From Phycisphaerae bacterium (GTDB lineage Bacteria > Planctomycetota > Phycisphaerae > JAAYCJ01): a stretch of 49,176 nt of DNA. Within the stretch, counting starts at the first letter, position 1; each line of letters begins with the position of its first letter. The stretch lies in the NCBI GenBank assembly GCA_012729815.1, contig JAAYCJ010000175.1, positions 1 through 49,176 on the forward strand. Direction: 5' to 3'. Positions 1 to 49,176 of the stretch are shown piece after piece. A program made the position numbers and the translations under genes. Under the pieces are notes generated by a model. The model saw nothing but the letters and a program-made list of their open reading frames with translations. It was not told the origin of the DNA and did no database searches.

Positions 1-816
1 GCGGCTTTTCGCCTCCAGTTGGGCGTTCTTGTCCGCCGCCGGTCCCGTATCGGGCGCCGTCGCCACCGGCACGCGAAGCACCCAGTCCTCCCGCGGCTCA
101 AGGCTGTGGGCCAGCAGCGATTCCTGGTATCCCCGGCGCACTTCACGGTCCCAGATTCCCTCGGAACCCCATCCCAGAAAGGCGATCCGCTGATGTCCCT
201 GCCGGATGAGATAGTCGGTGCCTTGAAACGCCATCGCCGCATTGTCGTTGATGACCGTGTCGCACAGCGGGGGGCGGCGAAACTGTTCATCCGTGTCCGA
301 AACGTGCACCAGGGGCAGGCGGCATGTCTCCGACAGGCGTTGCAGATCCTCGCGGCCGAAATCGCCGATCAGAATCACGCCAGCCGACTGCTCGTGCCCG
401 CAGACGATGTCGCGCCACTCGTCGCCGGACGTGCGCGAACCGGGCAAGTGGACCAGATACCCCCGCTCGCGGAGCACTTCGGTGAGCACACCGATGCACA
501 TCAGGTTGTAGGGATGGTCCATGCAGGAACTGACCAGGTGAACGGCGGGCTTGGTTCGCGGCCGAGACGTGACGAACGTCCCCCGGCCTCGGGTGGACTC
601 CACAAGCTGGTCCCGCTTGAGACGGTCCATCGCTTCGCGGATCGTATGCCGACTGGCGCCCAACTCCCGCACCAGCACCTCCTGAGGCGGCAGCATCGTC
701 CCGGCACGGAGATTCTCGATCCGCTTGCGAAGATGATGCTCCACCCGATCGGAAATCAAACGGTTCTCCACGTGCATCACCCCAGAGCTTTCAGTTGAGG
801 AATTCACCATTTCCAT
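1..816 (-). CDS. GntR-type HTH / LacI-type sensor regulator, 3' end cut by window edge
   Basis: An open minus-strand frame runs off base 1. The N-terminal ~75 residues form a GntR winged helix (LPPQEVLVRELGASR, then TIREAMDRLKRDQLVES and RGRGTFV). The rest resembles a LacI/periplasmic-binding sensor (VINDNAAMAFQGTDYLIRQG, then HQRIAFLGWG). This pairing is known for sugar-responsive GntR-LacI hybrids. ATG codons lie at 828, 825, 816, 810 and 777. I chose 816 because the predicted promoter (-10 at 824-829) would start transcription near 817, so 828 and 825 would not be transcribed; the message would be almost leaderless. 777 is the alternative. It probably controls a carbohydrate gene, possibly beyond the left edge. 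Family firm, effector unknown. Confidence 0.85.
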   Translation of the reverse strand, partial: MEMVNSSTESSGVMHVENRLISDRVEHHLRKRIENLRAGTMLPPQEVLVRELGASRHTIREAMDRLKRDQLVESTRGRGTFVTSRPRTKPAVHLVSSCMDHPYNLMCIGVLTEVLRERGYLVHLPGSRTSGDEWRDIVCGHEQSAGVILIGDFGREDLQRLSETCRLPLVHVSDTDEQFRRPPLCDTVINDNAAMAFQGTDYLIRQGHQRIAFLGWGSEGIWDREVRRGYQESLLAHSLEPREDWVLRVPVATAPDTGPAADKNAQLEAKSR

Positions 817-823
817 GCCACCC

Positions 824-851
824 ATCATACATATAAACGCCATATTGTCAA
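824..851 (-). promoter_or_regulatory. sigma70-like promoter of the GntR/LacI-type regulator
   Basis: On the minus strand TTGACA (846-851) is separated by 16 bases from TATGAT (824-829). The -35 matches consensus fully and the -10 in five of six positions. The predicted start, about base 817, is immediately before the ATG at 816. Confidence 0.6.
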
Positions 852-852
852 C

Positions 853-868
853 CTAAAAATGTTTTTAG
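853..868. promoter_or_regulatory. inverted repeat CTAAAAA-TG-TTTTTAG, probable operator
   Basis: A perfect 7-base inverted repeat with a two-base spacer lies directly upstream of the -35 box of the regulator gene. Position and symmetry suit a dimeric regulator, plausibly the GntR-type protein itself. There is no run of T on either side that would make it an obvious terminator. Confidence 0.45.
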
Positions 869-1204
869 CTTATATTACACATATATCCCTGTGCTGTTCG
901 TACAACCCGCACCAGCCTCGTATTCCCTAAGTCAGTATTTTACCGTCAGTTCCGTCCATTGTGTCAGGACGGACATCCAATCCGCCAAGTTCCGCCTTTT
1001 GACCACCTTTTTCGTACTGCCCTCAAAAACAGTACTCTTCCTCAAGAATCCACTGGAGAATCGGCGGTGGCTGACGGCGGGAATTTCGGCGTTACGGCGC
1101 TCCAGGCCCTAGCCCAGCCGCACCATCGACGTGTCCGGGCGGTGATGCAGCACCTCTCGGATTGGACCGCGGACGGAGGCGATCTCGCGGAGACGAAACG
1201 CAGG
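869..1204. other. gene-poor stretch between the GntR-type regulator and the GH2 gene
   Basis: About 335 bases. The first 80 are AT-rich and belong to the regulator promoter region. The remainder has short frames on both strands, for example 959-1210 on the plus strand, but none resembles a family I know and none has a good ribosome binding site. I see no hairpin with a T-tract, so how transcription of the GH2 gene ends is not visible. Confidence 0.5.
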
Positions 1205-2503
1205 CTATGACCTCGGCAGACGAAGGGCCGCCGTCTTGACCTGCATCCACTCGCCGGCTGGGGCGGGTGTGACGTCGGCGGTGAACCAGCGGCCCTGATG
1301 TTGCACCCAGGCGGTGTACTCGCCCGGTCCGGATTTACACCAGAACCATGCTTTTCCGTCGCCATCGGTGACGACGCCGAAGGGATTGGCCGGCTGATCG
1401 GTAGGCGTCAGCCAGACGGCGGTATTGGGCACGGTGTGGCCGTCGGCGTCGAGCACCTGCACGATCAGTTCGGGGCTGAAGCGCGGCTCGAGCTTGGTCA
1501 CTTCGCGCTGGGCGTCTTTTAATGGATCGTACGTGCGCAGGTAGGCGCAGCGGGGGACGGTCGGGTCGTAGAAGTTGTAGATGTCACGACCGTAGGAGAG
1601 GTTCTTCTCTTTGAAGTCCAGCCCGCTCTGCGCCGGCCAATGGATCGGCGGCGTGTCCATTCGGTAATCCACACCCTCCCAGACGGGCATGAACGGATGG
1701 TATCGCTGCATCGCGGCGAACGGCCAGAGGCCGGCCAGTTCCGCCGAGCGGAACGACCGGAGACGCCCTTCCATGTATTGAGCGGCCGCGTTGACGGCGT
1801 TCCAGAAGTACGGCTGGGGGTCTTCGCCGCGCTGTCTCATGCTCCTCACTTCGCCCTGGTAGGTCCAGGCGAACGGCCCGCCGAGGCTGATTTCGCCCAT
1901 GGTGCAGGGTTTGTTGTATTTCTTCTTCCAGTTGTCCCAGACGCGGGGATTGACGTAATGCCCGTCGAGGATGTCCACACGAGGGTCCTTGTGGTAGTCG
2001 GTGAACATGAAGATCGTCCCGCCGTTGTTGACCGTCGGGCGAGTGGGGTCCATCTCCTTGAACGCGCCGTTGAGTTTCAGCAGCAGTTCCGCACGCTCCC
2101 GCACGGCCGGAGTGATTTCGTCGTTTTCCTGGATTACGCCGTGTTCGTTTTCCGTGCTCCAGATCACCAGCGAGGGGTGGTTCCGCTGGACTTTCGCCTG
2201 TTCGACCGTTTCCGGAATGGCGTGATCGCCTTTTTTGCGAACCGGATGGTCCACGTCGCACTGGCCGGGATCTCGGATGATCTGGCGGAAGTTGGTCTCC
2301 TGCATCATCAGCATGCCCATCTCGTCGGCCACGTCCAGCGTTTTGGGGAAGAAGTAGCCGCCTTTGTGGAGGCGGAGCATGTTCATGTTCGCCTGCTGAT
2401 TGGCGTCCGCACAATTCCAGCGAAAGTGAAAACGATGCATCGGCAGGAACACCGCCCCGACGCTGTTGTCCTGGACGTAAAACGGTTTTTGGCCGTTGAA
2501 CAC
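1205..2503 (-). CDS. GH2-family glycosidase catalytic domain, 5'-truncated
   Basis: 432 residues if GTG 2503 is used. It begins exactly where a GH2 TIM barrel usually begins (FNGQKPFYVQDNSVG). It keeps the acid/base motif (VIWSTENEHG) and a likely nucleophile Glu (TMGEISLGG), and ends with an Ig-like beta domain. The ~300-residue sugar-binding and immunoglobulin-like domains expected upstream are absent. Coding-like sequence continues 38 codons upstream without a stop or any standard start, including a GEFWIEGPDF stretch typical of the GH2 linker. A GGAGG lies near 2534-2538 but is about 30 bases from the GTG. Probably a remnant or a mis-started gene; active-site residues are intact. It follows the PEP-CTERM gene on the same strand. 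Substrate unknown (galactoside- or mannoside-like). Confidence 0.7.
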   Translation of the reverse strand: MFNGQKPFYVQDNSVGAVFLPMHRFHFRWNCADANQQANMNMLRLHKGGYFFPKTLDVADEMGMLMMQETNFRQIIRDPGQCDVDHPVRKKGDHAIPETVEQAKVQRNHPSLVIWSTENEHGVIQENDEITPAVRERAELLLKLNGAFKEMDPTRPTVNNGGTIFMFTDYHKDPRVDILDGHYVNPRVWDNWKKKYNKPCTMGEISLGGPFAWTYQGEVRSMRQRGEDPQPYFWNAVNAAAQYMEGRLRSFRSAELAGLWPFAAMQRYHPFMPVWEGVDYRMDTPPIHWPAQSGLDFKEKNLSYGRDIYNFYDPTVPRCAYLRTYDPLKDAQREVTKLEPRFSPELIVQVLDADGHTVPNTAVWLTPTDQPANPFGVVTDGDGKAWFWCKSGPGEYTAWVQHQGRWFTADVTPAPAGEWMQVKTAALRLPRS

Positions 2504-2546
2504 GAAGTCCGGGCCTTCGATCCAGAATTCTCCCTCCAGATTGTGC

Positions 2547-2570
2547 GGGGCGGCCCATCCGGACCGCCCC
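2547..2570. terminator. strong GC hairpin behind the PEP-CTERM gene
   Basis: GGGGCGGCCC-AT-CC-GGACCGCCCC folds into a stem of seven contiguous pairs, one C/A mismatch and two further pairs. It lies 48 bases after the PEP-CTERM stop and just before the truncated GH2 frame. No U-tract follows, so termination is plausible but not certain; it could also stabilise the upstream mRNA. Confidence 0.4.
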
Positions 2571-2617
2571 GCGTCTCGTCGATGATAGAAAAGGAAAGAG
2601 CTGGATTCCTTACTGTT

Positions 2618-3409
2618 TCACGACCTTCGCCGCAGCAGGGCCAACCCGCCGAGGGCGACCAGACCCATCGTCGCCGGTTCGGGCACCGGTTCGTACGTGA
2701 TCTTCAGGAAGGGAAGGTCGCCAGTGTTCGACGTTTCGGCGCTGGAGAAGTTGCTCCGGGTCTCGTTGTCGGCCCACGCACCGTCGCGGAGCAGGAAGCC
2801 GTAGTTCGGCAGCGCGCCGGTGTACCAGTCGTTCACGATGTCCGTCACGTCCCAAGAGACGGTGATCCCATTGTCGCTGGCAACGTTGATGGTCAGGCTG
2901 CTGGCGTGGTTGGTGGTGTAGTCCACTCCCTCCACCGGTCCGTCGGTGGTGTCGCCGCCCCACATCGTCGTATCATAGGCGAGGTAGCTCCAGCACACTT
3001 CCCCGGCCGCCGCCGGATTGCTGGCCCCGCTGCCCATGTCGGTGATTTCCCGTGTCATCGCATAGGCGGTGATGATCCGGTCCTCCGTTCCCTGGGCGGC
3101 TCGGAGAGTCAATCCCAACTCCGCACTGACGATGGTCGCGCCCAGCGGAACCTGATTCGCGCCGCTCCCGAAGATATCCTTCCATTGGGAGAACCCGACA
3201 AACTCCGCATCCTCAAGCTCCCAGCCGACACTGATGTCTGAAGACGCACCGTAGTTGTAGGTCTGCCTGCCGGCTTCCGATCGGATGCCTCCATCGACCA
3301 GACCGTCATAGCCGTTCAGGCCTTTCTCGAACCGGACCAGGGTCTCCTGCGCCCACGCGGGCGAGCAGACGATTCCCAACACCATCACCAAACCAACCAC
3401 TCTTTTCAT
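2618..3409 (-). CDS. secreted PEP-CTERM protein with DNRLRE-like domain
   Basis: 263 residues. A signal peptide (MKRVVGLVMVLGIVCSPAWA) is followed by an all-beta domain with the pattern of DNRLRE/CBM-type modules: conserved stretches read VSAELGLTLRA, VSWDVTDIVNDWYTG and NYGFLLRDG. The C-terminus is a textbook PEP-CTERM tail: the motif VPEPAT, a hydrophobic segment, then RRRS. Such tails are processed by exosortase for surface display; no exosortase gene is in the window. The start has a clear AGGAG 7 bases upstream. It lies between the lacI-type gene and the GH2 fragment on the same strand, suggesting one LacI-controlled unit. Surface localisation is well supported; the ligand is unknown. 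Confidence 0.85.
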   Translation of the reverse strand: MKRVVGLVMVLGIVCSPAWAQETLVRFEKGLNGYDGLVDGGIRSEAGRQTYNYGASSDISVGWELEDAEFVGFSQWKDIFGSGANQVPLGATIVSAELGLTLRAAQGTEDRIITAYAMTREITDMGSGASNPAAAGEVCWSYLAYDTTMWGGDTTDGPVEGVDYTTNHASSLTINVASDNGITVSWDVTDIVNDWYTGALPNYGFLLRDGAWADNETRSNFSSAETSNTGDLPFLKITYEPVPEPATMGLVALGGLALLRRRS

Positions 3410-3503
3410 CGTTCATCTCCTTCCACAACCAGTATGTCCCATGCTCTCACGCTGCGGACCGTCCGCCGCCGTGGAGGCTCTCTCCAACCTCAGGCTTCTC
3501 GCG

Positions 3504-4517
3504 CTATCCCGCTGATTCCCGAGGCACAAACTCCATGTCAATATCCACCCGTTGCGGAGGCAGGTCGGGATTCTCAAGCCGGCCGAAAAGCATCGTCGTC
3601 ACCCGGTGTGCCACCTGCTCGTCCCGGCGGTTGATGCTCGCCAGGGCCGGCGTGAGAAACCCCGAGTACGTACTGTCATTGAACCCCACCACCGCCACGT
3701 CGTGAGGCACACTCTTGCCGCGGGTCGCCAGCCACTTGCAGGCCGCCACCGCCGCCTCGTCCGTCCCGCACAACAGGGCGTCGAACGGAACGGAGGCCGG
3801 ACAGTGCGTCTCCAGTGCCTCCCACGCCACCTCGGCCATGTGCGTGGCGGGACGATGGCTCCGATGGCAGATCACCGGTTCATCCTGGTAGACGCAGCTC
3901 CGTTCCCGCAGGCGGGAGAGGAACGGATCGATCTTCTCCTCCCTCGGCGCCGGCGGCACGAGGATCATCGGCCGCCGTCGGCCCGTATCCAGCAGATGGT
4001 CCACCGCGTCATAGATGGCCTGACGGCGAGACAGGACCACCTGATCGGCGGTCGTCTCCAGCGGAAACGATGGAACCAATACCACCGCCCGGAAATGCCG
4101 GAACAGACCCTCGAACTTCTTGAGGGGCATGTTCGGGATGATTTGCACCACCGCCGCTTCGACGCCGCGTCGGATGTAGTCTCGCAACGCGTCCTGGACC
4201 ACGTCCGACTCGCAGAGGCTGTCGGAGAGCTGCGTGGCGTACTGGCGTTCATGGACCCCGCCGGCGATCATCCGCACCAGCTCGATGGGGCTGTGCGGGC
4301 CGCCCAGAGAGAAGAGGATTCCCACGGTCTGGGTCTTTCCGCCCTTGAGCCCACGGGCCAGGATGTTGGGCAGATAACCGAGCCGCTGGGCCGAGTCGGT
4401 AACCCGTTGCCGCAGCTCCTTGTCGTAACGCAGGTCATTCCGCAGGATGTTGCCCACCGTGGATACCGGGAGCTGAACGTCGTTGGCAATGTCCTTGATT
4501 CTGACCGGCGTTCCCAT
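3504..4517 (-). CDS. LacI-family transcriptional repressor
   Basis: 337 residues, normal for the family. The N-terminal helix-turn-helix (RIKDIANDVQLPVSTVGNIL) and hinge (NILARGLKGGKTQTVGILF) are followed by a periplasmic-binding-protein-like sensor with the usual late motifs (FDALLCGTDEAAVAACKWL, VAVVGFNDS). The divergent promoter region carries two copies of a TGA--ACGTGCTCA operator, one inside the promoter spacer and one over the start, so the gene very likely represses itself. The PEP-CTERM gene and GH2 fragment follow on the same strand and may share this control. Inducer unknown; a sugar is expected from the family. Confidence 0.92.
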   Translation of the reverse strand: MGTPVRIKDIANDVQLPVSTVGNILRNDLRYDKELRQRVTDSAQRLGYLPNILARGLKGGKTQTVGILFSLGGPHSPIELVRMIAGGVHERQYATQLSDSLCESDVVQDALRDYIRRGVEAAVVQIIPNMPLKKFEGLFRHFRAVVLVPSFPLETTADQVVLSRRQAIYDAVDHLLDTGRRRPMILVPPAPREEKIDPFLSRLRERSCVYQDEPVICHRSHRPATHMAEVAWEALETHCPASVPFDALLCGTDEAAVAACKWLATRGKSVPHDVAVVGFNDSTYSGFLTPALASINRRDEQVAHRVTTMLFGRLENPDLPPQRVDIDMEFVPRESAG

Positions 4518-4542
4518 GATTCCCTCAGAAGTCCGCGACGTG

Positions 4543-4556
4543 TGAGCACGTGCTCA
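4543..4556. promoter_or_regulatory. LacI-type operator O1, TGAGCACGTGCTCA
   Basis: A perfect 14-base palindrome with a central CpG, as is usual for LacI-family sites. It covers about +4 to +17 of the predicted transcript of the lacI-type gene and lies 26 bases before its start codon. Confidence 0.7.
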
Positions 4557-4566
4557 ACGTGCGTTC

Positions 4567-4595
4567 ATGGTATTTGATAACGTGCTCACTGTCAA
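4567..4595 (-). promoter_or_regulatory. promoter of the lacI-type gene
   Basis: On the minus strand TTGACA (4590-4595), 17 bases, TACCAT (4567-4572). The -35 is consensus. The whole spacer is occupied by operator O2, which explains how the repressor would block RNA polymerase. Confidence 0.6.
4575..4588. promoter_or_regulatory. LacI-type operator O2, TGATAACGTGCTCA
   Basis: Matches O1 at all but two of 14 positions. The two centres are 32 bases apart, close to three helical turns, so both sites face the same side of the DNA and could be bound cooperatively. Confidence 0.65.
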
Positions 4596-4604
4596 GCTTT
4601 TTCC

Positions 4605-4633
4605 TTGACTTTTGTCGCGAATGCAAAGATAAG
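4605..4633 (+). promoter_or_regulatory. promoter of the first prepilin-like gene
   Basis: TTGACT (4605-4610), 17 bases, GATAAG (4628-4633). It is divergent from the lacI promoter with ten bases between the two -35 boxes, so the O2-bound repressor could influence both. The -10 is weak. Confidence 0.4.
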
Positions 4634-4697
4634 AAACGTATGGAGTCTGGTTTGGTGCAACACTTGCACCAGGATGAAGCTAATACAGGACGTGGCA

Positions 4698-5588
4698 ATG
4701 CGTGATCTTCTTCATCTGGACAGTGGCCGAGTTCGTCAAGAGACCTGCCCGGCAAGAACATCTCGCCGGAAAGCGGTTCTATCCCCTCACAGGCGTTCCG
4801 ACACGAGCCTCCACCTAAGCCATTACCACGAATGCAGTTACAGCTTCACCCTGATCGAGATTCTGGTGGTGGCGGCGATCATCGCCGTGCTGACCGCGAT
4901 GCTGCTTCCGGCGCTGAGCGAGGCAAGGGAGAGCGCCCAGCGAGTGAAGTGCCTGAGCAACCAGAAGCAGATGGCCGTTGCGATGGTCGCCTATGCCGGG
5001 GAGTACAACGATCACTTTCCCCCCGGTAGCGATGGAATGAATGCCTCTTATACATTCCAAGTCGCCACTCGGGGAGAGTGGGACTGCCTGGGACACCTGA
5101 TCGAAACGGGTTTCATCACCGATCCGGAGCTATTGTACTGCCCCAGCCAGCGGGAGAAATGGTTCACCTATCCCTACGGCTGGGAAGAGACGTCGTATGG
5201 GACATACTATCGCTTCTGCGGCTACTTGTACCGGTTCTTCGGTGAGTATAAGAGCGAGTATCAGTATATCACGCCAGCCGAGATTCAGTGGCTTCAGACG
5301 GTGCAGTACGGCGCGCTGGAGTACCCGATCGCCGTGTCGTCGGACATTTTCATTCCGGACTACGGCGGCTGGGGCTTTGACTCCTGGCCGCACCTGAATC
5401 CGTACGGAGTGAGCGTCGCCTATTCGGATGGACATGCGGAATTCATCGACGTCGGACACACGGAGTATCTCCGAGCCGGGAGTCTTCCCTATTCCTTGAT
5501 TCACTACGATGATTTCGCGTTCCTTTTCTTCAAGGCGCTGGATCAGCGGGACTTTTCGACGTTGGCGGAGGCGTTTCCTCTGCCCTGA
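4698..5588 (+). CDS. prepilin-type protein with H-x-G C-terminal domain
   Basis: 296 residues from ATG 4698, chosen for the AGGA seven bases upstream; ATG 4674 is also possible. A long leader of about 50 residues precedes the class III prepilin motif [20 protein letters not shown], the N-terminal alpha helix of type II secretion/type IV pilin-like proteins. The residue before F is Ser rather than the usual Gly, which prepilin peptidases tolerate poorly to moderately. The C-terminus has the SDGHAEFID element common in planctomycete and Lentisphaera pilin-like proteins. Probably a surface or periplasmic pseudopilin; exact role unknown. The small prepilin-like gene follows 57 bases downstream. 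Confidence 0.8.
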
Positions 5589-5645
5589 GGTGTTGGTGGT
5601 TCAGAAAGGAGCCGGACGGTCGCGACGGACGCACGCGGGTAAGTC

Positions 5646-5957
5646 GTGAAGCTGCAACGCGATCGAGAGGAGGACGGACTCACCCTCATCGAGCTTCTGG
5701 TCGTGGTGGCAATCATCGCGGTGCTGGTTGCCCTTCTGCTTCCCGTCCTTGCCCTGTGCCTGCTGGTCCCGTCGGGGCATACCCGTCGAGAGACGTACGA
5801 CCGGGACGTCGCGCTGCAGAAACAAGCCGATGAACTTGCCGCACAGATCCAGGAGATGGATCGCAGGATTGCCGATGTTCGCGCGTTACTCGCCAATCTG
5901 GAATACGTTCAAAAGGGCAATCGCGAGCACCTGGACCAACTGAAAGACCCGCGGTAG
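5646..5957 (+). CDS. small prepilin-like protein with coiled coil
   Basis: 103 residues from GTG 5646. A short charged leader ends in Gly, then the class III prepilin sequence LTLIELLVVVAIIAVLVALL follows and continues as an extended hydrophobic run to about residue 42. After a short basic linker the remaining ~50 residues are strongly amphipathic (QADELAAQIQEMDRRIADV) and should form a coiled coil. It lacks the globular C-domain of its upstream neighbour. It may be a minor pseudopilin or an inner-membrane scaffold. The start is uncertain because no strong ribosome binding site is visible. Confidence 0.65.
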   Translation: MKLQRDREEDGLTLIELLVVVAIIAVLVALLLPVLALCLLVPSGHTRRETYDRDVALQKQADELAAQIQEMDRRIADVRALLANLEYVQKGNREHLDQLKDPR

Positions 5958-6117
5958 CAGGATCATCCCCGTTCTGGAGGCCGGTCCACCGTCTCGTTGC
6001 GTGAAAGGGAAGGAAACGACCTCGGCCCGGCTTGCGCTGCCCGCCGGCGTTGTCGTGAGGTCTGAGCAGACGAGTCCCCGCCACTCGCAATCCGGACGGT
6101 CGGTGAGGCAAGGAATT

Positions 6118-7008
6118 TCACGTCAGCCTGGCCTGTCGGCGGTAGTGGGCTGGGGCCAGGCCGGTGATCTTCTTGAAGAGCCGGGAGAAGTAGAACTCAT
6201 CGTCGAATCCGCACTGCCGGGCGACCCACTTGAGCGGCCGATCGGTGGTCAAGAGCAGCGTCTGGGCGTGCTCCATCTTGCGGCGGTTGACGTACTGGAT
6301 GGGCGGCAGGCCCATGAGCCGGCCGAAAAGGTCTGAGAAATACGCCGCGTTCAGTTCCGCCAACTCCGCCAGTTCCGCCAGCGCGATCGGTGAGGCCAGG
6401 TTCTGCTGGATGTGCTCCAGGACACGGTCGAATCGCCGCAGCCCTTCCAGCGTGTTGGAAACGCTGGAAGGCGAATGGACGCTCAGAAAGGGCGCCAGCA
6501 GCAGCCGCAGGAGGGCATTGGTCTCCAGATGCTGGGCGGCGGTCTTGTCCTGATCGAGCTGTCGGCTCTGGTTGAGAACGGATCGGTAAATCGGCTGGTT
6601 GGCGTCACGCTCGCGCAGCTCCCGGCCGGGATTGATTGCCCGAAGCCGGTCGAACAGCTTGCGGCTGATCCCGTGCTCGCGAGCGGCGACCTCGCGGCCG
6701 CAGCCGAGCGTCGTCAGTAGATCCGTGCCGTTGGGCAGCCGGGTCGTCAAGTGTATGTAGTAGTGATCGAAGCTCCGCGGACAAAATAAGTCCACGCGGG
6801 TGAAGCACGGGATCAACACCATCCGGCCCGGAATCAGGTGAATGGTCCGCCGCGGCGAATGGCAGTCGATGAACCCTTCGCCGCCGGTGATCAGATACAG
6901 CCGGCTGTACGGACTGCTGACGTTCCGGTGCCGCCACTCCGTGTGCACCCGGTAGTGCTCGATGTTCAGAAGGTCGATTTCGATCAGGTCCAACAGCCGT
7001 TTAAGCAT
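6118..7008 (-). CDS. AraC-family transcriptional regulator
   Basis: 296 residues. The N-terminal half is a cupin-like sensor (SRLYLITGGEGFIDC, then TIHLIPGRMVLIPCFT). The C-terminal ~100 residues contain two helix-turn-helix units, ending with the family signature (WVARQCGFDDEFYFSRLFKK, then ITGLAPAHYRR). The start of the first HTH carries a small in-frame repeat of Ala-Glu-Leu (three copies). It is transcribed away from the aldo/keto reductase and alcohol dehydrogenase genes and most likely activates them in response to a sugar. The start has no good Shine-Dalgarno sequence. Confidence 0.92.
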   Translation of the reverse strand: MLKRLLDLIEIDLLNIEHYRVHTEWRHRNVSSPYSRLYLITGGEGFIDCHSPRRTIHLIPGRMVLIPCFTRVDLFCPRSFDHYYIHLTTRLPNGTDLLTTLGCGREVAAREHGISRKLFDRLRAINPGRELRERDANQPIYRSVLNQSRQLDQDKTAAQHLETNALLRLLLAPFLSVHSPSSVSNTLEGLRRFDRVLEHIQQNLASPIALAELAELAELNAAYFSDLFGRLMGLPPIQYVNRRKMEHAQTLLLTTDRPLKWVARQCGFDDEFYFSRLFKKITGLAPAHYRRQARLT

Positions 7009-7051
7009 GAGCCCAGTCTATCCGCATTTCCAAAGAATATCCATGCTTTCG

Positions 7052-7064
7052 ATGGATAATCCAT
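7052..7064. promoter_or_regulatory. palindrome ATGGAT-A-ATCCAT between araC-type gene and reductase
   Basis: A perfect 6-base inverted repeat. A further ATCCAT half-site lies at 7039-7044. The palindrome overlaps GATAAT (7055-7060), a good -10 match for the rightward genes with no matching -35, as expected for an activator-dependent promoter. Confidence 0.45.
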
Positions 7065-7067
7065 AGC

Positions 7068-7084
7068 CCGACCGTACCGGTCGG
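7068..7084. promoter_or_regulatory. inverted repeat CCGACCG-TAC-CGGTCGG
   Basis: Perfect 7-base arms, 3-base spacer, 34 bases before the reductase start. It may be a second operator or a hairpin in the leader of the rightward transcript. It is unlike the adjacent ATGGAT palindrome, so two different factors are possible. Confidence 0.4.
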
Positions 7085-7118
7085 CGTCTAATGAAGTTTT
7101 TGGCGGAGCCTCTGACCA

Positions 7119-8147
7119 ATGACGAGCTTTGCGCTGGACTATGATGCGGTTGATCCCGCTGGGATCCCCTCCAAAACCCTCGATACCGGAGCCCGGATTC
7201 CCGTCATCGGGCTCGGCACGTTCGGTTCGGACCGGTACTCAGCCGGGCAGGTGGCCGACGCGGTCCGAGGCGCGTTGCGGGTCGGCTACCGGCACATCGA
7301 CTGCGCCTCGGTCTACGGCAACGAGGAGGAGGTCGGCAAGGCGTTACAGGAAGCTCTCGCAGCGAACCTGAGACGCGAGGATCTCTGGATCACCTCAAAG
7401 CTCTGGAACGACATGCACGGCCCGGACGATGTCCTGCTCTCGTGCGCCAGGTCGCTTCGGGATCTGCGGCTCGACTACCTCGATCTGTACCTGATCCACT
7501 GGCCCTTTCCCAACTACCATCCGCCCGGCTGCGACGTCCTCAGCCGCAGCAAGAACGCCCAACCGTACATCCATGAAAACTACATGAATACGTGGCGGCG
7601 GATGGAGCGGCTGGTTGAGATGGGTCTGGTCCGCCACATCGGCACGTCCAACATGACCGTTGCCAAGCTGAAGCTGCTTCTGCGGGACGCGCGGATCAAA
7701 CCCGCGTGCAACGAGATGGAGCTGCACCCGCATTTCCAGCAGCCTGAGTTGTTTCAGTTCTGTCTGGACCATCGAATCCAGCCGATCGGCTACTGCCCGA
7801 TCGGCTCACCCAACCGCCCGGAGCGCGATCGAACGCCGGACGACACCTCGCCGATCGACGATTCGGTCGTGGTCGAGATCGCCCGCCGGCACAATCTGCA
7901 TCCGGCGGTGATCTGCCTCAAGTGGGCCGTTCAGCGGGGCCAGATCCCCATCCCCTTTTCCGTCACGCGGGCCAAGTACCTCAGCAACCTGCGAGGCGTG
8001 ATCAGCGATCCGCTGACGGCCCAGGAAATGCAGGCGATCGCCGGCATTGATCGCCGCTGCCGGCTGATCAAGGGACAGGTGTTTCTCTGGAAGGCCGGTC
8101 AGTGCTGGGAGGATCTTTGGGACGTAGACGGCCAAATCGCCACATGA
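7119..8147 (+). CDS. aldo/keto reductase
   Basis: 342 residues, a TIM-barrel NADP-dependent oxidoreductase. The start of the barrel (IPVIGLGTFGSDRY) and the catalytic tetrad are visible: Asp61 (GYRHIDCASVYGNE), Tyr66, Lys94 (WITSKLWN) and His127 (LYLIHWPF). The cofactor-binding C-terminal part is present (IPIPFSVTRAKYLSNL). It would reduce an aldose or keto-sugar or oxidise a sugar alcohol. It is followed after 25 bases by a zinc alcohol dehydrogenase on the same strand and is divergent from an AraC regulator, indicating a two-gene sugar or polyol catabolic operon. Confidence 0.92.
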   Translation: MTSFALDYDAVDPAGIPSKTLDTGARIPVIGLGTFGSDRYSAGQVADAVRGALRVGYRHIDCASVYGNEEEVGKALQEALAANLRREDLWITSKLWNDMHGPDDVLLSCARSLRDLRLDYLDLYLIHWPFPNYHPPGCDVLSRSKNAQPYIHENYMNTWRRMERLVEMGLVRHIGTSNMTVAKLKLLLRDARIKPACNEMELHPHFQQPELFQFCLDHRIQPIGYCPIGSPNRPERDRTPDDTSPIDDSVVVEIARRHNLHPAVICLKWAVQRGQIPIPFSVTRAKYLSNLRGVISDPLTAQEMQAIAGIDRRCRLIKGQVFLWKAGQCWEDLWDVDGQIAT

Positions 8148-8172
8148 TCGATCGTATGAAGGACATGAAACG

Positions 8173-9246
8173 ATGAATACCAGGATGCAAGGCGCGGTTC
8201 TTCCCGGCAACAGCACGGTGGAACTCAAGGAATTCGACATACCCTCGCCCGGCCATGGCGAGGTGCTGATCCGCATGAAGTCGTCGACGATCTGCGGCTC
8301 GGACATCCGCTGCATCTACCATCAGCATCTCGGCAAGGGGCCGGAAGGCTATCAGCCGGGGATGATAGCCGGCCACGAGCCCTGCGGGCAGATCGTCGAG
8401 TGCGGGCCGGGCTGCCGGCGGTTCCATCGCGAAGATAGGGTGATCGTCTATCACATCTCCGGCTGCGGTGTCTGCAACGACTGCCGCCGCGGGTACATGA
8501 TCTCGTGCACCAGCGAGACGTACCGTCGGGCCTACGGCTGGCAGCGGAACGGCGGAATGGCTGAGTATCTCCTGGCCGAGGAGAAGGACCTGGTCCTGCT
8601 GCCCGAGCGGCTGACCTACAGCGACGGCGCTCAGGTGGCGTGCGGGTTCGGCACGGTCTACGAGGGCCTGGAGAAAATCGGCATCAGCGGCAACGACGAC
8701 GTGCTGGTGACGGGCCTGGGGCCGGTGGGTCTGGCGACGGCCATGCTGGCCAGGGCGATGGGCGCCCGCCGGGTCGTCGGCATCGAGGTGACCGCCGAAC
8801 GCATCCAGATCGCCCGTTCGTTAGGGCTCTTCGACGAGGTCCTGTCTGCCGGTTCCGATAATGTCGCCCAGGTCCGCGAGCTGACCGGCGGCCACGGCGT
8901 GGAAAAGGCGGTTGACTGCTCCGCCAACGACCGGGCCCGCCTGACCTGCATACAGGCCGCCCGCAAGTGGGGCCGGATCGTATTCCTCGGCGAAGGCGGC
9001 ACTTGTAGCTTCCAGCCGTCGCCGGACATTATCCACGACCAGAAGACCATCTACGGCTCGTGGGTGACGAACCTCTGGCGGATGGAGGAACTGGTCGAGC
9101 GGCTGGTGCGATGGGGCCTGCACCCCGACCGGCTCATCACCCACCGTTTCCCGCTGGACAAAGCCGGCGAGGCCTACGCCCTGATGGCCGGCGGTCGATG
9201 CGGCAAGGTCGCGGTCGTCTTTGACGAGGAGTTGGAGAAGGCCTGA
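8173..9246 (+). CDS. zinc-dependent alcohol (polyol) dehydrogenase
   Basis: 357 residues, medium-chain dehydrogenase family. Catalytic zinc ligands Cys41 and His68-Glu69 (IAGHEPCG) and the four structural-zinc cysteines 98, 101, 104 and 112 are all present. The Rossmann motif reads VTGLGPVGLATAM. Closest in style to L-iditol/threonine-type dehydrogenases. It probably works in sequence with the aldo/keto reductase just upstream, interconverting a sugar and its alcohol or keto form. A GAAGGA lies at suitable distance before the ATG. Confidence 0.92.
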   Translation: MNTRMQGAVLPGNSTVELKEFDIPSPGHGEVLIRMKSSTICGSDIRCIYHQHLGKGPEGYQPGMIAGHEPCGQIVECGPGCRRFHREDRVIVYHISGCGVCNDCRRGYMISCTSETYRRAYGWQRNGGMAEYLLAEEKDLVLLPERLTYSDGAQVACGFGTVYEGLEKIGISGNDDVLVTGLGPVGLATAMLARAMGARRVVGIEVTAERIQIARSLGLFDEVLSAGSDNVAQVRELTGGHGVEKAVDCSANDRARLTCIQAARKWGRIVFLGEGGTCSFQPSPDIIHDQKTIYGSWVTNLWRMEELVERLVRWGLHPDRLITHRFPLDKAGEAYALMAGGRCGKVAVVFDEELEKA

Positions 9247-9694
9247 TCGACCAGAACCAGAAGCCCCACTCTTTCACACAGATTGCCGCCGCAACGATTT
9301 ATAGGACGCCGCAGCTCCTATCCGTCCCGGTCGTTGTCCGAGCATCCATGACCGTTCCACCTTGACTCCTGCGCCCGGTCGGTTATAGTGGACGTATAAG
9401 GTGTCCGGGAGAGAGCGGGTTCTTCCCGGCCCTCTTATAGGCGCGTCCAAAGGTATCCATGAGAGGGATACTCAGCCTTGGAAGAAGGGGAAGCGAGTGC
9501 GTCCATCGTTGATCAGTCACGCTTATACTCTCCTGCATGTCATTGTCAGCCCGCCTATACTAGGTTGTTGCGGGGATCTGCGATCCTCAAGCGGGTCCAT
9601 CGCATGTTCCAAAGTCACTTCGGCGTAATCTTCGCCTGGTTTTTCTTGTCCGCGGCGGCCCAAGTCGTCGCCTGAGCTTTTGAAAGGAGAGGCG
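9247..9694. other. long leader region before the C25 protease
   Basis: Nearly 450 bases. A promoter is visible at 9362-9389, which would give an untranslated leader of about 300 bases. Within it are a short GGG-TTCTT-CCC hairpin near 9417-9430 and a small open frame (9478-9675) whose last 20 residues are hydrophobic and which ends 19 bases before the protease start. I cannot show that this small frame is real. No riboswitch class I know fits. Confidence 0.4.
9362..9389 (+). promoter_or_regulatory. promoter upstream of the C25 protease
   Basis: TTGACT (9362-9367), 16 bases, TATAGT (9384-9389). Both boxes are one mismatch from consensus. Confidence 0.55.
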
Positions 9695-12600
9695 ATGGAT
9701 TGCGGGGCTGGTCGAGGAGCGTTTGCCGGGTCGATTGTGGCGGCGGTTGCCGTTCTGCTGGGGTGTTGGACCCCGGCACAGGCGGCTGAGCTATCGGGTG
9801 ACCTGTGGTCGACGGAGTTTTCCGTCTCAGGCTTTGAGGGGACGGTGCGGATGGCCACCGGCCCGGAGGGCCTGGACGTGGTCGACGTGGACGGCCTGCC
9901 ATTGGGCGGCGAGCCGGGCGAGCCGCTACTGCCCTACTACCAGGTGAAGGTGCTGCTGCCCGCGGACGCGGACTTGAGCCAGATTCAGGCATGGGCGGTG
10001 GATGAGGAATGGTCGCCGATGCACGGCGGCTATGACATCGCGCCCGCTCCGCCCGCGGTGACGTGGGACGGGACGATGCCGATCATCGACTGGGGCAGGA
10101 AGAACAAGGCCAGGATTCGTAACGGGAAAGACGTGGCGATCTACGCGCGAAACGCTGACTTTCCCGCCGCTGCGGTGGAGGTTGTCTCGACGGGCGAGTA
10201 TCGGCAGTGGAAAGTGGCTGAGGTTCGCATCTGGTGCGCCAAGTTCAACCCGGCCGGCAGAGCGGTTCACGTTCTGAACGGAGCGCAGATCGCCGTCGCC
10301 GCGCCGCGAACGGGAGAACTGCCGAGCATGCCAGCGGCATCCGGTGTCGAAACCGACCCGTTTCTGATGCTCGATGAGATCATCAATCCCCAGGACGCCG
10401 CGCTGCCGGCTGAATCCTCGTCGCCGCCTCCGGCCGCGGGCACGGCGGCGGACTACGTGATCATCACCACCAGCACGATCCAGAGCACCAGTTCAAATCT
10501 ATCGAGCTTCATTACAAACCTGCAGGCCTGCGGCCATGCGGTCAAGGTCGTCACCGAAGGGACGTCGGCGGACGACACCCACTACGTCACCGGTACATCA
10601 TGCTACAGTCGGGCCGACAATATCCGCTCGTGGCTCGGCTCGCACTGGACCACCGACGGCATCTCGTACGTCCTGCTGATCGGCGACCCTCATCCCACGA
10701 CATTCACTTCAAACCAGTCGATCCCAATGCGGATGTGCTACCCGCGCCCCGGGGCGGACGTTCCGACGGACATGTACTTCGCTGAGTTGAGCGGCAACTG
10801 GAACCTCGACAGCGACGGATACTACGGGGAGTACAGCGGCGACTACGGCACGGGCGGGGCCGACAAGTACTGCGAATTGATGGTCGGCCGGATCCCCTAC
10901 TACGGGTCCACCACCGACCTGGACAGCATTCTCCAGAAGTGCATCAATTACACGCAAAGCTCCACGCGGGCGTGGCGGAGCAAGGTCCTCATCCCGACCG
11001 CGATATCCAACCACGGACCCCAGGACAACAACGGCGACGGTGACGCCAGCGACTCGGGAATTGATTACCCCTACACCAGTTGGCGTACCTTCGGGGCCGA
11101 CTGGGGCGAGGCGATCAAGTCGCTGGCCTCGAGCGCCGGCTTCAGCGCCTACACCCTCTACGAAAGAACCGGCGTCTACTCCAACGGCTCAGCCTATCCG
11201 CTGACCTCCTGCAATGCGGCCCTGACCACCACCAACATCGTCAACGAGTGGCAGAACACCTACGGGTTTGTCACGTGGTGGGCTCACGGCAGTCAGACCG
11301 GCGCGTCGCGGTTCTGCTGGACCTCGGATGGCAGCTACACCAACATCTGCGGCAATGCGTCGCCGCACAAGGAAACCACATGGTACACCATGTTCAGTTC
11401 GAGCGACTGCAGCTCGCTGAACGATTCGTACCCCTCGTTCGCGGTCCTGGTCTCCTGCCTCAACGGCTACCCGGAGAACTCGGGCAATCTGGGTTACAGC
11501 CTGCTCAAACAGGGCGCCATCGGCACGTTTTCGGGCAGCCGCGTGACCTGGTACGCCATCGGGTCGTGGAACACCTCGCGAGGCGGCTCGTACGGCGACA
11601 ACGCCTCCTACGCCTACCGCATCTTTAATCGGATGTCGGCGGCGACCCCGGACACCGCCGGAGCGGCCCTGGTCTGGTGCCGGTCCAATTTCGGATTGGG
11701 TTGGGGCGACGCGTCCTGGATGAACATGCTGGACTTCAACCTCTACGGCGACCCGGCGCTTTCGCGACTGACCAGTCCGGCCCCGCAGGTCTACAGCATC
11801 AATCCGAACACCGGAGCGGCCGGAAGCACCGTGAACATCAATCCGATATCCGGCGCGTATTTCCAGACCGGGGCGACGGTCATGCTGGCCATGCCCGGCC
11901 AACCGAACATTAGCGCCACCGCGGTGACCGTTGTGAATTCGTCCACGATCACCTGCACGTTCAACCTGGCAGGGGCCACGCCCGGCGCCTGGAACGTCGT
12001 GGTGACCAATCCCGACACCCAGTCGGGCACGCTGGCCGGCAGCTTCGCGGTGACCGGTCAGTTCACCGACATCGGCGCCGCGCTGGCCGGCGTGGCATAC
12101 TGCGACGTGGATTGGGGCGATTACGACAACGACGGGTTGCTCGACCTGGCGCTCGCGGGCGACACCGGAGCGGGATATGTCACCAAGGTTTACCGCAACC
12201 TGGGCGGCGCGAGCTTCACGGACATCGGCGCGCCGCTGCCGGGGATCACGCACACTTCGCTGGCCTGGGGCGACTACGATGGCGACGGCAACCTCGACTT
12301 GGCCCTCTGCGGGCTCGACAACGGCCTCATGCCAATCAGCCGGGTCTATCAGGGCGACGGAGCGGGCAACTTCATCGACGCTGGTGCGGGCCTGATCGGC
12401 GTCCAGGATGGCTCGGTCGACTGGGGCGATTATGACAACGACGGCGACATGGACCTCGCCCTGACCGGATATGATGCCGCGGGCGTTCCGTTTGCCATCG
12501 TCTACCGCAACGACGGCGGCGGCGCGTTCACGGACATTGGCGCCGCCTTAATCCCCGTCGGACTTTCGGAAGCCGTCTGGGGCGACTACGACAACGACGG

Positions 12601-13651
12601 CGATCTGGATCTGGCCCTGGCCGGACGAGACGCCGCCGCCAACCCGGTGACCCGACTCTTTCAGAACAACGGCGGCGTGTTCATGGACAGCGGCGTTCCT
12701 TTCGTCCTGGCCGATTCCTGCCTGATGGCCTGGGGCGATTACGACTACGACGCCGATCTGGACCTGGTCGTGGCCGGGGCCGCCGGAGGCATTGACAGCA
12801 CGATCCTCTACGACAATCAACTTGCCGTCTTCCCCAACACCGGAGTGGCCTTCACCGGCGTGAGCAACGGCGACGTGGCCTGGGGCGATTATGATAATGA
12901 CGGCGACATCGACATCGCCCTGACCGGTGCAGCCGGCGGCGTACCTTACACCACACTCTACCGCAACGACTTCGTCACCTTCACCGCGATGGGCATGGGG
13001 CTTGCGGCGATGATGGACTCAGCCGTCGCCTGGGGCGACTACGACAACGACGGCGATCTGGACCTGGCTCTAGCCGGCTTCAGCGGCAGTGCGTTCCAGA
13101 GCAAGATCTACCGCAATGGCGCGACGGCGCCCAATACGCCTCCTGCGGCGCCGATGTGGTCACTTCCGCCAACGGTGTCCTGGAACAAGATGACGTTCAG
13201 TTGGAATCCCGGCACCGATATTGAGACGCCGCAGGCCGGATTGTCGTATAACCTGCGGTTGGGAACGGCTCCGGGCGGACAGGACGTGACGCCCGCGATG
13301 GCCGACCCAACCACCGGTTTCCGCCGCGTTCCGGCCCTCGGCAACGTCCAGGAGAACCTGCAGTGGTCGGTGATTGTCCACGTGCCCGGCACCTACTACG
13401 TGAGCGTGCAGACGGTCGATGCGGCCCTGGCCGGTTCGCCATGGGCGTCCGAACAGCCGGTCGTGGTGCCGCCGATTCCCGGCGACGCCGATCATGACGG
13501 TTCGGTGGACGTTGGCGATCTGGCCATTCTGGCCAGTAATTACGGAACGACCAGCGGCATGGGTTGGGCCGACGGCGACTTCAATGGTGACGGAGCGGTC
13601 GGCGCGGGCGACCTGGCCATCCTGGCCAGCAACTATGGCCAATGTCTTTGA
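9695..13651 (+). CDS. secreted peptidase C25 (gingipain-like) with FG-GAP repeats and dockerin
   Basis: 1318 residues from ATG 9695, which has AGGAG upstream; a TTG 15 bases earlier is less likely. Order: signal peptide; N-terminal prodomain-like region (PLGGEPGEPLLPYYQVKVLL is typical of C25 proteins); caspase-like C25 domain with catalytic His531 (WWAHGSQTG) and Cys588 (VLVSCLNGYPEN); an IPT/TIG Ig-like domain (VYSINPNTGAAGSTVNI); seven FG-GAP/VCBS-like repeats, each with a calcium-binding WGDYDNDGD-LDLALAG core; a fibronectin-III-like domain; and a type I dockerin with two DxDxDGxVDxxDLAIL duplicates at the C-terminus. A large exported cysteine endopeptidase, probably anchored through the dockerin to a cohesin encoded elsewhere. 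Specificity (Arg, Lys or other) is not readable. Confidence 0.93.
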   Translation: MDCGAGRGAFAGSIVAAVAVLLGCWTPAQAAELSGDLWSTEFSVSGFEGTVRMATGPEGLDVVDVDGLPLGGEPGEPLLPYYQVKVLLPADADLSQIQAWAVDEEWSPMHGGYDIAPAPPAVTWDGTMPIIDWGRKNKARIRNGKDVAIYARNADFPAAAVEVVSTGEYRQWKVAEVRIWCAKFNPAGRAVHVLNGAQIAVAAPRTGELPSMPAASGVETDPFLMLDEIINPQDAALPAESSSPPPAAGTAADYVIITTSTIQSTSSNLSSFITNLQACGHAVKVVTEGTSADDTHYVTGTSCYSRADNIRSWLGSHWTTDGISYVLLIGDPHPTTFTSNQSIPMRMCYPRPGADVPTDMYFAELSGNWNLDSDGYYGEYSGDYGTGGADKYCELMVGRIPYYGSTTDLDSILQKCINYTQSSTRAWRSKVLIPTAISNHGPQDNNGDGDASDSGIDYPYTSWRTFGADWGEAIKSLASSAGFSAYTLYERTGVYSNGSAYPLTSCNAALTTTNIVNEWQNTYGFVTWWAHGSQTGASRFCWTSDGSYTNICGNASPHKETTWYTMFSSSDCSSLNDSYPSFAVLVSCLNGYPENSGNLGYSLLKQGAIGTFSGSRVTWYAIGSWNTSRGGSYGDNASYAYRIFNRMSAATPDTAGAALVWCRSNFGLGWGDASWMNMLDFNLYGDPALSRLTSPAPQVYSINPNTGAAGSTVNINPISGAYFQTGATVMLAMPGQPNISATAVTVVNSSTITCTFNLAGATPGAWNVVVTNPDTQSGTLAGSFAVTGQFTDIGAALAGVAYCDVDWGDYDNDGLLDLALAGDTGAGYVTKVYRNLGGASFTDIGAPLPGITHTSLAWGDYDGDGNLDLALCGLDNGLMPISRVYQGDGAGNFIDAGAGLIGVQDGSVDWGDYDNDGDMDLALTGYDAAGVPFAIVYRNDGGGAFTDIGAALIPVGLSEAVWGDYDNDGDLDLALAGRDAAANPVTRLFQNNGGVFMDSGVPFVLADSCLMAWGDYDYDADLDLVVAGAAGGIDSTILYDNQLAVFPNTGVAFTGVSNGDVAWGDYDNDGDIDIALTGAAGGVPYTTLYRNDFVTFTAMGMGLAAMMDSAVAWGDYDNDGDLDLALAGFSGSAFQSKIYRNGATAPNTPPAAPMWSLPPTVSWNKMTFSWNPGTDIETPQAGLSYNLRLGTAPGGQDVTPAMADPTTGFRRVPALGNVQENLQWSVIVHVPGTYYVSVQTVDAALAGSPWASEQPVVVPPIPGDADHDGSVDVGDLAILASNYGTTSGMGWADGDFNGDGAVGAGDLAILASNYGQCL

Positions 13652-13949
13652 CGGCTGCATCGGGATGCTTCAGGCCGGGCGAAGGACGAGACGGATCGGA
13701 CTACCATCTGAGCTTGCGCCAGCGTCGCCAGGCTGAGGCGCGGGCAGATCGCAGACGGCACGGAAGACCGGTGATACCATGCTCCGGTCCAGGACAGGAA
13801 AGACCCGCCACGGGGACTGATCCTCACAATCGCGACTTCCTGACAACGGCAAGCGGCCACATGGAACGGACAAAATACACCAGTAGGTTGACAAACCCAC
13901 TTGCGGCACTACAATCGCGGCCAAACACGGTCATGAACAGGAGCCGGTC
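13652..13949. other. intergenic region with promoter for the BNR protein
   Basis: About 300 bases. No gene, and no terminator with a T-tract behind the protease. The right part holds the strong promoter at 13888-13915. Confidence 0.5.
13888..13915 (+). promoter_or_regulatory. promoter of the first BNR/sialidase-fold gene
   Basis: TTGACA (13888-13893), 16 bases, TACAAT (13910-13915). Consensus -35 and one mismatch in the -10. The start codon at 13950 is about 28 bases past the predicted transcription start. Confidence 0.65.
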
Positions 13950-15149
13950 ATGGTCGAACGCCAGCACAATGACGCTTACTACGTCAATTACGCCGATTTC
14001 TTTGACGGTCTCAAGCCGGCCGCAGGCCAGGAGAAGCTGCCGCTGAGGGTTTCCGGCGTCTCGCACCGCAAGGTATACGAAACACCCGAAGGCCCCAAGT
14101 GGAGCTGCTGGACCAGCCTGATGCAGTGGCCCGACGGCCGCCTGCGGGTGCTCTTCAGCAACATCGAAGGCACCTTCGACGGGCTGGAAAAGGGGTACCA
14201 CTGGGAATACCTGACCCCCCTGCCGAAGGAAATGAGACGCGGCTGGCTGTCCCTGGACTCGGCCGACGGCGGCCGGTCGTGGCAAAAGCAGAGGTTCTAC
14301 GACTGGTCCGACAGCACCAAATCGCTCGTGCTGCCGGCGCTGGCCCTGGACAATCGGACGCTGCTCGGAATCGGCGGACGGTGGTCCACGTGGGATATCG
14401 AGAAAAACAACTACCACTTCTACGGCGAGATCGCCTCCGTACGATCGACCGACGACGGACAGACCTGGAGCGAGCCGGTGGCGGTGAACGATCCGTCTCA
14501 CAGCCTCCTGGTCTGGTGCCATCCGATCCGCCTGTCGGACGGTACGGTCGTGCTGCCCGCCTACGGCTGTCTGGACCATCCCGACCCCGCCAGCGGTACG
14601 ATCTCTCCGGCCACTGACGCGGTGCTGTTCTTCTCAAGCGACAGCGGCCGCTCGTGGTCCGCTCCGCTGGTGGTCGCCCGCGGCCTGCCTGATCGGTCCA
14701 ACGACGAACCGGAGGCGGTCGAACTGGCCAACGGCGACATTCTCGTGGTGATCCGCCACGCGAACCCGCAGGCGACCGGGGCGGAGGTCTATCTGAACTG
14801 CGGCCAGGTCGTCGTCCGCAAGACTGCCGACGGCTGGAAGGCGGGTCCGTGGACGACCACGCCGATGGGCTTTCGCGGCTTTCCCGCCCTGCTCCGGACG
14901 GCCGACGACGTCCTGGTCTGCGCGGGCTCGGGCAATCAGTTCAACTTCAGCCTCGACAATGGACAGACGTGGAGCCAGACGCTGCAACTGGGTGATCCGG
15001 CGGTCAACCGCCACAACCACTACCCTCGGCTGGTCGAAACCGCTCCGGGCCGGGTGCTGTCGGTCTACCACGTCGGCAACCACTGGCCCTACCCGCCGCC
15101 AGAAGACGAGTGGATCCACGCCACCGAACTGCATCTGGAGAGAGTCTAG
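13950..15149 (+). CDS. BNR/Asp-box sialidase-superfamily protein
   Basis: 399 residues with a good AGGAG upstream. Four Asp-boxes of the form S-x-D-x-G-x-(S/T)-W are visible (SADGGRSW, STDDGQTW, SSDSGRSW, SLDNGQTW), marking a six-bladed beta-propeller of the sialidase/neuraminidase superfamily. No signal peptide is evident, so it appears cytoplasmic. Arginines in the first blade and a late HNHYPRL stretch could be active-site residues, but I cannot show the full sialidase Arg triad, so the enzymatic activity is open. A second BNR gene lies at 17223-18329 on the other side of the DUF4838-like gene. Confidence 0.82.
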   Translation: MVERQHNDAYYVNYADFFDGLKPAAGQEKLPLRVSGVSHRKVYETPEGPKWSCWTSLMQWPDGRLRVLFSNIEGTFDGLEKGYHWEYLTPLPKEMRRGWLSLDSADGGRSWQKQRFYDWSDSTKSLVLPALALDNRTLLGIGGRWSTWDIEKNNYHFYGEIASVRSTDDGQTWSEPVAVNDPSHSLLVWCHPIRLSDGTVVLPAYGCLDHPDPASGTISPATDAVLFFSSDSGRSWSAPLVVARGLPDRSNDEPEAVELANGDILVVIRHANPQATGAEVYLNCGQVVVRKTADGWKAGPWTTTPMGFRGFPALLRTADDVLVCAGSGNQFNFSLDNGQTWSQTLQLGDPAVNRHNHYPRLVETAPGRVLSVYHVGNHWPYPPPEDEWIHATELHLERV

Positions 15150-15199
15150 GTAGCCATGGAAAGACATCCAGGCGGTGTCCCCTCATGGGATTCTCGTCC

Positions 15200-15227
15200 T
15201 TGATCAACTAGATCGCGCTACTACAAT
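15200..15227 (+). promoter_or_regulatory. promoter of the DUF4838-like glycosidase gene
   Basis: TTGATC (15200-15205), 16 bases, TACAAT (15222-15227). The -35 lies in the palindrome TTGATCAA. The gene starts about 100 bases downstream. Confidence 0.5.
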
Positions 15228-15330
15228 GACGTGCTGATCCTTTAGCCGGTTGGTCTCGTGGGACGACCACTCGGCCGACACCATCCGGTTTCGGATTCGA
15301 CTCAAAGTGTGATTCAGGCGGAGCGGCAAC

Positions 15331-17157
15331 ATGTCACAGAAGAAGGGCATGTGGATGATCGAGCCGCAGCGGTCGGATGATCCGGTCATCGCGTTCGCAT
15401 CTGAGGAGTTGAACCGCTACCTTTGTGCGATGGGCGTTCAGGAAGGCCCGCGGTTCGACCTGTGGATTGAATGCCCCGAAGCAATAGGCCTGCGCGAAGA
15501 CGGGTTCCGGATCGAGTCCGAGGCGGCACGGGTCATCATCCGCGGCGCCGGCCCGCGCGGTGTGCTCTATGGCGTATACGCATTCTTGGAGCTTCAGGGC
15601 TGCCGGTGGATCGGCCCGGGCGACGAGGTCGTGCCGCAGCGGACGGTGGTGGAACTTCCCAAACGCCCGATCATCGAAGAGCCCGCGTTCGCGATGCGGG
15701 GGCTGATCGACGCCACGTGCTTCGGTGACCAGTTTACCCTCTCCCAGATCGACTGGTCGGCCAAGATGCGTTTGAATACGTATCACCCTCAGTGGACGAT
15801 CGAGTCGTGGGGCCGGGGCGCCCATAGCCACTGGATGCCCGAGTTCCGCAAGCGGGGGTTTCTAATCCAAGCGGGGGCCCACGACCTGATGTCGCTGCTG
15901 CCGCGAACCGAACGTAACGTAGCCGAGCGTCCGGAGTACTTCCGTCTCAAGAACGGACAACGCACCGGCGATCACAATCTCTGCACCGCCAGCCGCGAGG
16001 CCTTGGGGGTGATCCAATCCAACTTCCGGCGGATTGTCGAGGCGTGTCCCGAGATCGTGATCTGGCACGCTTGGCCGGACGACCTTCCCGGCGGCGGCTG
16101 GTGCGAGTGCGACCGGTGCCGCGCCCTTTGCCCGGCGGACCAGTCGTTACGAGTAAGCAATGCACTGGCCGAAGTGCTCGAGGAAATGGGCTCGCCGGCA
16201 AAGGTCAGTTTCATTGCATATCATGACACTGTCTGCGAACCGATGACGGTGCGCCCGCATCCCAAGGTCGTCGCCCTGCTGTCGCTGACAGAGCGGTGCG
16301 AAGTACACGGCATTGGTGGGTGCCTACGATGCGAGAGCTACCGTCGCCAGGCTGAGCAGATCCGCGAGGCGGGCTTCGCCGATGTGCTGACCTTCGAGCG
16401 GTACATCGACTCGTTCAAGTTCCGTTGGATGCAGCCGGTCACGCCAAGGGCGATCTTCGACGACGCTCGGCACTTTGCCGGCTGGGCCAGGCGGCCGTTG
16501 GCCCACCAGTGCTTCGTGATCATGGCCCGCGAGTGGCATGCCGCCTATCCAAACTACATGCTCTTCGCCCGCGCGGTTTGGAACCCGAACGCGGACCCGA
16601 ACGCCCTGCTTGAGGACTTCTGCCAACACTGGTACGGCCGGGCGTCCGAACCCATGCTGAAGTATCACCGGGCGATGGTCGAGTTGTTCGAACTGGCCCT
16701 GGTCGGCTGCCAGTACGTCGGGAGCAAAGGCGGCTCGCTGCTGCTCGAGCCGCTCGATACGAGCGATCGGTTCGCCCTGGAGCACGCGAGCCGGATCGAG
16801 CAGGCCCAGTCGAGGCAGAGCAATTGCCGACTGCTGCTGGAGACGGCCGCAAGCGAGGTCGGTGACGACGAGGTCCTGGCCGATCGCATTCGCAGCGAGA
16901 TGGATATCCTGCGAATCACGGACATCGAACTGGAGGGTCTCCGCCAGGCTGTACTCGGGACACACCACCGGGCGGTTTTCCTGGATGGCGGCGGTCAGGA
17001 GCACCGCGAAAAGGCCCGGCAGGCCCTGGAGCGGGTCCTATCGTGGGAACGCGAGTACCGACGATTCATCCGTACGATCGGTCTGAACGACGAGCCGAAT
17101 TGGTACGTCGACTGGCTCTGCAAAGAGATCGGAAAACGCCTGGCCGACGTGACATGA
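15331..17157 (+). CDS. DUF4838-family putative glycosidase
   Basis: 608 residues. The N-terminal domain resembles the GH20/GH67-type beta2 domain (RVIIRGAGPRGVLYGVYAFL, then GCRWIGPGDEVVP). The central TIM-barrel-like part carries the cysteine-rich CECDRC motif and a conserved acidic REWHAAYPNYM segment. These are features of proteins annotated DUF4838, which are thought to be glycoside hydrolases related to GH67 glucuronidases. No signal peptide. GGAG precedes the ATG. It sits between two BNR propeller genes, suggesting joint action on one glycan, perhaps carrying acidic sugars; that substrate is inference only. Confidence 0.78.
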   Translation: MSQKKGMWMIEPQRSDDPVIAFASEELNRYLCAMGVQEGPRFDLWIECPEAIGLREDGFRIESEAARVIIRGAGPRGVLYGVYAFLELQGCRWIGPGDEVVPQRTVVELPKRPIIEEPAFAMRGLIDATCFGDQFTLSQIDWSAKMRLNTYHPQWTIESWGRGAHSHWMPEFRKRGFLIQAGAHDLMSLLPRTERNVAERPEYFRLKNGQRTGDHNLCTASREALGVIQSNFRRIVEACPEIVIWHAWPDDLPGGGWCECDRCRALCPADQSLRVSNALAEVLEEMGSPAKVSFIAYHDTVCEPMTVRPHPKVVALLSLTERCEVHGIGGCLRCESYRRQAEQIREAGFADVLTFERYIDSFKFRWMQPVTPRAIFDDARHFAGWARRPLAHQCFVIMAREWHAAYPNYMLFARAVWNPNADPNALLEDFCQHWYGRASEPMLKYHRAMVELFELALVGCQYVGSKGGSLLLEPLDTSDRFALEHASRIEQAQSRQSNCRLLLETAASEVGDDEVLADRIRSEMDILRITDIELEGLRQAVLGTHHRAVFLDGGGQEHREKARQALERVLSWEREYRRFIRTIGLNDEPNWYVDWLCKEIGKRLADVT

Positions 17158-17222
17158 AAGGCCCGTCGGATCAACCTGCCTTCGGTGAGAATCGTGCGTT
17201 TTGCTGAAGGCGACGGAATCGC

Positions 17223-18329
17223 TTACGGCAGGCGCCAGCGCGACCAGAGGATGGCGCAGTTCTTGTGCTCGTGGTCGGCCCGCTGGTAGTAAACAGTGAA
17301 GATTTCCCCGGAGGGTAGCTCGATCGAAGCCGGATAGCCGTGGTCGCGGGGTGGAGCGTCGTCGCGAAGGATGTACTCATCCGACCAGACTGCCCCTTCG
17401 TCTCGGCTGATGATCACCCGGTGGCCCAGCGGCGGCTTGCGGTAGGAATAGACGCACACCACCGCGCCCGACGAGTGGCGGATCAGGTGCGGCGGCGAAC
17501 CGTACCGGCGCAGGTCTTTGGCCGGCGACCAGGTCTTGCCGCCGTCCTCGGATTCGGTCTGAAACAGGCTGAAACTGATGTACTTCTCGTTGGGACGCTT
17601 CGCATATTCATAGCGGATCATTCCGAGGAGCTTGCCGGACGGCAGCTCAACCATGTGCGGTTCGTGGAAGTTGTCCGGATGGGTGTCATCCGCCAGCGGC
17701 ACGCGCCCCAGCGTAGTCCAGGTCTTGCCGTCATCGGTACTGCGACAGGCGAGAATCTGGCCGATGGGTTCCACCCCGTGAAAGGGAAACTCCTTGCCCA
17801 AATAGAGCAGCGAACCGTCGGCCAGACGGATCGGCCCGTGCGGAGCCGAAACGGGAACCGGATAGAAGTCGGACCACGCGCAGCCGTCGGAACTGGTCCG
17901 CACCCAAGACCCCTGCCACTTGCGAACCACCTCATCGGACCAGGTGTCGAATACCGCCTGCCAGCGGGCGATCTCGTCGTCCGAAAGCTTGTAGCTCTCC
18001 CTGGCCCACGCAAAGAGGCTGCGAACGTCGTAGACGAACCACGAGACCAGCAGCCTCTCGCCGCCGAGCGAAATAATCCCCGCGTCGCGGTCGTCCAACG
18101 GCGTGTTGTTGATGACGTTCGGACCGATCCACGTCCTGCCTTCATCCGTCGACTCGAAGATCGAGGTTTTGCCCCACGGGCAGACGTGGTCGAAACGCGG
18201 GCCGGACGCGGCCGCCACCAGCTTGCCGGAGGCGGTCCGGGCCACCGACGGCCAACCGAAATAGCCGTGGCGGTCGTCAGGAAGGAAGCAAACGGTACCG
18301 TGCTCGGCGGAAAGACGCTGCTCGGACAT
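17223..18329 (-). CDS. second BNR/Asp-box sialidase-superfamily protein
   Basis: About 368 residues from ATG 18329, chosen because AAGGATCG stands just upstream and the frame before it has no family character. Asp-boxes are STDEGRTW, SSDGCAWS (degenerate), STDDGKTW, SEDGGKTW and SRDEGAVW. The last third is typical of exo-alpha-sialidase-like family proteins (EPHMVELPSGKLLGMIRYEY, later YPASIELPSGEIFTVYY). No signal peptide. It is convergent with the DUF4838-like gene. Sialidase, glucuronidase-like or lyase activity cannot be told apart here. Confidence 0.85.
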   Translation of the reverse strand: MSEQRLSAEHGTVCFLPDDRHGYFGWPSVARTASGKLVAAASGPRFDHVCPWGKTSIFESTDEGRTWIGPNVINNTPLDDRDAGIISLGGERLLVSWFVYDVRSLFAWARESYKLSDDEIARWQAVFDTWSDEVVRKWQGSWVRTSSDGCAWSDFYPVPVSAPHGPIRLADGSLLYLGKEFPFHGVEPIGQILACRSTDDGKTWTTLGRVPLADDTHPDNFHEPHMVELPSGKLLGMIRYEYAKRPNEKYISFSLFQTESEDGGKTWSPAKDLRRYGSPPHLIRHSSGAVVCVYSYRKPPLGHRVIISRDEGAVWSDEYILRDDAPPRDHGYPASIELPSGEIFTVYYQRADHEHKNCAILWSRWRLP

Positions 18330-18367
18330 GGGACGATCCTTTCTGGACAAAGGCCTACGTTGGACGG

Positions 18368-18395
18368 ATTCTACGCTCCGCGACCACGGAATCAA
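18368..18395 (-). promoter_or_regulatory. promoter of the second BNR gene
   Basis: On the minus strand TTGATT (18390-18395), 16 bases, TAGAAT (18368-18373). The predicted start is about 32 bases before the ATG at 18329. Confidence 0.55.
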
Positions 18396-18398
18396 GGG

Positions 18399-18412
18399 CG
18401 AGAACGTTCTCG
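18399..18412. promoter_or_regulatory. perfect 14-base palindrome CGAGAACGTTCTCG
   Basis: It lies four bases upstream of the -35 box of the second BNR gene and 34 bases before the -35 of the rightward Lrp-like gene. The central AACGTT core is characteristic of LacI-family operators. It is unlike the ACGTGC core of the repressor at 3504-4517, so a different LacI-type protein is expected. Confidence 0.55.
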
Positions 18413-18445
18413 ACATGCCGGCAACCAAACCGGATCGAGCAGTCG

Positions 18446-18474
18446 TTGACCCTCGCCGGCACGCCGGGTAGACT
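18446..18474 (+). promoter_or_regulatory. promoter of the Lrp-like gene
   Basis: TTGACC (18446-18451), 17 bases, TAGACT (18469-18474). It precedes the ATG at 18508 by a normal distance. Confidence 0.5.
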
Positions 18475-18507
18475 GGGGCCAAAACACAATCGACGGAGGA
18501 TGCGGAC

Positions 18508-18777
18508 ATGGTGACGGCGATCATTATGGTCAACGTGCGGCGAGACGCGGTCAACGAGACGGCACAGAAGATCCTCGAAATGGAAGGGGTCTCCGAGGTC
18601 TACTCGGTGGGCGGCGAATGGGATCTGGTGGTGATGGTGCGGGCCAAATCCAACGAGCAGCTCGCCGACGTCGTGACCAGCCGCATGCTCAAACTCGACG
18701 CGATCACCAAGACCACCACCATGATCGCGTTCCGAACCTACAGCCAGTACGACCTGGAACGGATGTTCAGCATGTAA
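18508..18777 (+). CDS. stand-alone Lrp/AsnC ligand-binding (RAM) domain
   Basis: 89 residues, essentially only the alpha/beta ferredoxin-like effector domain of Lrp/AsnC regulators (VSEVYSVGGEWDLVVMVRAK then TKTTTMIAFRTYSQYD). The DNA-binding helix-turn-helix is absent, and a clear GGAGG before the ATG shows this is the true start. Stand-alone domains of this type form rings and bind amino acids; they may modulate full-length Lrp proteins. dnaJ lies 90 bases downstream with its own promoter. The target is unknown. Confidence 0.88.
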   Translation: MVTAIIMVNVRRDAVNETAQKILEMEGVSEVYSVGGEWDLVVMVRAKSNEQLADVVTSRMLKLDAITKTTTMIAFRTYSQYDLERMFSM

Positions 18778-18808
18778 GGCAAGCCGTCCGCGGAGGCGGC
18801 GTCCCGTG

Positions 18809-18837
18809 TTGTCTGCGGGGGCGGCCGTTCGTATAAT
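18809..18837 (+). promoter_or_regulatory. promoter of the dnaJ-type gene
   Basis: TTGTCT (18809-18814), 17 bases, TATAAT (18832-18837). Consensus -10. No CIRCE-type heat-shock inverted repeat is present nearby. Confidence 0.55.
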
Positions 18838-18866
18838 GGCCGTAGACGCGAAGGGAGCAGCGAACG

Positions 18867-19865
18867 ATGCCGGCACGAGACTACTACGACATCCTCGGAA
18901 TCTCGCGAAAGGCGAGCCAGGAGGAGATCAAAAAGGCCTACCGACAACTCGCCCGGAAATACCACCCGGACGTCAGCAAGGAAGCGGACGCAGCCGCCAA
19001 ATTCAAAGAGGTCCAGGAAGCCTACGACGTGCTGTCCGACCCGCAGAAACGGACGGCCTACGACCAGTTCGGCCACGCCGGCGTGGGTATGGGCGCCGGC
19101 GCCGCCTCCGATCGCTCCGAACGGTGGAGCTACGGGCCGGGCGGCGCGAAGGTCTACACCTGGACCAACGAAGGCCGGCCGGGCGAACCGGATTTCGACA
19201 TGAACGATCTATTCGGCGACCTGTTCAGCGGCGCCGCGAGGACCGACCGGTGGACCCGCGGACGGGGCCGGGCTCGTCCACGTCCCGAAACGGCCCGAGG
19301 AACCGACGTTGAGCACCAGGTAACGTTGGCCTTCGAACAGGCCGTCTGGGGCACCAAGATGCGGCTCTCGCTCCAGCAGCCCAACGAACAGGGTCAGGTG
19401 CACTCCGAGACGATCGAGGTCAAGATCCCGCCGGGCGTCACCAACGGCAGCAAGGTCCGCGTCAAGGGCAAGGGTAATCCCGGTTTCGCCGGCGGCGCTC
19501 CGGGCGACCTGTACATCACCGTCAACGTCACCCCGCATCCCTACTTCCGCCGCGAAGGGAACGACATCTACGTGGACGTACCGGTGACGGTGGCTGAGGC
19601 GATCCGCGGAGCCCGGGTCACCATTCCCACCATCGACGGGCCGACCGTGCTGACCATTCCGCCGGGCGCCAGCGGCGGTCAGAAACTGCGGCTGCGCGGC
19701 AAGGGCGCGCCGAATCCCAAGAAGCCCGAACAGGAACGGGGCGACCAGTACGTGGTGCTCAAGGTCGTCGTGCCCAAGGAACCGCCGGAAGGGCTGGACG
19801 AGGCGCTGGACAAGTTGCAGGAAGCCACCGGCGACCCGAGGGAAGGACTGGGATGGCGGCTGTAG
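18867..19865 (+). CDS. CbpA-type DnaJ co-chaperone (no zinc finger)
   Basis: 332 residues. The J domain is complete with the HPD motif at residues 33-35 (KYHPDVSKE) and the invariant [10 protein letters not shown] helix. A Gly-rich linker is followed directly by two beta-sandwich C-terminal substrate-binding domains ([20 protein letters not shown] and [19 protein letters not shown]). The four CxxCxGxG repeats of DnaJ are missing, so this is a CbpA/DnaJ type II (DNAJB-like) protein that stimulates DnaK ATPase. No dnaK or grpE is in the window. Confidence 0.95.
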
Positions 19866-19916
19866 GCTGCGCCGCCTTCTGCTTCCGTCGACGCCGAATA
19901 GCGAACGCATAAACCA

Positions 19917-19941
19917 ACGGAGCGGCACGCGGCCGCTCCGT
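19917..19941. terminator. bidirectional terminator hairpin
   Basis: ACGGAGCGGC - ACGCG - GCCGCTCCGT has perfect 10-base arms and lies between the convergent dnaJ-type and Spy-like genes. Flanking T content is modest on both sides (TCTTCTGTTGG to the right, TTGGTTTATG on the minus strand). Confidence 0.65.
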
Positions 19942-19966
19942 CTTCTGTTGGTATAGACTCGCTCGC

Positions 19967-20854
19967 CTACCAGAGCCAATCCGGCTCGGCCGGCGCTTGA
20001 TCCGCTGGAGGCGGAGGAGGCGGCGTCTGGTTGCGAGGACGATCCCAGCCACGATTGTCAAACCCGCGCCCTCGTCCCTGCCCAGGCCCGAACCGCTCGT
20101 GCCGCGGACCAGGACGATCCGACCAGCCGGAACCCTGCGGCGGTCCGCCTCGACCCTCCCAGCGCGGCCCACGGTCCATGCCCTGCTCCTGGACCACTTC
20201 GCAGACCTTGTCGCGGAGCAAACCGAACTCCTCCGGTGTCAGAATCTGGCGGATCTGCTCGACGGCCTGTTCCATCACCTGGCGGCGAGCCTGGCGGTCG
20301 CCGCGATCGACGGAACGGAACTGCTCACGGAGACCGCGGACGATGTCCAGAACCTGTTCCTTCTTCTCCTGCGGCAGATCGGTCCGATCGAGGGCCGGCT
20401 CGATCACGCCCGGCCGGAGCATCATGCCCGCTCCGGCGCCGGGCCGCCCGCCCATCGGCCCTTGCCCACGCCCACTCCGCCCGCCGGCGCGCCGCATCTG
20501 CATCCGCTCGAGCCGCTCGCGCTGCTCGGGCGTAAGCACCTGATCGACCTCGGCCCGAAACGCCCGGGTCTTCTCGTTAAGCTGATTGGTCAGTTCCTCG
20601 ACCTGCTGGAAATAGTCGCGGGCAAGTTCCCGATAGCGGGCCGTCTGGTCCTCCGTCATCTCCAGGGCGCGCGGAGCCATCCGAAGACGCTGGGCGATCA
20701 GGTTCTTGAGCCCTTCGCCCACTCCCGCCTTCTCCCGGGCCGTCGTCGGCGCCCGGGCCGGCTCGCCCGCCGTTTCCGACTGCGCCAGAATACGACTTCC
20801 CGCCGCAAGCACCAGAACGCCGCAGATTGATGCTGCAATGATCGAACGTCTCAT
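19967..20854 (-). CDS. secreted Spy/CpxP-like (LTxxQ) protein with Gly/Arg- and Pro-rich tail
   Basis: About 295 residues from ATG 20854, which has AGGAGG upstream. A signal peptide (MRRSIIAASICGVLVLAAGS) leads to a helical region with LTxxQ-like motifs (VLTPEQRERLERMQ and ILTPEEFGLLRDK) as in periplasmic Spy/CpxP chaperones and heavy-metal resistance proteins. A Gly/Arg/Met-rich low-complexity segment separates the two helical parts, and the C-terminus is Arg/Gly-rich, then Pro-rich, ending in DWLW. It is a likely paralogue of the next upstream gene. Probable periplasmic chaperone or stress sensor; function inferred from the family only. Confidence 0.78.
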   Translation of the reverse strand: MRRSIIAASICGVLVLAAGSRILAQSETAGEPARAPTTAREKAGVGEGLKNLIAQRLRMAPRALEMTEDQTARYRELARDYFQQVEELTNQLNEKTRAFRAEVDQVLTPEQRERLERMQMRRAGGRSGRGQGPMGGRPGAGAGMMLRPGVIEPALDRTDLPQEKKEQVLDIVRGLREQFRSVDRGDRQARRQVMEQAVEQIRQILTPEEFGLLRDKVCEVVQEQGMDRGPRWEGRGGPPQGSGWSDRPGPRHERFGPGQGRGRGFDNRGWDRPRNQTPPPPPPADQAPAEPDWLW

Positions 20855-20948
20855 GGCCTGTCCTCCTGAACCGAGTTTCGTATTCACCGTCCGGAGCTAC
20901 AAACGGATGAGCCCAGCGGTTATTGCACCGGCGGTGAACCAACAAAAA

Positions 20949-20966
20949 GAGCGGCGCAAGCCGCTC
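20949..20966 (-). terminator. intrinsic terminator between the two Spy-like genes
   Basis: On the minus strand GAGCGGC-TTGC-GCCGCTC is followed by TTTTTGTT: a perfect 7-base stem, tetraloop and U-tract, about 56 bases after the stop of the upstream Spy-like gene. Confidence 0.75.
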
Positions 20967-21021
20967 CTTTTGACGGAGTTACCGGTATCAAAAAGCTCCG
21001 GTGCTTTTCACCGGTCTTCGA

Positions 21022-22044
21022 TTATTCCCGCATATTCTCCTGGTCTTCCCAGTCCCACCAGTTCTCGCCCTGATCCTGTTCCTGAGACTCGCGGTAGTCG
21101 TAGCCGTCCTGATCGAACCCGAAATCGCCCCCTTGCGGCCCGCCCGGAGCATACTGACGTTGGCGGTACTGGCCCGAGGGCCCGCGCTGATCCTGGAACT
21201 GCCCGGGCCGCCCTCGCTGCTGGGTCTGACGGAAGTCGCGGCCGCCGGGCCCGCGACCGGCATACTGCTGCTGCCGCTCCAACCGAGAAGCCGTCTGCTG
21301 GAACTGCTGGAGTTCCTGCTCGTCAAGTACCTCGCGGATCTGGTCCATCATGTCCTGCTGGGCCGTCATCCGCTGCTGACATTCCTGTCGCATGTACTGG
21401 TGATACTTCTGGCGCGACTGGTCCAGGATATCGCGAACCTGCTGCTGCTTGTCCGGCGGCAGATCGACGCGGCGCAGGGTCTGCGCGATGGTCCGCGGGC
21501 CGTAGTCGAAGCGGGCCTCGGCCCCGCCGGGCATGGCGACGGCGAAGAAGCTCAGCCGCATGTTCTGAATGCGTTGGCGCGTCGGATCGTCCTGGGCAAG
21601 GTTGGCCAACTGCGTTCTCAACTCATTGGTCGCCTGATCGATCTGACTGACCAGACTGCGAATACGCTCCATGTGGGTCTGCCGAAGACTCTGGAACTGA
21701 TTGCGCTGTTCCTCGTTGAGGTTCAGCCGCTCCGGCAGCCGGTCGAGGCGGCTCTGATAGCGTTCCACCAGCCTCTGGCTGGTCTGCTGATCCCGTGGTT
21801 GAGCCTGCGCCTGCGGTTGGGCCTGTTGCTGATCCTGCTGCTGAGCCGCCTGTCTCGCGATTGGCGATTCGCCTTGCGGCTGCTCCTGTGGGGTCTGTTC
21901 CTGAGCCTGCTGGCCTTGCTGAGCCTGCTGTTCCTGTGGTTGGTTCGGGTCCTCGGTGGTCCCCTGCTGCTGGGCGATCACCAGCGAACCGATGAGCAGA
22001 CCGACCATTCCGGCGCAAACCAGGATTATGCTGAGACGTCCCAT
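21022..22044 (-). CDS. secreted Gln-rich Spy-like protein with acidic Trp-rich C-terminus
   Basis: About 340 residues from ATG 22044, chosen for GGAGGAG upstream. A signal peptide/anchor (MGRLSIILVCAGMVGLLIGS) is followed by ~75 residues made largely of Gln, Pro and Ala, then a long helical region with Spy-like motifs (LNLNEEQRNQFQSLRQTH; EVLDEQELQQFQQ). The tail is Gly/Arg/Gln-rich and ends NWWDWEDQENMRE. Same architecture as the gene at 19967-20854 (helical LTxxQ-type core, low-complexity tail, terminal Trp) but little direct identity. Probably a periplasmic or matrix protein. It lies downstream of the metX-metW fusion on the same strand, with a hairpin between. Confidence 0.72.
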   Translation of the reverse strand: MGRLSIILVCAGMVGLLIGSLVIAQQQGTTEDPNQPQEQQAQQGQQAQEQTPQEQPQGESPIARQAAQQQDQQQAQPQAQAQPRDQQTSQRLVERYQSRLDRLPERLNLNEEQRNQFQSLRQTHMERIRSLVSQIDQATNELRTQLANLAQDDPTRQRIQNMRLSFFAVAMPGGAEARFDYGPRTIAQTLRRVDLPPDKQQQVRDILDQSRQKYHQYMRQECQQRMTAQQDMMDQIREVLDEQELQQFQQTASRLERQQQYAGRGPGGRDFRQTQQRGRPGQFQDQRGPSGQYRQRQYAPGGPQGGDFGFDQDGYDYRESQEQDQGENWWDWEDQENMRE

Positions 22045-22080
22045 GATCGACTCCTCCCCAATGGCATGTGCTCCTGTGCG

Positions 22081-22097
22081 GACGGGAACATCCCGTC
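22081..22097. other. stem-loop GACGGGA-ACA-TCCCGTC
   Basis: Perfect 7-base arms and 3-base loop, 72 bases behind the metX-metW stop and 37 bases before the Gln-rich Spy-like start. With no U-tract it may be a weak terminator, mRNA-stabilising hairpin or operator. Confidence 0.4.
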
Positions 22098-22168
22098 TTC
22101 CCCCGCAATCGGACGGTGTACGTTGCGTTCCTGCGAATCCAAGCGACGCTGACTCGCCGATCCGGCGG

Positions 22169-23962
22169 TCAGCCACCCCTGTTATCGGTTATTATATAGA
22201 TGGCCTGGGCGGTCCGCAAGTTCAAAAGGGGCCCGCGGATCTCGCGCCCGCACCCGTCCAGGCACACTCGCCCGACCGTCGTGACGCCCATCAAGTTGCA
22301 GAAGTCTTCGAAATCGCGGAGCGAGAGAAACCGAATGCGCTCGGTGTCGTACCAGGTGTTCGGCAGCGAGGCGGTCTGCGGCGCGACGCCGCAGCCCGCG
22401 AGGCGCCAGCGGGCCTGCCAGTGGGCGAAGTTGGGAAAACTGATGATGGCGTAACGCCCGATCCGCAGCATCTCTCGCAGGACCAATTGAGGGTTGCGGA
22501 CTTCCGGCAGGGTCTGCGAGAGCACCACGTAATCGAAACTGCGGTCGGCAAACTCCGGCAGCCCTCGGTCCAGGTCGTGCTGGATCGCGGTCAGCCCGCG
22601 GCCGACCGCCTCCAGAACGCGCGGCTGTTTGATCTCGACGCCGCACGTGCGCACGCCGCGGTCGATCGCAAGCAGTTGGAGCAGCCGGCCGTCACCGCAG
22701 CCGAGGTCCAGGACGGCCGAACCCGGCTCCACGAGGCGCTCGATCACCGGAAAGTCCGGCCGACGACCGATCAGTTCCCGTTCGCTCTGCCCGTTCTGGG
22801 CGAACGGCAGAACGGCCCGACCGCTACGGACCCGCCGGAGCGTCGAGCCAAGAAACCCTCGCAGCAGACCGCCGAGCGTCTCGGGCTCCAGGAGAAACGC
22901 ATCGTGGCCGTACGGCGACTCGATGTTGCAGTACGTCACGTCGCGGCCGCCGGCCAGCAGAGCCCGCACCATCTCCTGCGACTGCTCCGGCGGAAACAGC
23001 CAGTCGCTGGTAAAGCTGCCGATCAGAAACCGGCAGCGCGTGCGGGCGAACGCCTCACGCAGCGAACCGTACAGCCCGGCCAGATCGAAATAGTCCATCG
23101 CCTTGGTGATGTAGAGGTAGCTCTTGGCGTCGAACCGCTCGACAAACCGCTGGCCCTGATAGTCCAGATAGGTCTCAACCGCGAACTCGCTGTCGAAGTC
23201 GTACCGATACTTTTCCGCGTGGCGCAGCGCCCGGCCGAACTTGTCGTCCATTGACCGCTCGGAAAGGTACGTGATGTGCCCGATCATCCGCGCGATGGCC
23301 AGACCCTCTCGCGAAGCGGCGCCCTTGGCGCAGTCGCCGTCGCGGAACCGGGCGTCGGCCATGATGGCGTGACGCCCCACCGCGTTAAACGCGATCGCCT
23401 GAGCTGAGAGACACGCCGTCGTCGCCACCGGAATCGCCGACACGACCACATCCGGAAAGCGCGTAGCCCATTCGAGTACCTGCATCCCGCCCATCGATCC
23501 GCCGACCACCGCCAGCAGCCTCTCCAGCCCCAGATGATCCGCCAACGCCTTCTGGACGCGAACCATATCCGCGATGGTCACCACGGGAAAATCCAACCCC
23601 CACGGTTCGCCCGTCGCCGGATTGATCGAACACGGGCCGGTGGTGCCCTTGCAGCCGCCGAGGATATTCGAGCAGACCACGAAGTACCGGTCCGTATCGA
23701 TCGGCTTACCCGGCCCGACCATTTCGTCCCACCAGCCGGGCTTGCGGTCCTCGGGACTGTGCCGGCCGGCCACGTGGGCATCACCCGAAAGGGCGTGACA
23801 GATCCAGACCGCGTTGTCCTTGCCCTCCGACAACCGGCCGTACGTTTCGTAGGCCACCTGGATCGGGCCCAGCCGCCGCCCGCAGTCCAACTGCAACTCG
23901 TTGGGCGGCACGAAAAGCTCGACCGTCTGCGTCTCGACAATGCCGATCGATCCGTCCGTCAT
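22169..23962 (-). CDS. metXW (fusion): homoserine O-acetyltransferase fused to MetW methyltransferase-like domain
   Basis: 597 residues. Residues 1-380 are MetX, an alpha/beta hydrolase acyltransferase making O-acetylhomoserine (or O-succinyl-): nucleophile Ser156 in GGSMGGMQ, Asp320 (GSFTSDWLFPP) and His353 (SPYGHDAF) form the triad. After a linker at about 380-400, residues 400-590 are MetW, with the SAM-type motif VLDLGCGDGRLLQLL and the family signatures YVVLSQTLPE and ISFPNFAHWQARWRL. Usually metX and metW are adjacent genes; here no stop or start separates them. MetW is reported to stabilise or activate MetX in some bacteria, so a permanent 1:1 fusion makes sense. Situated 11 bases after metY. 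Confidence 0.93.
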   Translation of the reverse strand: MTDGSIGIVETQTVELFVPPNELQLDCGRRLGPIQVAYETYGRLSEGKDNAVWICHALSGDAHVAGRHSPEDRKPGWWDEMVGPGKPIDTDRYFVVCSNILGGCKGTTGPCSINPATGEPWGLDFPVVTIADMVRVQKALADHLGLERLLAVVGGSMGGMQVLEWATRFPDVVVSAIPVATTACLSAQAIAFNAVGRHAIMADARFRDGDCAKGAASREGLAIARMIGHITYLSERSMDDKFGRALRHAEKYRYDFDSEFAVETYLDYQGQRFVERFDAKSYLYITKAMDYFDLAGLYGSLREAFARTRCRFLIGSFTSDWLFPPEQSQEMVRALLAGGRDVTYCNIESPYGHDAFLLEPETLGGLLRGFLGSTLRRVRSGRAVLPFAQNGQSERELIGRRPDFPVIERLVEPGSAVLDLGCGDGRLLQLLAIDRGVRTCGVEIKQPRVLEAVGRGLTAIQHDLDRGLPEFADRSFDYVVLSQTLPEVRNPQLVLREMLRIGRYAIISFPNFAHWQARWRLAGCGVAPQTASLPNTWYDTERIRFLSLRDFEDFCNLMGVTTVGRVCLDGCGREIRGPLLNLRTAQAIYIITDNRGG

Positions 23963-23973
23963 AGTCCCTCCCG

Positions 23974-25254
23974 CTAGCCCTTCGCAGCCGCGGTCAGCGC
24001 CTGGTCCAGGTCGGCGATGATGTCGTCAACGTCCTCCGTTCCCACCGAGATGCGAACGAAGTCGTCGCTGACCCCAGCCGCCCGCCGCTCATCCGCCGAA
24101 AGCTGCTGATGCGTTGTGCTGGCCGGGTGGATCACCAGCGTCTTGCTGTCACCGATGTTCGCCAGGTGCGAACAGAGCCGCACCGACTCGATGAACCGCA
24201 CCGCTGCGTTGTACCCGCCCTCAACGCCGAAACCGAACAGGGCGCTCCAGCCGCCGAAGTACCGCTTGGACCGCTCGTGGCTGGGATGTCCGCCGAGCGA
24301 CCCCGAATTCACCCACGCCACCCGCCGATCGTCGGCCAGCCACTTCGCAACGGCCTCGGCGTTCCGGCTGTGCTGCGGCATCCGAAGGTGCAGCGTCTCA
24401 AGCCCCTGTAGAAACAGCCATGCGTTGAACGGCGAGAGACACGCCCCGTAGTCGCGCAGAATCTGGCACCGGGCCTTGGCCAGATACGCCGCCGCGCCGA
24501 ACCGCTCCAGGTAGCGCAGCCCGTGATAGCTCTCATCCGGTTCGGTTAACTCGGGGAACTTCCCGTTGCCCCAGTCAAATCGCCCCGAATCGACGATCAT
24601 GCCGCCAATGCTCGTCCCGTGACCGCCGATGAACTTCGTGCAACTGTACACGGCCAGATCGACGCCATGCTCGAACGGACGGAACAGAATCGGAGTCATC
24701 ACCGTGTTGTCACAGACCAGCGGCACGCCCGCCTTGTGGGCGATCTCCGCCAGGCGTTGGAAATCCGGCACGTCATTGCTCGGATTGCCCACGCTCTCGA
24801 CAAAAACCAGACGCGTCCGGTCCCGGATCGCCCGACCGAACGCCTCGGTGTCGGTTGGCTCTACAAAAGTGGTTTCAATGCCGAGCCGGCGAAGCGTGTG
24901 AGCGAACAGGGTAACCGTCCCGCCATACAGGGCGCTCGAGACGACGACGTGGTCACCCGCACCGGCAATGTTGAGCACCACCGCGCTGATCGCAGCCATG
25001 CCGGAACTGAAAGCCAGCCCGCCGATCCCGCCATCCAGATCGGCCATCCGCTTCTCCAACACGTCCACCGTCGGGTTCCCGATCCGGCTGTAGATGAACC
25101 CCTCCCGCTCCAGCCCGAACAGACCGGCCGCGTGGTTCGGGTCGTCGAACAGGTAGCTGGTCGTCTGCGAAATCGGAACCGCCCGTTCGCCCGACCCGCC
25201 CGGCCTTTGGCCGCTATGAATGCACTTCGTTGATACATTATAATTATCAGCCAT
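23974..25254 (-). CDS. metY: O-acetylhomoserine sulfhydrylase (MetY-like)
   Basis: 426 residues from ATG 25254, which has AAGGAGG upstream; a further in-frame start lies 42 bases earlier but is unlikely. Fold-type I PLP enzyme of the Cys/Met metabolism family with catalytic Lys207 (YSCTKFIGGHG) and the diagnostic AFSSGMAA and LVIHPASTTHQQL segments. The sequence style (N-terminal TKCIHSGQ; long insert WGNGKFPELTEPDESYHGL) is that of direct-sulfhydrylation enzymes. It converts O-acetylhomoserine and sulfide to homocysteine. Together with the metX-metW fusion 11 bases downstream it makes a complete two-gene homocysteine pathway. Confidence 0.93.
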   Translation of the reverse strand: MADNYNVSTKCIHSGQRPGGSGERAVPISQTTSYLFDDPNHAAGLFGLEREGFIYSRIGNPTVDVLEKRMADLDGGIGGLAFSSGMAAISAVVLNIAGAGDHVVVSSALYGGTVTLFAHTLRRLGIETTFVEPTDTEAFGRAIRDRTRLVFVESVGNPSNDVPDFQRLAEIAHKAGVPLVCDNTVMTPILFRPFEHGVDLAVYSCTKFIGGHGTSIGGMIVDSGRFDWGNGKFPELTEPDESYHGLRYLERFGAAAYLAKARCQILRDYGACLSPFNAWLFLQGLETLHLRMPQHSRNAEAVAKWLADDRRVAWVNSGSLGGHPSHERSKRYFGGWSALFGFGVEGGYNAAVRFIESVRLCSHLANIGDSKTLVIHPASTTHQQLSADERRAAGVSDDFVRISVGTEDVDDIIADLDQALTAAAKG

Positions 25255-25294
25255 GCAAAAGACCCTCCTTGCCAAATACCCTCGCATCGCCTTC

Positions 25295-25322
25295 ACTATA
25301 TTGAATTTTTATTCACCGTCAA
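25295..25322 (-). promoter_or_regulatory. promoter of the metY-metXW operon with inverted repeat in the spacer
   Basis: On the minus strand TTGACG (25317-25322), 16 bases, TATAGT (25295-25300). The spacer contains TGAAT-AAAA-ATTCA, a 5-base inverted repeat well placed for a repressor. The leader to ATG 25254 is only about 35 bases, too short for a SAM riboswitch. Confidence 0.55.
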
Positions 25323-25452
25323 GCGTTTTCTTGCGGTCATCTTAAGCCCCGTCATCGCTCACAGCAGCAGTTTCAGTGCCGCAATGGCTGAACCGATACT
25401 TTCGAAAGAACGGCAGAGCATATACATCACGACAAGCAACAAGGGCTGCCCT

Positions 25453-25470
25453 GCCGGTCACCCGACCGGC
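25453..25470. other. stem-loop GCCGGTC-ACCC-GACCGGC in the leader of the binding-protein gene
   Basis: Perfect 7-base stem and 4-base loop, 46 bases before ATG 25516. No U-tract. It could be an operator or part of a structured leader; I found no cobalamin, TPP or SAM riboswitch signature around it. Confidence 0.4.
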
Positions 25471-25515
25471 CGGTAGCACGATGACAACCGAATCAGACAG
25501 ACGGATTACCGCTTG

Positions 25516-26454
25516 ATGAAGTGGTCTTGTTTGGTGCTGATAACATGCTGTGTGACGGCTTGGGCGGCGGATACCCAACCGGCAGAACCCCGACGGGTGA
25601 CCCTCGTCACCACGCCCCACCCCACCTACTTGTCCGCAGCCAAGGTCATCGAGGAGTCCCTGGCCAAATCGGGCGTGCATCTGTCTCGTCTGGAACTCAA
25701 GGAAAAGACTCCCCAATTCGCCCGAGAGTTGCGTAAAACCAACCCCGATCTGATCATCACGGTCGGCTCCATCGCCACCGAAACGGTTCTCACGGATGGT
25801 CCCAACGTGCCGGTGGTTCACTCGATGGTGCCGAATGCAGCCGACCTGGTTCTGCCCAATGAAAACGACCAGGCAACCAAACGAACGACGGGCGTGACGA
25901 CCGACGTCTCACCGACCGACCAACTCGCATGGATCGCCATGCTGGCCCCGGAAGTCCGGACGATCGGCCTTCCGTACAGCGACAACACCGCCCAAACGAT
26001 GCGTGCTTTGCAGGCCGAGGCCAAGGTGAAGAACCTAGTCGTCGTGCCGATCCCATCGCAAAAGGACGAATTCTCGAAAACCCTCAAAACGCTCTCGGAA
26101 AGGAACTGCCAAGCCGTCCTGATGCTGCCGGACGCCGGAGTCTACAACTCGCCCAACGTCCAGGCCCTGCTGCTGTGGGGCCTGCGACAGAAACGGCCGG
26201 TCTGGTCGTTTTCACCGAACATCGTCAAGGCCGGAGCCTTCGGGGCCCAGTACAGCGACACCGACGAGGTGGCCCGACAAACAGCCGAACTGGTGATGCA
26301 CATCCTGGCGGGTCATGACCTCGCCAAGCTGAACCTGCAGTACGCCAACAGCATCCACACCGCGATCAACATCCGCACCGCCGCCATGATCGGACTGCCG
26401 GTTGGCGAAGAGACGCTTGAGAAAGTGGATGAGCGGTTTGGAGACAAGCAGTGA
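25516..26454 (+). CDS. periplasmic ABC_sub_bind (COG2984-type) substrate-binding protein
   Basis: 312 residues from ATG 25516 (a TTG precedes it directly; no strong Shine-Dalgarno). Signal peptide MKWSCLVLITCCVTAWA, then a two-lobed binding fold of the ABC_sub_bind family. The pattern includes NPDLIITVGSIATETVLTD in the first lobe, VRTIGLPYSDNTAQTMRAL at the hinge and QAVLMLPDAGVYNSPNVQAL in the second. Relatives bind aromatic amino acids or related small molecules (TrpX-like). No ABC permease or ATPase gene is nearby; instead a TonB-dependent receptor gene overlaps its end by four bases (GTGA). It may pass ligand from the receptor, or sense it. Confidence 0.87.
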   Translation: MKWSCLVLITCCVTAWAADTQPAEPRRVTLVTTPHPTYLSAAKVIEESLAKSGVHLSRLELKEKTPQFARELRKTNPDLIITVGSIATETVLTDGPNVPVVHSMVPNAADLVLPNENDQATKRTTGVTTDVSPTDQLAWIAMLAPEVRTIGLPYSDNTAQTMRALQAEAKVKNLVVVPIPSQKDEFSKTLKTLSERNCQAVLMLPDAGVYNSPNVQALLLWGLRQKRPVWSFSPNIVKAGAFGAQYSDTDEVARQTAELVMHILAGHDLAKLNLQYANSIHTAINIRTAAMIGLPVGEETLEKVDERFGDKQ

Positions 26455-28454
26455 GGCGTCGACAGTCTGGAAATCTCTCATATTGGAGGCTGTGCGTCGG
26501 GCTGGCGGCGGCGATTGCCCTCGTGCCGACGATGCGGATCAACGCCCAGGATCTTGCCGCGACCGAAGAGGTGCTCGAGGACATTGACCTGTTGAGTCTC
26601 GAAGTGCCGGTGGTCGTCACCGGCGCGACCCGTCGAGCCCAGAAGATCGAGGACCTGCCCTACGCCGTGACCGTGCTTACCGAAGAGGATATCCGAAGCT
26701 CAGGGGCCGACCGGATTGCCGACCTGTTCCGGCTGGTGCCCGGCGTGGACGTTGGCAGCGTGCTGTACGGATGGAACGTCGTCTCGCCGCGCGGCTTCTA
26801 CTCGATGACCTCCGACCAGGGCTTGGTGCTGGTGGACGGACGCAGAATCTACGAGCCTGTTCTCGGCGGAACCGACTGGAGTTGCTGGCCTTTCCTGCTT
26901 GAGGACATCGAGCGGATCGAGGTCGTCCGTGGACCGGCCGCGGTAAGCTGGGGAAGCGGAGCGACCGACGGGCTGATCAATATCGTCACCAAGGACCCGG
27001 TCGACCAACTCGGTCTGACCGTCCGCGGTCGAGGCGGCTCGCGCGGCACCAATCAGGAATACCTTGGATACGGCTTTACCGAAGGCAAGCTGCGGATGCG
27101 GGTCTCCGGAAGCCACCAGGGCACCGACGGATACCTGGACGGCGGCCTCTGGAGCGTCCAGGACGACTCGAAGATCGGCCATCTGAGCCTCTACGGCATC
27201 TACGACGTCGACGCCAATGACACCATCATCTTCTCGGGCGGCAGTTCCATCGTGGACGGGCTCTACTCGCCCAACCCGATTGTCCTGATGGGCCGGACCA
27301 ACCCCAATTGCCAGTCCAACTACCTGATGACCCGATGGCAGCACCAGGTCGCCGAGGACAACCGCTTCGAACTGACCGGGTTTTTCAACGACTTCTTCCA
27401 GGACACCGGCATGCCGATGATCCAGTACCGATATCAGCAGTTCGGACTGGAGTTCACCCACTCATTCAAGCCGGCTGATCACCATACCCTGACCTGGGGC
27501 GTCGACACCCACGCCGATATCACCGATGCCGGCGACGCTTACCCTCAGTTCCTGCGCAAAGATTTCGTGGGCACCGGCAACATCGGCGTCTACGTCCAGG
27601 ACGAGTGGCAATTCGCCCCCAAATGGTCGCTGGACCTCGGCGGACGGATCGACTACGAGTTCTACGGCGGATGGGAACCCAGCGCTCGCGCCGCCATCTC
27701 GTATAAGCCGACCGATAAGTCAATGATCTATGGCGCCGTCTCCAGGGCATTCCTAATGCCGCCGGCCGCCGGACGGTTCGTGGACTTCCCGATGATGCTG
27801 TGCCTCGGACGGACGGTCGCCCTCCCCGACCTCGATACCACCACGCTGATGGCCTACGAGATCGGATACCGCCAGACATTCTTCGACAAGCTCAAGACCA
27901 GCCTGACCCTCTACTGGCACGAGTACAACGACATCTTCGGCTCGACCACCGACTTCGCCAAGGAGAACCAGCCGCTGGTCGACTCCCGATACCACAATTT
28001 GGGCGGGTCATCGATCTACGGCATTGAGCTCGAAGCCGAGTACCCGATCACCGACAAACTCCTGCTCCTGGGCAACTACACCTACCAGGAAATCGACTGG
28101 CGGGGCTCCACCCCCTTCGTCGGCGCCATGGACGCTCCGACGCCGCCCGAACACAAGTTCATGGTCGGCGCCCGCTACAGCCCGCACGACGACTGGCACT
28201 TCTCCGGCCACTTCTACTACACGGATTCGACGTTCGCCAGCAACCCGAATATCCCGATCGCCCCGCAACGGATCGATTCCTATTTCCGCCTCGACCTGCG
28301 GGCTGAGCATGAATTCTGGAACGATCGCGGCTGGATCGCGGTCGGCGTCAGCAACCTGCTGGACCCGGCCCATCCCGAAGCCACCTCCATCTTCACGACC
28401 CAGGCCCAGGTCCCCCGGATGGTCTACGGCGAGATCCGCATCAACTTTAACTAG
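26451..28454 (+). CDS. TonB-dependent outer-membrane receptor
   Basis: 667 residues from GTG 26451, with GGAGACAAG upstream inside the preceding gene. A signal peptide ends at INAQ, then a probable TonB box (EVPVVVTGATRR) and complete plug domain (DLPYAVTVLTEEDIRSSGA, then RIEVVRGPAAVSWGSGA). The ~500-residue beta-barrel follows with late family segments (SRAFLMPPAAGRFVDFP; YRQTFFDKLKTSLTLYWHEY) and ends in an aromatic beta-strand-like tail (RMVYGEIRINFN). It imports a ligand such as a siderophore, corrinoid or oligosaccharide using TonB energy. Overlap with the binding-protein gene implies translational coupling. Substrate unknown; no Fur box or B12 riboswitch was recognised. Confidence 0.93.
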   Translation: MRRRQSGNLSYWRLCVGLAAAIALVPTMRINAQDLAATEEVLEDIDLLSLEVPVVVTGATRRAQKIEDLPYAVTVLTEEDIRSSGADRIADLFRLVPGVDVGSVLYGWNVVSPRGFYSMTSDQGLVLVDGRRIYEPVLGGTDWSCWPFLLEDIERIEVVRGPAAVSWGSGATDGLINIVTKDPVDQLGLTVRGRGGSRGTNQEYLGYGFTEGKLRMRVSGSHQGTDGYLDGGLWSVQDDSKIGHLSLYGIYDVDANDTIIFSGGSSIVDGLYSPNPIVLMGRTNPNCQSNYLMTRWQHQVAEDNRFELTGFFNDFFQDTGMPMIQYRYQQFGLEFTHSFKPADHHTLTWGVDTHADITDAGDAYPQFLRKDFVGTGNIGVYVQDEWQFAPKWSLDLGGRIDYEFYGGWEPSARAAISYKPTDKSMIYGAVSRAFLMPPAAGRFVDFPMMLCLGRTVALPDLDTTTLMAYEIGYRQTFFDKLKTSLTLYWHEYNDIFGSTTDFAKENQPLVDSRYHNLGGSSIYGIELEAEYPITDKLLLLGNYTYQEIDWRGSTPFVGAMDAPTPPEHKFMVGARYSPHDDWHFSGHFYYTDSTFASNPNIPIAPQRIDSYFRLDLRAEHEFWNDRGWIAVGVSNLLDPAHPEATSIFTTQAQVPRMVYGEIRINFN

Positions 28455-28519
28455 GCGTCGCACACGCCGATCCGTCACCCGAGCGGGCCCTCCTTTCTTG
28501 TTTCTTCAGCCGGATCCGC

Positions 28520-28548
28520 TTGCCCCGCCGCCCGCCAATCCTCATAAT
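28520..28548 (+). promoter_or_regulatory. possible promoter of the Gfo/Idh/MocA gene
   Basis: TTGCCC (28520-28525), 17 bases, CATAAT (28543-28548). The -10 is good, the -35 weak. Confidence 0.35.
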
Positions 28549-28586
28549 AGTGGCGTTTTCCCAGTTTCTTTTATAAGGTGGACGTC

Positions 28587-29591
28587 ATGGCCAAGCAGGT
28601 TCTGGTAGTCGGCGGCGGATCGATCGGCGAGCGGCACGCGCGGTGCTTCGGCAAGGTGGACGGCGTGGCCGTCAGCATGTGCGAAATCAACCCGCAGCTT
28701 CTCGAACAACTCAACGCGAAGTACGCCTTCGAGCGGACGTTCACCAACTGGGACGACGTGCCACTGGGCGACTTCGACGTCGCGGTGATCTGCACGCCCG
28801 CCAACTTCCATCTGCCGATGGTCAGCCGAGCCCTCGAATGCGGCTGCCACGTGCTGTGCGAAAAGCCCCTGGCCGTCGACCCGCAAGGGGCTGACGAGGT
28901 GATCGAACAGGCCAAACGTTCCGGCCTGACCACCGCCGTCGCCTACGTCTGGCGCTGCAATGCGGCGACGCGGGCCCTCAAGGAAGTCATCGGCTCCGGA
29001 CGGCTGGGGCCGATCAGGCAGGTGGTCGGCTTCTGGGGCCAGCATTTCCCCACGTTCCGACCGGCCTACGCCAAGGTCTACTACAAGGACCACAAGACCG
29101 GCGGCGGCGCGATCCAGGACGCCATCACCCACAACATTAACGCCATCGAGTGGATGCTGGGGCCGTCGCAGTCGGTCTACTGCGACGCCGACCACATGGT
29201 CCTGCCTGACGTCGAGGTCGAGGACACCGTGGCGATGACCCTGCGATTCCCGCAATCGGCGATCGGCGTGATGACCATCAACCAGTTCCAGAAGCCCAAT
29301 CAGGGGTTCTACGAGTTCGTCGGCGTCGAGACCAGCGCGCGGTTCTGGTATCCGACCATGTCGGTCGAGGTCTTCGATCCGCAAACCCAGAAATGGGATG
29401 GCAAGGCGTATCCCATCCACGATCGGGACGAGATGTTCATCGCCCAAGCCGAGACGTTCCTGCGCTGCGTCGAGACGGGCGAACCGGTCCCGTGTACGCT
29501 GGAAGAGGGCCTAGCCACCCTTCGGACCATCCGCGCCGCCTTCCAGTCGTGGGAGACCGGCCGGGCGGTCAAGACCGGCAACTCCGCATAG
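28587..29591 (+). CDS. Gfo/Idh/MocA-family oxidoreductase
   Basis: 334 residues from ATG 28587, preceded by AAGGTGG. Rossmann NAD(P)-binding motif VVGGGSIGERHARCF at the N-terminus and the family hallmark CEKPLAV in the middle, with catalytic-type GGGAIQDAITHNINAIEW. The C-terminal beta-sheet domain (IGVMTINQFQKPNQGFYEF) is complete. Enzymes of this type oxidise or epimerise sugars, inositols or amino sugars, some for nucleotide-sugar synthesis. Monocistronic as far as I can see. Substrate unknown. Confidence 0.92.
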   Translation: MAKQVLVVGGGSIGERHARCFGKVDGVAVSMCEINPQLLEQLNAKYAFERTFTNWDDVPLGDFDVAVICTPANFHLPMVSRALECGCHVLCEKPLAVDPQGADEVIEQAKRSGLTTAVAYVWRCNAATRALKEVIGSGRLGPIRQVVGFWGQHFPTFRPAYAKVYYKDHKTGGGAIQDAITHNINAIEWMLGPSQSVYCDADHMVLPDVEVEDTVAMTLRFPQSAIGVMTINQFQKPNQGFYEFVGVETSARFWYPTMSVEVFDPQTQKWDGKAYPIHDRDEMFIAQAETFLRCVETGEPVPCTLEEGLATLRTIRAAFQSWETGRAVKTGNSA

Positions 29592-29617
29592 GCCCCGGAA
29601 CGAGCGGGCCAACCGCC

Positions 29618-29623
29618 TATAAT
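29618..29623 (+). promoter_or_regulatory. -10 box TATAAT of the FAD/Fe-S fusion gene
   Basis: A perfect TATAAT 27 bases before the ATG at 29650. No convincing -35 at 16-18 bases upstream. Confidence 0.4.
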
Positions 29624-29649
29624 TGACGTAACCGACGGCGGAGAGTCTG

Positions 29650-32496
29650 ATGCACGTGATCAACAGCAAACCCGATGCCCGTCTGGTCGCGGGCAAGCTC
29701 AAGGGCTTGCTGCGCGGCCAGGTCCTGGCCGACCGGGCCAGCCAACTGCTCTACAGCACCGACGCCAGCATCTACCGCGTCGTCCCGCTGGTGGTGGTTC
29801 AGCCGGTCGACGCCGACGACGTGGCCCGAACCATGCTATTCGCCGCCGAGGCCCAGGTCCCTCTGGCCCCGCGCGGCGCTGGAACCGGCTTGGCCGGCGA
29901 GTCGCTGACCACCGGCATCGTCCTCGATTTCACCCGCCACATGACCGGACTGGCCGACAGCGACGACGAGAACACCGTGCGGGTTCAGCCGGGTACGATC
30001 CTGGACCGCGTCAACCAGACATACCAGCCGCGCGGCTGGCGATTCGGACCCGACCCGTCCAGCGCCTCGCGGGCCACCGTCGGCGGCAGCATCGGCAACA
30101 ACGCCACCGGCGCCCATTCCCTCCGCTACGGCTACACCGATCAGCACGTCGAGCAGCTCGAAGTCGTCCTCTCGGACGGACGGCTGTTGACGCTCAGCGG
30201 GAATAGTGATGACGAACTGGCCCGACGGGCCTATCAACTCCTGGCCCCCAAAAAACACCAGATCGCCCAGCACTGGCCGAAAGTTCAGCGCAACCGCGCG
30301 GGTTACAACCTGCCCGGCACGCTGAGCAACGGCCACGCCGACCTGATCCGCCTGATCGCGGGCTCCGAAGGCACGTTGGCTGTGATCACCGCCGCGACGC
30401 TCAAGCTGGTCCCGGTCAAGAAGGTCAGCCTCCTCCTGCAGGCCAATTTCGACAGCCTCGACCTGATGGGCGAGGCGCTGCCGGACATCCTGAAATACGA
30501 TCCATCCGCGGTCGAACTGATGGACGCCGCCCTCCTGGCGATGGCCAAGCAGGCCTATCCGTCGCTGACCTCGGTGCTGCCGGACGCCGCTGCGTCACTG
30601 CTGATCGAATTCGACGCGGACCAAAAGGACGACGCCGCCGGACGCCTGGAGGATTGCCGCCAACAGCTCGCCCAACGCTGCGGCAGCCATGCCCAGCTTC
30701 GACGCTTCGATGACCCAGCCGACCAGGCCCGCCAGTTCGAAGCCCGCAAACGCGCCGTCCCCCTCCTCTATCGCAAGGACCCGATCAACCAGCCGATCCC
30801 CGCCGTCGAGGACATCGCCATCCCGCCCGAAAAGATGGCCCAGTACGTCGCCGGCATGCAGCAGATCTTCCAGAAGCACGACCTCCAAGCCACCTACTAC
30901 GCCCACGCCGGACCCGGTGAACTGCACATCCGACCCTACCTCGACCTGCGAACGCCCGAACACCGCAAGGTCCTCGCTCAACTCGCCCGTGAAGCCTATC
31001 AGTTGACCTGGCAGCTCGGCGGCACGATCAGCGGCGAACACGGCGTCGGCCTCCTGCGGGGCTGGGCCCTCCGCAAGCAGTACGGCCCGGTCTACGACCT
31101 GATGGCCGAGGTCAAAAAACTCTTCGACCCGCAGAACATCCTGAACCCCGGCAAGATCATCACCGAGGAAACCGACCTGCCGCTCGATGCGATCCGCGCC
31201 GAGGTCGCGCCGACCGCCAGGGCCTCGCAGAACGTCCTGGACTTCGGCGAACGCGACCTGTTCCGCATGGCCGACCTGTGCAACGGGTGCGGCGAGTGCA
31301 AGTCGTGCAGCGGCGACCAGCTCATGTGCCCGGTGTTCCGGGCCAGGAATGATGAGGCCCTCTCGCCTCGCGGCCGGGCGGCGATCCTCCGCGAGTACCT
31401 GGCCGGCAACCTGACCGACGAGGACCTCCAAAGCTATCCGGGCGACCTGAGCATGGACCTGTGCCTGCTCTGCGGCAACTGCGCCCGCGAGTGCCCCAGC
31501 GGCGTCGATACGCCCACGCTCGTCATCGAAGCCCGCGCCCGCCGCAACGCCGTCCGACGGCCCAAGCTCAGCCAGCGGTTCTTCGCCCACAGCGACAAGG
31601 TCATCGCCCTCGCCTCCAAATTCGGTCCCATCTCCGACCTGATGTCGCGAAACCCGCTGGTCAAACGAGTCTTCGAACTCGCCTTCAACGTGCATCCGGC
31701 CCGGTCGATGCCGCCGTTCGCCTCAGCCGGGTTCCTGTGGAAAATCCGCCGACTCGTCAAGAAGTACAAGGTGGAGAAACCCGTCCACCGCGCCGTCTGG
31801 TTCCTCGACCTGATGCCGCGATACCACGATCCAGCCCTCGCCGAAGCGTTCGTCCAGGTCTGCGCCAAGAACGGCATTGAGCTGGTCGTTCCGCCGCAGA
31901 AACCCTCCGGCATTACCGAACTGGTCTACGGCCACATCGACAGCGCCCGGCGAATGGCCCGATACAACCTCGACCATCTCAACGCCGCCCTCGCCGACGC
32001 CGAGATGATCCTGTGCCTTGAACCGACCGCCACGCTGTGCCTCAAGAAGGAATACGCCTACCTCGTCCGCAGCGGCAAGACCGTCACGGTGGCCGACGCG
32101 GCGAAGGACGCCACCGCTTTCCTGCTTGAACTGGCCCGCGAAGGCAGGCTCAACACCGACCTGACCGCCAAGCCGATGCACCTGGCCTATCACTGCCCGT
32201 GCCACACCCGCCTGCTGGGCCTCGAAAGCCCCGGCCGCGAACTGCTCGCGATGATCCCGGAACTGAAAGTCACCCCCCTTCCCGCCCAATGCTGCGGCCT
32301 CTCCGGGACTTTCGGCATGCAGGCCGACAAGTACGGCCTCTCGATGCAGATCGCCGAAACCCTCCGCGCCGCCGTCGAAACACTCCACCCCGACGCCACC
32401 GCCTCCGAATGCTCCACCTGCCGAATGCAGCTCCACCACCTCGCCAACCTCCCCAGCCGCCACCCCATCGAACTCCTCGCCCAGGCATACGGCTGA
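29650..32496 (+). CDS. FAD-linked oxidase fused to Fe-S/CCG subunit (GlcD-GlcF or D-lactate dehydrogenase type)
   Basis: 948 residues. Residues ~35-250 form the PCMH-type FAD-binding domain (APRGAGTGLAGES; ATVGGSIGNNATGAHSLRYG), followed by the FAD-oxidase C-terminal domain with GEHGVGLLRGW. The second half has two 4Fe-4S sites: Cys544, 547, 550 and 560 (an additional Cys553 is present), and Cys605, 608, 611 and 615. A CCG-type cysteine-rich domain (CPCHTRLLG then CCGLSGTFG) ends the protein; the first CCG unit lacks its cysteines. Membrane-peripheral oxidase of D-lactate, glycolate or D-2-hydroxyglutarate, with electrons passed through the Fe-S half to the quinone pool. Substrate not assignable. 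Confidence 0.9.
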   Translation: MHVINSKPDARLVAGKLKGLLRGQVLADRASQLLYSTDASIYRVVPLVVVQPVDADDVARTMLFAAEAQVPLAPRGAGTGLAGESLTTGIVLDFTRHMTGLADSDDENTVRVQPGTILDRVNQTYQPRGWRFGPDPSSASRATVGGSIGNNATGAHSLRYGYTDQHVEQLEVVLSDGRLLTLSGNSDDELARRAYQLLAPKKHQIAQHWPKVQRNRAGYNLPGTLSNGHADLIRLIAGSEGTLAVITAATLKLVPVKKVSLLLQANFDSLDLMGEALPDILKYDPSAVELMDAALLAMAKQAYPSLTSVLPDAAASLLIEFDADQKDDAAGRLEDCRQQLAQRCGSHAQLRRFDDPADQARQFEARKRAVPLLYRKDPINQPIPAVEDIAIPPEKMAQYVAGMQQIFQKHDLQATYYAHAGPGELHIRPYLDLRTPEHRKVLAQLAREAYQLTWQLGGTISGEHGVGLLRGWALRKQYGPVYDLMAEVKKLFDPQNILNPGKIITEETDLPLDAIRAEVAPTARASQNVLDFGERDLFRMADLCNGCGECKSCSGDQLMCPVFRARNDEALSPRGRAAILREYLAGNLTDEDLQSYPGDLSMDLCLLCGNCARECPSGVDTPTLVIEARARRNAVRRPKLSQRFFAHSDKVIALASKFGPISDLMSRNPLVKRVFELAFNVHPARSMPPFASAGFLWKIRRLVKKYKVEKPVHRAVWFLDLMPRYHDPALAEAFVQVCAKNGIELVVPPQKPSGITELVYGHIDSARRMARYNLDHLNAALADAEMILCLEPTATLCLKKEYAYLVRSGKTVTVADAAKDATAFLLELAREGRLNTDLTAKPMHLAYHCPCHTRLLGLESPGRELLAMIPELKVTPLPAQCCGLSGTFGMQADKYGLSMQIAETLRAAVETLHPDATASECSTCRMQLHHLANLPSRHPIELLAQAYG

Positions 32497-32497
32497 T

Positions 32498-32527
32498 TTG
32501 ACAAGATCAGGCGACCCGATTTATAAT
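32498..32527 (+). promoter_or_regulatory. strong promoter of the MNT-HEPN pair, leaderless start
   Basis: TTGACA (32498-32503), 18 bases, TATAAT (32522-32527): both boxes perfect. Transcription should begin around 32534-32536, at or next to the ATG at 32536, and there is no Shine-Dalgarno sequence, so the message is probably leaderless. Confidence 0.7.
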
Positions 32528-32535
32528 ACTCATCC

Positions 32536-32853
32536 ATGATTAGCGAGAGCATCCTTCAACAAGCGACCGATATCCTCGTGGAACGATTTGCCCCGCAGAG
32601 GATCATCCTGTTCGGCTCGCATGCCCGCGGCGACGCCGACGAGCGAAGTGACGCCGACATCCTGGTCATCTGCACGTTCTCGGGTAGCCGGCGGGCTGTG
32701 ATGGTGGCCATGGATCGGGCCCTGCGCGGCTTGGGATTGGCCCGCGACATCATCGTTCTTTCGCCCGAGGAATTCGAGCGGGACCGCGACATCCCCGGAA
32801 CCATCGCCAGACCCGCATCGCGCGAAGGCAGGACGCTCTATGAAAGAAACTGA
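32536..32853 (+). CDS. MNT-type minimal nucleotidyltransferase antitoxin
   Basis: 105 residues. Minimal nucleotidyltransferase of the MNT family with the signature GS-x10-D-x-D: Gly27-Ser28, Asp39 and Asp41 (LFGSHARGDADERSDADILV). The partner HEPN gene overlaps it by 14 bases. In the known HEPN-MNT systems the MNT protein neutralises the HEPN RNase, sometimes by oligoAMPylation of a Tyr near its active site. The start is next to the predicted transcription start. Likely a chromosomal toxin-antitoxin or phage-defence unit. Confidence 0.9.
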   Translation: MISESILQQATDILVERFAPQRIILFGSHARGDADERSDADILVICTFSGSRRAVMVAMDRALRGLGLARDIIVLSPEEFERDRDIPGTIARPASREGRTLYERN

Positions 32854-33259
32854 TCGGCAGCGCATGCGGAAGGTTGCGGAATGGCTGGCCTTTGCCGATG
32901 ATGACATACGTCTTGCCCGACACGCAATGGCAATGGAGTCACCCGTGCCTTACCGCCTCGTCGCATACCACGCTCAGCAGTGCGCCGAGAAGCATCTCAA
33001 GGCGTTTCTCGTCTCCCGCAACGTCGACTTCCCGTACACGCACAACATTTCAACGCTGCTGGAGCTATGCACCCCACATACCGACTGGAGCGAAACGCTT
33101 GCGGAAGCGGAAGAATTGACGCCTCACGCCATCACCACCCGGTACCCCGGTCTCCATGATCAGGTCGGTCGCGATGACGTAACTCGCGCCATGGACCTTG
33201 CGGAACGTGTGCGAAAGGTGGTGCGAGAAGCACTGGGCGAGATGGGCAGGGAGTTCTGA
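32840..33259 (+). CDS. HEPN-domain toxin of the MNT-HEPN pair
   Basis: 139 residues. All-helical HEPN domain with the RNase-type motif R-x4-H at Arg39-His44 (YRLVAYHAQQCAEKHLKAFL) and the conserved HNISTLLELC segment. A Shine-Dalgarno-like AGGCAGGA lies inside the end of the MNT gene, which overlaps by 14 bases, so translation is coupled. The pair stands between two unrelated metabolic genes, typical for a mobile toxin-antitoxin module; it has no visible terminator. Confidence 0.9.
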   Translation: MKETDRQRMRKVAEWLAFADDDIRLARHAMAMESPVPYRLVAYHAQQCAEKHLKAFLVSRNVDFPYTHNISTLLELCTPHTDWSETLAEAEELTPHAITTRYPGLHDQVGRDDVTRAMDLAERVRKVVREALGEMGREF

Positions 33260-33348
33260 TTACTGTTGGCACAACCTGATCCGCTTCTTCCGGCTTCCTC
33301 ACGGACGCAGCCTGCTCAAAACGGTTGGACCTAGCGAGAGGTGACTGA

Positions 33349-34158
33349 GTGCAGAACATTCTGAAGAAGGTCAGCTACCATGCCGTCTACGACGATTCGA
33401 TTCTGGACGCGCTTCAGTTTGCGCGGCAGCATGGTTTTACCGGAGTCCAGGTGGCGGCGGAGACGCCGCATCTGGACGTCACGAACCTGACCGACGGCCA
33501 GTGCGCCGAAATCGCCGCGTTCTGCTGCGAACACAATCTGCGAACGACCTTGCACGGACCGGACTTCACCGCGTCGCTCTTTGCCACCAACCGCCTTCTG
33601 CGGGAAGGCCTGTTTGGCTACCTGAACTCGCTGATCCAAGCCGCCGAGAAGCTCGGCTGCCCCATCATCACGCTGCACGCGGGAGCACCTCCGAGCTTTG
33701 GCACATCCCCGCGTACGGGACGTTCGATCTCTGAAGCGGACGCCAAAACATTCCAGCGGGCATTGGAGGAGAACCTCCGTCGCCTGAGCGAAATGACCGG
33801 CGAGCGGGTAACCGTCTGCATCGAAAACTTCCAGCTCACACCCATGGCAACGGAGGCGCTCGAACCCTTTCTCGAACGCGGCGAGCTTGCGCTCTGCTGG
33901 GACCTGCCCAAGGCCCACGACGACCCGCATGTCCAGGCCTTCATGTGGCGGAACCTCAGCCGCATCCGCCAGGTCCACCTCCACGACGTCACCGACGGTT
34001 CCTCCCATCAGGTCATCGGCACAGGCTCGATGGACTTTGACGCCTATCTGCCCCGCTTGGCGCAAGCCGACGTCCTCGACTACTGCATCGAAGTCCGCCC
34101 ACGGGAAAAAGCCCTCGAAAGCCTCGATAATCTCAAGCAACTCGTCCAGCGCCACTGA
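33349..34158 (+). CDS. sugar phosphate isomerase/epimerase-like TIM-barrel protein
   Basis: 269 residues from GTG 33349, with GAGAGG seven bases upstream. AP-endonuclease-2/xylose-isomerase-like TIM barrel: metal and substrate positions are suggested by LRTTLHGPDF, IITLHAGAPP, VTVCIENFQLTPM (Glu), LCWDLPKAHDDPH (Asp/His) and RQVHLHDVTDG. Probably a sugar epimerase or isomerase in the same catabolic network as the oxidoreductases in this window; DNA endonuclease activity is unlikely as key residues of EndoIV are not obvious. No partner gene adjacent. Confidence 0.83.
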   Translation: MQNILKKVSYHAVYDDSILDALQFARQHGFTGVQVAAETPHLDVTNLTDGQCAEIAAFCCEHNLRTTLHGPDFTASLFATNRLLREGLFGYLNSLIQAAEKLGCPIITLHAGAPPSFGTSPRTGRSISEADAKTFQRALEENLRRLSEMTGERVTVCIENFQLTPMATEALEPFLERGELALCWDLPKAHDDPHVQAFMWRNLSRIRQVHLHDVTDGSSHQVIGTGSMDFDAYLPRLAQADVLDYCIEVRPREKALESLDNLKQLVQRH

Positions 34159-34227
34159 CGATCCGTCTTCAAAGAGCCGCGACTGTGAGGGAGCGGGGCC
34201 TACCTACACATCGTCACCAACAAGCCG

Positions 34228-35076
34228 TCAACCCTCCCGCGCCAACCGTTTCCGCGCCAAAACCACCGCATCGGGATTCACGTCGCAGCCGACCCAGCGA
34301 CGCTTCAGCCGCTTCGCCGCCACCAGCGCCGTCCCGCTCCCACAGAAGAAATCGGCCACCACGTCGCCCTCATTACTGCAACACCCGACAATCCGCTCCA
34401 ACAGCTTCAGCGGCTTCTGATCCGGATACCCCTCCCGCTCGCGACCGACCGTGCTCAAAAACGGAATCTCCCAGACATCGGTGACCGCCGGACCGCGACG
34501 ATCGAAGTACAGCCGCCCCTTCTTCGTCATCTTGTACGGCCGGCCCTCCTCGTCGTAATTCATGCCGTCCGTCCGATACTCACCCTCGCGAAGCTGATGA
34601 AACGTATGCTCGCCGAGCCGCTTGGCGTACGCCAGCACCGTCTGGTGCTTCCGCCCGAACCACTGCTTCGCCACGCCCCCCGTCCGGTAGCTCCAGATGA
34701 TCTCGTTCATGAAATTCTCGGGCCCGAAGATCCGGTCCAGCATCACCTTCACGTAGTGCACCGTCCGGTAGTCCAGGTGCACGAACAAACTGCCGCGACG
34801 GGAAAGTACGCGGTGCATCGGCCGCAGCCGCGCCTCCAGAAACTCCAGATACCCATCCAAGCCGTCCCGCCACGAATCGCCGTAGTTCGCCCCGGACGCC
34901 CCGTTCCGCCGCGCCTGCGTGCAGAACGGCGGGTCGATGTAGATCAAATCGATCGCCTCATCACCGACACGCCCCAGCAGATCGGCGCAGTCGCAGCGGA
35001 AGACCGCGTTCGCGTGGCGGGAAATCTCCACCCGTTCGGGCAGCGGATCAGAAGATCGTGTGCTCCGCGCCGCCAA
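34228..35076 (-). CDS. orphan site-specific DNA methyltransferase (beta class)
   Basis: 282 residues from TTG 35076, which starts four bases after the upstream stop; GTG 35031 is an alternative. Catalytic motif IV (LIYIDPPF, DPPF at 48-51) precedes the target-recognition region and the SAM motif I (ADFFCGSGTALVAAKRL) near the C-terminus, the order of beta-class N6-adenine/N4-cytosine methyltransferases. No restriction endonuclease gene is adjacent, so it may be a regulatory or solitary enzyme. Recognition sequence not readable. Confidence 0.9.
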   Translation of the reverse strand: MAARSTRSSDPLPERVEISRHANAVFRCDCADLLGRVGDEAIDLIYIDPPFCTQARRNGASGANYGDSWRDGLDGYLEFLEARLRPMHRVLSRRGSLFVHLDYRTVHYVKVMLDRIFGPENFMNEIIWSYRTGGVAKQWFGRKHQTVLAYAKRLGEHTFHQLREGEYRTDGMNYDEEGRPYKMTKKGRLYFDRRGPAVTDVWEIPFLSTVGREREGYPDQKPLKLLERIVGCCSNEGDVVADFFCGSGTALVAAKRLKRRWVGCDVNPDAVVLARKRLAREG

Positions 35077-35080
35077 GGGT

Positions 35081-35728
35081 CTAGACCGGAATCAGGTCGG
35101 AAACGACCTTCACAAACGCATCGATGTGATCGACCATCATCGACAGCGGAAGGATCAGCAGCACCGTCCCCGAAACGAGCATGCCGACGGCTGAGAAACC
35201 CGGCTCGGTCTCCAACCCGGTCATCCGCCGCTCCAACGCCCGGCCCACCTGGTCGGAAAACTCCCGATCGCCCCCGTTGACGTTGACCGTCACGTTCCGC
35301 AACAGCCGAAACTCGCTGATCTCCAACTCGGCCCCGCGATCCGGAACCGCAAGCCGGTCCTCACCGTCCTGGCACCCAAGACCCAGCCCCTTCAGCGCCA
35401 ACTCCAACTCGCGCCGAACCCGCTCCCGGTCGCAGTTGTACACCACCCATCCCGACCATTTCGACGGGGCAGCCAAAAAAACCACCGACACGCCGAACAC
35501 CAACGCCAACGCCGCCCACAACACCCATCCCGCGCTCGAAAGCCACAGCACCGGCCACATCAGCACCGGGAAAAACACCAGCATCAGCCCCAGCCAGTCA
35601 CGCCGGACGCTCACTACATGCACCCGCGACTGGCTGTTCACCAGCCCCAGAATGATGAAGTACAGCGCGACCGGGGCGATGTTCATCGCCACCTTCAGCA
35701 CCAAGATCACCTCGCCGGCCGATTCCAC
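35081..35728 (-). CDS. membrane protein of unknown function
   Basis: About 215 residues from GTG 35728, chosen because GGGAGGAG lies at ideal distance upstream; the longer frame would add ~36 residues without membrane character. At least three hydrophobic segments: one at the N-terminus (APVALYFIILGLV), two close together in the middle (LMLVFFPVLMWPVLWLS; VLWAALALVFGVSVVFLA), and one near the C-terminus. The loop between the third and fourth segments is soluble (about 70 residues, ELELALKGLGLGCQDGEDR). I do not recognise the family. The methyltransferase start follows four bases downstream, so the two are probably co-transcribed. Confidence 0.65.
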   Translation of the reverse strand: MESAGEVILVLKVAMNIAPVALYFIILGLVNSQSRVHVVSVRRDWLGLMLVFFPVLMWPVLWLSSAGWVLWAALALVFGVSVVFLAAPSKWSGWVVYNCDRERVRRELELALKGLGLGCQDGEDRLAVPDRGAELEISEFRLLRNVTVNVNGGDREFSDQVGRALERRMTGLETEPGFSAVGMLVSGTVLLILPLSMMVDHIDAFVKVVSDLIPV

Positions 35729-35973
35729 TCCATCTCCTCCCTGACTGACCACATGGCAGGCCGCGATCCTCGACGGCCGCCCGCCACAAACGCAAACCGC
35801 GTCGCGGCAACCACTTAGATCATATAACCACTCCAAGCTCGGCGAAGCGACCTCACCAGGCCAACTCCACCGTCCCCTGCGATCCGCTCCTCCAAAGACT
35901 CCACTGATACTCTACCAGAATTAACGGAAAAGCGCAATATTTTTCTTGAGTTGACCTCGGACAAGCTAACCGC

Positions 35974-38625
35974 CTAGCCGACAACCGTCTCCGCAACGTT
36001 CCAGCCGCTGAGGGTCATCCGGCTCCACTGACCCCGCACCGCAATCCGGCGGGTCTCACCGGGCACCAGGCACAACCAATTGTCGCTCAGCAAAACGTAC
36101 TCGTCCAGCGGCACCTCCAACCACACGCCGAACGCGACCACCTTGCCGGTGTTGGCCAACGTGATCCGCTCCGGCGACGCCTCGACCTTCACCTCGGCTG
36201 CGGCAAGCTCCCGCATCGGCGCCAGCGGGTACTTCTCGCCGGTCGAATGGGCCGACCAGTGGTGCGACACTTCGACCCCGGAACCGTCGGTCAGCACGCT
36301 GTAGAGCATAAACACCCCTTGCGGAAGCTTCGCCGCCGGCACCACGACACTATCCCAATGGGCGGGCGACTCCGGCTTGATGGCGACCGGCTTTGTGTTC
36401 TCGAACACCACGTCGCCCGCCGCCGAGAGCACCTTCGTGGTCACCGTGCCCTCGAAAGCCTTCGGCAGCGCATTGTGACCCCAAATCTCCGCTGCGAACT
36501 CCGCCCGGCCGCCCCACGCGATCGTCTCATACTTGGCCGACACGTGCACCGGCCGGTTGGCCCGGGCCAGCGCGAAATACGCCGGCTTCGGCTGAAGGTA
36601 GTAATCCACGCTGCACGTGTCGCAAACGTTCGGCCACGGCTCAGCGAAGTGCCACGGCATCGCCCCCGAACACCGCCACTTGCGGCGACGATGCGACTCC
36701 ATCGCGTACCGCAGCCCCTCCGCCTGACCGTACTGGCTGGCCCGAACGTACGTGGCCAAGTCGTCCACCTTGCCGAACAGCTCCTCCGCCCGCCAGGTGT
36801 TCGACGCCGTCCACATCCGCCCGTGATGCCACGCCACCGTGTTCGTCTTGTCCATCGGCCACCGGTGCGACTCCGGCACAAACGCCTCGATCGCCCGCAC
36901 CGACGCCGAACCGTCACAGCCGTACTCCGCGTGCAGCATCATGTCAACCGTGTTGAAAAACCGGTAGTGTTCCACCGGTCCCATGTTCATCCACCCGCCG
37001 TGCACGTCGTGCATCTCGCCCACGTAGTCAAACGATGCGTTCTCCCACGGTCCGCTGCCCGATGCCGGCAGCCAGTGCCGGTCCGGGTCCAGCCGGTTGA
37101 CACACTCCTTGATCGCCGCCAGCGTCGGATGCTCGCTCGTCAGCGGCAGCCACGGCAGGCCGCCCACGTTCGTCTTGTACCCTTCCCAACCCGCGACCTC
37201 CGGCCGCAGCACGTTCCCCTGCCGATCGACCACGTCGCCGCGAACGCACAGCTCATTCCCGCCGCACCAGATCGCCAGCGACGGATGGTTCCGGCACTGC
37301 GGAATCACCTGTTCCGCCTCGTTCTTAAGCAACTGAATGTACCGCGGATCGGTCGACGGATGATTGTCGATGCAGCAGGACGACATGAACGTCTCCTGCC
37401 AGACCAGGATGCCGAATTGGTCGCACAGGTCGTAGAACTCCGGCCGCTCGACCAGTCCGCCGCCCCAAACCCGCAGCAGCACACAGTGCGCCTCACGGGC
37501 CAGCTCCAGCCGACGGCGATACGCCTCCAGATGCCGCCGCCCGTAAAGCTGCCGGATCGGCGCCCAGTTCCAACCCTTCAAAAACACCCGCACGCCGTTG
37601 ACCTTCGCGCAGTACGGCAGCGCATCGTCCGGCGCCCCGTCGTTACGCACCCATTCCAGCTTCCGCAATCCCACCGGCACAGCCGTCTCATCCAGCCGCC
37701 CGCCCTTTGCATCGAGCAATGTACAGGCCAACCGATACACCGGCTGCTCGCCGAACCCGTTCGGCCACCACAACTGCGGATCGGGAACCTCCAGCCGCGC
37801 CTTCAAGCCGTTCTTCCCAGCCTGCAGCGACGCATCAAGATCGTGCGAAACGACCTTCCCGCCGTCGAGGCTCAGCTCCAGCCGCGCCCGCGCGTCCACC
37901 GGCCGCTCCGCCCAAACTGTCACCTCCACCTCCACTGAAGCCGTCGGACCGGCCGGATCGACCACCGGACGGGCGAAAACGTCCGCCACGTGCGCCGCCC
38001 CACGGAAAACCAGCCAAACGTCCTTCCAGATCCCCAGCGGCACCAGGCGCGTGCACCAGTCCCACCCGTACGCGAACCGCGCCTTGAGCGTCCGGACCAG
38101 GCTCGTCCGACCCCACTGGCACTGCTCGTCCGGAGCGTGCTGCACCGTCACCACCAGCATGTTCCTGCCGCCAAACTTCACCCGGTCCGTGATGTCGAAC
38201 TCGAAGGGCGTCCACGCGCTCTCGTGATACCCCAGCCACTGGCCGTTGAGCGACACGTGACACGCGTAGTCCACCCCGTCGAAGCGAAGGATGACCCTCT
38301 CCATCGGATCGGCGGGCTTTTCGACGCTGAACGTCCTGACGTAGACCCAGTCTCGCTGATACGTCCACTCGCACGCCCGGCTGTTGAGGCCATAGTTCGG
38401 GTCGGGGATCAGCCCGGCGTCGATCGCGTCGCTCTGAACGTCGCCCGGAACCACCGCCGGAATCCACTCCGGTGTCTGCAACTCACCCAAAGCCCCCACG
38501 TTGATGCCCGATGCCGGGTTGTACTCGCTGGGCAGACAGTGCGTGACCCGCCAGTCGCTTCCACTCAGGCAGATTTCCTTCCACTCCGATCCCGTTACCG
38601 CTTTCTGTGCCGACGGCTTTTTCAT
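35974..38625 (-). CDS. GH2 beta-mannosidase-like glycosidase
   Basis: About 883 residues from ATG 38625, preceded by AGGA; 17 extra residues upstream are possible. Sugar-binding jelly-roll with SWDW-like opening (GSDWRVTHCLPSEYN; VVPGDVQSDAIDAGLI; CHVSLNGQWLGYHESAWTPF), Ig-like domain, then TIM barrel with acid/base Glu in LAIWCGGNELC and nucleophile Glu in LHAEYGCDGSASVR, plus VWGGGLVERPEFYDLCD. These match the mannosidase branch of GH2. No signal peptide, so cytoplasmic, acting on imported oligosaccharides. A C-terminal beta domain is present (GVWLEVPLDEYVLLSDN). The SGNH hydrolase gene lies just upstream, likely co-transcribed. Confidence 0.92.
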   Translation of the reverse strand: MKKPSAQKAVTGSEWKEICLSGSDWRVTHCLPSEYNPASGINVGALGELQTPEWIPAVVPGDVQSDAIDAGLIPDPNYGLNSRACEWTYQRDWVYVRTFSVEKPADPMERVILRFDGVDYACHVSLNGQWLGYHESAWTPFEFDITDRVKFGGRNMLVVTVQHAPDEQCQWGRTSLVRTLKARFAYGWDWCTRLVPLGIWKDVWLVFRGAAHVADVFARPVVDPAGPTASVEVEVTVWAERPVDARARLELSLDGGKVVSHDLDASLQAGKNGLKARLEVPDPQLWWPNGFGEQPVYRLACTLLDAKGGRLDETAVPVGLRKLEWVRNDGAPDDALPYCAKVNGVRVFLKGWNWAPIRQLYGRRHLEAYRRRLELAREAHCVLLRVWGGGLVERPEFYDLCDQFGILVWQETFMSSCCIDNHPSTDPRYIQLLKNEAEQVIPQCRNHPSLAIWCGGNELCVRGDVVDRQGNVLRPEVAGWEGYKTNVGGLPWLPLTSEHPTLAAIKECVNRLDPDRHWLPASGSGPWENASFDYVGEMHDVHGGWMNMGPVEHYRFFNTVDMMLHAEYGCDGSASVRAIEAFVPESHRWPMDKTNTVAWHHGRMWTASNTWRAEELFGKVDDLATYVRASQYGQAEGLRYAMESHRRRKWRCSGAMPWHFAEPWPNVCDTCSVDYYLQPKPAYFALARANRPVHVSAKYETIAWGGRAEFAAEIWGHNALPKAFEGTVTTKVLSAAGDVVFENTKPVAIKPESPAHWDSVVVPAAKLPQGVFMLYSVLTDGSGVEVSHHWSAHSTGEKYPLAPMRELAAAEVKVEASPERITLANTGKVVAFGVWLEVPLDEYVLLSDNWLCLVPGETRRIAVRGQWSRMTLSGWNVAETVVG

Positions 38626-38672
38626 GCGTGTTCCTGGTATAACAATGATCCTGTCAAACCAATGGCAATCGA

Positions 38673-39296
38673 TCAATCCGCGATATCGCCCAGCGTCCGG
38701 CGGATCACCTCCGCCACCGCCTGGCCCTGCACGCGGCGACCCTTCTCGACGTAATGGTACGAATCCTCCGAACGCAAATCCGCCCGGCCGACCACCAGAC
38801 CGTACAGGTCGTCGATCGGAATCCCCGCCTCCCGCATAATCTCGGCTGCCATCCGGTTCCGTGCCACCACCCGCGGATTCCGCTCCTCGCAGAGCTTGCC
38901 CATATCGCCCGCTGCGCTGATCGGCGTCGACGACGCCCAGATCAGCCGCGCATCGCCCGCCAGATCCCGCAACACCCGCACGTACTCCCGCAGCCCCTGC
39001 CGATAACCCTCGTCGTCCAGATGCCAGCCGTGCAGCCCGTTGTTGAAATGCACGATCGCGTGACGATACCCCTCCATCACGTACCGCGTCTCCTTGATGA
39101 TGGCCGGATCGTCGATCGCCTTCGACGTCGCCAGCATATCGACGTTCACCACCCCCTCAAGCTCCTCAACCACCACCGGATGATACCCAGCCACAATCGA
39201 ATCGCCGATCAGAAGCACCCGCCGCCGCATCCGGTCCGGAGCGTCCTGCCACCGAAAATTGCACCACTCGATCGTCTCTCTCGTCGGTTCCTGCAT
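38673..39296 (-). CDS. SGNH/GDSL-like hydrolase (probable sugar esterase)
   Basis: 207 residues. Nucleophile Ser33 in LLIGDSIVAG (block I) and Asp178/His181 (EDSYHYVEKG) near the C-terminus complete the catalytic set; the Gly and Asn blocks II-III are represented by HFNNGLHGWHL. No signal peptide. The gene ends 48 bases before the GH2 mannosidase start on the same strand, so the two probably form an operon: deacetylation of a sugar followed by cleavage. Preferred ester not known. Confidence 0.83.
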   Translation of the reverse strand: MQEPTRETIEWCNFRWQDAPDRMRRRVLLIGDSIVAGYHPVVVEELEGVVNVDMLATSKAIDDPAIIKETRYVMEGYRHAIVHFNNGLHGWHLDDEGYRQGLREYVRVLRDLAGDARLIWASSTPISAAGDMGKLCEERNPRVVARNRMAAEIMREAGIPIDDLYGLVVGRADLRSEDSYHYVEKGRRVQGQAVAEVIRRTLGDIAD

Positions 39297-39422
39297 CTCC
39301 CGTCACCTTTCCTCCGCGGTCGCCGCCGCGATTTGCACGACATTGATACTGAACTTCCCACAAAAAGTAAAGCCGCCGCCGAAATCCGCGCCTTGCCGGC
39401 AGATTCTCTTGCCGAAGCGCTA

Positions 39423-39450
39423 TTGGCTTCCACCGGCGTCTGCGTAGAAT
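39423..39450 (+). promoter_or_regulatory. promoter of the GH4 gene
   Basis: TTGGCT (39423-39428), 16 bases, TAGAAT (39445-39450). It lies in the divergent region between the SGNH hydrolase and GH4 genes, 34 bases before the GH4 start. Confidence 0.5.
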
Positions 39451-39483
39451 ATGCCGAATATCCTACAGTGGAAAGGACCAATC

Positions 39484-40800
39484 GTGGCCAAAATCGTGAT
39501 GATCGGCGGCGGAAGCTACAACTGGATGCCCCACCTGGTCCGGGACATGGTCGTCAGGCCCGAACTGGCCGGCTCCGAGCTGTGGCTCGTCGATATCGAC
39601 AAAAAGGCCCTCAGCGACCTCGAAAAGTACTGCCAAGCCCTGCTCACCCGCGTCAGGAACGACTGGACGGTCCACGCCACGACCGACCGCGACCAGGCCC
39701 TGCCCAAAGCCGATTTCGTCGTCATCACCATCTCCACCGGCGGCCTCGAGGCCATGCGCCCCGACCTGGAAATCCCATACAAGTACGGGATCTTCCAGCC
39801 CGTCGGCGACACCGTCGGCCCGGGCGGAATCTCCCGCGCCCTGCGCAACGTCCCCGTCTTCGTCGGCTTCGCCAAGAGCATCACCAAACACTGCCCGAAG
39901 GCCTGGGTCTTCAACCTCACCAACCCGATGACCGTCCTGACCCAGGTCCTCTGCGAGCACGGCTGCAAGACCGTCGGCCTCTGCCACGAACTCTACGGCC
40001 TCTGGGGCTGGCTCCGCGGCAAGTGCAAATGCGAGTGGGACGACGTCTGCCTCGAAGTGGCCGGACTTAACCATTTCGCCTTCATCCTCTCCGCCCGATA
40101 CCGACATCGCGACTGCTTCGGACTCTTCCGCAAGCTCGCAGCCGACCCGCTGAACCACATGCTCAGACCCAACCTCAACCTCACCCACGCCGAAACCCAC
40201 GGCGTCTTCGTCTTCATGTGCGAGTTCTTCCGCCGGACCGGCTTCATGCTCTATCCCGGCGACCGCCACACCAGCGAATTCGTTCCCAATGTCCTCACCA
40301 GGGAAACCGGCTACGGCAAGGCGTACAACATCAAGCTGACCCGCATCAAGGACCGCTACAGGTGGCTCAACGACTCCAAAAAACGCACCTGGGACCTGAC
40401 GCGCCACCCGGAGAAGATCAGCCTCGAACCGTCCCGCGAAGCCGTCTCCGCCCTCATGGTCTCTCTCACTACCGGCAAGCCCGTCGTCGAGGTCGTCAAC
40501 CTGCCCAACGCCGGACAGATCCAGAACCTGCCTCTCGGCGTGGTCGTCGAGACCATGGCCACCGTCACCGCCGACCGGATCTCCCCGCACACCGTCGGCC
40601 CTCTGCCCGACGAACTGGCCGTCCTGCTCACCCCGCACGCGATCCGGGTCAACATGACCATCCGCGCCGCCCTCACCGGCGACCGCGACCTCGCCCAACA
40701 GGTCATGGCCGCCGACCCGCTCGTCCGCGACTGGAGCACCGCCGGCGAACTTCTCGACAAACTGATCAAGGCCAATAAAAAGCACCTGCCCCAATTCTGA
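39484..40800 (+). CDS. glycoside hydrolase family 4 enzyme (NAD- and metal-dependent)
   Basis: 438 residues from GTG 39484, preceded by AAAGGA. GH4 hallmarks: N-terminal nucleotide-binding loop (IVMIGGGSYNWMPHLVRDM, LWLVDIDKKAL), the VVITISTGGLEAMRPD stretch, the VFNLTNPMTVLTQ motif, and a metal-binding LCHELYG Cys-His pair. The family cleaves by an oxidation-elimination route with NAD+ and Mn2+. The Cys-His form and surrounding sequence fit alpha-galacturonidase or alpha-glucosidase rather than 6-phospho-glucosidases; the exact substrate is inference. The next gene begins 14 bases after this stop. Confidence 0.9.
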   Translation: MAKIVMIGGGSYNWMPHLVRDMVVRPELAGSELWLVDIDKKALSDLEKYCQALLTRVRNDWTVHATTDRDQALPKADFVVITISTGGLEAMRPDLEIPYKYGIFQPVGDTVGPGGISRALRNVPVFVGFAKSITKHCPKAWVFNLTNPMTVLTQVLCEHGCKTVGLCHELYGLWGWLRGKCKCEWDDVCLEVAGLNHFAFILSARYRHRDCFGLFRKLAADPLNHMLRPNLNLTHAETHGVFVFMCEFFRRTGFMLYPGDRHTSEFVPNVLTRETGYGKAYNIKLTRIKDRYRWLNDSKKRTWDLTRHPEKISLEPSREAVSALMVSLTTGKPVVEVVNLPNAGQIQNLPLGVVVETMATVTADRISPHTVGPLPDELAVLLTPHAIRVNMTIRAALTGDRDLAQQVMAADPLVRDWSTAGELLDKLIKANKKHLPQF

Positions 40801-40813
40801 CCCGGATGCCGCC

Positions 40814-43800
40814 ATGGACATAGACCCCAAAAAACCAGTTCCACCGTCCGCGAATCCCACAGCCGACTCCGCCGCCCAGCGGCTGCCGGGACTGACCTAC
40901 TGGCCCGAAGGCGACGCCATCGTCGTCCGCAACGGCGACGTCTGGGACAACCGCCCACTCTACGCCAACGGCCGATACGCATTCTTCAAAGCCGGTGAGA
41001 TGCCCTCGCTGGCCGGCCCAACCGGCAGGCTCTGCCTCGCCGTCAGCCGTGGTGAGACGCGCGTACCGCTCCACCACTTCGCTGAGCGGGTGGCCCGCTA
41101 CCGCCCAGCCCGGATGGAATGGGAAATGACCGATCCGCGTCTGCCCGGATTGACCGTGCGCCTGCTCGCCACCACCCTCGTCGACGCCAGCGGGTTCACC
41201 GCCCAGCTCACCGTCGACGAAGCAAAGCCCGGCGACACCGCCGGTTGGTGCATCCTGCCGCCAACGCCGGGACAGGCCACCCGCCAGGCCGACGGCTTGC
41301 GGTTCGATCGCATGCTCGGCCGCTTCTCCGCCGCCGTCGACAAGTGGGAGCCTTTCGCCTTCGAACTGCCCGATGGCATGGGCGAGGCCGCTGCCGGTGT
41401 CGCCAAAGATGGCCTGGTGGCATGGATCCCGTTGACGCCCGGCCAACCACAGTTCGTCGCCGTGGCCGCCGATGAGGATGATCTCTACTTCAAACGCCCC
41501 CTGGACCCGGCCTCCGTGGCCGACCCAGCCGACGCCTTCGCCGAGGGTCTCGCCCGCGCCCAGGCCATAGGACAACGCGTAATCGTCGAGACGCCCGACC
41601 CGTACTTCAATGCCGCCGTGCCGGCCTCCTGCGCCGCCGTTGACGGCATCTACGTCGAACCCGCCTTCGCCCACGGCGGGTCGGCCTGGCGGCTCCGCTT
41701 TCCCGGCTGGCGCGTCATGGGCGGCGCGACCGCCTACGGCTGGCACGACCGCGTGGCCAAAGCCCTGGAGCATTTCGACAAATTCCAGGTCAAACGAGAC
41801 AACGCCAAAACGGCGCCCACACCCTCCGAAGACGGCTGCGAACAGGCCGAAAACTCGCGATTCTACGGCGCGGGCTTCCTCGGATACGAAGGCTGCGGAC
41901 CCAGATCGCTCTACAATTTCCAGACCCAGTTCTTCGATGAATGCATCCGCGACTGGCGGGCCACCGGCAACCCGTCATTCGAACAGCGGTTGCTTCCCAT
42001 GCTGGAACTCCACCTCGACTGGTGCAAAGCGTGCTTCGACCCCGACGACGACGGCCTCTACGAGAGCTTCAACAACACCTGGCCCAGCGACTCGGTCTGG
42101 TTCAACGGCGGCGCCACGCCGGAGCAATCCGCCTACGTCCACTACGCCCGCCGAGCCGCCGCCGACATGCGCTGTCGCGCCGGCGACCATGCCGAAGCCG
42201 CCGAACACCTCGCCCAAGCCGACAAGATCCGCCAAGCCATGAACGCCGCCCTGTGGCTCAGCGACAAGGGCCAGTTTGCCTCCTTCATCGAACAGGGCGG
42301 CCATCGCCGGGCCCACGACGACGCATGGGTCTATGCCCAGCACGTCCCCATCGAAGCCGGCCTTACCACCCCGCAGCAGACCTGGCAGGCCATGTACTAC
42401 ACCGAATGGGCCATGGAACGTTTCATACTGCCCTACGGCGGCGAAATGCGCCAAACCTCCAACTGGGTGCCCGGAAAATGGTCCGTCCGCGAACTCTACC
42501 ACGGCGACAACTTCGCCATGGCCCTGGGCTACTTCCTCGGCGGCCAGGGCGACGACGGCTGGAACCTCCTGCGCGGCACGATGCTCCAGACCATGTACGG
42601 CGATCCGCAACCCAAATCCGGCTTCCATTTCCCCGGCGGCCAACGCTCCGGCTCGCCCAACATCCGCTCGCCCGGCGGCCTGAGCCATCCGGACTGCGCC
42701 ATCGATTTCTCCGACCTGTCCACAATGTTCTGCCGGGCGACCGTCGAAGGCCTCTTCGGCTATCGACCCGATTATCCCAACAACCTCGTCCGCCTCGCTC
42801 CATCCTTCCCGTCCGCATGGACCCGCGCCGCCATCCGCACCCCGGACTTCTCACTGTCCTACCGGCAGGAAGGCGAAACCGACCTCTACCAGCTCACCCT
42901 AACGCAATCGGCAACCGTCGAATTCCGCGTACCGGTCCGAGCCAACAAGGTCAAACACGTCACCGTCAACGGCCAACCGGCCAGGTGGGACATCGAGCCA
43001 TGGGCCGGATGCGCCATGCTGACCGTCACAATGGAAACCTGCGACAAGGCCGATCTCGCCGTCGAGCTTGCCGGACGCACCGGTCAACTGCCCTATCTTA
43101 CCGCCGAGCGGCACGATGGCCGTCCCGGCCATCACCTCGCCATCGACAGGATCGACGGCGATGTCCCCCGCTATCAGCTCGCCAAAGTCAACGTGCCCGA
43201 ACCGCCTGGACCGCCAACCCTCCGCCAGGCCCCAGTAGACGCGACCTGGAAACTGATCGACATCTCAAGCCGCCTCAACGGCGACGTGCAAACCATCTTC
43301 AAACAGGACTACCGCTCACCGCGCCCAAACACCGTCTCCATGCGCATCGGTTACGACGGCTACAGCGCCTGGACCTTCAAGCACTGGGACCTCGCGCCGC
43401 CGGAGATCAAGCTCGCCACCCCCAGCCGCCCGGTCACCACGCCGCAGAACGTGCCCTTCGCCGCCCTGGGTGACCAGAAGAACATCGCCTTCACCTCGTT
43501 ATGGGACAACTGGCCCCGCTCGGTGACAATGCCGGTCAACGCCGCTGGCGAAGCCCTCTGGCTCCTCGTGTGCGGATCGACCAACCCCATGCAGGGCCGC
43601 ATCGCCAACGCCGTCCTGCGGTTCAATTACGCCGACGGCTGCCAGGAAACGCTCGAACTCATACCGCCGCTGAACTTCTGGTCCCTCTGCCATTTCGGCG
43701 GCCAGGACTATGACTACCACCGCGACGCCTTCTCGCTGCCCAAAGACCCGCCGCCGCACGTCCAACTCGGCGAAAACTGCCGCGCGATGGTCTACGGCTG

Positions 43801-43915
43801 GCCTCTCCGCCCCAACATTCAACTCGCGGATGTGACCCTGGAAACCCTCTCGCAGGAAGTGGTCATCGGCCTGATGGGCGCAAGCGTCATGAACCCGATA
43901 CCCCGTTCCGGCTGA
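40814..43915 (+). CDS. large six-hairpin glycosidase-like protein (resembles DUF4450)
   Basis: 1033 residues, no signal peptide. The N-terminal ~270 residues are a beta-rich domain (PGLTYWPEGDAIVVRNG). The middle has the pattern of an (alpha/alpha)6 barrel of six-hairpin glycosidases (FDPDDDGLYESFNNTWPSDS, then SAYVHYARRAAADM, then FILPYGGEMRQTSNWVPGKW). This is followed by beta domains (LVRLAPSFPSAWTRAAIRTP; VTVNGQPARWDIEPWAG). I associate this pattern with proteins named DUF4450, but only the superfamily is secure. Directly downstream of GH4 (13 bases), so the two should cooperate in degrading one oligosaccharide. Confidence 0.72.
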   Translation: MDIDPKKPVPPSANPTADSAAQRLPGLTYWPEGDAIVVRNGDVWDNRPLYANGRYAFFKAGEMPSLAGPTGRLCLAVSRGETRVPLHHFAERVARYRPARMEWEMTDPRLPGLTVRLLATTLVDASGFTAQLTVDEAKPGDTAGWCILPPTPGQATRQADGLRFDRMLGRFSAAVDKWEPFAFELPDGMGEAAAGVAKDGLVAWIPLTPGQPQFVAVAADEDDLYFKRPLDPASVADPADAFAEGLARAQAIGQRVIVETPDPYFNAAVPASCAAVDGIYVEPAFAHGGSAWRLRFPGWRVMGGATAYGWHDRVAKALEHFDKFQVKRDNAKTAPTPSEDGCEQAENSRFYGAGFLGYEGCGPRSLYNFQTQFFDECIRDWRATGNPSFEQRLLPMLELHLDWCKACFDPDDDGLYESFNNTWPSDSVWFNGGATPEQSAYVHYARRAAADMRCRAGDHAEAAEHLAQADKIRQAMNAALWLSDKGQFASFIEQGGHRRAHDDAWVYAQHVPIEAGLTTPQQTWQAMYYTEWAMERFILPYGGEMRQTSNWVPGKWSVRELYHGDNFAMALGYFLGGQGDDGWNLLRGTMLQTMYGDPQPKSGFHFPGGQRSGSPNIRSPGGLSHPDCAIDFSDLSTMFCRATVEGLFGYRPDYPNNLVRLAPSFPSAWTRAAIRTPDFSLSYRQEGETDLYQLTLTQSATVEFRVPVRANKVKHVTVNGQPARWDIEPWAGCAMLTVTMETCDKADLAVELAGRTGQLPYLTAERHDGRPGHHLAIDRIDGDVPRYQLAKVNVPEPPGPPTLRQAPVDATWKLIDISSRLNGDVQTIFKQDYRSPRPNTVSMRIGYDGYSAWTFKHWDLAPPEIKLATPSRPVTTPQNVPFAALGDQKNIAFTSLWDNWPRSVTMPVNAAGEALWLLVCGSTNPMQGRIANAVLRFNYADGCQETLELIPPLNFWSLCHFGGQDYDYHRDAFSLPKDPPPHVQLGENCRAMVYGWPLRPNIQLADVTLETLSQEVVIGLMGASVMNPIPRSG

Positions 43916-43950
43916 GGAACACAAAACCCCACGGACGTGCTGAAGCAGAA

Positions 43951-44039
<89 letters not shown>

Positions 44040-44164
44040 TTTACCGATATTCGATCATCGGCAATTATACCTGTCCACCTCGACCCCTGACAAGGCCCTC
44101 AAACAGGAAAATCGCCGAATCCGATGGAAAGTCCGCCGACCGTCTGCGGCGCACAGGAGAACGC

Positions 44165-45421
44165 CTACACCGTCCGCTGGACTCTGGCCGCCTCCTCAGC
44201 CTGCTCCTCGCCGTTGCCCGGCCAATAGAACTGCAGGACCTCATCCAGCGTCGTCTTGCCCTCCGCCACCTTCGTCAGGGCGTCCAACGCGATCGACCGA
44301 ATCCCGCCCTTCCGGAACGCCTCGCGGAGCTTCTCCGGATGCGCCCCAGAACTGATCAGCCGCGAAAGCCCCTGATCGATCAGCACCGTCTCAAAAACCC
44401 CGATCCGCCCGCGCGTCCGGCCGGGCACGCAATGACGGCACTCCGCCCCGCGAATCACCTTCTCCGGCGCCTCCAGACCGAACTCCACAAACAACTTCTT
44501 CTCCTGCGGAAACAGCGGCCGCGTCGTCCGGCAATCCGAACACGCCCGACCCACCAGGTTCTGCGAAATCACCAGCCGCAGCGTATCGCCCAGAATGTGA
44601 TACGGCACCGAAAACCGGTGCATCGCCTCAATCGCCGCCGCCGCGTCCTGACCGTGAATCGTCGCCATCACCAGCCGACCCGCCAGCGCCGCGTGCGACG
44701 CCGTCACCGCCGACGCCCGATCCCGAATCTCCCCCACAAACATCACGTCCGGGTCCATCCGCAAGATCGTCCGCAACCCCTCCGACATCGACAAACCGTG
44801 CCGCTCATCCACCTCCATCTGCCGAAGATACGGCAGGTCGAACTCGATCGGATCCTCGATCGACACCGCGATCTTGCTCTCCAGCTTCAGGTACGACAGC
44901 AGCGAATACACCGTCGTCGTCTTACCCGCGCCCGTCGGCCCAGCCACCAGCACCAAACCGTGATACGCCCGCAGCCCGGTCTGAATCCGCTCGATATCGC
45001 TCTCGCCAAAACCCAGCCGCCCCAGATCCAACACGTCCGCCGGCACCGACAACACCCGCAAATGCACCGACTCCTCATCCCACGTCGGCACCACCGTCAC
45101 CCGCAAGTGCTTGCGCACCTGACCGTTCCGATACGCGATCTGACTCTCCACCGGCGAGTATATCCGCTCCACGTCCAGCTTCGCCGCCACCTTCACCTGA
45201 TTCATCAGCCGACGGCCCGACTCCAGCGAAAACTTCTGCTTGTGACGCAGCATCCCGTCCACCCGAAACCGCACCACCACCTGCCGCTCCACCACGTCGA
45301 TGTGAACGTCCGTCGCGTGCTCCGACACCGCCTCCTTCAACACCGTGTTCAGCGGCTCCGGCTGTTCCACCGGCGCAGCCATCGATGTCCGCTCCTGATC
45401 ATTCCCCTGCTCGTTGGCCAT
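44165..45421 (-). CDS. short GspE/PilB-type secretion ATPase
   Basis: 418 residues. The protein begins almost directly with the N2 domain (VLKEAVSEHATDVHIDV), so the N1/MshEN domain of ordinary GspE or PilB (500-570 residues) is missing. Walker A GPTGAGKTTT (161-170), Walker B VMFVGEIRD (226-234), the His box (MATIHGQDA), and the zinc ligands Cys294, 297, 328 and 331 are intact, so it should be an active hexameric ATPase. The Shine-Dalgarno AAGGAG is clear. No other type II secretion or pilus gene lies beside it; it may drive the pseudopilins at 4698-5957 or a system elsewhere. Confidence 0.93.
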   Translation of the reverse strand: MANEQGNDQERTSMAAPVEQPEPLNTVLKEAVSEHATDVHIDVVERQVVVRFRVDGMLRHKQKFSLESGRRLMNQVKVAAKLDVERIYSPVESQIAYRNGQVRKHLRVTVVPTWDEESVHLRVLSVPADVLDLGRLGFGESDIERIQTGLRAYHGLVLVAGPTGAGKTTTVYSLLSYLKLESKIAVSIEDPIEFDLPYLRQMEVDERHGLSMSEGLRTILRMDPDVMFVGEIRDRASAVTASHAALAGRLVMATIHGQDAAAAIEAMHRFSVPYHILGDTLRLVISQNLVGRACSDCRTTRPLFPQEKKLFVEFGLEAPEKVIRGAECRHCVPGRTRGRIGVFETVLIDQGLSRLISSGAHPEKLREAFRKGGIRSIALDALTKVAEGKTTLDEVLQFYWPGNGEEQAEEAARVQRTV

Positions 45422-45728
45422 CGCCGTCTCCTTTTCTCCCTTGGCCCGCGTCGGAAACGAAGGTCAAACCCGAACGAAGTCGCCACTTGCCCCACCCGTT
45501 GAGCAATGCAAGAAGTGAAGTATAAGCAAAGCCAATAAAACTATCGTTCCTATATATGGAATTTACCGACGCCCAAACCCGAGTCAAGCCAGCGACCATC
45601 TTGATCCTGCTCATAGAGGTCTGGCCGCCAGCGGCAAAGACCTATTGACCGCCGCGACCCGACGCAATAACTTAGTTTGTCTGAACATCGCAAAGCCCGA
45701 GCCAAGGTCGGCCAGGAGAGCTAACAGC
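45422..45728. other. divergent intergenic region, gspE-type versus PLP enzyme
   Basis: About 300 bases, more AT-rich in its centre (45520-45560). A weak rightward promoter is possible: TTGACC (45645-45650), 17 bases, TAACTT (45668-45673). No gene or RNA was recognised. Confidence 0.4.
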
Positions 45729-46979
45729 ATGAAGCAAACGCACAAGCACAAACACGCAGGCGCCCGCCCGGGTTTGTCCACCCGCGCCGTCCACGCCGGC
45801 GAAGACCGCCAGCGATACGCCGACTCCATCACCACCCCCATCGTCCAGACCTCCACCTACGTCTTCAAAAACTCCCGCGAAATCGAAGCCTACACCAAGG
45901 GCGGCAAAGACCGCTATGAGTACGGCCGATACGGCAACCCCACCGAAAAAGTCGCCGAACGACGACTCGCCGACCTCGAAGGCGCACAGGACTGCGTCGT
46001 CTTCGGCTCCGGCATGAGCGCCGTCGTCACCACCATCCTCGCCCTCGTCCGAAGCGGCGACCACATCGTCATCACCGACGACGCCTATAAGAAGACCCTC
46101 GAATTCTGCAGCGCCTACATCCAACGCTTCGGCGTCGACTGCACCATCGTCCCCTTCGGCGACTACCAGGCCCTCGACGCCGCCATCGAACCGAGAACCC
46201 GATTCATCATCTCCGAATCCCCCACCAACCCTTACCTCAACATCTTCGACCTCGTCCGACTCAAAGAAATCGCCGCGCGACACAACATCCTCACCCTCAT
46301 CGACAGCACCTTCGCCACCCCCATGAACCAGCGGCCCCTCGAATTCGGCGTCGACCTGGTCATCCACAGCTGCACCAAATACCTCGCCGGACACAATGAC
46401 ATCCTCGCCGGCGCCGTCCTCGGACGAACCGAACTCGTCAGCCAGATCCGCGACCTCCACAAGGCCATGGGCGGCGTCATCGACCCCCACTGCTGCTACC
46501 TGCTCCTGCGCGGCCTCAAAACCTTCCCCATTCGCATGGCCCACCAGAACGCCGCCGCACAAACCATCGCCGAATTCCTCGAAGCCCACCCGCAAGTCCA
46601 ACGCGCCTACTACCCCGGCCTGCCCAGCCACCCCCACCACGCCATCGCCGCCCAGCAGATGTCCGGCTTCGGCGGCGTCGTCACCTTCGAAATCAAGGGC
46701 GGCCTGCCCCAGGCCAAACGATTCCTCGACGCCCTCAAACTCTGCTTCATCGCCCCAAGCCTCGGCGGCGTCGAAACCCTCATCACCCACCCCGCCACCG
46801 TCAGCTACTACAACCTCACCCGCAAGGAACGATACGCCCTCGGAATCAAGGACAACCTCATCCGCCTCGCCGTCGGCGTCGAAGACCTCAACGACCTGAT
46901 CGCCGACCTCGACCAGGCCCTTCACGCCGGCGCAAGGAAAACGGCGGCCCCAAAGAGCCGCCGCTCCCAAAATTCCTAA
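45729..46979 (+). CDS. cystathionine gamma-synthase/beta-lyase-like PLP enzyme
   Basis: 416 residues from ATG 45729, with GGAGAG upstream. Cys/Met metabolism PLP family with Lys217 as Schiff-base residue (HSCTKYLAGHNDILAGAV), the YGNPTEKVAERRLADLEG segment, and a C-terminal THPATVSYYNLTRKER stretch. Sequence length and the short middle point to cystathionine gamma-synthase or gamma/beta-lyase rather than MetY, so it probably complements the MetY at 23974-25254 in sulfur amino acid metabolism. The His/Lys-rich start (MKQTHKHKHAG) is unusual. Convergent with the next gene, 13 bases apart. Confidence 0.9.
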   Translation: MKQTHKHKHAGARPGLSTRAVHAGEDRQRYADSITTPIVQTSTYVFKNSREIEAYTKGGKDRYEYGRYGNPTEKVAERRLADLEGAQDCVVFGSGMSAVVTTILALVRSGDHIVITDDAYKKTLEFCSAYIQRFGVDCTIVPFGDYQALDAAIEPRTRFIISESPTNPYLNIFDLVRLKEIAARHNILTLIDSTFATPMNQRPLEFGVDLVIHSCTKYLAGHNDILAGAVLGRTELVSQIRDLHKAMGGVIDPHCCYLLLRGLKTFPIRMAHQNAAAQTIAEFLEAHPQVQRAYYPGLPSHPHHAIAAQQMSGFGGVVTFEIKGGLPQAKRFLDALKLCFIAPSLGGVETLITHPATVSYYNLTRKERYALGIKDNLIRLAVGVEDLNDLIADLDQALHAGARKTAAPKSRRSQNS

Positions 46980-46992
46980 ACCACCGAACGCC

Positions 46993-48036
46993 TCAATACC
47001 CGCGATAGTCCAGATCGATCGCCCGCCGCTGACGGTGCGACTGCTGAATCCCGTCGATCACCACGTCCACGCATAACCCGTCCACCACGTCCGGCCGGCC
47101 CTGCTCGCGACGCATCAGACACTCGTGGAAGTACGCCACCTCAAAATCGAACGGCGTCACCGCGTCGAAGCAATACTCCGTCGACGTCATCGTCGCATTG
47201 CTATAATGAATCAGCCGCGCCGAGTTCCGATCCGAGTGGTCCCACATCGGAGTCAGCAGATCGATCCGACCCTCCGTCCCGTTGATCTCGATCCGCTCGT
47301 CCCACGAATTCCGCTCAAACCCGATCTTCTTCAGCGGGTGCGTCGCCGCCTCAAAACTCACCACCAGCGACCCCTCGTACTCCAGCAGCGCGATCGCCTT
47401 CCGATCCGCCACGTCCGAGCCGCCGATGTAATCCACCTTGCCATACACGCTCTTGGGCCGCCCCAACAAATTCAGCAACCCGTCGATGATGTGACTGCCG
47501 CAGCACTTCAGCGACGGACTCCCGTGATTCTCCGTCACGTAGTCCAGCTTCGACGGATCGTGCATGTTGTACATATCGCCCCAGCACTGCCACGTCCGCG
47601 CGTGAACGCTGAACAGCTTGCCCAACGACGGCAGCAGCTCCTTCGCCTTCACCACCGCTGGGAAAAACCGCTTCATGTACGCCGTGAAAAAGAGCTGTTT
47701 GCTCGCCTTCGCCGCCTTCACGATCGTCAGCGCATCCTCCACCGTCCGCCCCAGCGTCTTCTCGCAGATCACGTCCTTGCCCGCGTCCAAAGCCGCCAGA
47801 CACATCTCCGGATGAAACTTCGCCGTCGTCAACACGCTGACCACCGTCACCTCCGGATCGGCCAACGCCTCCCGAAAATCGGCCCCCACCTTCGCCCCGA
47901 ATGGCTCAGCCATCCGCGATGCCTTCGCCACGTCGATATCCACCACCCGCACAATCTTGCCGCCCACCTTCCTCAGGCCATTAAAATGAAACGGCGATAT
48001 GCTCCCGCATCCGATCAAAGCGTATTTCGGCTCCAT
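46993..48036 (-). CDS. Gfo/Idh/MocA-family oxidoreductase
   Basis: 347 residues from ATG 48036, with AAAGG upstream. N-terminal Rossmann motif ALIGCGSISPFHFNGLRKV (GxGxxS variant) and the family's catalytic CEKTLGRT in place of the canonical EKP. The C-terminal domain contains the conserved THPLKKIGFERNSWDERIEI and GTEGRIDL elements. The Pro of EKP is replaced by Thr, which can alter cofactor use. It follows a zinc alcohol dehydrogenase by 38 bases on the same strand; the pair is probably a sugar or polyol oxidation operon. Substrate unknown. Confidence 0.9.
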   Translation of the reverse strand: MEPKYALIGCGSISPFHFNGLRKVGGKIVRVVDIDVAKASRMAEPFGAKVGADFREALADPEVTVVSVLTTAKFHPEMCLAALDAGKDVICEKTLGRTVEDALTIVKAAKASKQLFFTAYMKRFFPAVVKAKELLPSLGKLFSVHARTWQCWGDMYNMHDPSKLDYVTENHGSPSLKCCGSHIIDGLLNLLGRPKSVYGKVDYIGGSDVADRKAIALLEYEGSLVVSFEAATHPLKKIGFERNSWDERIEINGTEGRIDLLTPMWDHSDRNSARLIHYSNATMTSTEYCFDAVTPFDFEVAYFHECLMRREQGRPDVVDGLCVDVVIDGIQQSHRQRRAIDLDYRGY

Positions 48037-48074
48037 GAACAAACCTTTCTACCTGTCTACTCGTTTTCACTTCT

Positions 48075-49088
48075 CTACGCGTTGGGATTGATGATGACCT
48101 TCACCGCGCCGGCCTTGTCGTACGCCGCCACCTCCAGACCCTTGCCGATCTGCGCCAGCGGAAACGTGTGGCTGATCAAAGCCGCCGCGTCGATCCGGCC
48201 GCTCACGATATGATTCAAAGCCATCGGCGTATACATCGCCGGCGACGCGTACGAAGCCCGCAACTGAATCTTCTTAAAGTGAAACTCGTTCGCGTCGAAC
48301 GTGATATCCGCGCCCTTCCCGTACTCGATCCCGATGTACGAAATCACCGCCCCCTTGGCTGCGACTTTGATCATCGCCGGCAGCGTCCGAGGCGGCGAAC
48401 TCACCATGAACCGGTCCGGCGCCCGCTCGAACCGGTATTCCTCGACCGGCGTCTTGTCGATCTCGATAATCTCATCCGCCCCGAACCGACGCGCCAGCTC
48501 AATCCGCGCCGTCGAATGCGACCTGGCACAGCCGTAGATTCTCTCCGCGCCCGACAGCTTCGCCAACCGCAGCGCCATCAGCCCGATCGGACCCAGCCCC
48601 GAAACCACCACGTGATCCCCGATCCGGATATCCGCCAGCCGGTGCATGTCCACCGCCACACCCGCCGGCTCCGACAGACACGCCTCCTGCGGCGAGACCC
48701 CCTCGTACGGTATCGCCGTCACCGCCGGCGTGATCATCTCCTCCGCGAACCCGAAATACTGCGTGAACCAGAACGACTGAACGTCCGTGCACAGCTCCTG
48801 CCGGCAGTTCCGGCAATTCGCGCACCGGCCGCACGCGCTGCCGCTCTCCAACACCACCTTCTGACCCACCGAAACGTTCCGGACCCCAGGCCCCAACTCC
48901 AGCACCGTCCCCGCGATCTCATGCCCGAAACCCTGATACTCCTCCTTCCCGTCCAGAGCCGACGTCACATCCGTCCCGCATACCCCGCACGCATCCACCT
49001 TCACCCGTATCTCATCATCCCCAGGCCCACGTATCGCCACATCCCGTATCTGGACCTCACCCATCTTCTTCAAAAACGCAGCCTTCAT
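48075..49088 (-). CDS. zinc-dependent alcohol dehydrogenase (polyol/threonine type)
   Basis: 337 residues. Medium-chain dehydrogenase with catalytic zinc ligands Cys37 in GVCGTDV and His-Glu in FGHEIAG, structural-zinc cysteines in CGRCANCRNCRQELC, and the cofactor motif VVVSGLGPIGLMALRL. It ends with a typical AYDKAGAVKVIINP tail. The ribosome binding site GGTGAAGG is weak but well placed. First gene of the operon with the Gfo/Idh/MocA gene, upstream of which only 88 AT-leaning, C-rich bases remain in the window. Confidence 0.92.
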   Translation of the reverse strand: MKAAFLKKMGEVQIRDVAIRGPGDDEIRVKVDACGVCGTDVTSALDGKEEYQGFGHEIAGTVLELGPGVRNVSVGQKVVLESGSACGRCANCRNCRQELCTDVQSFWFTQYFGFAEEMITPAVTAIPYEGVSPQEACLSEPAGVAVDMHRLADIRIGDHVVVSGLGPIGLMALRLAKLSGAERIYGCARSHSTARIELARRFGADEIIEIDKTPVEEYRFERAPDRFMVSSPPRTLPAMIKVAAKGAVISYIGIEYGKGADITFDANEFHFKKIQLRASYASPAMYTPMALNHIVSGRIDAAALISHTFPLAQIGKGLEVAAYDKAGAVKVIINPNA

Positions 49089-49176
49089 CCGTCACCTTCA
49101 CCTTTCCATCACACAACCACAAACAAACCACCCGCCAACAACCCGGAAATCGCTAATCAATACCAACCCCACCCCC

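Follow-up and report, generated by a model that had tools for sequence, protein, structure and literature searches.

The analyzed window, a DNA stretch of 49,176 nt, contains a gene for a multidomain peptidase with the following features (residues are numbered from the Met encoded at 9695).

9684..9689, + strand, Shine-Dalgarno-like AAGGAG upstream of the ATG at 9695, read off the sequence
9695..13651, + strand, whole gene, an open reading frame of 1318 aa plus stop
9695..9787, + strand, putative signal peptide with probable cleavage near AQA, a sequence reading
9788..10339, + strand, predicted gingipain-type N-terminal prodomain (Foldseek to RgpB/Kgp prodomains; Propeptide_C25 weak, 10.4 bits)
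10454..11761, + strand, Peptidase_C25 catalytic domain (113.4 bits; 113.8 bits for the isolated domain)
11285..11287, + strand, catalytic His531, motif AHGS, invariant in the 12-protein alignment
11456..11458, + strand, catalytic Cys588, motif VSCLNG, invariant in the same alignment
11783..12046, + strand, probable IPT/TIG Ig-like domain (18.1 bits, E 0.0027, below the curated cut-off)
12050..13117, + strand, seven FG-GAP repeats, predicted to form one seven-bladed propeller (FG-GAP_3, 79.8 bits, 7 stretches)
13127..13465, + strand, fibronectin-III-like spacer, matching no Pfam model, conserved with UASB270
13475..13642, + strand, C-terminal type I dockerin with two F-hands (24.4 bits, Pfam cut-off 22.9)

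The gene is real, and its product is 1318 amino acids long. The first possible start of the frame is a TTG at 9680; since AAGGAG precedes the ATG at 9695, the ATG is the correct start, and the coordinates of the preliminary description hold (counted from the TTG, the catalytic dyad would be His536/Cys593). The leader of the protein looks like a Sec signal peptide with AQA at its end, within which LLGC could be an alternative, weak lipobox. Genes for AraC, an aldo-keto reductase and an alcohol dehydrogenase lie upstream, two BNR-repeat (sialidase-like) genes and a DUF4838 gene lie downstream (13950-18554), and no cohesin adjoins the C25 gene in the window.

Membership of the protein in family C25, as proposed in the preliminary description, is firm. 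Peptidase_C25 matches in the genome search with E 1.9e-32 (Pfam cut-off 23) and equally well when the catalytic domain is searched alone. The domain is absent from the full-length hmmscan listing of the protein, so routine annotation could miss it; we rejected this absence as a case against C25, both other searches being strong. The dyad residues His531 and Cys588, named earlier, are exact in that numbering and invariant in the alignment A1 of 12 C25 proteins (the window's and 11 relatives from the class). The A1 profile matches gingipain R (1cvr, E 1.9e-57), Kgp (E 2e-34) and PorU (6za2, E 1.5e-20) in PDB, while the narrower, six-row profile A2, unlike A1, gives no match there. In NCBIfam, too, the window protein matches PorU, though weakly. 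Window positions 11288-11440, between the catalytic His and Cys, contain an insertion of some 25 residues, two of them Cys, which is longer than in the 11 aligned relatives.

The AlphaFold2 model of 9788-12064 (36 sequences, pLDDT 82.3) matches gingipain R (1cvr, Foldseek E 4e-19), which suggests a gingipain fold. The same model matches the prodomains of RgpB and Kgp (4ief/5mun, Foldseek E 3e-9 to 7e-8); Foldseek reports these matches with no aligned range, and the prodomain is thus placed at the N-terminus as probable, this placement being supported by Propeptide_C25, which is at or above its cut-off in three relatives (L133, L148 and L145).

The IPT domain of the preliminary description is retained as a weak TIG match, below the cut-off of 20.9 bits, in a region that is beta-rich in the AlphaFold2 model. 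It is followed by the FG-GAP units, spaced 50-52 residues. Their number, seven, agrees with the preliminary description, but near-identity is restricted to the WGDYDNDGD motif, as the units share 34-60% identity in protein (mean 44%) and 56-76% in DNA (mean 65%), and TRF finds no tandem array over them. Recent duplication of the repeats is rejected on these grounds, and their likeness is that of a calcium-loop motif rather than of recent copying. Seven units correspond to one full propeller. The propeller model, which shows repeated beta units with pLDDT blocks mostly of 72-90 and was built from two sequences only, has CRTAC1 (E 1e-11) and integrin alpha chains as its best solved matches (Foldseek), consistent with the repeats closing into a single propeller. 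As for the suggested fibronectin-like domain, the segment is conserved (FG-GAP repeats and spacer together are 44% identical to a protein of Bacterium UASB270), but it fits no Pfam model and its structure model is of low confidence.

The dockerin identity of the C-terminus, claimed earlier, is firm, the Dockerin_1 score being above its cut-off. The domain reaches 29.6 bits in a further search and matches a solved dockerin (2y3n, E 1.4e-5). Pfam finds 8 dockerins in the genome, and a dedicated profile finds 10 of the window's type; the total is at least 12 domains once those of contigs C226 and C282 are added. Comparison of types, made by pairwise identity alone, shows that the window dockerin shares 64-70% identity with those of contigs C322, C172 (two) and C73. 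It is poorly alike to the cohesin-linked dockerin of C226, which in turn finds all four of its best matches among cohesin-linked dockerins from other genomes. The peptidase domains on dockerin proteins of this genome are C25 (window), C39_2 (C226 and C282) and M6 (C340), that is, several dockerin-bearing peptidases are present, as in a 'planctosome'-like system. The dockerin protein of C73 carries CotH and lamin-tail (LTD) domains.

Five of the 10 window-type dockerins (C322, C172 (two), C84 and C289) stand directly before a PEP-CTERM anchor, hence the dockerin is not the sole anchor of those five proteins; sorting by PEP-CTERM is likely in this genome, given its three exosortase genes. A separate observation concerns contigs C54 and C159 (L057:3119-6178 and L058:1971-5078), which encode a pair of dockerin proteins that may contain a beta helix. 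Their C-termini contain HG...DSC-like motifs resembling clan CD peptidases, with the His seemingly lost in C54; Pfam gives no support for clan CD-like C-termini here.

Among 150 related genomes, 36 have C25 proteins. Of 52 C25 frames studied from the class, 18, the window's included, carry a dockerin according to a locally built profile, and several further frames end in a dockerin-like manner without being called. Hence C25-dockerin enzymes are common in related planctomycetes, and the window protein is a variant on a known theme. What was described as an uncommon combination is so only as the whole five-part architecture, seen in complete form in the window protein alone. Its relatives belong to Phycisphaerae/Sedimentisphaerales. 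The nearest one (L131, Sedimentisphaerales, 71% identity) has no FG-GAP repeats and ends in a pair of dockerin-like calcium loops. In the UASB270 protein (L148), C25 is combined with the same spacer and seven FG-GAP stretches, and the chain ends where the dockerin would start. These two indicate that the parts are shuffled modules. L133 has C25 and FG-GAP on a contig ending short of the C-terminus. A possible second case of the full architecture, G063 C18 with its seven DxDxDGxxD motifs, was discarded, as Pfam assigns SdrD-B and no FG-GAP to it. A scan of 84,980 species with A2 yielded 58 C25 loci in many phyla. Some C25 relatives stand under archaeal labels (L140, Ca. Harpocratesius; L138, L183, L184 and L186), one of them belonging to the Asgard archaea; these five gave no dockerin call.

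The genome contains one cohesin (C226:23350-23712, 41.8 bits, and 85.7 bits with a class-specific profile), on a contig other than that of the C25 gene. Thus, the outcome that the preliminary description had set as a refutation, no cohesin together with a dockerin below threshold, is not what the genome shows. The cohesin lies in a frame of 1281 residues (L003:219-4064). It begins with a signal peptide, followed by the cohesin, a Pro/Asn/Asp linker, a putative Cys-containing transmembrane segment and basic residues; a further stretch resembling a signal peptide then precedes a dockerin, Peptidase_C39_2 and a TolB-like end. This frame may represent a single protein or two fused genes. With a single cohesin in the genome, there is no tandem-cohesin scaffoldin of the cellulosome kind. 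In adaptor scaffoldins, the protein's own dockerin is not known to bind its own cohesin. Since the C226 dockerin differs in type from that of the enzyme, the C226 cohesin is a fitting, yet unproven, receptor for the enzyme's dockerin.

The best comparative support for tethering, and the only direct one, is a single case, the operon-like gene order apparent in G001 (WFQY01000476; L052 = L144), a member of Phycisphaerae from the same family. A gap of 38 bases separates its C25-dockerin gene (206-6139) from a cohesin gene (6178-6780) immediately downstream, and a second cohesin gene (6777-8492) overlaps the first; both cohesin proteins have a C-terminal hydrophobic Cys-containing tail. The G001 dockerin looks unlike the window's. 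Adjacency of cohesin and C25 genes was rejected as a general rule, as only 1 of the 52 C25 frames studied from the class has a cohesin gene in its fetched flanks. Two neighboring cohesin genes recur in other cohesin-bearing relatives (L109, L118, L104 and L111), and in two of them, L109 and L118, the first gene is short and encodes a cohesin with a transmembrane tail at its C-terminus, while the next is a cohesin-dockerin gene.

Across the 150 relatives, dockerins are present in 121 genomes and cohesins in 21, or 26 with the class-specific profile. The association is modest: cohesins occur in 25/121 dockerin-bearing genomes versus 1/29 others (Fisher p 0.028, kinship ignored), and in 5 of the 12 genomes with a C25-dockerin protein versus 26/150 overall (Fisher p 0.036, kinship ignored). 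The remaining 96 dockerin-bearing relatives, and 7 of those 12, have no recognizable cohesin. Either cohesins have diverged past the profiles, or many dockerins bind something else; the gain from 21 to 26 suggests that cohesin absence may be a matter of poor sensitivity.

Our proposal, which we consider evenly balanced, is that the window protein is a peptidase zymogen retained at the cell surface, probably as part of an assembly of peptidases resembling the 'planctosome'. The enzyme would be a secreted family C25 cysteine protease, made as a zymogen and exported by its signal peptide. The gingipain-type prodomain would keep it inactive until removed. The D-x-D-x-D-G loops of the propeller should bind calcium, and its seven blades may present a substrate- or surface-binding face. 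The C-terminal dockerin would hold the enzyme in the cell envelope via calcium-dependent docking. As its likeliest partner we infer, and this is above all the conjectural step, the anchored cohesin protein of the genome, with its C39-type peptidase and its dockerin of another type. The C25 protein would then supply one of the catalytic arms in a cohesin-dockerin assembly that is rich in peptidases and of the 'planctosome' kind. The earlier view of an exported planctomycete protease without gingipain-type sorting is supported by its Phycisphaerae/Sedimentisphaerales relatives and by the lack of a C25-family PorU sortase in the genome, where the window protein is the sole C25 protein. The claim of a cohesin-based complex is strengthened by the genomic cohesin and by G001; as to the assembly itself, a surface complex holding the C25 protein is plausible, with about an even chance. 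Tethering is unproven: the location of the cohesin on another contig, the 96 of 121 cohesin-less relatives and the PEP-CTERM anchors beside half of the window-type dockerins count against it.

The same excess of dockerins agrees with a different explanation, in which the dockerin acts as a surface or matrix tag specific to the genome, and a receptor other than a recognizable cohesin retains or cross-links many exported proteins. The likeness of the dockerins within this genome fits it, as do G100, G034 and G088, each with its own repeated dockerin type. Still, the rapid divergence of cohesins, seen in the gain obtained with the class-specific profile, and the presence of a cohesin in the window's genome weaken this explanation, and we regard it as rather unlikely. 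Its extension to Planctomycetes in general, with dockerins as a genome-wide surface-sorting tag of an own type per genome, a receptor that is mostly not a recognizable cohesin, and the C25 protease as one cargo, is unlikely to a somewhat greater degree.

It is also conceivable that the protease is simply secreted or lipid-anchored, as the LLGC of its leader could be read, and that its dockerin is a partnerless calcium-binding tail with a stabilizing or dimerizing role. In UASB270 the C25, FG-GAP and Fn3-like core ends without a dockerin and is thus independent of it. However, unrelated exported proteins, both in this genome and across the class, repeatedly end in dockerins, which points to a shared function, and L131, itself devoid of FG-GAP, has a dockerin-like calcium-loop pair at its end; we consider such a tail improbable. 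Least probable, and in our opinion very much so, is a processing enzyme maturing other surface proteins as an analog of the sortase PorU, and not a nutritional peptidase: the PorU matches and the uniqueness of the C25 protein in the genome agree with it, but gingipain R is a far better match than PorU (E 1.9e-57 versus 1.5e-20), and the FG-GAP propeller and the dockerin are foreign to PorU.

Under the preferred reading of a tethered zymogen, a gingipain-type peptidase joins the proposed non-cellulosomal peptidase complexes of planctomycetes. The idea of a proteolytic cohesin-dockerin system is not new, as precedents have been described (PMC8542988, PMC6461901); the additions are a C25/FG-GAP member and the gene order of G001, where two anchored cohesin genes come directly after that of a C25-dockerin protein, making this genome a good place to test such complexes. 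Moreover, why dockerins are so numerous in the class and recognizable cohesins so few is a testable question.

With the gingipains RgpB and Kgp of Porphyromonas gingivalis (MEROPS C25) the window protein shares the C25 fold as modeled, the His-Gly and Cys-x-Asn-Gly motifs, a predicted N-terminal prodomain and a probable Ig-like domain C-terminal to the catalytic one. Unlike them, it has a longer insert between His and Cys, and in place of the type IX secretion C-terminal domain it has an FG-GAP propeller and ends in a dockerin. The UASB270 protein shares C25, the seven FG-GAP stretches and the Fn3-like spacer, and differs by InlB-like repeats between C25 and FG-GAP and by the lack of a dockerin.

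A dockerin-bearing C25 peptidase has been reported together with a cohesin scaffoldin in Ca. Stygibacter (Cloacimonadota), sharing the signal peptide, the C25 domain, the C-terminal dockerin and cohesins in the same genome; it differs in its phylum and in the large tandem-cohesin scaffoldin, and the consulted part of that report does not mention an FG-GAP propeller (PMC8542988). The 'planctosome', a proteolytic cohesin-dockerin complex, has been proposed for Nemodlikiaceae (Phycisphaerae), with M12B and M14 peptidases, an adaptor combining cohesin and dockerin, and a lamin-tail anchor (PMC6461901). The peptidases of the window's genome are of families C25, C39 and M6 instead, and its LTD protein carries a dockerin, no cohesin having been found in it. 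Still, the likeness is that this genome, too, encodes a protein with both cohesin and dockerin and an LTD/CotH dockerin protein.
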